A DNA stretch of 51,974 bases from a virus (IMGVR_UViG_3300045452_000030:1-51974); one strand, 5' to 3'. Counted from the stretch's first letter, positions 1 to 51,974 are shown. Made by a program: numbers and translations. The notes: generated from the sequence alone by a model not told the origin.

Positions 1-36
1 CGGCATTCTCACGATAGGGCGCGCCATCCAGGATGC

Positions 37-127
37 GGAGACGTGGCCGAGTGGTCGAAGGCGCTCGCCTGGAAAGTGAGTATACGGCAAAACCGTATCG
101 AGGGTTCGAATCCCTCCGTCTCCGCCA
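37..127 (+). tRNA. tRNA-Ser (GGA anticodon)
   Basis: A full cloverleaf can be read. The acceptor arm GGAGACG (37-43) pairs with CGTCTCC (117-123), followed by discriminator G and an encoded CCA (125-127). The anticodon loop CTGGAAA sits between CTCGC and GTGAG, giving anticodon GGA, which reads UCC/UCU serine codons. There is a long class II variable arm (TACGGC...), and the T loop TTCGAAT is canonical. The tRNA points toward the defence operon, a common insertion context for genomic islands. No integrase lies next to its 3' end, and no copy of its 3' end was noticed elsewhere in the window. Confidence 0.97.
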
Positions 128-131
128 TTTA

Positions 132-160
132 ACCCATTGGAATCATTCTATTCCATGGGT
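132..160. other. Hairpin just downstream of tRNA-Ser
   Basis: ACCCAT (132-137) plus GGAAT (139-143) pair with ATTCC (150-154) and ATGGGT (155-160). This gives an 11-bp stem with one bulged T and a six-base loop. It begins five bases after the CCA end. It could act as a transcription terminator or processing signal for the tRNA, although no T-run follows it. The rest of 161-402 shows no convincing gene. Confidence 0.45.
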
Positions 161-402
161 CAGGCGCAAAAAATCCCGTGTATTTCAAGGGTTATAGGCA
201 ACAGCCTCTCCACTGCACATCTGTGGTGGCTGCGCGAATATGCTCTCTTAGGCTCGATATTCTCCGAAGCTCTCGACTGAGCCTGTTTTAGTGGATGATT
301 GCAGAGCATTGAATTTACGTAATTTATCTTCGGGAGAGGATGTGATTTGGAGATGGCAGCCAAAACGCTAGACGTGACCCGAATCCAAAATGTGGCTGCA
401 TA

Positions 403-906
403 TTACGCAGGTTCTTCTAACACGTACTCACAAGAGGCGAAATCACTCTCTAGTAGGTCGGGAAAGTCACGATAATATCCGACTTGCGACCATCTCAGGA
501 GCCATGATTTTTCGGCTTTGAACGCACTCTCGCAAGTTATCTTTTCAGGAAGTGTCTCACATGTATGGTCCGCAATTCGGAGATACATTTGGATTGCGGT
601 CTCATCATTTGGCTGCCCTAAGCCGGCTATTCTAATGGCGTCCGCATCGAAGAGCCCTTCAAAAAAGTATATCCATTCCTGTTGGCCTGAAATTTGAGCC
701 CGGCAAAAATACCACTCGTCTTCAAGCAACGGGGAGGTGTATGTGAAAGTGAATAAATGAACTCTTTCTGTCAGGGCGTAAGGAATTCCTAGGTCCCCAT
801 CCTCATCAACTAGGATGCAAGGATCTGGCAGAAGGCCTAAAATCGCTAATTTTTCGCCATCAGGCATTGGCGCCCAATCGATTTCAGGCATTGGAAATTT
901 CCACAT
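403..906 (-). CDS. Hypothetical protein, last gene of the defence operon
   Basis: A 167-residue acidic protein that I do not recognise. The ATG at 906 is preferred; a TTG at 912 would add two residues. It begins inside the last codons of the helicase gene, so translation is probably coupled. No signal peptide or membrane segment is visible. The sequence is rich in aromatic and acidic residues (for example DEWYF, EWIYFFEG, WLLRW), suggesting a compact soluble domain. Its base composition is clearly more AT-rich than the helicase next to it, which hints at separate acquisition. Its position makes it a candidate accessory or immunity-type partner, but no function can be assigned. Confidence 0.7.
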   Translation of the reverse strand: MWKFPMPEIDWAPMPDGEKLAILGLLPDPCILVDEDGDLGIPYALTERVHLFTFTYTSPLLEDEWYFCRAQISGQQEWIYFFEGLFDADAIRIAGLGQPNDETAIQMYLRIADHTCETLPEKITCESAFKAEKSWLLRWSQVGYYRDFPDLLESDFASCEYVLEEPA

Positions 907-3655
907 AACCAATCAGCTCGGCAGAGTAGCTACCATCGCCTGTAGCTAAGCCCTTGTGTTTAAGCTCGCGCTGAAGGGTGGGCTCGACCACGTTCGCGAA
1001 CAACCCCAGCCTTTCCTCGGCCGTCAGGAAGGGTTTGGAGACAGGTGCGTTCAGGTAATGGCTCGACTGTCTTTCAACAGCAGGCATACGTGTGCCGTCC
1101 GGTTGTACTGCTATGGTCTGTATCGTGGTCCGCCGCTCACCGTTCGCGACAGCGGACTCGACAATCCAGAACGACAGGAGTGTCGGGCTGAGGTCATCGC
1201 TGGATACGGAAAGGCCCAGTTGTTCTGGAGCTAGCCCCCTCCAGCGGCCTAGCTCATCCTGAACCAACGGGTGGTCCAAGCCGAGCAATTCGATGCCTTC
1301 CTGACTCGTGGCAACATCGCGATCAAGCGTGAAACGCGCCTTGCGTGACCCATCAGCGGCCGTCAGATCGTAGGTTTGATCATCTACCTTTGCGAGCCGC
1401 TGGTGTCGGTAGGGAAGAGAGGATGACAAGAATTGGACGATCCTACCCATACCGGTCGAGACGTCGGAAAATGGCTGATACTCGTCGAGGCTGAAACCAT
1501 CGAGGTCCTGGAACAGATCAAACACAACCTCCCGAGCTTCTCGGGCATTGGATAGCGCGGCCTCGAGTTCGACGGTGGTCCGCTGCAGAGCGGGATCGGA
1601 CAGCGCCTCCTGATAGACGCGGTCGTAGTTCAAGCGTTCGGATAGCTGTCCCAAGATTTGAGCCCGGAGATCCTCAGCGACATTACCCTGATCGTCGACC
1701 TTGCCCAGTGTCCTGGCTATCTCGGTGAGCTTGTCGTCTAGGAGTAGGAATATCCGCCCCTCGATCGTGTCGGAAAGAACGAGATTATAGACCTGGGCAG
1801 TATGTGCCTGGCCGTATCGATGGATACGCCCGATCCGCTGCTCCATATCCATCGGGTTCCAGGGCAGATCAAAATTGAACAGGATACGGGCAAACTGGAG
1901 ATTAATCCCCTCACGCCCGGCCGCGGTGCAGACCAGAACCCTGGGCCCGTCTTTCGTTCGGAAGCGGCGCTCAGCCGCTGTCTTGGCGCCATGATCGCCG
2001 CCACGAAGCACGACGACGCCTTGGCCGGGATAGACCTGCTCGATCTCACGGGCGATCAGATCGACAGTCCCGAGATAGGTCGCAAAGATGACGACCTTCT
2101 CGCCTGGATTTTGACGCCACAGCGTTCCCAAACCATCCAGAAGCTTCTGGACCTTGGTCTCGCGTGGTTGCGGGAACGCTTCGAGCAGGTCGCCGATGCG
2201 CAGCCGCTCCTCGGGCAGATGAAGGTCCACGACGGACGAGGCGATATCCTCGACGTGTGACACGGCGAACTCGCTGCCGTAAGGGTCTGAGGCCATTTCT
2301 AAGGCGTCGTCGTCGAGCTTTCTGGCAAGCCGGTACTTAAGGTCGGCCATCACCCGATCGACCTCGCTGCGCCCAATCGGATCGCGACCGAGGCTCCACT
2401 CGAGATGGATCAGCTCGCGCGCTTCATCGTACAGGCGCTCGCGACCCTCGATATCGAGCTCGCGGTCGCGGAGAAGGGCTTCCTTGAGCGTCAGCATTAG
2501 CAACCGCCGCTTCAGGGTCCGACGGACGGCGGCGAAGCTCGAAGCAGCAATCTTCTGGAAAATCGCCATCAGGAAACCTAGGGCTCGCCCCTGGCTACCC
2601 TTGCGTTTAGCCAGATCGAAACCGTCCTCAAGGTACTCACGCAGCTTCTCGTAAAAGCGGCGCTCTTCTTCCTGCATGAGGAAAGACTCGGTGTGGACCC
2701 AGCGCCTGGCGAACAACGGCTCACCATCTGGCTTGCAGGCGTCAGCCTTGGTCCGGCGGTACATGACAGTATTCAGTCGATGCCTATGCTCGACCATCTC
2801 CTCTGGTCCGTTAAACAGGGTCGGATTGAGTAGCTGGATCAGCATCCAGAATTGAAAGTGGTTGCCCTGATGCGGGGTCGCGGACAGGAGAAGGAGATCA
2901 CGGGTATGGCCCTTGAGAGCCTCCGCCAGTTTGTAGTTCTCGGTCTTCCTGACCTTTCCTCCCGTTCGATAGGCTGTCAGGTGGTGAGCCTCATCGAACA
3001 CCACCAGATCCCAACGTGGGGCGTCCAGAAGTCGCTTTATTCGGTTCGGGCGCTTTAGCGTGTCGATGCTCGCAATCAGCAGATCGTGCTTGGCGAATGC
3101 GTTGGTCTTGCGGTCTGTGATGTCGCCTTCAGACCCAAAAACCTCGAATTCGAGATTGAAGATCTCGTTGAGCTCACGGTGCCAATTGTTCACCAATCCT
3201 GCCGGTACCACCATGAGCGCGCGGTTGAGCTCTCCGCGGCTAGCCAGCTCTCTCAGGACGAGCGCGGTCTCAATCGTTTTGCCCAGACCCACCTCATCAG
3301 CGATTAGAAACCTGCGGGGTGAAGCCGTCGCAATACGGTGTGTGAGGACCACCTGGTGCGGCAACAGGTCTATACGGGCCGACGTCAGAGCCGACGCGCT
3401 CTCCATCAGCGGTAGGACGTGCGCCTCGTAAGAGAGCCAAGCCTTTCGCGCGCGATCCTCAGTGCCTTCAACCGACTGAAGAATCCGCTCAGTACGAGAC
3501 GCCTCGGCCTGAATGCTGGCAACAGGAACCCGACGTTCGCCGACGCTGAAGAACGCTCGAAGGTAACCTTCGCGAGGCGCATCCAGGACGACGCCGGCGC
3601 CGAACTCAGCGTGGGCGATCCTCTCGCCAGGAGCGAACTGAGGCTGGTCTGTCAT
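884..3655 (-). CDS. SNF2/HepA-family DEAD-like helicase of the defence operon
   Basis: A 923-residue superfamily 2 helicase of the SNF2/RapA (HepA) type. Motif I is ADEVGLGKT near residues 120-128, motif II is DEAH at 221-224, motif III is LLSATPHQG near 257, and motif VI is EQRIGRIHRYGQ near 600. An N-terminal segment (residues 8-36, FAPGERIAHAEFGAG...) resembles the small beta-barrel/Tudor-like lead seen in RapA-like proteins. The long C-terminal region is probably system-specific. The gene starts 9 nt after the 166-residue gene and overlaps the last gene, so it is part of the operon. Helicases of this kind accompany methylases in BREX (BrxHII) and DISARM (DrmD). The role in DNA translocation or remodelling during defence is inferred. 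Confidence 0.93.
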   Translation of the reverse strand: MTDQPQFAPGERIAHAEFGAGVVLDAPREGYLRAFFSVGERRVPVASIQAEASRTERILQSVEGTEDRARKAWLSYEAHVLPLMESASALTSARIDLLPHQVVLTHRIATASPRRFLIADEVGLGKTIETALVLRELASRGELNRALMVVPAGLVNNWHRELNEIFNLEFEVFGSEGDITDRKTNAFAKHDLLIASIDTLKRPNRIKRLLDAPRWDLVVFDEAHHLTAYRTGGKVRKTENYKLAEALKGHTRDLLLLSATPHQGNHFQFWMLIQLLNPTLFNGPEEMVEHRHRLNTVMYRRTKADACKPDGEPLFARRWVHTESFLMQEEERRFYEKLREYLEDGFDLAKRKGSQGRALGFLMAIFQKIAASSFAAVRRTLKRRLLMLTLKEALLRDRELDIEGRERLYDEARELIHLEWSLGRDPIGRSEVDRVMADLKYRLARKLDDDALEMASDPYGSEFAVSHVEDIASSVVDLHLPEERLRIGDLLEAFPQPRETKVQKLLDGLGTLWRQNPGEKVVIFATYLGTVDLIAREIEQVYPGQGVVVLRGGDHGAKTAAERRFRTKDGPRVLVCTAAGREGINLQFARILFNFDLPWNPMDMEQRIGRIHRYGQAHTAQVYNLVLSDTIEGRIFLLLDDKLTEIARTLGKVDDQGNVAEDLRAQILGQLSERLNYDRVYQEALSDPALQRTTVELEAALSNAREAREVVFDLFQDLDGFSLDEYQPFSDVSTGMGRIVQFLSSSLPYRHQRLAKVDDQTYDLTAADGSRKARFTLDRDVATSQEGIELLGLDHPLVQDELGRWRGLAPEQLGLSVSSDDLSPTLLSFWIVESAVANGERRTTIQTIAVQPDGTRMPAVERQSSHYLNAPVSKPFLTAEERLGLFANVVEPTLQRELKHKGLATGDGSYSAELIGYVEISNA

Positions 3656-3664
3656 TCGACCGCC

Positions 3665-4165
3665 TTAGGTGATCCGAAGGTGGAACAAGCCTGACGGCTT
3701 GGCCCCATCGGCGAGAATGATTTCCTGCGGATAGTCCCGGGCCTCTCCCCAGATGAGACGCCCGAACTCGACCTGCTGATCACTGTGCGGTGCGGCGCAA
3801 CGCCAGCGGACGGCTTCTGTGGCCATGTCGGTCTGAAAGCGGCGCTGGCCGGATGGTAACCAGAAGACCAAGGCCGCTTCGCCAGAATAGGCGTCCTGAA
3901 ACGACAGCACCGCCGCCTTGAGGTCGTCCCCCAGCCATGTCTCCGCATCGGTCGGAGATAACAGATCGATACAGGCATCCAGGCCAGCGACAACAAGAGT
4001 ATTGCCATCGTTGCTCGGCAGGTCGTCTGGCCAATTCTTACCGGCCTGAAGCAGCTCCCGCAGGCTGAGAACTTCCGAAGGGCGCGCCACGGTGTAGAGC
4101 GCTTCATCATCCCAAATCCAGCTTACGCCTCGGCGCTGCCACACGCTGTCGAGCAATCGCTTCAT
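3665..4165 (-). CDS. Hypothetical 166-aa protein between methylase and helicase
   Basis: The ATG at 4165 lies two bases after the methylase stop and has a strong GGAGG site seven bases upstream, which fixes the start. The protein has alternating hydrophobic stretches (NTLVVAGLDACIDLL, ALVFWLPSG) that suggest an alpha/beta fold, but no P-loop and no known catalytic motif. I do not recognise the family. By position it could correspond to the small unassigned partners of BREX type 3 (BrxF-like) or to DUF3780-like companions of DUF499/DUF1156 clusters. I cannot show homology to either. Confidence 0.8.
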   Translation of the reverse strand: MKRLLDSVWQRRGVSWIWDDEALYTVARPSEVLSLRELLQAGKNWPDDLPSNDGNTLVVAGLDACIDLLSPTDAETWLGDDLKAAVLSFQDAYSGEAALVFWLPSGQRRFQTDMATEAVRWRCAAPHSDQQVEFGRLIWGEARDYPQEIILADGAKPSGLFHLRIT

Positions 4166-4167
4166 GG

Positions 4168-7100
4168 TCAGTCCTCCAGGAACAAGGACATCTGAACGAC
4201 GGCGTCTTTGTTGCTGGCCGCCCAGGCGTTGTAGATGGAGAGCGCCCTGGAGGACGCGTTGCGCATCGGCTGGTTCGGCGCGCGCTTGCCCAACCACTCC
4301 AAGAGACCCTTGAGCGCCGGATGGGGCTTGAAATTGTCGTTCTTCAGCGTGTCAGACGCATTGATCCCACTGCCATCGTAACAGGCGCCCACAAGAACCA
4401 GCGCCTGATCGAGGTCAGCCGTCAGCCTACGGCGATGCTTGCCTTGCCAGTCCCGAGCAAAGTCCAAAGGATTGGCCAGGTGAAAGACCTTCTTCTCTTC
4501 GCTTGCCCAACCACGGCTGGTAAATTCATCGGGCGCGATGCCAGAACCGCGGAGTAGCTTCTGCATCTGATCGCGGGCGAGCTCAGTCTTTCCGTCGAAT
4601 ATGCGCAGGAACTGACGAGTGATCGGTTCCGCTGTCACCGGCGGCGGCTCGGCGGTCTTGTTCGCGTCCTCATCGATCAGCTGGTTGATGCCCACCAGCG
4701 CGTCCTTGACGGAGATCGGGCGACCCTCGTCGACATAAACCTTGCCGTAGTGACGCGAAAAATACTCGAGCGCCTTGCCACGGCGGATGACCTGCAGATC
4801 TGCTGCAGGCAGGCCCGCCCTGGCGTGATTTTCCAGCATGCCTTGCAGCTGACGGACGTCAGCAAGCACCTCGCGGCGCATCCGGCCCCAGCTGACCGGC
4901 TTAGGCTCTTCCGTACGTTTCCGACAGACGTGAATAATGTCGTATTCAATAGTCTGAGAGCCAAAGGTTCCTGGTTTCGCACCTTCACCCTTGGTTTCAT
5001 CCGACCGAATGGGATAGGTCGCCTCAAGGTAAAAACCCGCATCGAATAGAGACTCGAGCACAGCGATCCAAGGCTCGTCGGCGCTATGGTGGAAAGTAAA
5101 ACTCAATATGCCACCGGCCTTAAGAATGCGGTGAGCTTCTTTCCAACAATCAGTTAGAATTCTTTTGTAAAAACCATCCGGGTCTTCTGGTTCTCTTGCC
5201 CTGTTCGACACTGCCTCGAGAGCCTTTGGGGTGGCAGATGCGCCAAAGTGCGACGGATAATTATCCTTGAGAGCCGCTCGCAGCCAAACGTAAAAAAAGT
5301 CGCTCAATTCCGAATAGTGCAGGAGCCCCCCGAATGGCGGATCAGTAATCACCAAGTCCAAAGAAGCATCAGCGATAAAATCGAGATCAGTGGATGAATG
5401 ACACCGCACATCGGCACCGCGCACAGGATCCTTCAGATTAACTTTTACACCCTTGCCTGGAATTTCAGACGCTAGGTCTGTTCGGCCGCAGCTTTCGAGG
5501 TTGGATTTAGCCACAATATCCCAAGGGTCATTGGTCCACTGAAGGCCATCCAAAATACCTCGGGCGCAACCGTTCCAATTACCTCTTCCATATTCACCGA
5601 AAACGGAATTTTCCACTGTAGTCTGCTTGGGGTGAAAATTGTTATTAGAGAACATTGGCTCAAGCTGATCAGCTTGTGTGTTCCATATAGTAAAGTTATT
5701 ATTATTTCTTACGTATTGCTGCAGGCACCCGAGAACATACTCTCGCACCTCTTTGGAGTAATCTCCAACACTCATTATTGATTTTAATAAAAGAGAGTGC
5801 GCGAGGAGTTCGCGCGCGTTGAACATATCTGACCAATAATGATATCCATGGCCATTTTTTATATCGCCGTTGTTATGCGTTGTCATAAATCCATCGGGAA
5901 TTGCCTCGCGAGGCCAACATCCGTCTAGATCTTTAGACTTACGGGCTTCCCACTCCATAATAGCAGCGTTCATTTGCTTGGCCTCGCGCTCGCCAAAGGG
6001 CGCGAAGAAACGGCCATTGTAAGGCGCGCCAGACGCTCTCCTCTGTTTTGAATATGCATGGATCGCATAAGCCGACATTGGCCCATTTTTTCCGGTTTGT
6101 TTTGCTGAGGCCAAGACGTCATTCAATGCGCCACAGGCAGAACAAGTGAATTTAGCCTTGCCAGGGACAGTGCCACCGGCCTTTCCGGTGGCAAATGTCC
6201 GCCCAGTTTCTGGACACGTAACTTGCGCGGGTAGGTCGCCCCTAACCTCAAGGAGGCGGACATTTTGCGACCGAGCTATGTTCCATTCTGCAGTAGAGGA
6301 TGGCGAATCTTGAGTCGATCCACCAAATGTATTTCCATCAGAGCCGACAGAATTAATTCCATTGAGCCAATCAGGATGAACAAGTAAAGAAAGTGAAACT
6401 GACTTATTTTTCGACTTTCCTAATTTAACCATATCCTCGTCCCCGCAGTGAGGACATATTACTTTACCATTACTATTAATATGGGAGAATTTTACCTCAT
6501 CATCTGCTACAAAAAGAGGAATGCTTGGCGCCATTCTCGCTTCCGTATCCTCAATGTCGTAAGCGCCTCCGCATGCTGAGCAGTTGTGCCTCCAACTTTT
6601 CACGGAAATCGATTTAACAGCCACAACGGGGCTGGTCATGATTGGCGTACGATGGCCGCAGCCTGTAACCTTGCAAAGTCCATGTTTTGCCCAAAAAGTG
6701 TAGATAATTTCAGGCCCTTCGTAGCTGTAGTCTTTTCGCTCTTCAGGCAAGAGGGCCAGCGGGTCAAAATCCGCGCCCATCACTTTACCTGAGGGTTTAT
6801 GCTTCCAGACGCCTGTTTCACCGTTAGGGCCATCACAATAGTAGAATGGCATGATTTGAGGTTTCACGTCGGCTTCGATGTCTGTCAGTAGGCACTTTAC
6901 CTCATCAAGGTCGACATCTGCCAATTCCTGCTTCACCACAAACCAGGCAACGGGATTAAGGTCATTACCTGACATCTGCATGCCGAGGCGTGACCCCTCA
7001 ACCAGAGTAGTGCCACCCCCCATAAAGATGTCGGCCACTTTCAAATGTTTGTAGCCCCCCTTTTTCTGATGATTAGCATAATAGTTGTCCCACACCAATT

Positions 7101-7389
7101 TAGCCGCGTGGGACGGATCTTCTGGAGCTCTTGTTGCGGCCGCGATAAGCATTGAGCGGAATACGCTGGACCGCCGACGCGCCCACCATTTAGACATCTG
7201 ATAAATTGGTTTGCTTGCAGGACCTTCTATCGCGGCCACCTGGTTCACTGATAGGATCGGGAAGTCCACCTCAAGGCAAGTTTTAGGTCGGTTGGGATCG
7301 CTAAAATCTACCGTTTCCAGAGCAGCGGCACGCCCGGCGCCAACCTCACGGGCTACTTCCTGGGCAATGAATTCTTTTTTCGTGGCCAC
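4168..7389 (-). CDS. DUF1156 N6-adenine DNA methylase (PglXI-like)
   Basis: A 1073-residue methylase starting at GTG 7389, with AAGGA about ten bases upstream. The N-terminus (about 36-95) has the DUF1156 signature ending in KWWARRRSSVFRSML. SAM-binding motif I, VADIFMGGGTTLVEG, is near residues 118-132, and catalytic motif IV, DPPFGG, is near 683. This motif order with a very long middle insert resembles alpha-class enzymes. The insert holds several cysteine pairs (CSACGG, CPHCGDED, CSACGA) that look like zinc ribbons and could read the target or bind DNA. The middle of the gene (about 5060-6900) is visibly more AT-rich than its ends. DUF1156 methylases are known from BREX type 3 and DUF499 clusters. 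Likely role: self-marking of host DNA. Confidence 0.94.
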   Translation of the reverse strand: MATKKEFIAQEVAREVGAGRAAALETVDFSDPNRPKTCLEVDFPILSVNQVAAIEGPASKPIYQMSKWWARRRSSVFRSMLIAAATRAPEDPSHAAKLVWDNYYANHQKKGGYKHLKVADIFMGGGTTLVEGSRLGMQMSGNDLNPVAWFVVKQELADVDLDEVKCLLTDIEADVKPQIMPFYYCDGPNGETGVWKHKPSGKVMGADFDPLALLPEERKDYSYEGPEIIYTFWAKHGLCKVTGCGHRTPIMTSPVVAVKSISVKSWRHNCSACGGAYDIEDTEARMAPSIPLFVADDEVKFSHINSNGKVICPHCGDEDMVKLGKSKNKSVSLSLLVHPDWLNGINSVGSDGNTFGGSTQDSPSSTAEWNIARSQNVRLLEVRGDLPAQVTCPETGRTFATGKAGGTVPGKAKFTCSACGALNDVLASAKQTGKNGPMSAYAIHAYSKQRRASGAPYNGRFFAPFGEREAKQMNAAIMEWEARKSKDLDGCWPREAIPDGFMTTHNNGDIKNGHGYHYWSDMFNARELLAHSLLLKSIMSVGDYSKEVREYVLGCLQQYVRNNNNFTIWNTQADQLEPMFSNNNFHPKQTTVENSVFGEYGRGNWNGCARGILDGLQWTNDPWDIVAKSNLESCGRTDLASEIPGKGVKVNLKDPVRGADVRCHSSTDLDFIADASLDLVITDPPFGGLLHYSELSDFFYVWLRAALKDNYPSHFGASATPKALEAVSNRAREPEDPDGFYKRILTDCWKEAHRILKAGGILSFTFHHSADEPWIAVLESLFDAGFYLEATYPIRSDETKGEGAKPGTFGSQTIEYDIIHVCRKRTEEPKPVSWGRMRREVLADVRQLQGMLENHARAGLPAADLQVIRRGKALEYFSRHYGKVYVDEGRPISVKDALVGINQLIDEDANKTAEPPPVTAEPITRQFLRIFDGKTELARDQMQKLLRGSGIAPDEFTSRGWASEEKKVFHLANPLDFARDWQGKHRRRLTADLDQALVLVGACYDGSGINASDTLKNDNFKPHPALKGLLEWLGKRAPNQPMRNASSRALSIYNAWAASNKDAVVQMSLFLED

Positions 7390-7401
7390 AGCCTATTGTC
7401 C

Positions 7402-8391
7402 TTAGATAGATAGCTCGATGAAGGGCGAGAGCACTTCGAGCAGTGAAAGGCCGCCATGGGCCAATGTTGGGTAGCCGCCCTGACTGCGCCATTTCCAGCG
7501 GCCTACCGCCAGAAGATGTGCGCCGTTAGATCCGTTTGCCTGCATCACAATCGGCGGGACAAACGGTCCCGGGTCAATCTCGCCAGCGATGCTGCGGCCA
7601 CTCTTCAGGGCCGATTTGAGGTAGTTGGCCTGCTGGTCGGCGGCATCGAAGAACAGCCCTGTGGCCGCGTAGCCATGATCAGAGGTGATGATCAGCCGTC
7701 GGCCGGTCGCCAAGCGCTCAACAAATGCCCAAAAGTCGTCGCTGCTCAGCTGCTCGGCAACATCTCGGGTCAGGACATCCAGTCCTTGTCCAGCGCCCGA
7801 CCCATCGTGGATCTTGCTGTCCGGCCATTGGTGCCAGAATAGCCAGTTTGGCGAAGCGTCAATGAGATTTGCGCAGTCGGCCCAGGGCAGGTCGATGCAT
7901 TCGGTTTTGGCAGGTGTCAGCCGATGTGCTGAGCCGCCACCATTATTTTGAAGCTGACTTCGGCTATTGAGGCCCAACCCTCTTGCAAATGAGTTGGTGT
8001 CGCTGGGCAGCTCGGAGCCTGTGGCCGTGGCCTCATGAAGGATGAAACCGCGTTCCTTTGCACCTGCGATGAGCCAGGGCAGTTCGCGTAGGCTCAAGCC
8101 GTCGAGGATTAGTACGGCCTTGGCGCTGTAGGGCTCGGCCCACCACCGCGCCAGACGGTCTGACGTCCGTTCGACATCCTGGCCAAACTGCTTCCAGAGA
8201 TCCCAGCCACCCGCGGAAAGGAAATGGTCGAGTGTGCCGATTTCGCGATCGCGCCGGGTCACCTCGCTTTGAGCCGTCGCCGCCGACAGGGGCGCTGAAC
8301 AGGTTTCGACCGCGCGGCTGATGATGGACTGCCACGCGGCCTTTGATGTCGCGCTTGCCAGCTCGCGGAGTTCGTCAACACCCAGAGCCAT
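7402..8391 (-). CDS. Short stand-alone PglZ-domain protein
   Basis: A 329-residue protein whose C-terminal two-thirds is a PglZ (alkaline phosphatase superfamily) domain. The evidence is VLILDGLSLREL near residues 93-104 (metal/nucleophile region), LIITSDHGYA at 233-242 and YPTLAHGGLSLLEV near 307-320, the last typical of PglZ C-termini. Typical BREX PglZ proteins are much larger (roughly 650-900 residues), so this is a compact form with little more than the catalytic core. It overlaps the ATPase stop by one base (TGATG) and ends 12 bases before the methylase, so the three are likely made together. PglZ is required for BREX defence; its biochemical target here is unknown. Confidence 0.88.
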   Translation of the reverse strand: MALGVDELRELASATSKAAWQSIISRAVETCSAPLSAATAQSEVTRRDREIGTLDHFLSAGGWDLWKQFGQDVERTSDRLARWWAEPYSAKAVLILDGLSLRELPWLIAGAKERGFILHEATATGSELPSDTNSFARGLGLNSRSQLQNNGGGSAHRLTPAKTECIDLPWADCANLIDASPNWLFWHQWPDSKIHDGSGAGQGLDVLTRDVAEQLSSDDFWAFVERLATGRRLIITSDHGYAATGLFFDAADQQANYLKSALKSGRSIAGEIDPGPFVPPIVMQANGSNGAHLLAVGRWKWRSQGGYPTLAHGGLSLLEVLSPFIELSI

Positions 8392-11129
8392 CAGCCTTCC
8401 TCTTTGTCCAAGGAGAGCTCAAAGGTCATGCCGTCTGGCAGCTTCCGTAGGAGCTCCTTGAGTTGAGCTCCGGTTGCGGCGGATACTACGAGCGTGACCC
8501 CGCCGACCGGCGTCGCCGGCCCGATGCCCCAACCCTCAAGTCGGCCGATCAGATTTAGGGCAGACGTCGGCGGATTGGAAAGTCTCACGCGAGGCTGTGA
8601 ACCGCCGCCGCCGAAGATGCCGCCAGAGCCCGGGGACGGCATGCCGTCGGTCGGACCTGGACCGGGCGTCGTAGGGATCGGCGAAGGCGAGCTACCTGTG
8701 GTCGATTGGCCGCCAAAGAGGCCGCCCACGGGGACGGGGGCTGGCACATCCGGTACCGGCGGCGTTGCCCCGCCTGTCGACGGCACGGCAGAAGGTGGCA
8801 GGAGGAACACTTCATCAAGCTGACGGCCGGTGAAGGACAGTTTCGGACGCAGGCGGCGCCATGCCGTGTCTTCATCCTCACCTGGCTGGGACTGGAGATA
8901 TTCCATTCCGCGCAGATTGATCGCGATTTTGCCCCTAGCGCAAAGGCGCACGATCCGCTCTTTCATGGCGGTTTCACCCAGCCACGGCGTGCAGTCCAGG
9001 CCGCCCGCACGGGGCTCTTGAAGTTCCTTGAGCAGTTTGCCGACCGAGGCATTGTCGGCCGCCGCCTCTAGGACCAGCGCTTGGAAATCTTCGGGCACAA
9101 AAAGGTCGTTTACGACCGCCTGCTCCAAAGCCTCCGGGATCTTGGCCCCCTGCTCGCGCAGCGCCTCAACGCTGAACTCGCACCTTTCAGGGTCGACGAA
9201 ATTCCAGCGATGTAGGACTGCAAACCGGTCGAACCGCTTTTTCAGTATGTCCCTGAGCTCACCTTGGTATTTGGCCTGGAGCTTCCGATACTCGGGGTTT
9301 TGACCGCTCCACTCCTGAGCCTTCATTGCAGCGCGCGCGAGGATCAGCAGATCTCGATCGTAAAATGCATTCGAGGAGCCGGCGCGAGGCAGCAGGAAGC
9401 GAATGGTGTTGCGGCGCTTCTGAAGATGTTCCTTGAGCCACCGGCCGAGGCGCTCGTTGATCTTGTCAGGCTCCTCGGGGAGCAGAAGAATTGGCAGGCG
9501 GTCGTCCCAACGGTCTGGGTGCTCGGCTTCATCCAGCGCCGTCCATGGGTCGGTCAGCCACTCCCGCGGAAGAGCGATAACCCTAAAGGTCTTTGCGACC
9601 TCTTCGGAGCCGCCGACCACATAGCGAACTTCCTTCGCCAGCTGTGCTAGGTCCTCACCATTGCTGAAGAGTTTATCATTGCGAGCCGACGCCATAAGCT
9701 TGGCCTGGGGGTTCTCGTCCTCGCGGAAGACGAGCCTTTGGCCTTCTTGGTGGATATTGAAACTGTTCTCGATGACCGTCGCCAGTTCGACCTGGAAACC
9801 ATTGTCATCGATTGCCTTGCCCTGCGTGATGTCGACCTGAAGGGTCGAGGGCTCTGCGCCGGCAAGGTTGCCGACCGCAATTGAACGAAGCCAGAGCGCC
9901 CCGATGATTTCCTGCAGGTGGGGTACCTTGGCGGCATGGCCCGGGACGGCATCAACCACCGAGGTCAGGTTACGTAGCGCCTTTTCGCGGAGCGTCCGGT
10001 GTTGCTGGTTGGCGACCGAGTCCAACAACGCCCCGATACCTGAATTCTCGTCATCCAGTCTGAAGTCAGCTGCTGTCAGAACAGAGGCCGTATCTCCCCG
10101 GCTTTTAAAGAGGTTGGCCAGAATGCGGATGAGGTCGCGCGTTTCCTGCGCGTCGGTAGCGACTAGGACCTGATCTTCCAGCAACTGCAGGAGATGCGGG
10201 GCATATGGCCAGGACTCGATAAAGTCAGCGCGCTTTCGGTCGTGTTCGGAGGACGGGACGTCCAAAAGGCGGAAGTACTCTGCGATGTGCACGCCGAGCA
10301 GCGCCTCGACATCCGCCCTGCTGATTTGCAGACGGTTTTCGAACAGGCGGTGCAACAGCATCCTGCGGCGATCATGCTGGATACGCTCTGGGCTGCCACC
10401 AGCCTTGAAGTCGACCTGAACCGGGTTGACGCGGTGGATCTGCTGATAAGCGTCGGTATCGCCATTACGCACCGATACCACCAGCGCCAGACGATCGGGA
10501 TGCTCCTTTGCGATCTCTGAAAGGATCTGGATGAAATTGAACGCCCAATTTTTCCAAGGAAACTGCTTGGTGTTAGTTAACCCGTCATACCACGTCTGAA
10601 ATTCGTCCAGCAGCAACATGGAAGGTGTGTGCTGCAGGAGCTCCAAGATCAACTGATCAGATGGAATGTCCGTGCCCAGCGCTTCCCATTTGCCTTTGAT
10701 GAAGGCGCCGTGTGGATGCCGTTCAAAAAGGAGATCCCAGAGAAATTTGTATCTCTGTCGGTGGAGGCTCTCACCGATCACCAGCATGCCGCTCCTCAGG
10801 GGTATTTGGCCTATCTCGGGCTGGCTCAAGGTAACCGCCCAGTTTTTTAACCATGCCTCAGTGGATGCTGGATCGTTAACCGCGTGAAAAAGTGCCGCCA
10901 TCAAGTGAGATTTACCGAGGCCGCGTTCACCCATCACGACTACCGGACGTCCTTGGTTAGGGCCAACAGCCTCAATGCCCTTCAGCAGGTCATGGGTAGG
11001 ATAGGTGATCTCGAGGAACTGTCTGGCGGCAACCTGTGTCGCGCCAGTGTTGGTCTCGTTAGAGAGCTCAATCGCAGTGCCCTTTAGACGCCTGCCCTTA
11101 AATTCATCTCTAAGAGTTAGCCCCAACAT
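8391..11129 (-). CDS. DUF499-type AAA+ ATPase (BrxC/PglY-like role)
   Basis: A 912-residue ATPase. Walker A GERGLGKSH is at residues 67-75 and Walker B MLLLDEF at 171-177. VVSVRNGD near 225 is a plausible sensor strand. The overall layout fits the DUF499 family of predicted AAA+ ATPases. After about residue 770 there is a long Pro/Gly-rich linker with repeated GGLFGG and GGIFGGGG blocks, then a small terminal domain of about 75 residues. The ATG at 11129 has AAGGAA eight bases upstream and overlaps the WYL stop by 13 bases. In related systems the ATPase is the large core component; here it probably assembles with PglZ and the methylase. Confidence 0.9.
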   Translation of the reverse strand: MLGLTLRDEFKGRRLKGTAIELSNETNTGATQVAARQFLEITYPTHDLLKGIEAVGPNQGRPVVVMGERGLGKSHLMAALFHAVNDPASTEAWLKNWAVTLSQPEIGQIPLRSGMLVIGESLHRQRYKFLWDLLFERHPHGAFIKGKWEALGTDIPSDQLILELLQHTPSMLLLDEFQTWYDGLTNTKQFPWKNWAFNFIQILSEIAKEHPDRLALVVSVRNGDTDAYQQIHRVNPVQVDFKAGGSPERIQHDRRRMLLHRLFENRLQISRADVEALLGVHIAEYFRLLDVPSSEHDRKRADFIESWPYAPHLLQLLEDQVLVATDAQETRDLIRILANLFKSRGDTASVLTAADFRLDDENSGIGALLDSVANQQHRTLREKALRNLTSVVDAVPGHAAKVPHLQEIIGALWLRSIAVGNLAGAEPSTLQVDITQGKAIDDNGFQVELATVIENSFNIHQEGQRLVFREDENPQAKLMASARNDKLFSNGEDLAQLAKEVRYVVGGSEEVAKTFRVIALPREWLTDPWTALDEAEHPDRWDDRLPILLLPEEPDKINERLGRWLKEHLQKRRNTIRFLLPRAGSSNAFYDRDLLILARAAMKAQEWSGQNPEYRKLQAKYQGELRDILKKRFDRFAVLHRWNFVDPERCEFSVEALREQGAKIPEALEQAVVNDLFVPEDFQALVLEAAADNASVGKLLKELQEPRAGGLDCTPWLGETAMKERIVRLCARGKIAINLRGMEYLQSQPGEDEDTAWRRLRPKLSFTGRQLDEVFLLPPSAVPSTGGATPPVPDVPAPVPVGGLFGGQSTTGSSPSPIPTTPGPGPTDGMPSPGSGGIFGGGGSQPRVRLSNPPTSALNLIGRLEGWGIGPATPVGGVTLVVSAATGAQLKELLRKLPDGMTFELSLDKEEG

Positions 11130-12010
11130 GAGCGGTTCCTTCCGTTTTCAACATTCATACCCAGCATCGAAACTGCGTCGTTTAAGATTACAATTTGCTG
11201 ATCTTGCGGCTTTCGGGCTGAAGGATCGGTGTCGAGCCCCAGCCGCTTCAGCGCATAGTAGAGCAGCGCTCTGCGGACCGGGATCGTAACTCTCCCATTC
11301 TTCATCCCATAATCAAGCTCGATTACCCGCCTCTGGTTGGGGCTGAGATCAGGATGAGGTCCAACCTCAAGCTCGACCACCTCCTCCCAAGCGGCATCTG
11401 ACACTGCCTGCTTCTTGGCGGCTCTTGTTTGACGCGTCTCAAGGATACGAGAGATTACGAAGTCGCGGTACTCACCGCTCTTCTCGCAGAAGGATCGGGC
11501 GTGCCAACGGAACCCATCGAATGCGAGGGCGTGCGGTGCAATCCAGCGCCACTCTGGATCCGGTGCTGACATGGACTGATATAGAACTTCTATAGCCTCA
11601 TGCCGCTTGTTGGCGGTGACGATTGACCGCAGGACAACAGGATCAATCCCACGAGCCGGTGCAGGCGTCGCGTCAAAGGCCGGTAGATTTCCGATCCAGG
11701 CATCATCAGGTGTGATGATCCCCTCAGCCACGGAGCGGACCTGCGACAGATATTGGGTCGCGTCAGGCTTCAGAAACAGGGGCTTGAAAGCAGAAGAGCG
11801 AACATAGGTCTTGCCGCTCTTATCGTAGACCATGTTGTCCGGGGCTAAGGCGATATAACGGTTTAGGTCGCCCGATGCCTGGTTTGGCGAGACCCCGAAT
11901 TTGTCGATCAGATCGCTCCGGTTGACGTGGCCCTCCCAGAACAAGCGGAATTCGATGAACTGGAGCTTCTGCTCCACTCCCCATCGTAAACTTGGCTTGC
12001 TGTCGCCCAC
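11117..12010 (-). CDS. WYL-domain transcriptional regulator (BrxR/CapW-like)
   Basis: About 297 residues. The N-terminal winged helix (GHVNRSDLIDKFGVSPNQASGD region) is followed by a WYL domain (EAIEVLYQSM..., WIAPHALAFDGFRWHARSF) and a WCX-like C-terminal extension. This is the architecture of the BrxR/CapW repressors that control phage-defence operons. GTG 12010 is chosen because GGGGG lies five bases upstream; GTG 12016 is possible but would have no spaced ribosome site. As first gene of the operon with a palindrome in its promoter, it is very likely an autorepressor that responds to a nucleic-acid or nucleotide signal. The ligand is unknown. Confidence 0.9.
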   Translation of the reverse strand: MGDSKPSLRWGVEQKLQFIEFRLFWEGHVNRSDLIDKFGVSPNQASGDLNRYIALAPDNMVYDKSGKTYVRSSAFKPLFLKPDATQYLSQVRSVAEGIITPDDAWIGNLPAFDATPAPARGIDPVVLRSIVTANKRHEAIEVLYQSMSAPDPEWRWIAPHALAFDGFRWHARSFCEKSGEYRDFVISRILETRQTRAAKKQAVSDAAWEEVVELEVGPHPDLSPNQRRVIELDYGMKNGRVTIPVRRALLYYALKRLGLDTDPSARKPQDQQIVILNDAVSMLGMNVENGRNRSCWG

Positions 12011-12053
12011 GGTCACCCCCGAATCACTTTTCGGAACCTTCCAAAAAGTTGAC

Positions 12054-12088
12054 AGGTGAGTCTAGTTGAGATTCACCTCTACAGGCAA
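12054..12088 (-). promoter_or_regulatory. Promoter with 25-bp palindromic operator of the defence operon
   Basis: Positions 12054-12078 form an interrupted palindrome: AGGTGA, one base, TCT, five bases, AGA, one base, TCACCT. All nine paired positions on each side match. Read on the minus strand, a -35-like TTGCCT (12088-12083), an 18-base spacer and a -10-like TAGACT (12064-12059) can be drawn. The palindrome covers the spacer and the -10. This arrangement fits autorepression by the adjacent WYL dimer. The promoter boxes are moderate matches; the palindrome is exact. Confidence 0.7.
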
Positions 12089-12105
12089 GCTTGGACTGAG
12101 CCCGT

Positions 12106-12507
12106 TCAGCTGTCCATCGGAGGGAAGTCAAAATGCTGCCGCTGTGCCCCCCATTCCGTTGGGAATGGGGCCGCTAGAACGGTCAGATCAATCCCGTCCC
12201 CTTGGTGCCCCTCTAGGATCGCATTGATGATGTCAGGGGCAAGCAATGTCATACGCATCACGCGTGTGAGGTAGCTCATCCCGATCTTCTCCTGCTCGGC
12301 GAGCTCAGTGATTGAGGCATATGAGCCCTCTTCGAGCATCCGCTTCCATCGGAATGCCCGGGCCAAAGCCTTGAGCACGGTGTTGTCATGCCGCGGCCTG
12401 CTCAGCTCGTTTGCGGGGGGAAGGATCATCTCCTTGCGTCCGCCACGCTTGGTGAGCTTGAAGGGTACGAAGACGGAGACAATATTCGGCTCCTGGGGCG
12501 TTTTCAT
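12106..12507 (-). CDS. Small ParB/KorB-like HTH protein of the recombinase module
   Basis: 133 residues. The ATG at 12507 overlaps the recombinase stop (ATGA) and has a strong GGAGGAAG upstream. A helix-turn-helix is visible around SITELAEQEKIGMSYLTRVMRM, followed by LLAPDIINAILEG, a pattern seen in small ParB/KorB-like proteins encoded next to serine recombinases in alphaproteobacteria. It may assist recombination directionality or regulate the module. The association is from family knowledge; the function is not established. Confidence 0.8.
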   Translation of the reverse strand: MKTPQEPNIVSVFVPFKLTKRGGRKEMILPPANELSRPRHDNTVLKALARAFRWKRMLEEGSYASITELAEQEKIGMSYLTRVMRMTLLAPDIINAILEGHQGDGIDLTVLAAPFPTEWGAQRQHFDFPPMDS

Positions 12508-13814
12508 GCGGCTTCCTCCAATGCAGGCGCACACAACTCTCGGGCCAGGGCACCAATGCCTTCGGTGCGAAGCCGGACATCAAGGCCTTCGCGGCCGACA
12601 ATTACTTTATCAACGATGAGCTGAACAATCCGGGCCTGCTCGGCTGGAAACAGTTCATCCCACATCGGGTCCAGCTCTCTCAGAGCCTGTCGCGCTTGTG
12701 CTTCGGTCAAAGCCGGCGTGCTGCGCGAAGCCTTCTTCCATGCGCCGATGATGACTTCCGGTTGACGAAATGCTGCCCGCAGTTGTTCGACAACGGCGGC
12801 TTCAACCTCTGCAGCTGGCACCCTGCCAACCTCACAAGCTCCTGCGCCGTTACGGAGCAATGTCTGGCTCACATAGTAGCGGTAGAGCTTCCCGTTCTTC
12901 AGCGTGTGCGTGGGAGAAAATGCTGCGCCATCCTGCCCCCAGATTAGCCCCTTCAGCATGGCAGGAGTGTTGGCGCGTGTGCGTCCGCCACGAACCCGAG
13001 GGCTTTCCTTAAGGATAGAATGAACGGCATCCCAGAGCTCGGTGCTGATGATTGCCTCATGCTCGCCGGGGTACCGGGTTCCTTTGTGGACTACGTCGCC
13101 GATATAGATCCGGTTGTTGAGCACACGGTAAAGGAAACCCTTGGTGATGCGCTTGCCGTTACGGGTCGTGATTCCTCGCTCGGCGAGCTCACGCAGCAAG
13201 TGCGTGCCCGAGCCAATCTCGCGGAACCGCTCGAAGATGTATTGGATTTTCGCCGCGCCAGACTTGTCGATGACAAGCTTGCGAGCCTTCACGTCATAAC
13301 CCAGCGGCGGCACACCGCCCATGTACATGCCCTTGGCGCGGCTCGCCCGGAACTTGTCGCGGATCCGCTCCGCCGTCACCTCACGCTCAAATTGAGCGAA
13401 GGACAGAAGCACATTCAGCGTCAGCCGACCCATGCTGGTGGTTGTGTTGAACGACTGGGTGACGGACACGAACGTGACATTGTTGCGCTCGAACACCTCG
13501 ACCAGCTTTGCGAAATCCATCAGCGAGCGGGACAAGCGGTCGATCTTGTAGACGACCACTACATCGACCAGCCCATCTTCAATGTCGGACAACAGGCGCT
13601 GGATTGCTGGGCGATCGAGAGTGCCACCAGAGATGCCTCCATCATCATACTGATCGCGGACCGGTATCCACCCTTCCGAGCGTTGGCTCGCAATATAGGC
13701 TTCGCAAGCCTCACGTTGGGCATCAAGCGAGTTGAACTCCTGCTCGAGACCTTCTTCGGACGATTTGCGAGTGTAAATGGCGCAGCGAAGCTTGCGTACG
13801 ATCTCGTTGCTCAT
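12504..13814 (-). CDS. Serine recombinase / prophage integrase
   Basis: 436 residues from the ATG at 13814, which overlaps the DUF2924 stop (ATGA) and has GGAGGG upstream. The resolvase domain begins CAIYTRKSSEEG with the catalytic serine near residue 18. It continues through IDRLSRSLMDF and the E-helix region FEREVTAERIRDKF. The recombinase domain follows (GYDVKARKLVIDK onward), then a C-terminal region with YRYYVSQ. The conserved arginines of the active site are present. As the only recombinase in the window, and at one end of a complete prophage, it is the likely integrase. Control of direction may come from the small proteins in the same operon. Confidence 0.94.
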   Translation of the reverse strand: MSNEIVRKLRCAIYTRKSSEEGLEQEFNSLDAQREACEAYIASQRSEGWIPVRDQYDDGGISGGTLDRPAIQRLLSDIEDGLVDVVVVYKIDRLSRSLMDFAKLVEVFERNNVTFVSVTQSFNTTTSMGRLTLNVLLSFAQFEREVTAERIRDKFRASRAKGMYMGGVPPLGYDVKARKLVIDKSGAAKIQYIFERFREIGSGTHLLRELAERGITTRNGKRITKGFLYRVLNNRIYIGDVVHKGTRYPGEHEAIISTELWDAVHSILKESPRVRGGRTRANTPAMLKGLIWGQDGAAFSPTHTLKNGKLYRYYVSQTLLRNGAGACEVGRVPAAEVEAAVVEQLRAAFRQPEVIIGAWKKASRSTPALTEAQARQALRELDPMWDELFPAEQARIVQLIVDKVIVGREGLDVRLRTEGIGALARELCAPALEEAA

Positions 13815-14260
13815 GCCGCCCTCCGCTTGTGCTTCAGGCCAAAGAAGACCCAACCGTTCCAGCGCGAACCAGTTATGGCTCGAGCGATGGCAGACAGCGA
13901 TTGATAGGGGCGCCCCTGCCACTCAAAGCCATTCAAGGTCACGGTGACGGTGTGCTCAACACCTTGCCATTCGCGGATCAGCCGGGTGCCTGCGATTGGT
14001 TTCAGGTCAGCGCGAACACTGCGCAGGCCGATATTCCCGCCATCCAGCTGCTCGCCTAGGTCTTCCAGCCGCTTCACCGTATCAGGCTTAAGGCCGCCAT
14101 AAGCGAGTTCCTGGACGCGGTAGGCCAGCCGGCTCTCCAAATATCGCCTGTTGAAGGGCGGAGGCTCACTGCCAAAAAGGTCTCGCCACTGCTTCTTAAG
14201 CTCGCCGATGGTAGCCGCCTTGATGGCAGCCAGCCGGGCCAGAACGGGGTCATGTTTCAT
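13811..14260 (-). CDS. DUF2924 domain protein
   Basis: 149 residues with the typical DUF2924 pattern: an N-terminal helical part (TIGELKKQWRDLFGSEPPPFNRRYLESRLAYRVQEL, in pieces), and a C-terminal part (GTRLIREWQGVEHTVTV, WQGRPYQSLSAIARAITGSRWNGWVFFGL). The C-terminal part resembles DNA- or nucleoid-associated folds. Members are nearly always encoded directly before a serine recombinase, and this one overlaps it by four bases. Proposed role: an accessory factor in integration or excision. Confidence 0.9.
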   Translation of the reverse strand: MKHDPVLARLAAIKAATIGELKKQWRDLFGSEPPPFNRRYLESRLAYRVQELAYGGLKPDTVKRLEDLGEQLDGGNIGLRSVRADLKPIAGTRLIREWQGVEHTVTVTLNGFEWQGRPYQSLSAIARAITGSRWNGWVFFGLKHKRRAA

Positions 14261-14535
14261 TGTGCGTTTCTCCAGTGAGTTGGAGCCGCACTACCGCTCT
14301 GTTCGGAGGCGAAGTGTAGCGGAAAACCTTCTATTTCGTCATATAGTTCGGGGAAATTTCGCCTGTGCAGGCGTGCCAGCCCTACTGCGAGAAGAGCGCA
14401 CAATTCCTCGCGCCGCTGAGTGGGCGTCATCCTGTCCGGCGGGATCGGATTGGGGTACCGCGGGGCTCCCCGGCCAAAAGGCCGGGTGCCTGAGGCTGTG
14501 GCGTCTAGGTTACAATTCTGAGAGGCTTTGGCCAT
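14257..14535 (-). CDS. Small hypothetical protein heading the recombinase operon
   Basis: 92 residues. The second half (TPTQRREELCALLAVGLARL) matches the short proteins that precede DUF2924 genes in many alphaproteobacterial recombinase modules. Its stop overlaps the DUF2924 start (ATGA). The first 35 residues are low-complexity, and a later start at the internal Met (PPDRMTPTQRR) is possible. Function unknown. Confidence 0.75.
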   Translation of the reverse strand: MAKASQNCNLDATASGTRPFGRGAPRYPNPIPPDRMTPTQRREELCALLAVGLARLHRRNFPELYDEIEGFPLHFASEQSGSAAPTHWRNAQ

Positions 14536-14618
14536 TGGAGTTCAGTCCATAAAGGGGTCTGAACTCTCCTACTGGCATAGATCCGAAACCGTCCCAGAAG
14601 GACCTGCAACTGTACTGC

Positions 14619-14957
14619 CTATTCATCGTCCAGCGTTGCAAAGCCTACATAATCACCAAACCCACCCGGCGGTCCGACATAGGCCGCAAACTTTACGCTA
14701 TCGGGGACCTGAACCAGGTCGGTGAGCTCATCGATCGACTCTTCGCGTTCCATGGCCTCATCAATTGAGTTGACGCCAAGGCTCGCGGCAGCGCGATCAG
14801 AAAGGTACTCAAAGCCTTCATCATGAGCGAGGAACAGCGTGTGCGGGCAAGGCTGATAAGGTTCAGCCGCATCCTCACTCATATCTTTGACCAGGGCGCC
14901 ACAAAACGGACAGTGAATGCTCACCTCGTAATTGCGGCACAATTCGACGCGTTGCAT
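14619..14957 (-). CDS. Hypothetical cysteine-containing protein
   Basis: 112 residues and acidic. HCPFCG and a later PCPH near the N-terminus suggest one metal site. The C-terminal half is rich in Asp and Glu and ends VGFATLDDE. It lies downstream of the repressor on the same strand, the usual place for lysogeny-expressed accessory genes, so a superinfection or host-benefit role is possible but unproven. I do not recognise the family. Confidence 0.65.
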   Translation of the reverse strand: MQRVELCRNYEVSIHCPFCGALVKDMSEDAAEPYQPCPHTLFLAHDEGFEYLSDRAAASLGVNSIDEAMEREESIDELTDLVQVPDSVKFAAYVGPPGGFGDYVGFATLDDE

Positions 14958-15096
14958 GGCTTCTGCCCCTTCCGTTAATGCCCTGATCGATTTTTAATTT
15001 CCGGAACTTGCTAACACGGCGCATTGAGAAGGCAACAACGCCGAAGTGAAAATCCCAATTGGCTTGCCCCAAATATGTCCCCGAGTGGCATACATT

Positions 15097-15768
15097 CTAA
15101 AACATCTCCCGTCCGTACCAGCGAATGCGCCCGATGATATTCACCTCGTCGGCCAGGCAATCGTAGGGCGGGTAGCGGGTGTTGTCCGAAATGATCTGCA
15201 CGCGCGGCGGATCGCTCATAGGGACGTGCTCTAAGCGCTTGGCCACCAGCCCGAGGCCGTCGTGGAGCACAAAGATCCCGGGCGGCTGGGGAATTTTCTG
15301 CGACATGTCGACCAACACCGTGTCGCCATCTTCGAGCGTTGGCCTCATGCTATCCCCTTCCACCTGCATGACGCGCAGCATCGATGGGGCCGCCTTCAAG
15401 CGATCCTTGATCCAAGCTCGGCGGAAGTGAAAATCACGCCCAGGCTTTGCCTCTTCGTCAAGGATGGAGCCGCCGCCCATCGACGGGCGGGCATTGACGT
15501 AGGCAATCCCGATGAAGTCAGACTGCGCGCCTTCATCCAGCGGGGTTTCGCCCTGGACGTCTCCCTGTCCGTGAAGCAGCCACTCAACGTCGACCTTCAC
15601 CACAGCGGCCACGCTCTTGAGCCGCTCGAGATTGGGCGTCTGCGAGCGACCGCGGATGATATCGTACAAGAACGACCGGTTCACACCGGCCAGTGAGGCA
15701 ACGTCAGCGACGTTCATGCCCAGCTGGCGAATGCGTGCGCGGAGGCGCTCCTGCAAAGTTGTCGACAT
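15097..15768 (-). CDS. Prophage repressor, XRE HTH plus S24 peptidase domain
   Basis: 223 residues from the ATG at 15768, which has GAGGA seven bases upstream. An N-terminal XRE helix-turn-helix (MNVADVASLAGVNRSFLYDIIRG, residues 18-40) is followed by an S24 LexA-like domain with catalytic Ser140 (EGDSMRPTL) and Lys177 (GLVAKRLEH). The region where S24 repressors usually carry an Ala-Gly cleavage bond reads NARPSMGGGS, with no obvious Ala-Gly. Self-cleavage may therefore be altered or absent. It is divergent from the early operon at 15866, the CI/Cro-type layout. Confidence 0.93.
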   Translation of the reverse strand: MSTTLQERLRARIRQLGMNVADVASLAGVNRSFLYDIIRGRSQTPNLERLKSVAAVVKVDVEWLLHGQGDVQGETPLDEGAQSDFIGIAYVNARPSMGGGSILDEEAKPGRDFHFRRAWIKDRLKAAPSMLRVMQVEGDSMRPTLEDGDTVLVDMSQKIPQPPGIFVLHDGLGLVAKRLEHVPMSDPPRVQIISDNTRYPPYDCLADEVNIIGRIRWYGREMF

Positions 15769-15865
15769 AACTATCCTCAGAAATTTGGGTTGTGTGGATA
15801 GAACAGGATTGCCGCCCACCTGTCAAGCTGATATGAGAACATTACCGGAACAAAGGGAATCGGCA
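15769..15865. promoter_or_regulatory. Divergent promoter/operator region of the lysogeny switch
   Basis: On the plus strand, TTGCCG (15809-15814), a 17-base spacer and TATGAG (15832-15837) form a fair promoter. On the minus strand, a perfect TTGACA (15826-15821) lies ahead of the repressor gene with a weak -10 (TTCTAT) 17 bases on. The two promoters overlap, as in phage switches. Three GAACA-type words (15801, 15837 and nearby) may be half-sites for the repressor. The boxes are seen by eye; operator identity is inferred. Confidence 0.55.
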
Positions 15866-16558
15866 ATGGGGCGGATCAAGAAGGATTATCACGAGCTCGA
15901 CGAACTCATTTCCCGCTGGAATCTCTCTGAGTCAGATCTGCGTTATGTGGTCGAGAACGGTAAGCTGCCCCTCTCCGTCCGCATCTACGCTCAGCCCATG
16001 GAGCTTGGCTCTTACGAAGCTGAGGACTGGGGCCAGATGCCTATACCCTATCATCAGGGCACATTCGACGGCGTGGCAGACTTGCTGCGCTACGATATCT
16101 ATCGCCTGTTTCTGGAGGGAGAAGTTAAGGCCAGCGAGTTCTCCTTGCCGAATGGCGATTATGCCAGCCTGCTGAACCCAGCGGAGGCCCGTTCGATCAA
16201 GCGCGCAAATCTCGTGGTGCGCGAGGATGTTCGCCTTGAGTTTGAACAGGCAGTGCTGGGAACCCTCAGCCAAGCAGAGCCAGAGAAGCCAGACTTTCGG
16301 CGCTTTTCCTATGCGGGTCGGATCTGGAATTTCACCGAAATGCAGGCCCGCGGCATGCTGTTCTTGTTCGAGGCGGCCAAGAGCGGTGATCCCGAACAGC
16401 ACTTCCGCAAGATCCTCGACGCTGCTCATTCTGGCTCGGACAAGATCGCCCATCTCTACTCAAGTCGGCGCGACTGGACGAAGGTGATCCTGAAGGCAAA
16501 AGGAAGGCTTGGCTGGTACTTTATGGAGCCAAGCCTGGTCGTTGCGATGTCGCGCTGA
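15866..16558 (+). CDS. Hypothetical early prophage protein
   Basis: 230 residues. The ATG at 15866 has AAGGGA about eight bases upstream and is preferred over in-frame codons inside the operator. The protein is soluble, with mixed helix content and a C-terminal basic stretch (SSRRDWTKVILKAKGRLGWYF). It is the first gene transcribed away from the repressor, where Cro-like or early regulators usually lie, but no HTH is clear. It is followed by a strong terminator, so it may be expressed on its own. Function unknown. Confidence 0.75.
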   Translation: MGRIKKDYHELDELISRWNLSESDLRYVVENGKLPLSVRIYAQPMELGSYEAEDWGQMPIPYHQGTFDGVADLLRYDIYRLFLEGEVKASEFSLPNGDYASLLNPAEARSIKRANLVVREDVRLEFEQAVLGTLSQAEPEKPDFRRFSYAGRIWNFTEMQARGMLFLFEAAKSGDPEQHFRKILDAAHSGSDKIAHLYSSRRDWTKVILKAKGRLGWYFMEPSLVVAMSR

Positions 16559-16576
16559 TCGATCGCCTACCACTTA

Positions 16577-16795
16577 CCAACCCGGAAACGAGCCCGCCTT
16601 GCGCGGGCTTTTTCGTGTCCGGGTTTTGCCTGATTCGCTGCGGCGCGAACCGGTTCTGGTAGGTGATCGGTCGGGATTAGGTCGGTGGATGGTTGGTAAA
16701 GGTTGGCGCTCTCCTCACAGCGCTCGCAAACCCACGCTCCAGCAAGGTGCTGAGGTTGGTAGATCCGCCAACCACTTCTGTGACGACCGCCAACC
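16577..16795. repeat. Cluster of six GGTTGG/CCAACC repeats
   Basis: The hexamer occurs as CCAACC at 16577, 16768 and 16790 and as GGTTGG at 16691, 16701 and 16754. Reading all copies in the CCAACC direction, the preceding base is always A or G. Two subtypes appear: three copies of ACCAACC preceded by TT or CT, and three of GCCAACC preceded by G or C. About 0.1 copies would be expected by chance in this length. The repeats lie between the terminator and the sigma-like gene. They look like binding sites or iterons of a phage regulator or initiator. Confidence 0.7.
16591..16613 (+). terminator. Rho-independent terminator
   Basis: AGCCCGC (16591-16597) pairs with GCGGGCT (16603-16609), with a five-base loop and a T-run from 16609. 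It closes the single-gene unit that starts at 15866. Confidence 0.85.
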
Positions 16796-16842
16796 ATATC
16801 TCGCTTTAGTCCAGTTTCAGGATGAAGAAACAGGACGAACTC

Positions 16843-17388
16843 ATGCACCCTCACACGCTCTCCACGCTTCAGCGCGAAGCCCAAAGTGCCGCCCGCCGTT
16901 TGGCCCGTAGCCTGAACCTATGTCGCGATGCTGAAGCCGATATCTGCCAGGATCTACTGGCCGATCTGCTTTCGCGGCTCCACCGCTTCGATCCAGATCG
17001 CGGCACACTTGGTGCTTTTGCCGGTCGCATTGTCGCCAACAAGGCCAGCTGCATTGCCAAGCAGATCCAGCGCGAGCGGCGTGTCATGCCATGCTCGCTT
17101 GATCAGGATGAAGGTTGTCCGATCAAGCGGGATCAGATCGCCGAAGACCAAAGCCTTGGCGCGCTATTTGCTCTGCCTGGGGACTCCTGCCGCGCGATTG
17201 AACAGCGGCTTGATGTGGCTCGTTGCGGCACCCGTCTCACAGATGCCGAAACCGCTTTGTGCGGCTGGCTGGCCGAACATCCCGTCACGGAACTTGTCCG
17301 CATGGGGCTGGGCAGCCGCAGCAGCCTTTATCGGCGCATCGCCGAACTGCGCGCGCTGTTCGCCGCCAGCGGTCTGGCGAGCGCCTGA
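16843..17388 (+). CDS. Sigma-70-like prophage regulator
   Basis: 181 residues from the ATG at 16843, chosen because AGGA lies seven bases upstream; an ATG at 16822 would add seven residues. The first part resembles sigma region 2 (AEADICQDLLADLLSRLHRFDPDRG, then AFAGRIVANKASCIAKQIQRERR). The C-terminal part (LTDAETALCGWLAEHPVTELVRMGLGSRSSLYRRIAEL) resembles a region 4-type HTH. Phage-encoded sigma-like proteins usually switch on middle or late genes. The motif cluster directly upstream could be its own control region. The assignment is by motif shape only. Confidence 0.75.
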   Translation: MHPHTLSTLQREAQSAARRLARSLNLCRDAEADICQDLLADLLSRLHRFDPDRGTLGAFAGRIVANKASCIAKQIQRERRVMPCSLDQDEGCPIKRDQIAEDQSLGALFALPGDSCRAIEQRLDVARCGTRLTDAETALCGWLAEHPVTELVRMGLGSRSSLYRRIAELRALFAASGLASA

Positions 17389-17421
17389 GACACTTTCCCC
17401 GATCCCCCAGTAGAGGTGAAC

Positions 17422-17793
17422 ATGAACACCATTTCTTTCATCAGCTCCCAGTCTCGCAGCACCGCGAAGGCAAAGGCGAGCAAGGTCGCCATGACCGAGT
17501 TCGACCTATGCATGTGGCTGGGTGATGCCATGCCTGGCGACACGCTCGAATATTACCGCGGCTTTCTCGCCAAAGATGCCTGGAAAGGCCCGGGACAGCG
17601 GCTGAGGGAGCCCGAGCGCTCGGTGCTTGAGAGGCTCGCGGGCCGAGCGCGCTGGGCATCCGAGCGCGGGTTTGCCCACTTGGTGCAACGCCGCATTGCG
17701 CCTGAGCAATTCAGCTACCTCGTGATTGCCAGGCCGCGCCCACGCGGCGCGCGTGGGCAGCTCCTCCTTAACGAACTGGCGAAAGCGGCCTGA
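17422..17793 (+). CDS. Hypothetical basic phage protein
   Basis: 123 residues. The ATG at 17422 follows TAGAGG by about five bases. The protein is arginine-rich, especially the last third (RRIAPEQFSYLVIARPRPRGARG), which suggests nucleic-acid contact. No family recognised. It lies directly after the sigma-like gene on the same strand. 17794-17935 holds no convincing gene. Confidence 0.7.
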   Translation: MNTISFISSQSRSTAKAKASKVAMTEFDLCMWLGDAMPGDTLEYYRGFLAKDAWKGPGQRLREPERSVLERLAGRARWASERGFAHLVQRRIAPEQFSYLVIARPRPRGARGQLLLNELAKAA

Positions 17794-17935
17794 TGAGCAG
17801 CTCCGCCTGTTCCTGACCCAGCTTGGGCAGTGGGGGCCAACCGTGAGGCGCCCACGGATCTTCGATCGCCGCGTCAACCACTGCCCCGACCATGCACCGA
17901 CGCAAACCCGAACCACTCACTGAAGGACCCATTCA

Positions 17936-18382
17936 ATGACACTTGAGGAACTCCTCCACGAACCGCCAGCGAGGCTTGATGGTCTGCCGATTAGCCTCCT
18001 CGCGAATTTGCAAACGCAGGCCCAATCGCATCTGGCCCAAGCATCCCAGATTGTTGCCATCCTTCATGGGGTATTCTCCCGGCGCTATGCCGCCGGCCTC
18101 AACACGACTGGCACGCACCGCCGCATCGATGGCGATTATGAAATACGCATTGAGGTCCCCAAGAACGTCGCCTGGGATCAAGCCAAGCTTGCCGCAGCCA
18201 TCGAGACTATCCGTGGCTGGGGCGAAAACCCTGCCGACTATGTCGACACCAAACTGTCGGTTTCGGAAACCAGCTACAAGGCCTGGCCTCCTGCCATCCG
18301 TGATCTGTTCACACCAGCTCGCACAGTAAAGCCCGGCAAGAAGAAGTTCGAAGTCGCGCTCGCCCAGAAGGAGGCAGCGTGA
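17936..18382 (+). CDS. Hypothetical protein of the recombination module
   Basis: 148 residues; the start has AAGGA eight bases upstream. Its stop shares a base with the start of the Sak4-like ATPase, so the two are coupled. The N-terminal half is helical (SLLANLQTQAQSHLAQASQIVAIL) and the C-terminus ends in a lysine-rich tail (KPGKKKFEVALAQK). It probably works with the ATPase in phage recombination, but this rests on position only. Confidence 0.75.
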   Translation: MTLEELLHEPPARLDGLPISLLANLQTQAQSHLAQASQIVAILHGVFSRRYAAGLNTTGTHRRIDGDYEIRIEVPKNVAWDQAKLAAAIETIRGWGENPADYVDTKLSVSETSYKAWPPAIRDLFTPARTVKPGKKKFEVALAQKEAA

Positions 18383-19176
18383 TGGCCATTTCCCTTTCTT
18401 CGCTCAACCGCCTGTCTGTGCCGAAGCCCCCGCGGATTGTGATCTACGGGCCGCATGGCATCGGCAAGAACAGCTTCGCCGGTAGCGCACCGCGCCCTGT
18501 CCTCATCAACATTGAAGATGGGCATCCCACCGGTCAGCCAATTGATGCCTTCCCGAAAGCTGAAGGCTTCCAGGATGTCATGGATGCGATGGCCGCGCTT
18601 TACGCCGAGAAGCATGACTTCGAGACGCTGGTGGTGGACAGTCTGGATTGGCTTGAGCCTCTGGTCTGGGCTGAAACTGTCCGCCGCAATAACGTAGCCA
18701 ACCCGAGCAAGCCGTGGGCGTCGATTGAAGACGCAGGCTACGGCCGAGGATTTGTCGCTACGCTTGATGTCTGGCGTGAATATCTCGACGCCATCAATGC
18801 CCTGCGGAACGACAAGGGCATGGCGGTCATCCAGACCGCGCACGCTGAAGTGAAGCGCTTCGACAGCCCTGAGACCGAACCGTTCGATCGCTATCAGATC
18901 AAGCTGCACAAGCTGGCCTCTGCGCTCGTCCAGGAACACGCCGACATGGTGCTATTCGCCAATTTCAAAACCAGCGTCACCAGAACGGATGTTGGAATGA
19001 AGAAGGTGGTCCGCGGTGTCGGGGCCGGAACCCGTGCGCTTTACACCGAAGAGCGGCCCGCCTTCCTCGCGAAGAACCGGCACAATCTCCCTTCAGAACT
19101 CCCGCTGTCCTGGGAGGCGCTTGCCTCCGCCATGGCCGCGTCGAGCGCGGCTGCCCGCACCAGCGAAGCGGCCTGA
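18382..19176 (+). CDS. Sak4-like RecA-fold ATPase (single-strand annealing/recombination)
   Basis: 264 residues from the ATG at 18382 (GAGG seven bases upstream). Walker A is GPHGIGKNSFAG near residue 25, with Asn in place of the usual Ser/Thr after the lysine. Walker B is ETLVVDSLDWL near 80. The arrangement matches the AAA_24/Sak4 family of compact RecA-like phage recombinases. These normally sit beside an SSB-like protein and a nuclease, which is the case here (DUF669 and the PD-(D/E)XK nuclease follow). Confidence 0.85.
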   Translation: MAISLSSLNRLSVPKPPRIVIYGPHGIGKNSFAGSAPRPVLINIEDGHPTGQPIDAFPKAEGFQDVMDAMAALYAEKHDFETLVVDSLDWLEPLVWAETVRRNNVANPSKPWASIEDAGYGRGFVATLDVWREYLDAINALRNDKGMAVIQTAHAEVKRFDSPETEPFDRYQIKLHKLASALVQEHADMVLFANFKTSVTRTDVGMKKVVRGVGAGTRALYTEERPAFLAKNRHNLPSELPLSWEALASAMAASSAAARTSEAA

Positions 19177-19211
19177 CAAACAACCCCTGACTGACAGAAA
19201 GGATTGCCGCA

Positions 19212-19721
19212 ATGGCACAACTCGGAGGCATGTTCGACGCCACACAAGTCGAACCCCAAGGCGACTACACGCCAATTCCGCCTGGTGATTACACCGTCCA
19301 GATCGTCACGTCGCAGATGGTCGAGACCTCGAACCGCAATGGCCACATGCTCAAGCTTGAGCTTGAGATCCTCGATGGCGAACATGCCGGTCGCAGGCTG
19401 TATGATCGCCTCAACCTGGAGAACCCCAACCGCCAGGCGGTCGAGATTGCCCAGCGCACCTTGTCGGCAATCTGCCATGCCATCGGGAAGCTGTCGGTCC
19501 AAGACAGCGAGGAACTGCACATGCAGCCGATGACGGCGGTGGTTGCGGTCAAGGCACCGAGCACGGGGCGTGATGGGAAGACCTACGCGGCTTCCAATGA
19601 GATCAAGACCTACAAGGTCCTGCGTGATGCGCCGGCACCTGTAAGTTCAGGATCTGCTTTCCAGCCCGCGCAGACTGGCTCTGGCCAAATGGCAAGCGCG
19701 CCCTGGAAGCGCAGCGCCTGA
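19212..19721 (+). CDS. DUF669 family protein, SSB-like
   Basis: 169 residues with the DUF669 pattern: a beta-rich core (PPGDYTVQIVTSQMVETSN, HMLKLELEILDGEHAGRRLYDRLNL) followed by a low-complexity tail (PAPVSSGSAFQPAQTGSG). DUF669 proteins stand in phage recombination cassettes with Sak4-like ATPases and are thought to bind single-stranded DNA. Here it lies between the ATPase and the nuclease. Confidence 0.85.
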   Translation: MAQLGGMFDATQVEPQGDYTPIPPGDYTVQIVTSQMVETSNRNGHMLKLELEILDGEHAGRRLYDRLNLENPNRQAVEIAQRTLSAICHAIGKLSVQDSEELHMQPMTAVVAVKAPSTGRDGKTYAASNEIKTYKVLRDAPAPVSSGSAFQPAQTGSGQMASAPWKRSA

Positions 19722-19802
19722 CCCAGCCTTGAGAGGCAGGGCGGTCGATTGAGCCCGCCGCCCTGCCGCCTTTCCCCTGACTGACAATCAAAGGAGCAGG
19801 CA

Positions 19803-20906
19803 ATGGCTGCCCTACAGGATTTTGCATGCCCAACGCTAGCGCAAGCCGACCAGGCGCTGGCTGATGGGCAACCATTCACCCGCCGTGCTTATCTTGGCAT
19901 GTCCGCTATCGGCGGCGCTTGCGAACGGGCGCTCTGGTATCAGTTTCGCTGGGTTGCGACCGTCCGCTTTGATGCCGTGACGCTCAAGCGATTTGCTGAC
20001 GGGCATGCCAGCGAAACAGTGGCTGTAAACCGTCTCAGGGCCACGCCCGGCCTTGAGGTCCATGACGTCGATGCCAGCGGCGATCAATTCGGTTTCCGGG
20101 ATTTTGGTGGTCACTTCGCAGGCCACATGGACGGCGTCTGCCTGGGCCTCGTTCAAGCCCCGAAGGCCTGGCACGTACTCGAGATCAAGGCTTCAGAAAA
20201 ATGGCAGGATCTCGACAAGGCGCGCAAGAAGGTCGGCGAGAAGTCCGCGCTCGCTGAGTGGAACCCCACCTACTACGCGCAGGCCGTCCTCTACATGGAC
20301 TATGCGAAGCTCGACCGGCATTACCTTGTTTGCGTTTCGCCCGGTGCCCGCCGTTGGACTGCGGTGCGCACGAACGCCGATCCCGTTCATGCCGCAGCGC
20401 TGAAGGCTAAGGCCGAGCGGATCATCTTTGCCGATACGGCGCCCCAGCGGATTGGTGGCCCTGACAGTTTTGCATGCCGCTTTTGCGACTTTTCTTCCCA
20501 GTGCCACGAAGGCGCGCGTGCAGAGCGCAACTGTCGCACCTGCCTTGCGGTTGAGGTCAGCCGGGATGGGGGCTGGCGCTGCACGCGGTTTGGCCATGAA
20601 CTCTCACGGACAGATCAGGAAGCTGGCTGCCCTGAGCACCGTTTTCTGCCCGACCTGGTGGCGGGCGAACAGATCGACGTCATCCATGGGCAGATCGTTT
20701 ACCGTCTGCGTGACGGCTCGCGGTGGGTCGATGGCGGTCCGCGCGTCCATAGCATTGGCGATATCATCAAGCGGCAGGCTTGCCGCTCTTGCGGTTCACT
20801 CAGCTGGAAAGTGACTGAGGGTGCCGGGCCGCACGCAGCAGGCCTGCGCTGCCTCAGTTGCGATACGCATGGTGGCTGGCTCCAAAAGGCGGAGGTCGTG
20901 GCATGA
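19803..20906 (+). CDS. Cas4/RecB-like PD-(D/E)XK nuclease with Fe-S cysteines
   Basis: 367 residues. The nuclease core shows GHMDGV (metal Asp), then WHVLEIKAS (ExK) and a downstream QAVLYMDY motif. One cysteine in CERALWY before the core and three in CRFCDFSSQC after it form the four-cysteine set of Cas4/AddB-type [4Fe-4S] nucleases. Two further zinc-type pairs (CRSCG, CLSC) lie in the C-terminal extension. It probably processes DNA ends for the Sak4/DUF669 pair. The stop overlaps the next start (ATGA). Confidence 0.88.
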   Translation: MAALQDFACPTLAQADQALADGQPFTRRAYLGMSAIGGACERALWYQFRWVATVRFDAVTLKRFADGHASETVAVNRLRATPGLEVHDVDASGDQFGFRDFGGHFAGHMDGVCLGLVQAPKAWHVLEIKASEKWQDLDKARKKVGEKSALAEWNPTYYAQAVLYMDYAKLDRHYLVCVSPGARRWTAVRTNADPVHAAALKAKAERIIFADTAPQRIGGPDSFACRFCDFSSQCHEGARAERNCRTCLAVEVSRDGGWRCTRFGHELSRTDQEAGCPEHRFLPDLVAGEQIDVIHGQIVYRLRDGSRWVDGGPRVHSIGDIIKRQACRSCGSLSWKVTEGAGPHAAGLRCLSCDTHGGWLQKAEVVA

Positions 20907-22507
20907 GCGGGCCTCTTGCTCTGCGCCCCTATCAGGAGACGGCGCTTACCAATTTGTGGAACTGGTTTTCAGCCGGGAAGCGCGACTGTCTTGTGGTGCT
21001 GCCAACCGGCGCGGGCAAGAGCCTGGTGATCGCCGAATGGGCAAAGCTGGTTTTCGATACGGACCCGAGTGCCTGCATTCTGGTGCTGACCCATGTCCGC
21101 GAGCTTGTGCAGCAGAACGCGGCCGAGCTGGTTGGGCTTTGGCCGGATGCGCCTTGGGGGATCTATTCCGCAGGGCTTGGCCGGCGCGACATCGGCGCGC
21201 AGCTGATGTTCGCCTCCATCCAGTCGATCCACAAGAAAGCCTACAAGCTGCCGCGCCGGGTCGACATGGTGCTCATCGACGAAGCCCATATGATCCCGCG
21301 CAATGCCGATACCATGTACGGCAAGTTCCTGGCGGACCTGCGCACTATCAATCCTGCCCTCAAAATCGTGGGCCTGACCGCCACCCCCTTCCGTCTCGAT
21401 AGCGGCAGGCTCGATCAAGGCGAAGGCGCTCTGTTCGATGGCATCGCCCATGAAACCAATGTGCGCGAGCTCTTCAACAACGGGTGGCTTTCGCCTCCAG
21501 TGAGCTATCGACAGGCAACGCAGATCGACACCAGCGGTGTTGGCACGCGTGGCGGTGAATTCATCGCAGCACAGCTCGAAGCTTCAGCGTTGGACGCCCA
21601 TGTGGTCGCTGCGATTGCCGATCGGATTGTTGAAGCGGGGCGCGACCGACAAGGGTGGCTGGTGTTCGGCTGCACGGTCAAGCATTGCGAGGCGCTGGCT
21701 GAAGCGCTCAATGCGCGAGGGTTCTCCGGAACCGGTGTCTTTGGCGACACCAAAAAGACCGAGCGCGATCGGATCATTGCTGACTTCAAGGCGCAGCGTT
21801 TGCGGTTCCTGGTCAGCCAGGGCGTGCTCACCACCGGGTTCAATGCGCGCCATGTCGATCTTGTTGCCTTGGCGCGTCCGACCAAGTCGACCGGGCTCTA
21901 TATTCAGATGGTTGGCCGCGGCACCCGGCTGTCGCCAGAGACCGGCAAGACCAATTGCATAATCCTCGACTTTGGCGGGAACATCGCGCGGCACGGCCCC
22001 TTCGATGACCCGTCTATCCCGGAGAAGAAGAAAAAGGGCGAAGGCGACGCCCCCTACAAGGAATGCTCGCAATGCGGCTGTGCCTGCGGAACCATGACCC
22101 GGTTCTGCCCGGCTTGCGGGTTCGAGTTTCCTCCCCCTGAAAGGCGGGTGACGACGCTTCCTGCTGCGCGAGCAATCCTCTCCACCGAGCCTGAATGGCT
22201 CGAGGTCAAAGGGGTGACCTACCGCAAGCATGAAAAGCCGGGATCGCCGCCATCTTTGCGGGTGGACTATCGCACCGGGCTCAACAGCTACCGTGAATGG
22301 ATCTGCTTGGAGCATACCGGATACGCTCGGGCAAAGGCCGAGAGTTGGTGGCTTCGCCGTGCCTCTGCACCAGTCCCGGGGAGTGTCGATGCGGCCCTCG
22401 AAAGGCTGCAGGAGCTGAACGAGCCATCCCACATTCGGATCAGGACCAAGGGTAAGTACACCGAGATTTCCGGCCACCGCTTCGATGTCGGGAGGCTGGC
22501 GGCATGA
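20903..22507 (+). CDS. Phage DEAD/DEAH-box helicase (SSL2-like)
   Basis: 534 residues from the ATG at 20903, which has GGAGG seven bases upstream and overlaps the nuclease stop. Motif I LPTGAGKS is near residues 32-39, motif II LIDEAH near 125, motif III GLTATP near 160 and motif VI QMVGRGTR near 336. A zinc ribbon of four CxxC-type cysteines (CSQCG, CPACG) follows near 386-405. It resembles type III restriction-like helicases used in phage replication or recombination. Confidence 0.92.
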   Translation: MSGPLALRPYQETALTNLWNWFSAGKRDCLVVLPTGAGKSLVIAEWAKLVFDTDPSACILVLTHVRELVQQNAAELVGLWPDAPWGIYSAGLGRRDIGAQLMFASIQSIHKKAYKLPRRVDMVLIDEAHMIPRNADTMYGKFLADLRTINPALKIVGLTATPFRLDSGRLDQGEGALFDGIAHETNVRELFNNGWLSPPVSYRQATQIDTSGVGTRGGEFIAAQLEASALDAHVVAAIADRIVEAGRDRQGWLVFGCTVKHCEALAEALNARGFSGTGVFGDTKKTERDRIIADFKAQRLRFLVSQGVLTTGFNARHVDLVALARPTKSTGLYIQMVGRGTRLSPETGKTNCIILDFGGNIARHGPFDDPSIPEKKKKGEGDAPYKECSQCGCACGTMTRFCPACGFEFPPPERRVTTLPAARAILSTEPEWLEVKGVTYRKHEKPGSPPSLRVDYRTGLNSYREWICLEHTGYARAKAESWWLRRASAPVPGSVDAALERLQELNEPSHIRIRTKGKYTEISGHRFDVGRLAA

Positions 22508-22833
22508 GCCTTTGCTTTTGCGGCCGGGCGGCTCGCGGATTTGCCTGGCGCGACTTCTCCCGCACCCCATTCGACAGGCCGCCCCCCGTGCATGCCTGCT
22601 CGATGACTTGTCTCGACATTGCCACCCGAAGGAAAGGCCAGATGAAAGCCAATATTGACGAACAACGCGCCATCGCCGCAGCCAGCCCAGCTATCGGCGC
22701 TTTCCTTGAAGACCTCGGCAAGAGCGATCTGGCCGGGCTTACCCAGCAGGAATGGCTTGCCTTCCTGACGCATGCCTATGTCACGGTGTGTGCTGAGGTC
22801 AGCAAGATCTGGGAAAATGAGGTGCCATTCTGA
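22504..22833 (+). CDS. Small phage protein, DUF6511-like
   Basis: 109 residues. An N-terminal CFCGRAARGFAW and a later ACSMTC suggest a small zinc-binding head, with a helical C-terminus (QEWLAFLTHAYVTVCAEVSKIW). This matches the DUF6511 proteins encoded between helicase and primase genes in alphaproteobacterial prophages. The start overlaps the helicase stop (ATGA) and the stop overlaps the primase start. Function unknown. Confidence 0.75.
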   Translation: MSLCFCGRAARGFAWRDFSRTPFDRPPPVHACSMTCLDIATRRKGQMKANIDEQRAIAAASPAIGAFLEDLGKSDLAGLTQQEWLAFLTHAYVTVCAEVSKIWENEVPF

Positions 22834-25196
22834 TGCGCGCTCTCCAATTCGATCCGGAACTCGCCCGGCAGCTCTTCTCGAGCCTCGACCAGATCCACCT
22901 CGTCATGATCAACCCCGTCGGCCCCGGCGTACATGGCAAGGACTTTGGGACAGATATCGAGACTGCCCTGGCTGAAGCTACCAAAGCCAATGACAACGGG
23001 TTCAACCTCTACTGGACCGTCAACCATGTGGCACCCGGTCTCAACAAGAAGCCGGGGAAGCGCGACATTCGGGCGGCTCGTTTTGTGCACGTTGATATCG
23101 ACCCGCCCAAATCAGGCGGCGCCTTCGACAAAGCGGAAATTAGGGCCGCTTTGCAGGGCATCGGTAGCCCGCCGAGCTTTATCATCGATTCAGGCGGCGG
23201 GCTGCAGGCGTTCTGGCGGCTTGAGGACCCTTGCGCCAACCTCGACAGTATCGAGGCTATCAACTTTCAGGTGCGCGACTGGTTCGAAGCGGATGCCTGC
23301 CAGAACATCGACCGGCTGATGCGGGTGCCGGGATCGGTGAACTATCCTGACAGCCGGAAGGCCGCACGCGGGCGCAAGGCATGCTTGGCGCGCTGGGCCG
23401 CCACAGATGAAGGGCTGACCTACGCTCCAGAGGACCTGGCGGTGAGTTTCCCTCAGGCCAAGACTGCCGAGGCTGCCATTAGCCGAACCACTCTGGCGCT
23501 GCCGGCCGATGTGGCACTGCTGGAACCAAATGATCTGGGGCTTGGGAGCCTCGACCCGCTTCGGATCGCCATTGAAACGCCGCCCGGACTGGACCGGTCA
23601 GGTGATGGTCTCGCTGCGGCCCGTCTTATGGCGAACGAGGGCCTGACGGACCTCCAGATCATGGGCGTACTGCTCAACCCAGCTAACGCCATCTCGGGGC
23701 ATTTTCTGGAGCAACGTGACCCGCGTCGAGCGGTGGCTCGCGCCATCCAACTGGTGCGCCGCGATAGCCCGCCCGAAGGCACCACGCTCCATGCGCCGAT
23801 CATGGCTGATGCGCAGTTCGATCAGTTCGTTGCTAACGAAAAGGCCAAGGTCCGGCGGGTCATGGTTCCGGCCACTTTGCAGGTCGACGATGATGATAAC
23901 GCGATTGAGCTGGCGCCCAGGATCGGCACGCCTGGGTGGCTTCGCGATCTAGGCGACGGAGCTCTGGCCCAGTTCGTGGAGCACACTTGTGCCTCCGCTC
24001 CGTCCCCACAACCATGGCTGACGCTCGGGGCTGGCATTGCTATGTTTGGCGCTGCCGCTGGCCGGCGATATGCAGGGCCAACGAACCTGCGCACAAACAT
24101 CTATGCGATAGGCGTGGCCGATTCCGGCGGCGGTAAGGATCACCCTTTGAGGGCATCGACCCGGCTGATGATTGCCGCGGGTCTTGCGGACCACATTGGC
24201 TCGTCCAAGATCGCGTCGGGCGCTGGGCTCCTCACAGCTATCACCGCAAACCCGTCGATCTACTTCCCCTTGGACGAAGTTGGGTTCCTGATTTCGTCAG
24301 CGGCGGATCGCAAACGCGCTCCTCGGCACCTGACCGAAATCATCGACAACCTCACCGAGTTCTATTCTCTGGCCGACAGCACATTCCTTGGCATCGCTTA
24401 TGCCAACACGAAGGAAAAGCCCCGCGAGGTTATCGAACAGCCATGCCTTTGCCTGTTTGGCGTAACGACGCCCGGGGTGTTCTGGGGTTCGCTCTCCAGC
24501 GACAACGTCATCGACGGTAGCCTGGCGCGCATGCTGATCTTCGAGAGTGAGAACCACTATCCCGATCCCCAGCATCAGCTGGCTTCCAACGCCCCCCCAG
24601 CCGATCTGTTGGCCATTGTGGAGGCGGTTGCGAAGGGTGCTGATGGATCCACACCCTTTCCGCTCGGGAATGCCGCAGCCGCGATCCCCAAGCCGTGGAC
24701 TGTGCCTTATGCGACGCCCCAGGCAGAGCTTCGTGCACGGGCTATGCGCGAGGAGCAGATCGATATGCTCCGCCGGCACCAAGGGACCCATCTGACGGGC
24801 ATTATTGCTCGCCTGGCCGAGAATGCAGCTAAGCTCGCTCTCATCAAATCTATCACTGATAATCCCGGAAAGCCGGCAATCACGACCGCCGACCTTGACT
24901 GGGGCATGGGTATTGCGCGCCGAAGCGTTCAGACGCTGATGCAGGCAGTCAAAGAGCGCGTCGCTGACAATGAGTATGAGGCCTGCGTCAAGAAGGTCCA
25001 CAAGGTTATCGCGGATGCCGGAAGTGCCGGTATCGACGGAAACGAACTCTCGCGGCAAACGCAAACGGTAGACCGGCGTCGACGGACCGAGGTCGTCGCC
25101 CACCTCGAGGAAGCCGGCATGATACGGATCATGGAGATACCCCGCGCCAAAGGGGCCCGCGGGCGGGCGAAGCGCATCTATTTTGACATTGCCTGA
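22833..25196 (+). CDS. Phage replication protein: primase-like N-terminus plus DUF3987-type helicase
   Basis: 787 residues. The N-terminal third resembles a RepB/AEP-type primase: FVHVDIDPP near residue 88 (metal aspartates), GGGLQAFW near 122 and NIDRLMRVPGSVN near 158. The second half has a P-loop, GVADSGGGKDH, near 426, and an acidic FPLDEVGFL near 482, as in DUF3987 helicases. The C-terminus ends in a winged-helix-like part (IDGNELSRQTQTVDRRRRTEVVAHLEE, in pieces) and a basic tail. It is likely the main replication initiator-primase-helicase of the prophage. Confidence 0.87.
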   Translation: MRALQFDPELARQLFSSLDQIHLVMINPVGPGVHGKDFGTDIETALAEATKANDNGFNLYWTVNHVAPGLNKKPGKRDIRAARFVHVDIDPPKSGGAFDKAEIRAALQGIGSPPSFIIDSGGGLQAFWRLEDPCANLDSIEAINFQVRDWFEADACQNIDRLMRVPGSVNYPDSRKAARGRKACLARWAATDEGLTYAPEDLAVSFPQAKTAEAAISRTTLALPADVALLEPNDLGLGSLDPLRIAIETPPGLDRSGDGLAAARLMANEGLTDLQIMGVLLNPANAISGHFLEQRDPRRAVARAIQLVRRDSPPEGTTLHAPIMADAQFDQFVANEKAKVRRVMVPATLQVDDDDNAIELAPRIGTPGWLRDLGDGALAQFVEHTCASAPSPQPWLTLGAGIAMFGAAAGRRYAGPTNLRTNIYAIGVADSGGGKDHPLRASTRLMIAAGLADHIGSSKIASGAGLLTAITANPSIYFPLDEVGFLISSAADRKRAPRHLTEIIDNLTEFYSLADSTFLGIAYANTKEKPREVIEQPCLCLFGVTTPGVFWGSLSSDNVIDGSLARMLIFESENHYPDPQHQLASNAPPADLLAIVEAVAKGADGSTPFPLGNAAAAIPKPWTVPYATPQAELRARAMREEQIDMLRRHQGTHLTGIIARLAENAAKLALIKSITDNPGKPAITTADLDWGMGIARRSVQTLMQAVKERVADNEYEACVKKVHKVIADAGSAGIDGNELSRQTQTVDRRRRTEVVAHLEEAGMIRIMEIPRAKGARGRAKRIYFDIA

Positions 25197-25278
25197 GAGA
25201 AAGGTGCGTGGATGTGGAGGCTTCCTGACTTCGTTCGCTGTCCACCGGCCCACCACCTGGGCTTTGGGGCTTCCAAAG

Positions 25279-25297
25279 TATACCACTAAGTGATATA
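25279..25297. promoter_or_regulatory. Imperfect palindrome, likely HigBA operator
   Basis: The 19-bp segment beginning TATACCACT and ending GTGATATA is an imperfect inverted repeat (16 of 19 positions match its reverse complement). It ends eight bases before the toxin ATG. Toxin-antitoxin operons are usually autorepressed at such sites by the HTH antitoxin. Confidence 0.6.
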
Positions 25298-25305
25298 GAT
25301 TGGCC

Positions 25306-25689
25306 ATGCGGCGGGTTTTCAAAACTAAGGCTTTTGCGAGAATCGCGCGAAAGTCGGGTTTTTCGAATGACGCGCTGTGCAAGGCTGTAGCGGAGATGGC
25401 TCAGGGGTTGCACGACGGTGACCTAGGCCAGTCTGTCTACAAAAAACGGATAGCCTTGGGCTCACGTGGCAAGAGCGCAGGGGCCCGAACACTTGTAGCC
25501 ATGAACCGGGGAACTCTGTGGTTCTTCCTCTACGGCTTCAAAAAGAACGAGCGGGCAAACGTATCGGATGCGGAGCTAGAGGCACTGCAGGAGATCGCAA
25601 AAATCCTGCTTGTCCGGAGTGGTAGTGAACTGGATCTGGCTGTGGCGGCCGGAGAACTTGAGGAGATTTGCAATGGCGACGAAAGTTAA
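25306..25689 (+). CDS. higB: HigB/RelE-family toxin
   Basis: 127 residues from the ATG at 25306. The pattern (KTKAFARIARKSG, then VYKKRIALGSRGKSAGARTLVAMNRG, LWFFLYGFKKNERANVS) is that of the RelE-like toxin family with a terminal helical extension, often called HigB-2-like. It would cleave mRNA at the ribosome. The toxin is first and the antitoxin second, the typical higBA order. It overlaps the antitoxin gene by 17 bases. Confidence 0.85.
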   Translation: MRRVFKTKAFARIARKSGFSNDALCKAVAEMAQGLHDGDLGQSVYKKRIALGSRGKSAGARTLVAMNRGTLWFFLYGFKKNERANVSDAELEALQEIAKILLVRSGSELDLAVAAGELEEICNGDES

Positions 25690-25996
25690 GACGAAAAGCG
25701 ATCTGCTTGCGGCGCTCCATGAGACCGCTGCAGGCTTTGAAAAGCTCGGCTTCATCGACCAACGCCAAATGCGCAAGTTCGATGCCCTGTGCCTAGAGCC
25801 AGTGCCTGACTTCGATGCCGAAAAGATCAAGTCGCTCCGAGCTCGTCAGTCCATCAGCCAGACGGTCCTCGCCTCGCTTCTGAACATAAGCCCATCGACG
25901 GTGCGGCAGTGGGAGGCTGGGGCAAAGCACCCGAGTGGCTCATCGCTAAAACTGCTTCATTTGATTGAGCGAAAGGGTCTGGAAGCAGTCCTCTGA
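25673..25996 (+). CDS. higA: HigA-like XRE antitoxin
   Basis: 107 residues from the ATG at 25673 (GAGGAG seven bases upstream). A clear XRE helix-turn-helix, SISQTVLASLLNISPSTVRQWEAG, lies in the second half; the N-terminal half would wrap the toxin. The start inside the toxin gene couples their translation. It is followed by a strong terminator. It probably represses its own promoter through the palindrome at 25279. Confidence 0.87.
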   Translation: MATKVKTKSDLLAALHETAAGFEKLGFIDQRQMRKFDALCLEPVPDFDAEKIKSLRARQSISQTVLASLLNISPSTVRQWEAGAKHPSGSSLKLLHLIERKGLEAVL

Positions 25997-26074
25997 CCAC
26001 TGCAGTGCTCTGTCTTCGACACCTAATTCTCAGCGGCAAAAAAGCCTCAATAAAATTTCTCAATGGCTCGGAGC

Positions 26075-26095
26075 CCCAGAAAACTGGGTTTTTTT
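26075..26095 (+). terminator. Rho-independent terminator after higBA
   Basis: CCCAG (26075-26079), an AAAA loop and CTGGG (26084-26088) form a short hairpin followed directly by seven T (26089-26095). Confidence 0.8.
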
Positions 26096-26348
26096 CCATT
26101 TCCTCAAAAACTCCATTTCTCTCGCGCGCGCGATAAAGGGGGGAGGAGTAGAAGGATGGTTTGGGTATATAATACATATATTGAGATATTGAGATATTAG
26201 ACCAATCCCATGAAATTCAGCCATTTTCTTGCCTTGAGCAGAATTTGAGATCCAAATTTCTTCCTGAGCTTTTTGTTTCGCTTCTCCGAGCGCAGCCGAC
26301 AGGCTACAAACTCTCCTGACGCGGCGATCCTTCTTCTGGAGGATTGCT
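26096..26348. other. AT-rich intergenic region with tandem repeats
   Basis: No gene is convincing from 25997 to 26348. The region contains an alternating CGCGCGCG block, a purine-rich run and an AT-rich segment. That segment has a perfect -10 word TATAAT (26168-26173) without a good -35, and a tandem TTGAGATA pair (26181-26196). It may hold the promoter of the resolvase operon. An origin-type unwinding element is another possibility because it follows the replication genes. Confidence 0.45.
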
Positions 26349-26891
26349 TTGAACCAGACAGCCCTAGACGCATCCGCCCGACCGGATGCGGGCTCTCCCA
26401 TCGGAACAGTTGCTCGCCGGACACAAGGGGCAATGCTCGGCCTCGACCTCGGCACCAGCACCGGCTGGGCGCTGCGGACCACTGACGATTACACGTCCAG
26501 CGGCACCGTCCTCCTGAAGCACTCCCGCTACGATGGTGGCGGCATGCGCTTCCTGCGTTTTCGGCGCTGGCTGGAGGATCTTGATCAGGACGCAGGGCCG
26601 ATCGAGGCGATCTACTTCGAAGAGGTCCGTCGCCATGCCGGTACGGATGCGGCCCACATATACGGCGGTCTACTGGCAGTCCTCTCGGCTTGGTGTGAAG
26701 AGCATCTCGTCGCCTACCAGGGCGTGCCGGTTGGCACCATCAAGCGCTTTGCCACCGGCAAAGGCAATGCCGACAAGGCTGCGGTGATCGATGCGATGCG
26801 TGCCCGTGGCTTCGCACCTCGGGACGACAACGAGGCTGACGCACTCGCCATCCTGCTTTGGGCCATTGAGACCCTGGGAGGTGTGCGATGA
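26349..26891 (+). CDS. RuvC-like Holliday junction resolvase
   Basis: 180 residues from the TTG at 26349 (GGAGGA five bases upstream); an ATG at 26433 with AAGGGG is a good alternative that starts right at the fold. The RNase H-fold acidic residues are in place: LGLDLGTSTGWAL, YFEEVRRHAG and DNEADALAILLW. Phage-encoded enzymes of this type resolve branched DNA before packaging. It overlaps the next gene (ATGA). Confidence 0.85.
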   Translation: MNQTALDASARPDAGSPIGTVARRTQGAMLGLDLGTSTGWALRTTDDYTSSGTVLLKHSRYDGGGMRFLRFRRWLEDLDQDAGPIEAIYFEEVRRHAGTDAAHIYGGLLAVLSAWCEEHLVAYQGVPVGTIKRFATGKGNADKAAVIDAMRARGFAPRDDNEADALAILLWAIETLGGVR

Positions 26892-27142
26892 CCACCTGGT
26901 CCATTCTTGGTCACACTGCCAAGGTGCTCGAGGAGCGCCGTGACGACTACGGCGATCCAGCTGAGCAGTTTCGCTCCATTGCCGATCGCTGGTCTATCAC
27001 TCTTGGGACACCGGTGACGCCGGCCCAAGTCGCCCTGTGCATGATCGACCTCAAACTTGCTCGACTGGCCTACGATCCCTGTCATACCGACAGTTTGGTA
27101 GACGTCATCGGCTACGCGGCTCTGCTGCGGGAGGTGCGCTGA
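26888..27142 (+). CDS. DUF6378 family phage protein
   Basis: 84 residues with the conserved ERRDDYGDPAEQF pattern and a helical remainder (MIDLKLARLAYDP, SLVDVIGYAALL). This matches DUF6378, a small phage family that looks like a MazG/dUTPase-type all-alpha fold. Both ends overlap neighbouring genes. Function uncertain. Confidence 0.8.
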   Translation: MTTWSILGHTAKVLEERRDDYGDPAEQFRSIADRWSITLGTPVTPAQVALCMIDLKLARLAYDPCHTDSLVDVIGYAALLREVR

Positions 27143-27330
27143 TGAGCATGACCTCCCGGATTTACGACAGTGCGCGGCAGCGTGATGGGGAGCAGCTTCG
27201 GCGTGATGGCTGGCGCAACGGCATACTTGCTGTTTCAGTGAGCGACCAACGGCTGACTACGCTCGAGCGACAAGCCATCCGCGCTATCGGTGAACGGCTC
27301 TACGGAGGCGCCCATGGCAAGGGGGCGTAA
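27142..27330 (+). CDS. Small hypothetical phage protein
   Basis: 62 residues from the ATG at 27142, overlapping the previous stop by one base (GATGA). Charged and helical (RQRDGEQLRRDGWRNG, TTLERQAIRAIGERL). Its last 17 bases overlap the start of the next gene. Unknown function. Confidence 0.65.
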   Translation: MSMTSRIYDSARQRDGEQLRRDGWRNGILAVSVSDQRLTTLERQAIRAIGERLYGGAHGKGA

Positions 27331-27889
27331 GCGCAAGGCCGGCCGTAGGCTCCCATGCGGTAAGCGGCTGCGGGAGGAGACCCAGCGTGAAGCCATGTCG
27401 ACGGTGCTGGATGCACGGCGGCGCCACTACGGCGTAGCTGCTGCACAGGCGAAAGACGAACGGCTTGGCTCGGCTCTCGGCAGGCTGTCTTTCGCCGGGC
27501 GCATTGGCGCTGACCAGTTTGCTGCCGGGCAACTCTACGGTGAGATCATGGCCCGCAATCGAGCCGTCATGGGGCTGCCCACGGATCAACCGCGCTCTGT
27601 TACCGCACTCCTGCTCAATGAAGGGATCTTTGGCGGCGGTGCTCCCGACCCGGATCCTGAGCTGGTTGAGAAGGTCCGCAAGCAGGCTGCCAGCGCAATA
27701 CTCATGCTGCGCACAGCTGATAGTGATGCCCCTGGAGGAGTTGGAAGGAAGCCCAGCCAGCTGGTTCACGCATTGGTGTGTCATGACGTGGATGCTGCGT
27801 TTTGGTCTCCCGCCGATCTGCGCAACCTCGCTCATGGCCTTGATGCGCTGTGCCGCCTATTCCGGATTGGATCGCCGAGTTGCACTTGA
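27314..27889 (+). CDS. Hypothetical phage protein
   Basis: 191 residues from the ATG at 27314 (GGAG about seven bases upstream). The N-terminus is strongly basic (ARGRKRKAGRRLPCGKRLREE), followed by helical segments. It is the last gene before a gene-poor boundary, where late antiterminators often lie in lambdoid phages. No family is recognised, so a regulatory role is only a suggestion. Confidence 0.7.
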   Translation: MARGRKRKAGRRLPCGKRLREETQREAMSTVLDARRRHYGVAAAQAKDERLGSALGRLSFAGRIGADQFAAGQLYGEIMARNRAVMGLPTDQPRSVTALLLNEGIFGGGAPDPDPELVEKVRKQAASAILMLRTADSDAPGGVGRKPSQLVHALVCHDVDAAFWSPADLRNLAHGLDALCRLFRIGSPSCT

Positions 27890-27952
27890 GCATCCCATGC
27901 CAAGCATATGGTATAACAAACTGTGACTAAACGATAAAATTACGATTTGGTA

Positions 27953-27981
27953 TTGACGGCAAATTGCAGGCAGCGTATCTG
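27953..27981 (+). promoter_or_regulatory. Candidate sigma-70 promoter
   Basis: TTGACG (27953-27958), a 17-base spacer and TATCTG (27976-27981) lie in an AT-rich gap after the early genes. The next plus-strand element is a hairpin about 26 bases downstream. It could therefore serve a short RNA, or late genes if read-through occurs. Confidence 0.45.
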
Positions 27982-28006
27982 TTCCGAAATTCAAAGCTCA
28001 GAATTG

Positions 28007-28038
28007 CGCCCGGAGCCCACAGGCTTTCGGGCGTTGTT
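28007..28038 (+). terminator. Hairpin, possible terminator
   Basis: CGCCCG (28007-28012) pairs with CGGGCG (28028-28033) and AGCC (28014-28017) with GGCT (28022-28025), with a small internal bulge. A T-rich stretch follows. It lies between the end of the early plus-strand genes and the convergent gene at 28043, so it may serve both. Confidence 0.5.
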
Positions 28039-28042
28039 CGTT

Positions 28043-28258
28043 TCAGGCAATCCAGCGTCGATTATAGATCTGGAATGTCTCCGGATCGATTGAGGCGGCG
28101 CACTGGTGACCGGCTCGGCATTCGGAGACGGCATTGATCAGGCCGCTGTTCGGATCGGTGCGCTGCTCGATGATGTTGGACGGCTCGCCGCAGATCGTTC
28201 CGTTCTCATCGATCGATTTGGGGCAAGCTTCATTGGTGATGAAACGACGTTCGGACAT
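28043..28258 (-). CDS. Hypothetical cysteine-containing protein
   Basis: 71 residues from the ATG at 28258. Cysteines in EACPKS, GTICGE, SECRAGHQC may bind a metal. It runs against the surrounding genes, which marks it as an added gene. Not recognised; the ribosome site is weak. Confidence 0.6.
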   Translation of the reverse strand: MSERRFITNEACPKSIDENGTICGEPSNIIEQRTDPNSGLINAVSECRAGHQCAASIDPETFQIYNRRWIA

Positions 28259-28275
28259 AGTGGGCACACTCTAGC

Positions 28276-28548
28276 ATGAAGCGCCTAAGAGGGCGAGCGG
28301 GTGTCTCCCAGCGACTTCGCCGCCTGCGGGCTGAACCTCTCTGCCGTGATTGCTCTTTCGCCGGGATTGTCCGGGAGGCGACCGTACCTGACCACATTGT
28401 GCCGCTCGCCCATGGTGGTTCGGACGAGGACAGCAATATCCGCTGCCTCTGTTCCGAGTGTCATGCGAAGCGGACTACCGAGCAATTCGGCCTGCGCAGG
28501 ACGGTTGCCGTGGGCCCCGACGGGTGGCCGATCTCGGCGGCTAACTGA
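28276..28548 (+). CDS. HNH endonuclease
   Basis: 90 residues. The HNH core is complete: CRDC, PDHIVPLAHGG, SDEDSNIRCLCSECHAKRT. Small HNH proteins next to terminase genes assist DNA packaging cleavage in HK97-type phages. Here the terminase begins only at 32634, because about four kilobases of added genes lie between. The start is 18 bases from a divergent gene. Confidence 0.9.
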   Translation: MKRLRGRAGVSQRLRRLRAEPLCRDCSFAGIVREATVPDHIVPLAHGGSDEDSNIRCLCSECHAKRTTEQFGLRRTVAVGPDGWPISAAN

Positions 28549-28726
28549 TCGACTGGAAGTACTCTAGGATTTCATCAGTGAGGTTGTTGAGGTGCACTGC
28601 GTTTTCATCGCGCAAACGGCCAGTCGCTACGCCCCAAAGCATTGCTTGGTCGCGCTGTGGTATCTCGCCGTAGCGGTCAATGTACCAGGCTAGCCGAAGG
28701 GCCAGCTCCTTCTGAATATCTGCCAT
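28541..28726 (-). CDS. Small hypothetical protein
   Basis: 61 residues from the second ATG (28726), which has GGAGAGG six bases upstream. Helical (ADIQKELALRLAWYIDRYGE, DEILEYFQS). Convergent with HNH, overlapping by eight bases. Unknown function. 28727-28954 holds no gene. Confidence 0.6.
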   Translation of the reverse strand: MADIQKELALRLAWYIDRYGEIPQRDQAMLWGVATGRLRDENAVHLNNLTDEILEYFQSIS

Positions 28727-28954
28727 CATCCACCTCTCCGCCTATGTAGCCGCATTCAGCCGAAAGCGAAAATGGGGGGCGGGCCTCGAAAGTCTGGACC
28801 TTCGCCGAGGGACACCGCGCTTGGCCCAAACTTCACGCAACCGCGAGTTAGCGACCGGGGGTCAGAAAGCAAAAAGTCCCCGATTTCCGTCGAATTGACT
28901 GGATAGTCGTCGCGACAAGAGCGGTAGTCGCTTCACGAAAACGGAGCGATGCAG

Positions 28955-29317
28955 ATGACCAACTCGACCTTGCCAACCGCCAACGAAGTCTGGGGCTTCT
29001 ACGGCACCAGCGGCGCCTTCGCAGATGCCGATGCAGCTTGGGCAATTGCCTTCCCGGCGGTGCTGGCCGCGACTGAAGGCACGGCCGAAGGGGTTCGGGA
29101 TTTCCTCGACAGCCGCCATGGCCGCCACTTCGCCGACGACGTCCAAAACGGCATCCATGCGGGGCTCGACCTCACCGTAGCAATCGAAGCCGCGATCACC
29201 CGCTGGATGGGATGGACCATCAACCGGGAAACCGCCCGCGAGATCGCGATGCCAAAGGGGCTGCCCTACCTGAAGGGCTTTGTCCTCCACTTCGGCCTGA
29301 AAGCGCAGGCCGCATGA
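28955..29317 (+). CDS. Hypothetical protein of a mobile-element type
   Basis: 120 residues from the ATG at 28955 (GGAG eight bases upstream). The sequence (ANEVWGFYGTSG, DFLDSRHGRHFADDV, ITRWMGWTINRETAREI) resembles small proteins common on sphingomonad plasmids and islands. Coupled to the next gene by an ATGA overlap. The pair is probably cargo rather than part of the phage backbone. Function unknown. Confidence 0.65.
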   Translation: MTNSTLPTANEVWGFYGTSGAFADADAAWAIAFPAVLAATEGTAEGVRDFLDSRHGRHFADDVQNGIHAGLDLTVAIEAAITRWMGWTINRETAREIAMPKGLPYLKGFVLHFGLKAQAA

Positions 29318-29538
29318 GCGCGGGCATCACCAGCACGATCCGCCTCGCGATCCGCACGCTGCCGGAGAACTTCGACCGCAGCAGGATCGTCACGGTGATC
29401 GAGACGATCGAACAGGAACTTTACGACGGCGGCGTTTACGCCAACGCGACCGCCGACAGCTTCACCATCGAGATCACGGTCCGGACCGACCAGCTGCTCG
29501 ACACCGCCAAGGTGCTGACCGAGCTAGAGCTGATCTGA
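29314..29538 (+). CDS. Small hypothetical protein
   Basis: 74 residues from the ATG at 29314, overlapping the previous stop. Predicted alpha/beta (TVIETIEQELYDGGVYANATADSF, EITVRTDQLLDTAKVL). Forms a two-gene cargo unit with the preceding gene. Unknown function. Confidence 0.65.
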   Translation: MSAGITSTIRLAIRTLPENFDRSRIVTVIETIEQELYDGGVYANATADSFTIEITVRTDQLLDTAKVLTELELI

Positions 29539-29554
29539 TGCTCGGATAGGGGCG

Positions 29555-29884
29555 TCAGTCCTCTTCGCTGTTTTGAAGCCACGACGGAATGTCCCGCTGG
29601 GCATGCAGAATGCGCCAGACGTCGACGTGGTCCTCACCCGCCATGAAAAACACGAGGTACGGATAGCGTTTCAGTTTGCGGCTGCGCAAACCCGGGAGAT
29701 TGAGTTCCTGCCCCCAACGCGGCGTACTGCCGGAGGGATTTGCACCAATCTGCGCGTAGGCGGCCTCCAGCGCATCAATGAAGCCGAATGCGACATCGCG
29801 GCCGGCTTCGGCGAGATAATGATCGATTGCCTGCTCAGCATCCAGCCTCGCCAGTGCGCGAGGGATAACGGGAAGCGACTTCAC
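29555..29884 (-). CDS. parE: ParE-family toxin
   Basis: 109 residues from the GTG at 29884, which overlaps the antitoxin stop (GTGA). The pattern is ParE/RelE: IPRALARLDAEQAIDHYLAEAG, GFIDALEAAYAQIGANPSGS, then LPGLRSRKLKRYPYLVFFM and VWRILHAQRDIPSWL. ParE toxins poison gyrase. The antitoxin gene comes first, as in parDE. Confidence 0.9.
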   Translation of the reverse strand: MKSLPVIPRALARLDAEQAIDHYLAEAGRDVAFGFIDALEAAYAQIGANPSGSTPRWGQELNLPGLRSRKLKRYPYLVFFMAGEDHVDVWRILHAQRDIPSWLQNSEED

Positions 29885-30120
29885 GAAGCTGCGTGCTGGC
29901 TGACCCGGGCGCGAAGTTCGGCAAAATAGGTCTCGTCGGCAGGTGCCGTCGGAGCAGATGCCGCGCCTTCCAGCAGGAGGCCGCGCAGCTTCTGGACGTC
30001 CTGATCCTTGCGGATCAGCTCGCGGACATATTCGCTGCTGGTGCCGTAGCCTCGGGTGCTGACCTGCTGGTCGACGAACGACTTCAGCGTGTCCGGCAAA
30101 GAGATGTTCATCGTGCTCAT
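29881..30120 (-). CDS. parD: ParD-family antitoxin
   Basis: 79 residues from the ATG at 30120. The N-terminal ribbon-helix-helix (NISLPDTLKSFVDQQVSTRGYGTSSEYVRELIR, read in parts) is typical of ParD. The C-terminal tail binds the toxin. It likely represses its own promoter through the repeated TTGGCAA sites just upstream. Confidence 0.9.
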   Translation of the reverse strand: MSTMNISLPDTLKSFVDQQVSTRGYGTSSEYVRELIRKDQDVQKLRGLLLEGAASAPTAPADETYFAELRARVSQHAAS

Positions 30121-30139
30121 GAGGGCGCGAATACCACTT

Positions 30140-30156
30140 TTGGCAAAAATTGGCAA
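30140..30156 (-). promoter_or_regulatory. Tandem operator repeats of parDE
   Basis: TTGGCAA occurs at 30140-30146 and again at 30150-30156, ten bases apart, one helical turn. On the minus strand the distal copy forms a TTGCCA -35 with a 17-base spacer to TATTCG. Same-face repeats of this kind suit a ribbon-helix-helix dimer pair. Confidence 0.55.
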
Positions 30157-30200
30157 GATCGCCGCTCCGGCTGATCTGCCGGGATCTCATCGGAATTTTC

Positions 30201-31442
30201 ATGTCCCAAGACTGGCCGGCCCAGAGCAGCGAGCTCTGGCCGATAGAGAAGATCACCCCCTATGCGCGCAATTCACGCACGCATTCGGACGAACAGGTCG
30301 CCCAAATCGCTGCTTCAATCCGCGAATGGGGCTGGACCAATCCAATCCTGGTCGATGAGGACGGCGGCCTGATTGCTGGCCATGGCAGACTGCTTGCTGC
30401 CCGCAAGCTCGGCCTCACCCAGATCCCGACCATGGTCGCCAAGGGCTGGAGTGAAGCGCAGAAGAAGGCCTACGTCATTGCCGACAACAAGCTGGCGCTG
30501 AACGCCGGCTGGGACCTTGAACTGCTGGCCGTCGAACTGGGCGATCTGCAGGGTTTCGATTTCGATCTGATGCTGACCGGGTTCTCCGACGACGAACTGT
30601 CGAAGCTGCTGACCGAGAAGACCGAAGGCAACACCGATCCCGACGATATCCCGGAAGCGCCGATCGATCCCATTGCTAAACCGGGCGATGTCTGGCTGCT
30701 TGGGAAGCACCGCCTCGTCTGCGGCGACAGCACCGATGCAGACACTGTGGCCAAGGCGCTGAACGGTGTCTCGCCCCATCTGATGGTCACCGATCCGCCC
30801 TACGGCGTAGAATATGATCCGGCCTGGCGCGAGAAGGCGGGCGTTGCCGCTTCCGGCACCGCCAAGGGCAAGGTGCTCAACGACGACAAGGCCGACTGGC
30901 GCGAAGCATGGGCTCTGTTCCCGGGCGACGTCGCCTATGTCTGGCATGCAGGCCTGTTCGCCGGTGTTGTGGGTGAAAGCCTCGCCGCCTGCGATCTTAT
31001 GCTTCGCTCCCAGATCATCTGGGACAAGGGTCAGCTGGTCCTCTCGCGCGGCGATTATCACTGGGAGCATGAGCCCTGCTGGTATGCCGTGAAGAAGGGC
31101 GCGAAGGGTCACTGGGCGGGTGATCGTAAGCAGACCACCGTCTGGCATATTGCCAAGCCCAAGAAGAACGAGACGGGTCACGGCACCCAGAAGCCGGTCG
31201 AGTGCATGAAGCGCCCGATCGAGAATAATTCCAGCCCGGGCCAGGCGGTCTACGAACCGTTCTCGGGCTCCGGCACCACTATCATTGCCGGCGAGATGAC
31301 CGGCCGCTCGATCCACGCGATCGAGCTCAACCCGGCCTACGTCGATGTGACTATCAAGCGCTGGCAGGACTTCACAGGCAAACCGGCCACCCTTGAGGGT
31401 GACGGCCGGACCTTCGCCGAACTCAGCGAACAGCAGCGGTAA
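30201..31442 (+). CDS. ParB-domain N6-adenine (beta-class) DNA methylase
   Basis: 413 residues from the ATG at 30201. The N-terminal ParB-like part (ITPYARNSRTHSDEQV, LIAGHGRLLAARKLG at 57-71) is followed by motif IV TDPPYG near 197 and motif I EPFSGSGTT near 351. The order IV then I marks the beta class. Phage enzymes of this type methylate adenine and probably protect the genome from host restriction, including the kind of defence system next door. Followed closely by the cytosine methylase. Confidence 0.93.
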   Translation: MSQDWPAQSSELWPIEKITPYARNSRTHSDEQVAQIAASIREWGWTNPILVDEDGGLIAGHGRLLAARKLGLTQIPTMVAKGWSEAQKKAYVIADNKLALNAGWDLELLAVELGDLQGFDFDLMLTGFSDDELSKLLTEKTEGNTDPDDIPEAPIDPIAKPGDVWLLGKHRLVCGDSTDADTVAKALNGVSPHLMVTDPPYGVEYDPAWREKAGVAASGTAKGKVLNDDKADWREAWALFPGDVAYVWHAGLFAGVVGESLAACDLMLRSQIIWDKGQLVLSRGDYHWEHEPCWYAVKKGAKGHWAGDRKQTTVWHIAKPKKNETGHGTQKPVECMKRPIENNSSPGQAVYEPFSGSGTTIIAGEMTGRSIHAIELNPAYVDVTIKRWQDFTGKPATLEGDGRTFAELSEQQR

Positions 31443-31455
31443 CAACGTGCATGAC

Positions 31456-32325
31456 ATGGCTTTATCTTCCCCCGGGCGCGGTCCGGGGGGCGACGACGCA
31501 CGCCTTGATGGCATCTCGCTTTGCGCCGGAGCAGGCGGCCTCGACCTCGGCCTCCACATCGCCTGTCCCGGATATCGCACTGTGGGTTACGTCGAGCGGG
31601 AAGCCTTCGCAGCAGCCACTCTCGTGGCGCGGATGGAAGACAAAACCCTGGATCCGGCACCTGTCTGGGACGACCTTACAACCTTCGACGGCCGACCATG
31701 GCGCGGCCTCGTGGATATCCTCACTGCGGGCTACCCGTGCCAGCCGTTCTCGGTCGCCGGCCGCCGCCTCGGCGAGGCCGATCTGCGCCATCTCTGGCCT
31801 CACGTTGCCCGCATCATCCGGGAATGCGATCCCCCGATCGTCTTCCTCGAAAATGTCGCCCATCATCTCCGCCTCGGATTTCCCGAAGTCGCCCGAGAAC
31901 TGGTCGGCATGGGCTACGTCTTTGCGGCAGGACTGTTTACGGCGGCGGAAGTCGGCGCACCGCACCGGCGCGAACGCCTGTTCATCCTTGCGCTCCGCGA
32001 CGGCGACGAACTGGCTGACCCCGCGCGCCTGCTCGGGCGCACGGTCGAGTGGCTGCAACAGGACGGAGTTTCTGAGGCTCTGGCCGACCCCGCAGACGGA
32101 CAGTTTCAGGAGCCGTGGCGGGGAGCGGAAGGACGAGAAAAGGCCTCGACCGGCTTGCCCGGGACTGGCCGACGCCGAAGGCGATCACCGGCGGACCGAA
32201 CTCGAAACGTGCCGAGCGCGGTGCGGGCGGACCGGACTTGCAGGAAGTCGCGGCCCAGTGGCCGACGCCGATGGCGAGCGATGGGAACAAGCCCAGTGCA
32301 GGTAACCGCAAGAGTGCGGACCTGA
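31456..32325 (+). CDS. DNA cytosine-5 methylase, catalytic part (frame-split)
   Basis: From the ATG at 31456 all main cytosine-5 motifs are present: SLCAGAGGLDLGL (motif I, about 21-33), GYPCQPFSVAG with catalytic Cys95 (IV), FLENV (VI, about 130) and RRERLFIL (VIII, about 171). After about 32100 the frame runs into arginine-rich text that does not look like protein. The expected C-terminal part continues in the -1 frame. The cause may be a one-base deletion, sequencing error or genuine slippage; AAAA at 32138-32141 is one candidate site. The catalytic core may still fold. Confidence 0.8.
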   Translation: MALSSPGRGPGGDDARLDGISLCAGAGGLDLGLHIACPGYRTVGYVEREAFAAATLVARMEDKTLDPAPVWDDLTTFDGRPWRGLVDILTAGYPCQPFSVAGRRLGEADLRHLWPHVARIIRECDPPIVFLENVAHHLRLGFPEVARELVGMGYVFAAGLFTAAEVGAPHRRERLFILALRDGDELADPARLLGRTVEWLQQDGVSEALADPADGQFQEPWRGAEGREKASTGLPGTGRRRRRSPADRTRNVPSAVRADRTCRKSRPSGRRRWRAMGTSPVQVTARVRT

Positions 32326-32630
32326 CGCATGCAGCCGGAATGTGGATGACCCCGACTGCCCGGGACTACAAGGATGGTTCGACCAGTCTTGCCAATGTGC
32401 CGGTGAACGGCCTGCTTGGCCGCCAGGTCCTGACGACGCCGATGCCTGGCGACAGTTCCTCGGATGCGCGCCGGACCTTGAACCCGCTGTTCGTCGAGGC
32501 GCTGATGGGCTGGCCCACCGGGTGGACCGGCTTCGACTTTGCGGAAACGGAGTGGTCCCCTTGGTTGCGGCGCATGCGCTGCGAACTCTCGCGTCTGAAC
32601 TCGTCCAGCATCGGGAAACCCAAGGTATGA
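32115..32630 (+). pseudogene. C-terminal part of the cytosine methylase in the -1 frame
   Basis: This frame contains the usual C-terminal text of phage cytosine methylases: repeated WPTP-type words (DWPTPKA, QWPTPMASDG, MWMTPTARDYKDG) and NPLFVEALMGWPTGWTG near the end. It overlaps the upstream frame by about 200 bases and has no good ribosome site of its own. It is most likely the displaced 3' half of one gene. It ends three bases before the small terminase gene. Confidence 0.7.
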
Positions 32631-32633
32631 CGG

Positions 32634-33116
32634 ATGAAACCCGGAACGAAACCCAAGCCGACCCATCTGAAGCTCGTCACGGGTAACCCCGGCAAGCGGA
32701 CGCTGAACCGCAAGGAGGCCAAGGCCAAGGCAGCTATCCCGGCGCCGCCCCACCACCTAACCGCCGATGCGGTCGAGGAATGGAACCGGGTGGCAACCGA
32801 GCTCTACAATCTCGGCATTCTCTCCGAGATCGACCGGGCCGCGCTCGCCGCCTACGCCATGGCTTACGGCCGCTGGGTCCAGGCCGAACGCGCGATCGCG
32901 AAGATGGCCGAGAAGGACCAGCTGACCGGCGGCCTCATGATCAAGACATCGAACGGCAACGCGATCCAGAACCCACTGGTGGGCACCGCCAACAAAGCGG
33001 CTGCGGACATGATGCGCTATGCCGCAGAATTCGGGATGACGCCGAGTGCCAGGAGCAGGATCGCGGCCCAGCCGCCAGAAGAAGGCGCGGACCCCGCCGA
33101 CCGTTTCTTCGCCTGA
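32634..33116 (+). CDS. terS: Terminase small subunit, P27 family
   Basis: 160 residues beginning MKPGTKPKPTHLKLV, the hallmark start of P27-type small terminases. The following AVEEWNRVATELYNLGILSEIDRAAL and a C-terminal GMTPSARSRI also fit. It recognises the packaging site and hands DNA to the large subunit. It overlaps the next gene. Confidence 0.93.
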   Translation: MKPGTKPKPTHLKLVTGNPGKRTLNRKEAKAKAAIPAPPHHLTADAVEEWNRVATELYNLGILSEIDRAALAAYAMAYGRWVQAERAIAKMAEKDQLTGGLMIKTSNGNAIQNPLVGTANKAAADMMRYAAEFGMTPSARSRIAAQPPEEGADPADRFFA

Positions 33117-34866
33117 CCGAACGCTGTCCTATGCCATGGCGGTTGTCTCGGGCGAGATTGCCGCCGGGCCGCACGTTCGCAATGCTTGCAAACGGCACAT
33201 CGCGGACCTGAAGCGCAAGGACGGCATCTGGTTCGACCATGATGCAGCCAACCACGCCTTCGCTTTCTTCGAGGAGGTGCTGAAGCTTTCCGAAGGGCAG
33301 TTTGAGGGACAGCCGTTTCAGCTACAGCCCAGCCAGGCGTTCATCGTCGGCTCACTGTTCGGCTGGAAGCGCAAGTACGGCCTCCGCCGCTTCCGTCGCG
33401 CTTACATCGAGCAGGGCAAGGGTAACGGCAAATCGCCGATTGCAGGCGGCATCGGTATCTACGGGATGACCGCCTGCCAGGAAGCAGGCGCCCAGATCTA
33501 TGCGGCGGCCGCCAAGAAGGAGCAGGCCAACATCCTGTTCCGCGACGCGGTCAAGATGGTGCGACAGTCCCCCGCATTGGCCCGCCGGCTTGAATTCTCG
33601 GGCGGTCCGGGGCGCGAGTTCAACATCGCGCATCTGGCAAGCGGGAGTTTCTTCCGCCCGGTCTCGCGCGATACGGGCAAGACCGGCTCGGGGCCGCGAC
33701 CCTATTTTGTGCTGGCGGACGAGGTCCACGAGCTTCCTGATCGCTCGATCATTGAGATGCTGGAGCGAGGGTTCAAGTTCCGCCGCGATCCGCTGCTGTT
33801 TATGATCACCAACTCGGGCTCGGACCGCAACTCGGTCGCATGGGAGGAACACGAACACGCGATCCGGGTCGCAGCTGGCAATCCCGATGCGGTGAACGAC
33901 CCGACCTTCCTTGGGCAGGTCATCGACGACACGACGTTCAGCTATGTCTGCGCGCTCGACGAGGGCGACGACCCGCTGACCGACCCAAGCTGCTGGATCA
34001 AGGCCAACCCGCTGCTGGGGGTCACGCTCACCGAGCAGTACCTATCGGAGGTGGTCGCCCAGGCGAAAGCCATCCCGGGGCAGTTGAACGGCATCCTGCG
34101 GCTGCATTTCTGTGTGTGGACCGACGCTGAGACTGCCTGGATGGCGCGCTCGACGCTCGAGCCGCTGCTGGCAGAGTTTGAACCCAAGGCTGGCCATTCC
34201 ATCTGGCTCGGGCTCGACCTCAGCCAGAACCGTGATTTAACCGCCCTGGCGGCTGTCCAGCGCAATGGCGAAAAGGACGGCAAACCCTGCTTTGATGCTT
34301 GGGTCGAAGTATGGACGCCGGGCGATACCCTCAGCGCACGCGTGCTGCGCGACAAGCAGCCCTATGACCTCTGGGTCACCGACGGATTTTTGAACGCACC
34401 GGCCGGCGAGAACATCAGCTTTCGCCATGTGGCGCAGGCACTTGCCGAAATGGCCTCCGACTTCCGCGTCGAGGCCGTCGCCTATGACCGATACGCTTTC
34501 AGGCGGTTCGAGGAGGAGGTCGCCGAACTCGGGCTCGACCTCGCCTTTGTCGAGCACCCTCAGGGCGGAACCAAGCGTGCGAAGCCTGCGGGCGAGATGA
34601 CCGAAGGACTCTGGATGCCGGGCTCGCTCCGGCATCTGGAAGAACTGATCCTTGAGGGCCGCATCCGGCTCAAACGCAATCCAGTCCTCATTTCGGCAAT
34701 GATGTCGGCGGTCACCGAGACCGACCGCTGGGACAACAAGTGGCTCTCCAAGCAGCGGGCCATCAACAAGATCGACGCAGCCGTCGCGCTGTGCATGGCA
34801 GTGGGGGCAGCGATGGCAGGCGATACCACGGGCTCCATCGATGACTGGCTGAAGAGCCTCGCATGA
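33046..34866 (+). CDS. terL: Terminase large subunit
   Basis: 606 residues if the GTG at 33046 is used; the true start is uncertain, but conserved sequence (LSYAMAVVSGEIAAGP) begins by residue 28. The ATPase P-loop EQGKGNGKS is near residue 122 and the acidic LADEVHEL near 223. The RNase H-type nuclease aspartates are in LGLDLSQN (near 388), VAYDRYA (near 479) and KIDAAVA (near 577). It is the packaging motor of an HK97-type phage. It overlaps the portal gene by four bases. Confidence 0.94.
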   Translation: MPGAGSRPSRQKKARTPPTVSSPDRTLSYAMAVVSGEIAAGPHVRNACKRHIADLKRKDGIWFDHDAANHAFAFFEEVLKLSEGQFEGQPFQLQPSQAFIVGSLFGWKRKYGLRRFRRAYIEQGKGNGKSPIAGGIGIYGMTACQEAGAQIYAAAAKKEQANILFRDAVKMVRQSPALARRLEFSGGPGREFNIAHLASGSFFRPVSRDTGKTGSGPRPYFVLADEVHELPDRSIIEMLERGFKFRRDPLLFMITNSGSDRNSVAWEEHEHAIRVAAGNPDAVNDPTFLGQVIDDTTFSYVCALDEGDDPLTDPSCWIKANPLLGVTLTEQYLSEVVAQAKAIPGQLNGILRLHFCVWTDAETAWMARSTLEPLLAEFEPKAGHSIWLGLDLSQNRDLTALAAVQRNGEKDGKPCFDAWVEVWTPGDTLSARVLRDKQPYDLWVTDGFLNAPAGENISFRHVAQALAEMASDFRVEAVAYDRYAFRRFEEEVAELGLDLAFVEHPQGGTKRAKPAGEMTEGLWMPGSLRHLEELILEGRIRLKRNPVLISAMMSAVTETDRWDNKWLSKQRAINKIDAAVALCMAVGAAMAGDTTGSIDDWLKSLA

Positions 34867-36122
34867 ACCTCTTCCAAAAGGCGCTGGGCTATCTCGCGCG
34901 TTCCATCGGCCTCACTGATCCGCGGCTGGCGCAGGCGGTAGGCGGCCGCACGACCACGACCGGCGAACTTGTCTCGACCAGTTCGGTGCTGGGGCTCGCT
35001 TCCGCCTGGGCCTGCGTCAATCTGCTCGCAGGTACGATCGCCTCACTGCCGCTCATGGTTTACCGTACCAAAGGCGGCGCCCGGACGGTCGCCACCGATC
35101 ATCCGCTTTACCGGATCCTGCACGACAGCCCGAACGCTGATCAGACCGCAGTCGACTTCTGGGAGTTCATCTGCGCCTGCCTGGAACTGAACGGCAATGC
35201 CTATGCCGAGATCATCCGAGGCAGCAATAGCCGGGTGGTAGCACTGAGCGTTCCGATCGCACCCGAACTGATGACGGTGCGCCGTTTGCGCGACGGCAGC
35301 CTCGAATACGAATGGTCTGATGGCGGCATTCGCAGCGTCGTCGGCCAGGACAATATGCTCCACATCCGGGGCTTTGGCGGTAACCCGCTGGGCGGCCTAT
35401 CGACACTCAGCTTCGGGCGTCAGACCTTCGGATTGGCACAGGCCATCGAACGAGCCTCAGGCGACACCTTCCGTAATGGGGTGCGGCCTTCGGGACTTCT
35501 GAAGACTGCCGACAGCCTGACCCTCGATCAGCGCAAGCAGGCCGAGGAGCTACTGCAGGAGAAGTTTGCCGGCGCGATCAATGCCGGACGCCCCATGCTG
35601 CTCGACCGGGGCATGGACTGGGTCCAGCTCTCGATCAGCCCGGAAGATGCGCAGATGCTGCAAAGCCGGGCCTTCTCGGTCGAGGAGGTGTGCCGGTTCT
35701 TTGGCGTCCCGCCGTTCATGGTCGGTCACACCGAGAAGACCACCAGCTGGGGCACCGGCCTCGAACAGCAGACGCTGGGGTTCCAGAAGTTCACGCTGCG
35801 TCGGCGTCTGAAGCGCATCGAACAGGCGCTCGCTAAGCAGCTCCTCTCGCCAGCCGACCGGCAGGCTGGTCTTGTCATCGAGTTCAACCTGGAAGGCCTG
35901 CTGCGCGGTGACAGCGGTGCGCGGGCCTCCTTCTATCAGCAGATGCTGACCAATGGCGTGATGACCATCAACGAGGTCCGCACGCTTGAGAACCTTCCGC
36001 CCCTCGAAGGCGGCGATGTCCCCCGCATGCAGATGCAGAACGTGCCCATAACGCAGGCCGGTGCCCCTGCTGGAATCCTGCCGCCAACCGGAGCGAATGC
36101 CCCATCGGAGCCCCTTAAATGA
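34863..36122 (+). CDS. Phage portal protein, HK97 family
   Basis: 419 residues. The start overlaps the terminase stop (ATGA). Typical portal text: ASAWACVNLLAGTIASLPLMVYR, HPLYRILHDSPN, LELNGNAYAEIIR, SVEEVCRFFGVPPFMVG. It forms the dodecameric DNA entry ring. Overlaps the protease gene by four bases. Confidence 0.96.
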   Translation: MNLFQKALGYLARSIGLTDPRLAQAVGGRTTTTGELVSTSSVLGLASAWACVNLLAGTIASLPLMVYRTKGGARTVATDHPLYRILHDSPNADQTAVDFWEFICACLELNGNAYAEIIRGSNSRVVALSVPIAPELMTVRRLRDGSLEYEWSDGGIRSVVGQDNMLHIRGFGGNPLGGLSTLSFGRQTFGLAQAIERASGDTFRNGVRPSGLLKTADSLTLDQRKQAEELLQEKFAGAINAGRPMLLDRGMDWVQLSISPEDAQMLQSRAFSVEEVCRFFGVPPFMVGHTEKTTSWGTGLEQQTLGFQKFTLRRRLKRIEQALAKQLLSPADRQAGLVIEFNLEGLLRGDSGARASFYQQMLTNGVMTINEVRTLENLPPLEGGDVPRMQMQNVPITQAGAPAGILPPTGANAPSEPLK

Positions 36123-36778
36123 AACATCTCACCCTGACCCTCAAATCCAGTGACCTTCAGGACACCGGGCAGTTCGAGGGCTACGCCTCGACCTTCGGCA
36201 ATGTCGACCAGGGCGGCGATCTCATCGAGCCGGGCGCTTTCCGGGAGAGCGTCGCCAAGGCGCGGGCCGAAGGCTGGGGCATCCCGATGCTCTGGCAGCA
36301 CGACCAGCGCGAGCCCATCGGCGTCTGGCGCGACATCTTCGAGGATGACCGAGGCCTGTTCGTACGCGGTCAGCTGATCCTCGACGGCGATCCCGTCGCG
36401 CAGCGCGCCTATGGCAAGCTGAAGCACGGCGCGCTTGGCGGCCTCTCGATCGGCTACACCATCCCCAAGGGCGGTGCTGCACCCGACCCCTACAAGGCCG
36501 GCGTCCTGCGCCTCAAGAAGATCGATCTTCGCGAAATCAGCCTCGTCACCATGCCCATGAACACTGAAGCGAAGGTGACCGCGGTCAAGACCGTCACCGA
36601 CGGGCAGACGATGCCGTCGCTCTCCGATTTTGAGAATTTCCTGCGCGAGGCAGGGTTCTCGAAAAGCCAGGCCACCGCAATCGCGGGCAAAGGCCTCAAA
36701 TCGCTGCTCCGGAGTGAGTCCGGCAGTGAGTCCAACACCGACTTTCTGTCGGCTCTTGCCGCGCAAATCCGCGGCTGA
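36119..36778 (+). CDS. HK97-family prohead protease
   Basis: 219 residues. FEGYASTFGNVDQGGDLIEPGAF begins the U35 domain. The likely catalytic residues are His in MLWQHDQ and Ser in GGLSIGY. It matures the capsid by cutting the delta domain of the major capsid protein encoded just downstream. The start overlaps the portal stop. Confidence 0.95.
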   Translation: MKHLTLTLKSSDLQDTGQFEGYASTFGNVDQGGDLIEPGAFRESVAKARAEGWGIPMLWQHDQREPIGVWRDIFEDDRGLFVRGQLILDGDPVAQRAYGKLKHGALGGLSIGYTIPKGGAAPDPYKAGVLRLKKIDLREISLVTMPMNTEAKVTAVKTVTDGQTMPSLSDFENFLREAGFSKSQATAIAGKGLKSLLRSESGSESNTDFLSALAAQIRG

Positions 36779-36802
36779 ACCCACCTCCTACGGAGCAATC
36801 CC

Positions 36803-38068
36803 ATGACCGAGACCAAGAGCGCCGACCAGTTGGCGCAAGAAGTGAAGGCTGCGTTCGATGCGCAGCAGCAGGCCGTAAAAAAGGACTTCGATACCCGCCA
36901 TGACGAGGTCAAGGCGCTCGCCGAGGAAGCCCTCGGTAAGGCCGCCAAGGGTGAAGAACTCTCGGCCGCGACCAAGCAGCTGGCCGACGAGGCGCTGACC
37001 GCGCTCAATGAAGCCAAGGCCCGCCTCGATGAGGTCGAGCAGAAGCTTGCCCGCAAGAAGCAGGACGACGAACGTCACGAGCCGCGCACGCTCGGTGAAA
37101 AGGTCGTCACCAACGAGGCGATCCAGCCTTTCCTGAACAGCAAGACCGCGCGGGGCCGTGCCAGTGTCGAGGTAAAGTCGATAATCTCATCGCTCACGAC
37201 CGATGCCAATGGCTCGGCCGGCGACCTGATCGTGCCGGACCGCATTCCGGGCGTTATCGCACCGGGGCAGCGCCGTCTGACGGTCCGCGACCTGCTGACG
37301 CCGGGTCGCACCAATAGCAATGCCGTCCAGTATGTGAAGGAAACCGGCTTCACCAATGCCGCCGCGACCGTTTCGGAAACGGCCGGCGCCACCAAGCCGC
37401 AGACCGACATCAAGTTCGATGTCGTGACCAGCAGCGTCACCACGATCGCCCACTGGGTTCTGGCCACCCGCCAGATCCTCGACGATGTGCCGATGCTGCA
37501 GTCCTACATCGACGGCCGCCTGACCTATGGCCTGGCGCTGGTTGAAGAGAACCAGCTGTTGAATGGCGGCGGTACCGGCACCGATCTGCACGGCGTATAC
37601 ACTCAGGCAACCGCCTTTGCGCCACCGATCACGATCCCGGCGCCTGTCACCCGCATCGATGTCCTGCGCCTCGCCATGCTGCAGACCGCGCTTTCCGAGC
37701 TGATGTCGACGGGCGTCGTGCTGCACCCTGCCGACTGGGCGGCGATCGAACTGCTCAAGGACACGACCGGCCAGTTCATCATCGGCAATCCGCAGGGCAA
37801 CCTCTCGCCGACTCTCTGGGGCCAGCCGGTGGTGGCAACGCAGTCGATGGCGACGGGCAAATTCCTGACCGGCGCCTTCCAGCTCGGTGCGCAGATCTTC
37901 GACCGCATGGATGCCATGGTCGAAATCTCGACCGAGGACGACCAGAACTTCCGCAAGAACCTCGTGACGGTCCTGGCCGAAGAGCGTCTCGCGCTCGCAG
38001 TCTACCGCCCCGAGGCTTTCGTGAAGGGCGACTTCGCGGCTGCTGCCACCGCGGCAACGGCCGCCTGA
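36803..38068 (+). CDS. Major capsid protein, HK97 fold
   Basis: 421 residues. The first hundred residues are a charged coiled-coil delta domain (QQQAVKKDFDTRHDEVKALAEEAL). The mature region follows, with LIVPDRIPGVI, VTTIAHWVLATRQILDD, RLTYGLALVEENQLLNGGGTG and a C-terminal LALAVYRPEAFVKGDF. It is expected to be cleaved by the upstream protease. GGAG lies nine bases before the start. Confidence 0.96.
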   Translation: MTETKSADQLAQEVKAAFDAQQQAVKKDFDTRHDEVKALAEEALGKAAKGEELSAATKQLADEALTALNEAKARLDEVEQKLARKKQDDERHEPRTLGEKVVTNEAIQPFLNSKTARGRASVEVKSIISSLTTDANGSAGDLIVPDRIPGVIAPGQRRLTVRDLLTPGRTNSNAVQYVKETGFTNAAATVSETAGATKPQTDIKFDVVTSSVTTIAHWVLATRQILDDVPMLQSYIDGRLTYGLALVEENQLLNGGGTGTDLHGVYTQATAFAPPITIPAPVTRIDVLRLAMLQTALSELMSTGVVLHPADWAAIELLKDTTGQFIIGNPQGNLSPTLWGQPVVATQSMATGKFLTGAFQLGAQIFDRMDAMVEISTEDDQNFRKNLVTVLAEERLALAVYRPEAFVKGDFAAAATAATAA

Positions 38069-38122
38069 TGATGACGGGGCCGGCTCGTTCCGGCCCCTCT
38101 CATCCTCCGGAAGGGATAACCC

Positions 38123-38323
38123 ATGATCCTCAAAGCCCTTGATACCCTGCACATCAGCTCGGTCAGCTCCAACAACATCTTGGCCGGCCAGACATTCGAG
38201 CTCGACGACCACTTCGGCCGCCAGCTGATCGAACGCGGGCTCGCGGTGGAAGTCGCATCCGACGAACCTGCACCTGCGGTCACGCGCAAATCGGGATCCA
38301 CGCATCGCACCAAGGCGGAATAA
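38123..38323 (+). CDS. Small hypothetical head-region protein
   Basis: 66 residues: a short beta-like part (ILKALDTLHISSVSSNNILAG), then FELDDHFGRQLIERGLAVEV and a polar tail. Small proteins of this kind lie between capsid and connector in related prophages and may decorate or stabilise the head. Stop and next start overlap (TAATG). Confidence 0.75.
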   Translation: MILKALDTLHISSVSSNNILAGQTFELDDHFGRQLIERGLAVEVASDEPAPAVTRKSGSTHRTKAE

Positions 38324-38865
38324 TGTCCGAGATTGTCACGATCGATCCGCCCCAGGACCGTGCCGTGACGGTCGAGGAAGCACGCCAGCAGCTGCGTCTC
38401 GACGCCCATGACGAGGACATGCTGCTGGCCGTCCACCTTGATGTCGCCCAGGCCGAACTCGAACGACTCACGGACATGCGGCTTTGCCCGCAGACTCTCG
38501 CCATGGTGCTGGAGGCATGGCCAGATGAAATCACCGTGCCGATTCGGCCGGTGACGATTGCGGCCATAACCTACACTACCGCCGGCGGTGTTGCGGTCAC
38601 CTTGCCCGAGACCGACTACGTTGCCCGCACACGGCACGGGTTTATGCGGATCCGACCTGCTGCCGGCAAATCATGGCCTGACCTCGGCCCCGATGGCCTG
38701 ATCACCATTACCCTGTCGGCGGGTTTTGCCGAAGGCCACCCCGATCTGGCGATTGCCCGGGCCGCGATCCTCGTGAAAACCGCCTCCCTGTTCGAAAACC
38801 GCGAGGGTGCGACCTCTCTCGCCTTTGATACCCTCGTCAACCAGCTGGCCGCGCGATGGGTCTAG
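38323..38865 (+). CDS. Head-tail connector protein (gp6-like)
   Basis: 180 residues with the gp6-like pattern: VTVEEARQQLRLDAHDEDMLLAVHLDVAQAELE (read in parts), a beta section, and SAGFAEGHPDLAIARAAILVKTASLFENRE. It forms the adaptor ring under the portal. Overlaps the next gene by ten bases. Confidence 0.9.
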   Translation: MSEIVTIDPPQDRAVTVEEARQQLRLDAHDEDMLLAVHLDVAQAELERLTDMRLCPQTLAMVLEAWPDEITVPIRPVTIAAITYTTAGGVAVTLPETDYVARTRHGFMRIRPAAGKSWPDLGPDGLITITLSAGFAEGHPDLAIARAAILVKTASLFENREGATSLAFDTLVNQLAARWV

Positions 38866-39203
38866 CATCCAGGCTCGACACCCGGATCCGGATCGAGCGG
38901 AAAATCGCCACCCCTGATCCCCTCTATGGAACGGAGACCGTCACCTGGGTGGAATTCGCCACGGTCTGGGCCGAGGTGCAGGACGTCCTGCCGAGCCGGG
39001 CCGAGCGCCTAGCCGACAGAATCGTCATCGCCAATCGGCCGGCGCGGATCCGCATGAGGCATCTGGCTGGGATAACCGCCGATATGCGGGTGATCATCGG
39101 GACCCGCGTCCTGCAGATCGTGTCGGGCCCAGCCGAAATCGGCCGTCGGGAAGGCATCGAGCTCATTGTCGAGCAGCACAGCAGCGAAGGAGCCGCGCCA
39201 TGA
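38856..39203 (+). CDS. Head closure / head-tail adaptor protein
   Basis: 115 residues. GLASRLDTRIRIERK at the start, ETVTWVEFATVWAEVQDVLPSRAERLAD, RIRMRHLAGITADMRVI fit the SPP1 gp16-like joining proteins. Overlaps the next start by four bases. Confidence 0.88.
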   Translation: MGLASRLDTRIRIERKIATPDPLYGTETVTWVEFATVWAEVQDVLPSRAERLADRIVIANRPARIRMRHLAGITADMRVIIGTRVLQIVSGPAEIGRREGIELIVEQHSSEGAAP

Positions 39204-39763
39204 CGATCCGGCTCAAGGGCGGCCCTGAACTGCTGCGCATGCTTGATGAACTACCCAAGAACCTCGAGCGCAACGTCATCCGCGGCGGGCTGCGTGCCGG
39301 GGCCAAGGTCATCCAGCAGCAGGCCAAGGCCAATGTCCCGGTCCGCACCGGCCAGCTCAAGAAGGCGATCGGCATCGGCACCCGGACGGCAGGCAGTCGG
39401 CTCAGCTCCTACGTCAAGCTCCGCGGGTCCGGCTCCTATCTCGGCCTGTTCATTGAATACGGCGTCGCGCCGCACCTGATCTCGGTCGCCGAGGCGGACA
39501 AGCCCGTGCGCAACACCCGTCGCGGGCCCCGCAAGGCCAGCATCGGCACGATCAACAAGATGGTGAAGCGCGGCAGCCTGAAGATCGGCGAGAACTTCGT
39601 CGGTCCCCTGGTCATGCACCCGGGCCATGCAGCCAAGCCGTTCCTGCGTCCGGCGCTGGACCAGAAGGCCCAGGAAGCCGTGAACGCCATGGGCGCTTAC
39701 ATCGCGCACCGGGTCCAGATCGGGAACCTCAAGGCGCCCAGCCTCGAGGTCGATGACGAATGA
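39200..39763 (+). CDS. HK97 gp10-like tail completion protein
   Basis: 187 residues. GGPELLRMLDELPKNLERNVIRGGLRAGAKVIQQQAKANVPVRTGQLKKAIGI (in parts) is the diagnostic gp10-like start; LFIEYGVAPH and HPGHAAKPFLRPALDQK follow. It joins the head adaptor to the tail. Overlaps the next gene by four bases. Confidence 0.92.
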   Translation: MTIRLKGGPELLRMLDELPKNLERNVIRGGLRAGAKVIQQQAKANVPVRTGQLKKAIGIGTRTAGSRLSSYVKLRGSGSYLGLFIEYGVAPHLISVAEADKPVRNTRRGPRKASIGTINKMVKRGSLKIGENFVGPLVMHPGHAAKPFLRPALDQKAQEAVNAMGAYIAHRVQIGNLKAPSLEVDDE

Positions 39764-40164
39764 ACGGAGTGATTGCGGTTCGCTCACTCCTGGTGGCTGA
39801 CACAGGGATGACGGCGCTTGTCCCTGCAGCCCGGATCGTGGCGGGCGTCGTCCCGCAGGGGACCGGATTGCCGACGATTTCGCTCATGTCGGTCAGCAGC
39901 ACCGACCGCAATATCGTCGCGCCCGGCCCGAAACGCAGGGTGACTGAGCGGGTGCAGGTGACGGTGCTCGCCGCCACCTATCCGGCTGCCAAGGCCGTTA
40001 TGCGCGCAGTCCGGGCGGCAGCAGCCGACCGCATGCCCGCAATCGACGGGCTCACCGACGTCACCGTCCACACCGATTCCGCTGGTCCTGATTTCCTCGA
40101 CGAGGGGACCGGCATCCACATGCAGACGCAGGACTTCCGCGTCTCATTCAACGAGGCACGTTGA
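39760..40164 (+). CDS. DUF3168 tail terminator protein
   Basis: 134 residues: AVRSLLVADTGMTALVPAARIVAGVVPQG and ISLMSVSSTD, then RVQVTVLAATYPAAKAVMRAVRAA, DVTVHTDSAGPDF. This is the DUF3168 pattern of tail terminators (lambda gpU-like role). Confidence 0.9.
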   Translation: MNGVIAVRSLLVADTGMTALVPAARIVAGVVPQGTGLPTISLMSVSSTDRNIVAPGPKRRVTERVQVTVLAATYPAAKAVMRAVRAAAADRMPAIDGLTDVTVHTDSAGPDFLDEGTGIHMQTQDFRVSFNEAR

Positions 40165-40192
40165 AGCCTCACCTTCATAAGGACCCATTGCC

Positions 40193-40654
40193 ATGACCGT
40201 TCGGACCTCCGCCGGCACCACCTTGAAGGTGTCGGCTTCCACCCCTGCGACCTTCGATCCCACCGGCTACAACGCGCTGACCATGACGCTGGTTGGCGAG
40301 GTGTCGGACCTCGGCGAGTTCGGCCGGGAGTACAATCTCGTCACCTTCAATCCCGTCGGCAGCCGCGGCGTCGTCAAGAAGAAGGGCAGCTTCAACCAGG
40401 GTGCCATGACCGTCCAGGTGGGCCTCGATACCGACGATGCGGGCCAGATACTGCTCAAGGACGCCTCGACCTCGGACAGCGACCACAGCTTCTGCGTCAC
40501 CACCCAGAATGGCGACAAGTACTACTTCCAGGCGCAGGTCATGAGCTTCAAGGTCAACGTAGGCTCGGTTGACCAGATCACCACGGCCAGCGTCACCCTC
40601 GAACTCACCACGAACTCCGCCGGTGTCGGCGTGGTTGAAGTTCTCGCCCCCTGA
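40193..40654 (+). CDS. Major tail (tube) protein
   Basis: 153 residues, beta-rich: GTTLKVSASTPATFDPTGYNAL, VGEVSDLGEFGREYNLVTFNPVG, QVGLDTDDAGQILLKDAS, YYFQAQVMSFKVNVGS. Fits phage tail tube proteins and lies in the usual place. AAGGA precedes the start. Confidence 0.9.
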   Translation: MTVRTSAGTTLKVSASTPATFDPTGYNALTMTLVGEVSDLGEFGREYNLVTFNPVGSRGVVKKKGSFNQGAMTVQVGLDTDDAGQILLKDASTSDSDHSFCVTTQNGDKYYFQAQVMSFKVNVGSVDQITTASVTLELTTNSAGVGVVEVLAP

Positions 40655-40729
40655 TCGCTGACGCAATCGCCGCATGATTTACGGTGATTACGGCTCCCAT
40701 TCACCGCATTTACCCCCACGGAGATTTTC

Positions 40730-41146
40730 ATGTTCGACATTACCAAGCTCGCCGCCACCGAGACTTCCACGGTGGAACTGGTTGGCGGCGATGACGCGCC
40801 GCTTCATGACGCGGATGGCAACCGCCTCTCGATCACGGTCTATGGCCCGGGCACCCGGATCTACCAGCGCGCCCAGGCCCGTCAGCAGAACCTGCTGGTC
40901 GACAAGATCAAGAAGCGTGGGCGCATGGACCAGACGGCCGAGGAAAAGCTCGCCGAACAGGCCGAGTTCCTCGCGGCCTGCACGGTCAGCTTCAACCACT
41001 TCACCTATCCGCCGGCCGAAGGGCTGGAAGGGGCCGCCCTGTTCCGCAAGGCCTACGAGGATCCCTCGATCGGCTTCATTGCCGCCCAGGTCGCAGCACA
41101 CATCAATGACTGGGCAAATTTTACGACGAGCTCGGCCGCGAGCTGA
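40730..41146 (+). CDS. Tail assembly chaperone, short form (gpG-like)
   Basis: 138 residues. The first part carries VELVGGDDAPLHDADGNRLSITVYGPG, the second DQTAEEKLAEQAEFLAACTVSF and YEDPSIGFIAAQVAAHINDW. It has the size and place of the gpG-type chaperone that coats the tape measure. Near its end lies a -1 frameshift site that would fuse it to the open frame running to 41601. Confidence 0.88.
   Translation: MFDITKLAATETSTVELVGGDDAPLHDADGNRLSITVYGPGTRIYQRAQARQQNLLVDKIKKRGRMDQTAEEKLAEQAEFLAACTVSFNHFTYPPAEGLEGAALFRKAYEDPSIGFIAAQVAAHINDWANFTTSSAAS
41116..41144 (+). promoter_or_regulatory. Programmed -1 ribosomal frameshift site
   Basis: The heptamer A AAT TTT (41116-41122) is in the correct phase of the chaperone frame for two-tRNA slippage. 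After a six-base spacer, a perfect hairpin follows: AGCTCG (41129-41134), a GCCG loop and CGAGCT (41139-41144). The stop of the zero frame is at 41144. This is the full layout of a stimulated -1 frameshift, as in lambda G/GT. Confidence 0.9.
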
Positions 41147-41601
41147 CCCTCTACGTCCGGCAGCTGGCCTGGCTCGGCACCGCGCCGAAACCGCGCCAGT
41201 CTGGTAGCAAAACAACGGACGAGCCCGACCCGCAGACCCGCCTCCAGCGCATGACGGCAGACGGCATCGTCCCCGACATGCCGCCGATCCGTGCCCCTTG
41301 GATCATCGATACCCTGATGGACATCGGCGCATCGGAGCCCGGTGCCATGGGACCGGTGCCGCTGTCATGGGCGACCATCGCCCACTGGCAGTCGTGCATG
41401 GGGCTTGAACTGGCACCGTGGATCTGCCGGCTGCTCCGTCGTCTCTCGGTCGAGTTCGTCACCGAGAGCCAGAATGCGCGCGAACCCGATTGCCCGGCGC
41501 CCTGGACCGCCGTCGCCGATGAACACAACCGCGCCACCATTTCCCGCAAGGTCACCCAGGCCTTCCGGTCCCTGATCCGCTCGAAGGAGGATGCCCCATG
41601 A
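41122..41601 (+). CDS. Frameshift extension of the tail chaperone (gpT-like part)
   Basis: The -1 frame is open from the slip site to 41601 with no stop, adding 159 residues to the first 131 and giving a 290-residue fusion. The added part begins YDELGRELTLYVRQLAWLG and later has PPIRAPWIIDTLMDIG and a basic tail ISRKVTQAFRSLIRSK. An independent start at 41251 is less likely because no ribosome site is seen. The stop overlaps the tape measure start (ATGA). Confidence 0.85.
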   Translation, partial: YDELGRELTLYVRQLAWLGTAPKPRQSGSKTTDEPDPQTRLQRMTADGIVPDMPPIRAPWIIDTLMDIGASEPGAMGPVPLSWATIAHWQSCMGLELAPWICRLLRRLSVEFVTESQNAREPDCPAPWTAVADEHNRATISRKVTQAFRSLIRSKEDAP

Positions 41602-44600
41602 AAGCCGGCACCCTCGAAATCGAGATGATCACCAATGTTGCCCGTCTCCAGAAGGAGATGGCCGACATGAAGCGGACCGTGGGCGGCGCGATGAATGATA
41701 TCGCCGCGACCGCCGGGCGTGCCGACCGGGCCATCGAGGCAGTCGGTACGCGCGGCATCACCCGGATGGGCGGTTCGGCAAAGCTTGCCGGTCACCAGAT
41801 GCAGAACCTCGTCTACCAGTTGAATGACGTGGTGGTCAGCCTGGCCTCGGGCCAGAAGCCGATGACCGTGTTCATGCAGCAGGGCTCGCAGATCGGGCAG
41901 ATCGCGATGCAGGCCGGCGTCGGCATCGGCGGTATGGCGCGGGCCGTGCTGGGGCTTGCCGCCAGTGCAGCGGCGGCCGCGCTCACCAATCCCTACCTGC
42001 TGGCCGCAGCAGCGGCGGCCGGGATCGCCTTCGGCGCTTTCAAGATGTTCCAGTCGAGCGTGAAGCAGTCGGGAGAACTCGACCGCTATGCCCAGAGCCT
42101 TGGTTTGACGGCCAAGGAGATGGAAAAGCTGGGCCCGGTCGGGATCACGGCCGGCGACGTCATGCGCGGGCTGTGGCGCACCATCAGCGACGGTCTCAAC
42201 CTGGGTCCGGTGTTCTCCAGCCTCAAGGACTGGGCCGTCTGGGCGTTCCAGAAGGTGCTTGAGGTCGGCAAGATCAGCATTGCCGTGATCTATGCCGGCT
42301 GGGTCGGCGGCTTCGGTGCGATCCGCACCGTCTGGCAAGCGCTGCCCGGCGTGATCGGTGAGGCCGCCGTTGGCGCGGCCAACCTGGCCATCAGCGGGAT
42401 CGAGTATCTCGCCAACAAAGCCATCGCCGCGCTGAACTGGCTGGCCAGCTGGGTCAACCCGGTGCTCGATCGGGTGGGTCTTGCGACCATCAGCCAGATC
42501 GAGACCGTCGCCCTGCCGCGCATGGAAAACAGCTTTGCCGGCTCGACCGCCCGCATGGGGGCAACGGTGCGCGATGAGTTCACCTCGGCCTTTGGTGATG
42601 CCATGACCATGATGGATGCGTTCTCCGCCCAGTGGCGCGAGAACACCCTGCAGGCTGCCCGCGATCGCCTGGCCGCCGACGCTGCCGGGATCCGCGCTGA
42701 TCATTCGGACCGGGCGGGCCGCGCTGGCTCCGGCCGCAGCAGCCGCGAGGAAGGCGAGGCCGAGCGCGCCCTGCAGGCCGCGCAGGAGTTCGCCGCCAAC
42801 CTTGCGCTGGAAACCGCGAAGATCGGCAAGACCCCGATCGAGATCAAGCGGATGGAAGTTGCCATGGCGGCGCTGAAGGCCCCGACTGACGCCGCGCGCA
42901 TTGCCATTCTCGAAGCTGGCGAGGCCTGGGAACAGGCGACCCGCGCCTTCGCGACCTCGGAATTCCTGCGCCAGACGGTCGCACCGCTCGAACTGCAGGT
43001 CTCGCTGCTGGGACAGTCGGCCCGCGCGCAGGCGCTGGCCAACCTTGAGGCAGAGCGCGAGCAGATCGTGCTCGAGCGCGGGGTTGAGGCCTGGGAACGC
43101 TATCGCGCCGCGCGCACCCAGCTGATCGAGCATGATTTCGGCCTGAAGGAACAGGAGCAGTATCTCGATACGCTCCAGGAGATGGCGGACCAGACCCAGA
43201 CCGCGGCGCAGGGCATGGCCGAAGCCTTCGGCAGTGTCGGCGGCGCAATCGGTGCGGTTGCAGCCGAGTTTGCCCGCTATGCCGCCGACCAGGAGGCCGC
43301 CACTCGGCGCATTGCCGATGCCGAGCGCGAGTATGGCCGGTCTTCGTTTCAGTATGCTGCTGCGCGCACAGCGCAGGCGGCAGCCGAAATCAATCACTAT
43401 GGCAACCTAGCGAACGCCGCGAAGGGCTTCTTCAAGGCGGGCTCGAAGGGGTTCCAGGCGCTGGAAGCGGCCGAGAAGGCCTTCCGGGCCTATGAGCTGG
43501 CGGTCGCGATTAAGAACGCCGCGGTGAAGATCGGCCTGATCGGCGCGCAGACGACCGCCAAGGTCGCCTCCGACACCGCCATGGCCGCGTCCGATACGGC
43601 GCGCGCGGGTGTCGAACAGGGCAACTCGATCATCACAACCGGCATCAAGGCGGTCGAGGCGGTTGTGAACGCGATCCGCTCGCTGCCGTTCCCGCTCAAC
43701 ATTGCGGCCGGCGCGGTCACAGCCGGGGTAATCGCCTCGCTGGGTGTCGCGATCGGCGGCGCCTTTGGCGGCGGAGGGCCCAAACCTGAAGCTGCCAACG
43801 ACGGGACCGGCACTGTGTTCGGCGATGCGGAAGCCAAATCAGAGAGCATCGCCAAAGCCATCGACCACCTGCGCGAGGTCGACACGCTGACCATGCGTTA
43901 TTCGGCGGCCATGCTGGCGTCGCTGCGCAGCATCGAGGCCAATATTGGCGGGCTGACCAACCTCATCATCCGCACCAATGGCGCCGAGGACCTCGCTGCC
44001 GGCGTGCAGACCGGGTTCAAGCCCACCGGCGTCACCGCCATCCTGGGCGGGGCCATGCAGAAGGTTGGCTCGGTCCTCGACAAGATCCCGGTGATCGGCG
44101 GCATCCTGGGCGGTGTTGTGGGCGCGATCGGCAAGCTGATCGGATCGCTGTTCGGCACCAAGACCAGCGTCGTCGGCCAAGGCATTTATGGCGGTGCCCA
44201 GTCGCTCGGCGGCATCATGGCCGGTGGGTTCGAGGGCCAGTATTACACCGACATCCAGAAAAAGACGAAGTTCCTCGGGATCACGACCAGCACCCGCTAC
44301 AGCACGCAATATTCCGAGGCGAGCGCCGAACTCGAACGCCAGTTCTCGCTGATCTTCAACGGCTTCTACGATGCCATCTCGGCCGCTGCCGGCCCGCTGG
44401 GCCTGTCGCTGGACGAGGTGCAGGCCCGGCTCGACAGCTTCGTCATCAACATCGGCAAGATCGACCTCAAGGGTCTGACTGGCGCGCAGATCCAGGAGAA
44501 GCTCGCAGCCGTGTTCGGCGCGGCGGCCGACAATCTGGCCCGCTACGCCATTGCCGGGCTCGACCAGTTCCAGAAGGTTGGTGAAGGCTATTTCGAGACC

Positions 44601-45740
44601 CTGATCCGCGTTGCCTCCAGTGTCGAGGCGGTCACCAGCGCTATGTCCATGCTCGGCCGGTCCACCAATCTGACGATCGCCGCGTCGATGGATCTGGTCG
44701 AGCTGTTCGGCACGGTCGGCGACATGACCGCGGCTACGGCTGAGTATTTTGCGCTCTATTACACCGGCACCGAACAGGCCGCCGCGCGCACGGCGCAGAT
44801 GACCTCTGCGCTCGCCAGCATGGGTCTCGCCATGCCCGACAGCATCGCGGGTTTCCGTGCGCTCGTCGAAGCCCAGGACCTCACCACTGAGGCCGGGCGG
44901 GCGGCCTATGTTGCGCTGATCCAGCTGGCCCCGGCGTTCGCGGACCTGGTGGGCGCAGCGCAGGATGCAGCCAGTGCCGCAGCCATTGCCGACGAACGCC
45001 TGTCGCTGGAGCGGCGCATGCTCGAACTGCAGGGTGATACAGCAGCACTGCGCGCACTCGATCTCGCCCGGCTTGATGCCAGCAACCGCGCCCTGCAGCA
45101 GCAGATCTGGGCGCTCGAGGACCAGCGGCAGGCGGCCGAGGCGGCAGCCAGTGCTGCCGAAAAGCTACGCTCGGCCTGGGCGGCGATCACCGATGCGCTG
45201 ATTGCCGAGATCGAGCGGATCCGGGGCATCATGAGCACGAAGTCGGGTAGCTATGCCGAGGCGCTGGCGAAGTTCAACAATGCCTCCATGCTGGCCCGCG
45301 CTGGTGACCAGGAGGCCGCCAAGGCGCTGCCAGGTCTCAGTCAGGCGCTGCTGTCGCAGGCTGCGGAAACTGCCCGCTCGGCAGAAGATCTGGCGCGGCT
45401 GCAGGGCCTGACGGCGGCCAGCCTCGAACAGACGCTGGCGATCATCGGCCAGGCTGCCGGCAGCAGCACTGCCACAGAAACGGCTGCGACCGTATCCAGC
45501 GCACCCGGCTGGTGGGACCAGTTCGCCGCCAACCAGATGGGCACAGCGACCATTCCGGCCAATGATGACCAGTCGGCGCTGCTCGATGAGCTGCGAGCTC
45601 TGCGGCAGGAAGTGGCGGACCTGCGCGGTGAGCAGCGCATTGCCTCAGCCGCCATTGCCTCGGGCACCACCAAGACCGCCCGGATCCTCGAGCGGGTGAC
45701 TCCGGATGGCGACGCCCTGTCGGTGAGGACTGCGGCATGA
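41598..45740 (+). CDS. Tail tape measure protein
   Basis: 1380 residues. The N-terminal pattern (LEIEMITNVARLQKEMADMKRTVGGAMNDI) leads into a QNLVYQLNDVVVSLASGQKPMTVFMQQGSQIGQI block, both typical of tape measures. Hydrophobic Ala-rich helices (near 115-150 and 235-270), long coiled segments and a glycine-rich middle follow. It sets tail length, and this size implies a long non-contractile tail. Confidence 0.95.
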   Translation: MKAGTLEIEMITNVARLQKEMADMKRTVGGAMNDIAATAGRADRAIEAVGTRGITRMGGSAKLAGHQMQNLVYQLNDVVVSLASGQKPMTVFMQQGSQIGQIAMQAGVGIGGMARAVLGLAASAAAAALTNPYLLAAAAAAGIAFGAFKMFQSSVKQSGELDRYAQSLGLTAKEMEKLGPVGITAGDVMRGLWRTISDGLNLGPVFSSLKDWAVWAFQKVLEVGKISIAVIYAGWVGGFGAIRTVWQALPGVIGEAAVGAANLAISGIEYLANKAIAALNWLASWVNPVLDRVGLATISQIETVALPRMENSFAGSTARMGATVRDEFTSAFGDAMTMMDAFSAQWRENTLQAARDRLAADAAGIRADHSDRAGRAGSGRSSREEGEAERALQAAQEFAANLALETAKIGKTPIEIKRMEVAMAALKAPTDAARIAILEAGEAWEQATRAFATSEFLRQTVAPLELQVSLLGQSARAQALANLEAEREQIVLERGVEAWERYRAARTQLIEHDFGLKEQEQYLDTLQEMADQTQTAAQGMAEAFGSVGGAIGAVAAEFARYAADQEAATRRIADAEREYGRSSFQYAAARTAQAAAEINHYGNLANAAKGFFKAGSKGFQALEAAEKAFRAYELAVAIKNAAVKIGLIGAQTTAKVASDTAMAASDTARAGVEQGNSIITTGIKAVEAVVNAIRSLPFPLNIAAGAVTAGVIASLGVAIGGAFGGGGPKPEAANDGTGTVFGDAEAKSESIAKAIDHLREVDTLTMRYSAAMLASLRSIEANIGGLTNLIIRTNGAEDLAAGVQTGFKPTGVTAILGGAMQKVGSVLDKIPVIGGILGGVVGAIGKLIGSLFGTKTSVVGQGIYGGAQSLGGIMAGGFEGQYYTDIQKKTKFLGITTSTRYSTQYSEASAELERQFSLIFNGFYDAISAAAGPLGLSLDEVQARLDSFVINIGKIDLKGLTGAQIQEKLAAVFGAAADNLARYAIAGLDQFQKVGEGYFETLIRVASSVEAVTSAMSMLGRSTNLTIAASMDLVELFGTVGDMTAATAEYFALYYTGTEQAAARTAQMTSALASMGLAMPDSIAGFRALVEAQDLTTEAGRAAYVALIQLAPAFADLVGAAQDAASAAAIADERLSLERRMLELQGDTAALRALDLARLDASNRALQQQIWALEDQRQAAEAAASAAEKLRSAWAAITDALIAEIERIRGIMSTKSGSYAEALAKFNNASMLARAGDQEAAKALPGLSQALLSQAAETARSAEDLARLQGLTAASLEQTLAIIGQAAGSSTATETAATVSSAPGWWDQFAANQMGTATIPANDDQSALLDELRALRQEVADLRGEQRIASAAIASGTTKTARILERVTPDGDALSVRTAA

Positions 45741-46630
45741 AACTGCTGCGGCCCGTCACGATTACCGACGCCATGCTGACCAGCAGCACCGTGCCTGAAA
45801 ATGACCATCCTGCATGGAGTGCCGGCACCTCCTATGTGACCGGCAACCGGGTGATCCTCTCCTCGACCCACCGGCGCTACGAGGCACTGGCGGCCTCGAC
45901 CGGGGTCAACCCGGCGACCGATCCGACGAAATGGCTGGACCTTGGTCCCACCAATCGCTGGGCGATGTTAGATGCGCGGGTCGGCACGGCCAGCACCCGG
46001 GCGGCGTCACTCCAGGCCGTGCTGGCGCCCGGTGCGGTCGATGCCGTGGCGCTGATCGACACCGATGCCGAAAGCGCTACCGTCACGCTGACCGTTGATG
46101 GCGTCACCAACTACACCAGCACGCAGAGCTTCAACCTCGGCGGCAATGCCATCGACAACTGGTTCTCGTGGTTCTTCGAGCCGATCGGCCGCAAGTCGAC
46201 GCTGCTGTTTCTCGATGTTCCGGTCTACGCGAACGGCGTCGTCACCGTCACCATCACCCGCGATAATCCGGCCGACATCGTGTCGTGCGGGTCGCTGCTG
46301 CTGGGACGTCAGCTCTCGCTGGGAGACACCGAGCACGGCGTGGACATCGGCATCATCGATTACAGCCGCAAGGAAGCCGACCAGTTCGGTGTGATCTCGG
46401 TGGTCGAGCGGGCCTTTGCCAAGCGCATGACCGCCCGCGTCGTCATGCAGACCGATGCGGTCGACGACATTCATCGCAACCTTGCGGCGCTGCGCGCCAC
46501 GCCGGTCCTCTGGATCGGGTCCGAGACCTTCGAGAGCCTGACCGTCTACGGGTTCTACAAGGAGTTCTCGATCGACCTTGCCTACCCGACGGTCAGCTAC
46601 TGCAGCCTGACCATCGAGGGGCTCACCTGA
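45737..46630 (+). CDS. Minor tail protein with carbohydrate-binding-like module
   Basis: 297 residues, overlapping the tape measure stop (ATGA). Residues 26-70 (AWSAGTSYVTGNRVILSSTHRRYEAL, PTKWLDLG) resemble a CBM5/12-type sugar-binding module. The rest is beta-rich. As first gene after the tape measure it may be a distal tail or host-contact protein. The family is not certain. Confidence 0.8.
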   Translation: MKLLRPVTITDAMLTSSTVPENDHPAWSAGTSYVTGNRVILSSTHRRYEALAASTGVNPATDPTKWLDLGPTNRWAMLDARVGTASTRAASLQAVLAPGAVDAVALIDTDAESATVTLTVDGVTNYTSTQSFNLGGNAIDNWFSWFFEPIGRKSTLLFLDVPVYANGVVTVTITRDNPADIVSCGSLLLGRQLSLGDTEHGVDIGIIDYSRKEADQFGVISVVERAFAKRMTARVVMQTDAVDDIHRNLAALRATPVLWIGSETFESLTVYGFYKEFSIDLAYPTVSYCSLTIEGLT

Positions 46631-46664
46631 TTTTTCTGGCCTAAACCCTCCCGAGGGAGCTCTC

Positions 46665-47765
46665 ATGCCCATTACAGACCTGCCGACGCCGCCGTCCCGG
46701 ACGGATGCGGCGAACTTCAACGTACGCGCCGAATCCTTCCTCGGTGCATTGCCGACCTTCGTGACCCAGGCCAATGCGCTCGCGACCGAGGCCAACGGCT
46801 ATGCCGCGAGCGCTGCTGCCAGTGCTGCCACCGCCATCAACGCGCCCGGCACCAATGCCACCAGCACGACCAGCCTCGCGATTGGCACCGGCTCGAAGTC
46901 GCTGACGGTCCAGACCGGCAAGGTCTTTGTCGTCGGCCAATGGGTGACGATCACCAGCACGGCGTCGCCTGCCAACTGGATGCACGGCCAGATCACTTCC
47001 TACACCAGCGGGACCGGCGCGCTGGTCGTCAATGTCGGCATGACCGGCGGCAGCGGCACGATTGCCGCCTGGACCGTTGCCCTGGCCGCGCCTTCGCAGG
47101 GCACCAATGCACTGCTGGCCACCGGCAGCTATGCCGATCCTGCGTGGATCACCTCGCTGGCGGCCGCGAAGATTACAGGCACCATCGATGTGGCGGGTGG
47201 CGGCACCGGCGCGACCACGGCAGCCGGCGCACGCACCAGTCTAGGCCTTGTCATCGGCACCGACGTCCAGGCCTACAATGCCACGCTGACCTCCTGGGCC
47301 GGGAAAGCTGTGCCTGCGGGCGTGGTGGTCGGCACCACCGATACGCAGACGCTGTCGGGAAAGACGCTGACCAGCCCGACGATCAACGGCGGCAATCTCA
47401 ACGCCGCGTCCACCGTCAGCGACACGGGCACGATCGCTACCACCAGCGTCGGCTTCCGGGGCATTCCGCAGAATGCGAAGACCGCAGCCTACACCCTGGC
47501 GCTGACCGACAATGGCAAGCATATCAGCATTACCACTGGCGGCATCGTTATCCCGGCCAATGCCTCGGTGGCTTTCCCGATCGGCGCGACGGTCGTCGTC
47601 TACAATGACAGCGCCTCGGCCCAGACCATCGCGATCACCACCGACACGCTGCGCCAGGCCGGTACCGCCAATACCGGGACCCGAAATCTCGAGGGCTACG
47701 GGTTGGCAACCTTGGTCAAGGTCGCAGCCGCCACCTGGGTGATCAGCGGCGCGGGGGTCAGCTGA
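46665..47765 (+). CDS. Tail fibre-like protein
   Basis: 366 residues, rich in Ala, Thr, Gly and Ser. An N-terminal attachment part (ADLPTPPSR-like, PITDLPTPPSRTDAANFNVRA) is followed by repeated beta text and the GGGTGATTAAGARTSLGL motif seen in many tail fibres. GAGGGAG precedes the start. Likely host-range determinant. Overlaps the next gene by one base. Confidence 0.85.
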   Translation: MPITDLPTPPSRTDAANFNVRAESFLGALPTFVTQANALATEANGYAASAAASAATAINAPGTNATSTTSLAIGTGSKSLTVQTGKVFVVGQWVTITSTASPANWMHGQITSYTSGTGALVVNVGMTGGSGTIAAWTVALAAPSQGTNALLATGSYADPAWITSLAAAKITGTIDVAGGGTGATTAAGARTSLGLVIGTDVQAYNATLTSWAGKAVPAGVVVGTTDTQTLSGKTLTSPTINGGNLNAASTVSDTGTIATTSVGFRGIPQNAKTAAYTLALTDNGKHISITTGGIVIPANASVAFPIGATVVVYNDSASAQTIAITTDTLRQAGTANTGTRNLEGYGLATLVKVAAATWVISGAGVS

Positions 47766-48673
47766 TGGCCGGCGTGCTCTGCGCCCTGCTGGGCGCTGGT
47801 GGTGACGGCCAGCGGATCGCGCTGCCCGTGAACTCCTATTCGTGGGGCGATAAATATGGCGCTGGCGAGCAGTACGGCGCCGACGGTGGCTACTTCTCAT
47901 ATCTTGCAGGCGGCAACTTCACCCCCGCCGCGTGGCAAGGCCGCACCATCCGGGCGATCATGCATGAATATGACATCTACGCCGCGACCTCGCGCACGCT
48001 GATCGGCCTCGATGGCTACAATACCACGCCGGTCCCGCAGCGCCTGCGCATCAACGGCACGCTCTTCACCCTGAGTGCCGGTTCGATCGCCTGGCTCACC
48101 AACGTCACCGGAATCACCTTCAGCCCGTCGCCGACCAACAACATCAACTGGACCTCGCATGGCCTCGCCGTGGGCGATCCGGTCCAGTTCTATTGCAGCG
48201 GCGGCATGCCCAGCGGGATCACGGCGTTCACGATATACTTCGTGCAGTCCGTCGTGAGCGCCAGCGCGTTCAAGATCGCAGCCACCCCGGGCGGCGCGGC
48301 GATCAGCTTCACCGGTTCCGGATCGGGCACGCGCTACGGCTACAAGAACCCGATCACGGCCTACCAGGCTTATGGTGCGCTGAGCGGCAACCCGTTTGCG
48401 AGCATGCTGCCACGCGCGGCCACCATTACGATTGCCAGTCCCGCAACGGTGACCGCTGCTGGACATGGGCTCGCCAACGGCAAGCGGGTGCAGTTCACGA
48501 CCAGCGGGGCGCTGCCGACCGGGATCCTCGCCAACACCACCTATTTCGTCATCAACGCCGCGACCGACACGTTCAACCTCTCTGCCACCCAGGGTGGTGC
48601 CGCTATCGGCACCTCGGGCGGCCAGTCAGGCACCCATAACGTGCGCGAGGTCGTCTCGGTGACGGTCAGCTAG
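47765..48673 (+). CDS. Tail structural protein with duplicated beta domain
   Basis: 302 residues. Two copies of a beta domain can be aligned: one with INWTSHGLAVGDPVQF, GGMPSGITAFTIYFV, SAFKIAATPGGAAISF, and one with VTAAGHGLANGKRVQF, GALPTGILANTTYFV, DTFNLSATQGGAAIG. Such repeats are common in phage fibres and receptor-binding parts. Function otherwise unassigned. Confidence 0.78.
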   Translation: MAGVLCALLGAGGDGQRIALPVNSYSWGDKYGAGEQYGADGGYFSYLAGGNFTPAAWQGRTIRAIMHEYDIYAATSRTLIGLDGYNTTPVPQRLRINGTLFTLSAGSIAWLTNVTGITFSPSPTNNINWTSHGLAVGDPVQFYCSGGMPSGITAFTIYFVQSVVSASAFKIAATPGGAAISFTGSGSGTRYGYKNPITAYQAYGALSGNPFASMLPRAATITIASPATVTAAGHGLANGKRVQFTTSGALPTGILANTTYFVINAATDTFNLSATQGGAAIGTSGGQSGTHNVREVVSVTVS

Positions 48674-48685
48674 GAGAAAACAGCG

Positions 48686-49267
48686 ATGCAGGCAGATCGC
48701 CGGCCCACGGTCACTGACGAGGTGATCGCCATCAACGACGACCTCGACATCAACTACGGGGTGTTCAAAAACGGGTTCACCTTCCGCCGGGCCGCCAACT
48801 CCTGGCGGCTCTGGCCGATGCTGGAGTTCGTGGCCCCGAAGCTGAACCCCACCATCGCCGAAATGTACGATGCCGGTGTGGAATGGACGCTGTGCGAGCA
48901 TGTGTCCGTCGCCATCAACGGGTGGGCTGATTACGTGTTCGAAGGGCCCAAGGGGCCCATTACCCAGCGCTGGACGCCCGGATTGCACAATGTCGAAAAC
49001 GGGGGCGGTTACCTGCCGGCCGGGGAATTCACGCGGCGTTTCCACGATGATTTCACGCTGTGCTGCGTGGTGCAGAAGTTCCGGCGGACGCCCGGCGTGC
49101 AGTACCACTTCGAGGTGGTGACCGGACCGGCTGTTCTCGATCGCGAGGCGCTGTTCGTCCATTACGCAACTGGCGCCCGGCAGCGCCAGACGGACTTCAA
49201 TCTGCCGGCCGGACATGCCCTCGACGTGCCCTCGGGCGACATCGCCATCATCGGGAGGCGGCGCTGA
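48686..49267 (+). CDS. Hypothetical tail protein
   Basis: 193 residues, rich in aromatic residues (FKNGFTFRRAANSWRLWPMLEF, GWADYVFEG). A structural or receptor-contact role is inferred from its place between fibre and lysis genes. Stop and next start overlap by one base (TGATG). Confidence 0.7.
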   Translation: MQADRRPTVTDEVIAINDDLDINYGVFKNGFTFRRAANSWRLWPMLEFVAPKLNPTIAEMYDAGVEWTLCEHVSVAINGWADYVFEGPKGPITQRWTPGLHNVENGGGYLPAGEFTRRFHDDFTLCCVVQKFRRTPGVQYHFEVVTGPAVLDREALFVHYATGARQRQTDFNLPAGHALDVPSGDIAIIGRRR

Positions 49268-49491
49268 TGGCAGACAATCCTGATCGCGATCCAGCAGTGG
49301 AAATTGCTCTGATCCGGGCTGATCTCGAGGCCATGCAGGAAGACCTGAAGGCTGTTCGCAAGGAGCTGAAGGATCTTCTTGAGGCCTGGAACACGGCGAC
49401 CGGCATGGTCCGGTTCGTCAAATGGTTGTCGACCTTCGCGACCGCGCTCGCCGTGCTCTACGCCACCGTCAAAGGCCTGTCCGGCCGCTAA
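49267..49491 (+). CDS. Small coiled-coil membrane protein, lysis module (XhlA-like)
   Basis: 74 residues from the ATG at 49267 (GGGAGG upstream). A charged helix (IALIRADLEAMQEDLKAVRKELKDLLEAW) is followed by a single membrane segment (FVKWLSTFATALAVLYATV). This layout fits XhlA-type holin partners and sits directly before the endolysin. Confidence 0.78.
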   Translation: MADNPDRDPAVEIALIRADLEAMQEDLKAVRKELKDLLEAWNTATGMVRFVKWLSTFATALAVLYATVKGLSGR

Positions 49492-49508
49492 CTTCCCGGG
49501 AGACATCC

Positions 49509-50045
49509 ATGAAACCGCTGCCACCGGCCTATGGCTGGATCGATGACCTGCGTCCGCTGCCCAGGATGCTGGAGGAGGCCCGCAAGCTGTACGGCACCTT
49601 CGAGGTGGCCGGGCCCGCCGACAATCTCGTGATCCTCGGCTGGGCGAAAGAAACGGGTCTCGCCAAGGTCTACAATGACGATGCCATCCCCTGGTGCGGG
49701 CTGTTCATGGCCGTGGTCGCCAAGCGCGCGGGCAAGCCGGTCGTGGAAGGCCCGCTATGGGCGCGCAACTGGGGTAAGTTCGGGAAATCCGCCGATCGAG
49801 CCCAGCTTGGCGATATCCTGGTGTTCCGCCGCGCGCAGGGATCCGGCCACGTCGGGCTCTATGTCGGCGAGGACTACGGCGCGTTCCACGTGCTGGGTGG
49901 CAACCAGTCCGACGGGGTGACCATCACCCGGATCGCCCGGGACCGCTGCATCGCCATGCGCCGGCCAGCCTACCGCAAGGCGCCTGCAAGCGCGAAGCCG
50001 GTCCAGCTGGCCGCCAACGGCGCCCTGTCCACCAACGAAGCCTGA
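49509..50045 (+). CDS. Endolysin, TIGR02594/CHAP-like peptidase
   Basis: 178 residues from the ATG at 49509 (GGGAGA upstream). The catalytic Cys lies in IPWCGLFMAVVAKRAG and the His in SGHVGLYVGED, with GGNQSDGVTI after it. This is the TIGR02594 pattern of phage amidase/peptidase endolysins. No signal peptide, so a holin is needed; a candidate follows at 50110. Confidence 0.9.
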   Translation: MKPLPPAYGWIDDLRPLPRMLEEARKLYGTFEVAGPADNLVILGWAKETGLAKVYNDDAIPWCGLFMAVVAKRAGKPVVEGPLWARNWGKFGKSADRAQLGDILVFRRAQGSGHVGLYVGEDYGAFHVLGGNQSDGVTITRIARDRCIAMRRPAYRKAPASAKPVQLAANGALSTNEA

Positions 50046-50072
50046 CCGTCCGACATCATCACCAACCCGTCC

Positions 50073-50095
50073 GCCCGCGATTCCCGCGGGCTTTT
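50073..50095 (+). terminator. Rho-independent terminator after endolysin
   Basis: GCCCGCG (50073-50079), a five-base loop and CGCGGGC (50085-50091), then TTTT. It lies just before the holin gene, so the holin may have partly separate expression. Confidence 0.75.
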
Positions 50096-50109
50096 CATGG
50101 AGAAACGAC

Positions 50110-50304
50110 ATGGAAGAACTGAAACCCTGGTGGGCATCCAGGGCCATCTGGACCGGCGTCATCGGCAGCCTGTGGGGCGTGGCCGCGGCACTCGGCATCT
50201 TGCCCGAGGGGCTGACCCAGGCGGACGTCCTGACCGTGGTGCTGGCGCTGACCGGCATTGCGGGCGTGGTGTTCCGGAAGACCGCGAAGGCGCGGATTGG
50301 CTGA
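50110..50304 (+). CDS. Holin-like protein with two membrane segments
   Basis: 64 residues: a first hydrophobic helix (AIWTGVIGSLWGVAAALGIL), a short loop (PEGLTQAD) and a second (VLTVVLALTGIAGVVF), ending in a basic tail RKTAKARIG. Size, topology and position next to the endolysin fit a holin. Confidence 0.85.
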   Translation: MEELKPWWASRAIWTGVIGSLWGVAAALGILPEGLTQADVLTVVLALTGIAGVVFRKTAKARIG

Positions 50305-50355
50305 TGAAAGTACAGGGTGGCAGACAATGGTTGGCCATTATGGCACCCTGTTTTT

Positions 50356-50727
50356 ATGGATCGCGAGGATGAAAAGCGCATTGCCGCCATGATGGCGAAG
50401 ACTCTGGCGATGATGTGTGTCCGCAACACCGGCCTCGAGACCCTTCATGCGGGAATCGTCCCTGTCACCCATGCCGGTGACTATTCCGATGTTCGCGTCA
50501 TCGATGCCGATGGGCGCGAGATTGCCTGGAACGACGTTTCCCACCTCGACGATGATCAGATGCGTGACCTGATGCGCGAGATCGTGAACCGGCTTTACAC
50601 CTTCCATGTCTCCATCGACGATCCCGATTTCCGCGAGAGGGTCGATCGCTGGGCCAAGATCGCAGAAAGGTGGGATGAGCCGGACGAAGATATCGGATTC
50701 TTTCGGAAACTGGCTGAGGAAGAATAG
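50356..50727 (+). CDS. Hypothetical protein at the right end of the prophage
   Basis: 123 residues from the ATG at 50356; the upstream in-frame GTG at 50317 has a better ribosome site and would add 13 residues. Acidic and helical at the end (DPDFRERVDRWAKIAERWDEPDEDIGFFRKLAEEE, in parts). It resembles short accessory proteins in sphingomonad prophages. Unknown function. Confidence 0.7.
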   Translation: MDREDEKRIAAMMAKTLAMMCVRNTGLETLHAGIVPVTHAGDYSDVRVIDADGREIAWNDVSHLDDDQMRDLMREIVNRLYTFHVSIDDPDFRERVDRWAKIAERWDEPDEDIGFFRKLAEEE

Positions 50728-50758
50728 CCACCGCGCACGTCCACCGTCGTGGTGGCTA
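50725..50758. repeat. Perfect 8-bp inverted repeat at prophage right edge
   Basis: TAGCCACC (50725-50732) and GGTGGCTA (50751-50758) are exact inverted copies with an 18-base gap. There is no T-run, so a terminator is doubtful. It overlaps the stop of the last phage gene and lies within about 75 bases of the copB end. It could be a hairpin between convergent genes or part of an attachment region. Confidence 0.45.
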
Positions 50759-50831
50759 TCTGGTGCTCGACCATGGCCCAGCTAAAATCTTATGGATCCG
50801 ATCAGAGTCCGCCTGCATGTCCGATCAGTCA

Positions 50832-51848
50832 TCAAAACCAGGAGCAAACACCAATCAGGAAACGCCATCCTCCTGCGCCCTCATCCCGGGCACGCCGAAA
50901 ATCCGCAGTGCCGCCTAAAGCTCGTTCATATTCAACGCCGACGTAGGGAGCGAACTCGGGCACGAACTGATAGCGCAGGCGAAGACCGAGTTCGGCAGTC
51001 GAAAAGCCGGTTCCTATCCCGAGTTCGGCCACATCCTGTGCAGCAAAGTTAAGTTCGACTCGTGGCTGAAGGACGAGCTTTCGGGTTAGGCGCTGATCAT
51101 ATTCCCCTTCGATCCGCGCGGTGACATCCCCCTTGTTTGACACAAACAGCGCACCGTCGATTTCGAACCAGTAAGGCGCCAGACCCTTCACGCCCAAAAC
51201 AGCATAGGTGCGGTCCGGACCGGTACCGAAGTCCTGCCGGAGGCCCGCCTGGAGATTCCACCACGGATCAAGCGCGCGGTTCCAGAGTGCCTGGACCTCG
51301 ACGTGTTCCGGGTTCTCGCCGAAGCGGCTTTCACCCTCGGTTTTGACCCAGATCCGATTGATATCACCGCCGTACCAGCCCTCAGCCTTCCAGGCGAAAC
51401 CGTCTTTGCCCTCGCCGATGGTTGCTTCCAGCTGATCGATCAGGATCATGCCGCTTTTGATGTCGCCATGTTCCTTGCGGACGATATTGCGCGCCGGAGC
51501 CATTGCCGAAACGCCGAAAACGTCATCCGCAGCGTGAGCGGGGCCAACCAATGCTGCCGCGGAAGGACCTTTGACTGGCGGATCGGGAATGCCGGGTTCA
51601 TGCCCGACATGCGCCTGGTGCGCATCTATCGGCGCGGATGAGGGCATCTGGTGGCCGGCGTGCGGATCTTTTGGCTCCGAAGCCTTCGGCGGCATGGCGT
51701 GCCCGGCATGGGGACCAGCCGATGGCTCATCCGTCTGATGCTGCGCGTGCGGATCGGTCGGGGCCTGCTGCTCAGTGGCGTCATGAACATGCTGCGCCAG
51801 AGCAGGCGTTGCGATCGTGACAAGGACGATGCCCAAAAGAGACTTCAT
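50832..51848 (-). CDS. copB: Copper resistance protein B (outer membrane)
   Basis: 338 residues. A signal peptide (MKSLLGIVLVTIATPALA) is followed by a His/Met-rich region with repeated HAGH and HQ words to about residue 95. The CopB barrel follows (GDIKSGMILIDQLEATIG, FAWKAEGWYGGDINRIWVKTEGE, in parts) and ends in SWF, with the terminal aromatic of outer-membrane proteins. It binds or exports copper with CopA. The start overlaps the copA stop (ATGA). Confidence 0.93.
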   Translation of the reverse strand: MKSLLGIVLVTIATPALAQHVHDATEQQAPTDPHAQHQTDEPSAGPHAGHAMPPKASEPKDPHAGHQMPSSAPIDAHQAHVGHEPGIPDPPVKGPSAAALVGPAHAADDVFGVSAMAPARNIVRKEHGDIKSGMILIDQLEATIGEGKDGFAWKAEGWYGGDINRIWVKTEGESRFGENPEHVEVQALWNRALDPWWNLQAGLRQDFGTGPDRTYAVLGVKGLAPYWFEIDGALFVSNKGDVTARIEGEYDQRLTRKLVLQPRVELNFAAQDVAELGIGTGFSTAELGLRLRYQFVPEFAPYVGVEYERALGGTADFRRARDEGAGGWRFLIGVCSWF

Positions 51849-51974
51849 GCCGCTTCTCCCTCGAGCGGACGGACGGTGACGACACGGAACATCCCCGCGT
51901 GCATGTGGAGCAGCAGATGGCAGTGAAACGCCCAGTCACCGGGCGCATCCGCCGTCAGGTCGAAGCTGACCTTG
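51845..51974 (-). CDS. copA: Multicopper oxidase CopA, 3' end only
   Basis: The last 42 residues are visible: the end of a multicopper oxidase, including DWAFHCHLLLHMHAGM with the type 1/type 3 copper ligands, and then PLEGEAA. The rest lies outside the window. It is the first gene of a copA-copB operon. Confidence 0.9.
   Translation of the reverse strand, partial: KVSFDLTADAPGDWAFHCHLLLHMHAGMFRVVTVRPLEGEAA

Follow-up and report, generated by a model that had tools for sequence, protein, structure and literature searches.

Type-3 BREX-Related (BR) systems were described in January 2026 by Rakesh & Krishnan in NAR, from 569 taxa (PMC12839542). According to the text of that paper, they are defined by a DUF499 ATPase, an N6-methylase, a nuclease-free BrxHII-like helicase, a standalone PglZ and an inactive STAND protein (iSTAND); a standalone, active PglZ occurs in all 569 taxa and iSTAND in 82% of them. 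The same text places an RRM at the C-terminus of the ATPase, describes a helicase that has lost its nuclease and carries an N-terminal TUDOR domain and an inactive nuclease fold, attributes a methylase with two four-cysteine Zn fingers to a subset of the systems, and reports auxiliary nucleases for BR systems in general, with few in Type-3 BR (PMC12839542). Among the papers that our search returned, none describes an activity for a Type-3 BR system. The Type I BREX protein PglZ binds BrxB and is a metal-dependent nuclease; this PglZ cuts dsDNA and contributes to defence, and BrxC binds the BrxB-PglZ pair.

The DNA analysed here, which we call the window, is a whole stretch of 51,974 nucleotides from an IMG/VR provirus record (IMGVR_UViG_3300045452_000030:1-51974). 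It is predicted to carry an intact anti-phage defence operon. Seven tightly packed genes had been announced in a preliminary description of this DNA, and all of them were found, complete and at full length on the minus strand, with overlaps or gaps of no more than about 12 bases:

12026..12049, no strand assigned: candidate operator from a repeat search, a 24-bp near-perfect palindrome with 11-nt arms
11117..12016, minus strand: gene of a WYL-domain transcription factor, first gene of the operon
8391..11129, minus strand: gene of a DUF499 AAA+ ATPase (BrxC-like)
7402..8391, minus strand: gene of a standalone PglZ, 329 aa
4168..7389, minus strand: gene of a DUF1156-type N6-adenine DNA methylase, 1073 aa
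5352..6591, minus strand: predicted target recognition domain of the methylase, GC about 0.47, exchanged relative to near-identical operons
3665..4165, minus strand: gene of a 166-aa protein, kept in position and sequence in relatives
884..3655, minus strand: gene of a SNF2/RapA-like helicase, 923 aa
403..912, minus strand: 169-aa ORF of low GC (0.464), absent from relatives

The small gene was read in its conserved frame, 4165-3665, which lies inside an ORF at 3665-4297; a competing frame of 152 aa at 3652-4110 is a spurious overlap and was discarded. A scan of the window for promoters and terminators gave no signal better than that of shuffled sequences.

The preliminary description held that this operon matches no full known type. 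Such a view is understandable, because none of the PADLOC, Pfam and NCBIfam models puts a name to the complete locus; the profile search that it had proposed, run with PADLOC-DB 2023, returned pieces of several systems and assigned the locus as a whole to none. The gene set is nevertheless that of the Type-3 BR definition as published (PMC12839542). The two share the DUF499 ATPase, the methylase with two Zn clusters and a recognition insert inside it, the nuclease-free BrxHII-like helicase, the standalone PglZ and the lack of a dedicated nuclease; the small protein of the window operon is a candidate for the iSTAND role. We see no difference in the core as the text of that paper describes it; on top of it, the window copy adds a WYL regulator of the CapW/BrxR type and adjoins a prophage integrase. 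We estimate at roughly 85% the probability that the locus is an intact Type-3 BR system acting as its homologues would suggest. What is observed, and detailed below, is the gene set and its order, the intact motifs, the clade of the ATPase, the conserved metal site of PglZ and the exchange of the recognition domain.

Searching for the same gene order in other genomes was a check named beforehand. Scanning 84,980 genomes yielded 213 relatives, 80 of which were taken in. Other genomes and plasmids contributed 62 complete loci, all with the order ATPase-PglZ-methylase-small gene-helicase, and the operon is therefore not a chance grouping; this order was found on Aminobacter, Ensifer, Klebsiella and Tenderia plasmids. 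Among the relatives taken in, the closest are sphingomonads (Sphingopyxis, Novosphingobium hassiacum and Sphingobium psychrophilum). The collected phage genomes gave no match to the operon. A haloarchaeal relative (L013, 15150-16523) has no detectable helicase within the region examined; its methylase is followed by a small protein and by another adenine methylase.

The ATPase exceeds the Pfam cut-off for DUF499 (26.4 bits vs 23) and possesses a Walker A motif, GERGLGKS, and a Walker B motif, LLLDE; in PADLOC it matches HmaC, at 5e-4 only. A published tree separates DUF499 ATPases from the BrxC of BREX-3. In our own DUF499 ATPase tree, the PglZ-linked members, one of them archaeal, are separated from the rest with a support of 1.000. 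When ten DUF499 neighbourhoods were read at length, some of these regions ending before the whole neighbourhood, PglZ was found in one, precisely that with an ATPase of the PglZ-linked clade. This clade is represented in 4 of 299 sampled Pseudomonadota genomes. The helicase matches the PADLOC models of BrxHI/BrxHII (2.4e-99), HmaA (9e-96) and DrmD (6e-75); Pfam recognizes SNF2 and Helicase_C only, the sequence match in the PDB is RapA, and searches of Pfam, PADLOC and the PDB found no fused nuclease domain.

As for the methylase, it matches HmaB in PADLOC (3.7e-35), with a score above that of PglXI. The NCBIfam model DUF1156_antiphage matches over the core with an E-value of 5.8e-26, but far below the model cut-off, and Pfam gave no match for the DUF1156 domain; the RefSeq annotation of the homologues is DUF1156. 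The motifs GGGTT (at 124) and DPPF (at 683) enclose a variable block, residues 255-650, and two four-cysteine clusters are invariant or nearly so in homologues.

These matches bring to mind several described systems. BREX type 3 has a homologous helicase, methylase and PglZ and the same presumed logic, and the operon had been called a BREX-3-like hybrid, which is right in substance, or a reduced BREX-3, which is not, the ATPase matching DUF499 and not DUF6079. One could still imagine a BREX type 3 that had lost BrxA and BrxF: the helicase scores best with the BrxHI/BrxHII models, and PglXI is a relative of the methylase. We consider this highly improbable, given that DUF499 takes the place of DUF6079/BrxC, that HmaB outscores PglXI, and that the five-gene set is stable in the 62 loci and thus does not reflect sporadic loss; PglZ is, moreover, of the single-domain kind. 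BrxA, BrxF, DrmB and DrmC had been noted as not seen; no gene of the operon matches BrxA, BrxF or BrxC (DUF6079) in Pfam or PADLOC, and none matches DrmB or DrmC in PADLOC. With DISARM, the operon has in common a SNF2 helicase of the DrmD kind, but it lacks DrmB, DrmC and a separate DrmA, and its methylase and ATPase differ; in PADLOC, DrmD and one weaker DrmA model match the helicase only.

The helicase, methylase and ATPase are also homologous to those of Hma / Type-1 BR systems, and the HmaA, HmaB and HmaC models all match, so that one may wonder whether the locus is such a system beside which PglZ happens to lie. This is very unlikely. The HmaC match is weak, and the ATPase belongs to the separate PglZ-linked clade; the helicase, at 923 aa, is without the C-terminal nuclease by which Type-1 helicases are longer (about 1180 aa in locus L144), whereas the three-gene Hma set has a nuclease-fused helicase; and PglZ, which like the small protein is extra to that set, is encoded between the ATPase and the methylase in all complete loci.

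PglZ itself is a protein with no further domains. Its profile matches a BREX PglZ (9nv3, E=1.2e-4), and its predicted model, of low confidence (pLDDT 63.7), matches PorX (E=7e-6); PADLOC returned no match for the PglZ gene or the small gene. Residues D97, T132, D191, H195, D238 and H239 are conserved in 89 of 89 homologues and H312 in 88 of 89, and we read these seven as the metal site of a nucleotide pyrophosphatase fold. Judged by sequence, PglZ is the only recognisable nuclease candidate of the operon. An alternative is that the system is of the same type but has another effector action that leaves DNA uncut: PglZ would have nucleotides or cyclic signals as its substrate, or helicase and ATPase would block replication. 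The affiliation of the PglZ fold with the nucleotide pyrophosphatase group would fit with this, as would the cleavage of oligonucleotides by the PglZ domains of PorX and BREX and the fact that loss of PglZ activity lowers BREX defence and does not abolish it. Since Type I BREX has a PglZ that cuts dsDNA and contributes to defence, and the window operon offers no other nuclease, we regard such an effector as possible, if rather unlikely.

The 166-aa protein was one of two genes given as unknown in the preliminary description. Its AF2 model is of high confidence (pLDDT 90.3) and, by a DSSP reading, has five core strands, a three-strand insertion after the fourth core strand, and an end that comes after the last strand. 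This strand order agrees with the iSTAND description given in the text of the Type-3 BR paper (PMC12839542). Foldseek returned for this model nothing significant, the weak matches being mostly P-loop NTPases, and no sequence match was found. Walker A is absent from 78 of 78 sequences of the family. We tentatively take this protein for a probable iSTAND and counterpart of BrxB/BrxF. We also observed, in the window and homologues from seven loci, two sequence classes of this protein (about 45% identical) that switch between operons otherwise 90-95% identical.

The second of the unknown genes, the ORF at 403-912, probably does not belong to the defence system. It has no match in Pfam, PADLOC or NCBIfam, and searches of the related loci, of the plasmid collection and of the 299 Pseudomonadota genomes gave no homologue; together with its low GC, this is what sets it apart. 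In the related locus L066, it is missing even though the tRNA-Ser side is kept.

At the other end of the operon, the WYL protein matches CapW (1.5e-65) and BrxR (6.5e-46) among PDB sequences over residues 8-279, and the Pfam WYL domain at 2.9e-9. By these matches it is a member of the CapW/BrxR family (wHTH-WYL, about 290-300 aa). CapW and BrxR have been shown to repress defence operons and to bind DNA at palindromes or inverted repeats, and by analogy the WYL protein is predicted to be a probable repressor of this operon. The palindrome lies ten bases before the WYL start, and a similar sequence is found upstream of the WYL gene in L066.

Comparison with the nearest operons revealed where the system varies. 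Between the window and L014/L015 (L015 being a Novosphingobium operon), identity amounts to 95% for the ATPase and PglZ, 99% for the small protein, 97% for the helicase and 92% for the methylase outside its recognition region, and falls to 51% in methylase residues 255-650. At the nucleotide level, blastn against L014, L015 and L016 gives no match from about 6506-6591 to 5352, with flanks of 84-90% identity; the GC of 0.47 in this region compares with about 0.59 in the ATPase and helicase genes. The same break is seen in other pairs, including L004/L078 (59%), L025/L026 (54%), L017/L018 (53%) and L058/L059 (55%). Across the 27 operon pairs in which ATPase and helicase are both at least 94% identical, identity in the recognition region lies between 42 and 100% and is 60% or less in 14 pairs, which are not 14 independent events because pairs share members; in the same 27 pairs, the methylase core is 84-100% and the small protein 86-100% identical. 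The search for a possible donor of the recognition domain in the window gave none, the closest sequence being 56% identical. Such a difference in operons otherwise 94-99% identical points to an exchange of target specificity. Since only the recognition region changes, the simplest reading would be that the target of both marking and restriction is determined by this domain and nothing else. A parallel can be drawn with Type I BREX, where the engineering of PglX shows that the methylase sets the specificity of methylation and of defence together (PMC11341690).

A second kind of variation concerns extra genes, located between PglZ and methylase in 20 of 85 loci, between methylase and small gene in 6 of 77, and between small gene and helicase in 8 of 77. 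Eleven loci represent such nested modules, which include IetA-IetS, SIR2-HerA, GmrSD, Schlafen and an OLD-like ATPase with DUF4276 (HEC-01); the window operon itself has none. The main text of the Type-3 BR paper (PMC12839542) mentions neither exchanged recognition domains in near-identical operons nor inserts of IetAS or SIR2-HerA.

The operon had been placed between a tRNA-Ser and a prophage, which proved correct, the adjoining prophage genes including those for an integrase, a terminase, a portal, a major head protein and a tape measure. The features bounding it are:

37..127, plus strand: tRNA-Ser(gga), on the operon side (ARAGORN)
12106..12534, minus strand: integrase-associated small protein (phrog_14161)
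12504..13922, minus strand: serine integrase of the prophage (phrog_95, 1.4e-109; Pfam Resolvase/Recombinase)

A second virus record of 36.8 kb (L003) unites terminase, integrase, integrase partner, WYL gene and operon, and L066 has the integrase, WYL gene, operon and tRNA-Ser in common with the window. The operon is probably cargo of the serine-integrase prophage. The terminase gene in the record of L003 (L154) has two in-frame TGA codons that are read through. A search for an exact attachment repeat shared by the tRNA side and the right end of the window gave none; on another L066 contig, the tRNA-Ser-adjacent region has a partial copy, which was rejected as an att site, being too diverged (72-76%). 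The record closes on the right with its last gene, a CopB-like copper resistance gene (50832-51848) that probably lies beyond the prophage; as a marker of the empty integration site it is multi-copy and uninformative. Inside the prophage, a protein with a ParE-type toxin domain is encoded at 29555-30256.

Integrases related to this one were seen in at least 600 IMG/VR stretches. In most of 12 such loci, genes of restriction or defence (Type I, Mza, Type II, a Zorya-like helicase) stand behind the integrase, but no frequency can be derived from these loci because they were picked by stretch length or by a match, and only the larger proteins were tested. One Type I system behind a related integrase comes with a WYL protein 46% identical to that of the window, and in two of the 12 loci a tRNA-Ser is located about 7 kb behind the integrase. 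The stretch behind the serine integrase and its partner gene is thus possibly a prophage defence hotspot.

One would also wonder whether an operon from a provirus record, with an unrelated low-GC ORF at its end, is a decayed passenger devoid of defence function. We hold this to be the least probable of all the readings, as the core genes are of full length with intact catalytic motifs and remain 94-99% identical to their relatives outside the recognition domain.

For the preferred reading, a Type-3 BR system, we infer all activities and the protein complex by homology. The methylase would recognise an adenine motif through its internal target recognition domain and mark host DNA there. A core complex could be formed by the DUF499 ATPase with PglZ and the small, putative iSTAND protein, in the manner of BrxC, BrxB and PglZ in BREX, which would scan DNA with the help of the helicase; on encountering unmarked DNA, PglZ would nick the invader. 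The WYL protein, probably bound to the palindrome, would keep the operon repressed until a trigger arrives, and the lysogen would be protected against other phages.

The window offers a complete, prophage-linked example of a class that has only just been described and for which we found no published experimental test. Because PglZ has no recognised competitor as nuclease, the operon is a clean setting in which to ask if PglZ is the effector, and the near-identical operons that differ in their recognition domain make possible a direct test of the linkage between motif and phage range. Beyond this locus, and with somewhat better than even odds in our opinion, Type-3 BR systems may be modular defence platforms, in which all specificity, for self-marking as well as for attack on non-self, would reside in the recognition cassette of the methylase while the rest stays 94-99% identical, in which fixed slots between genes would accept complete defence modules, and which serine-integrase prophages would carry in a hotspot on the integrase side.
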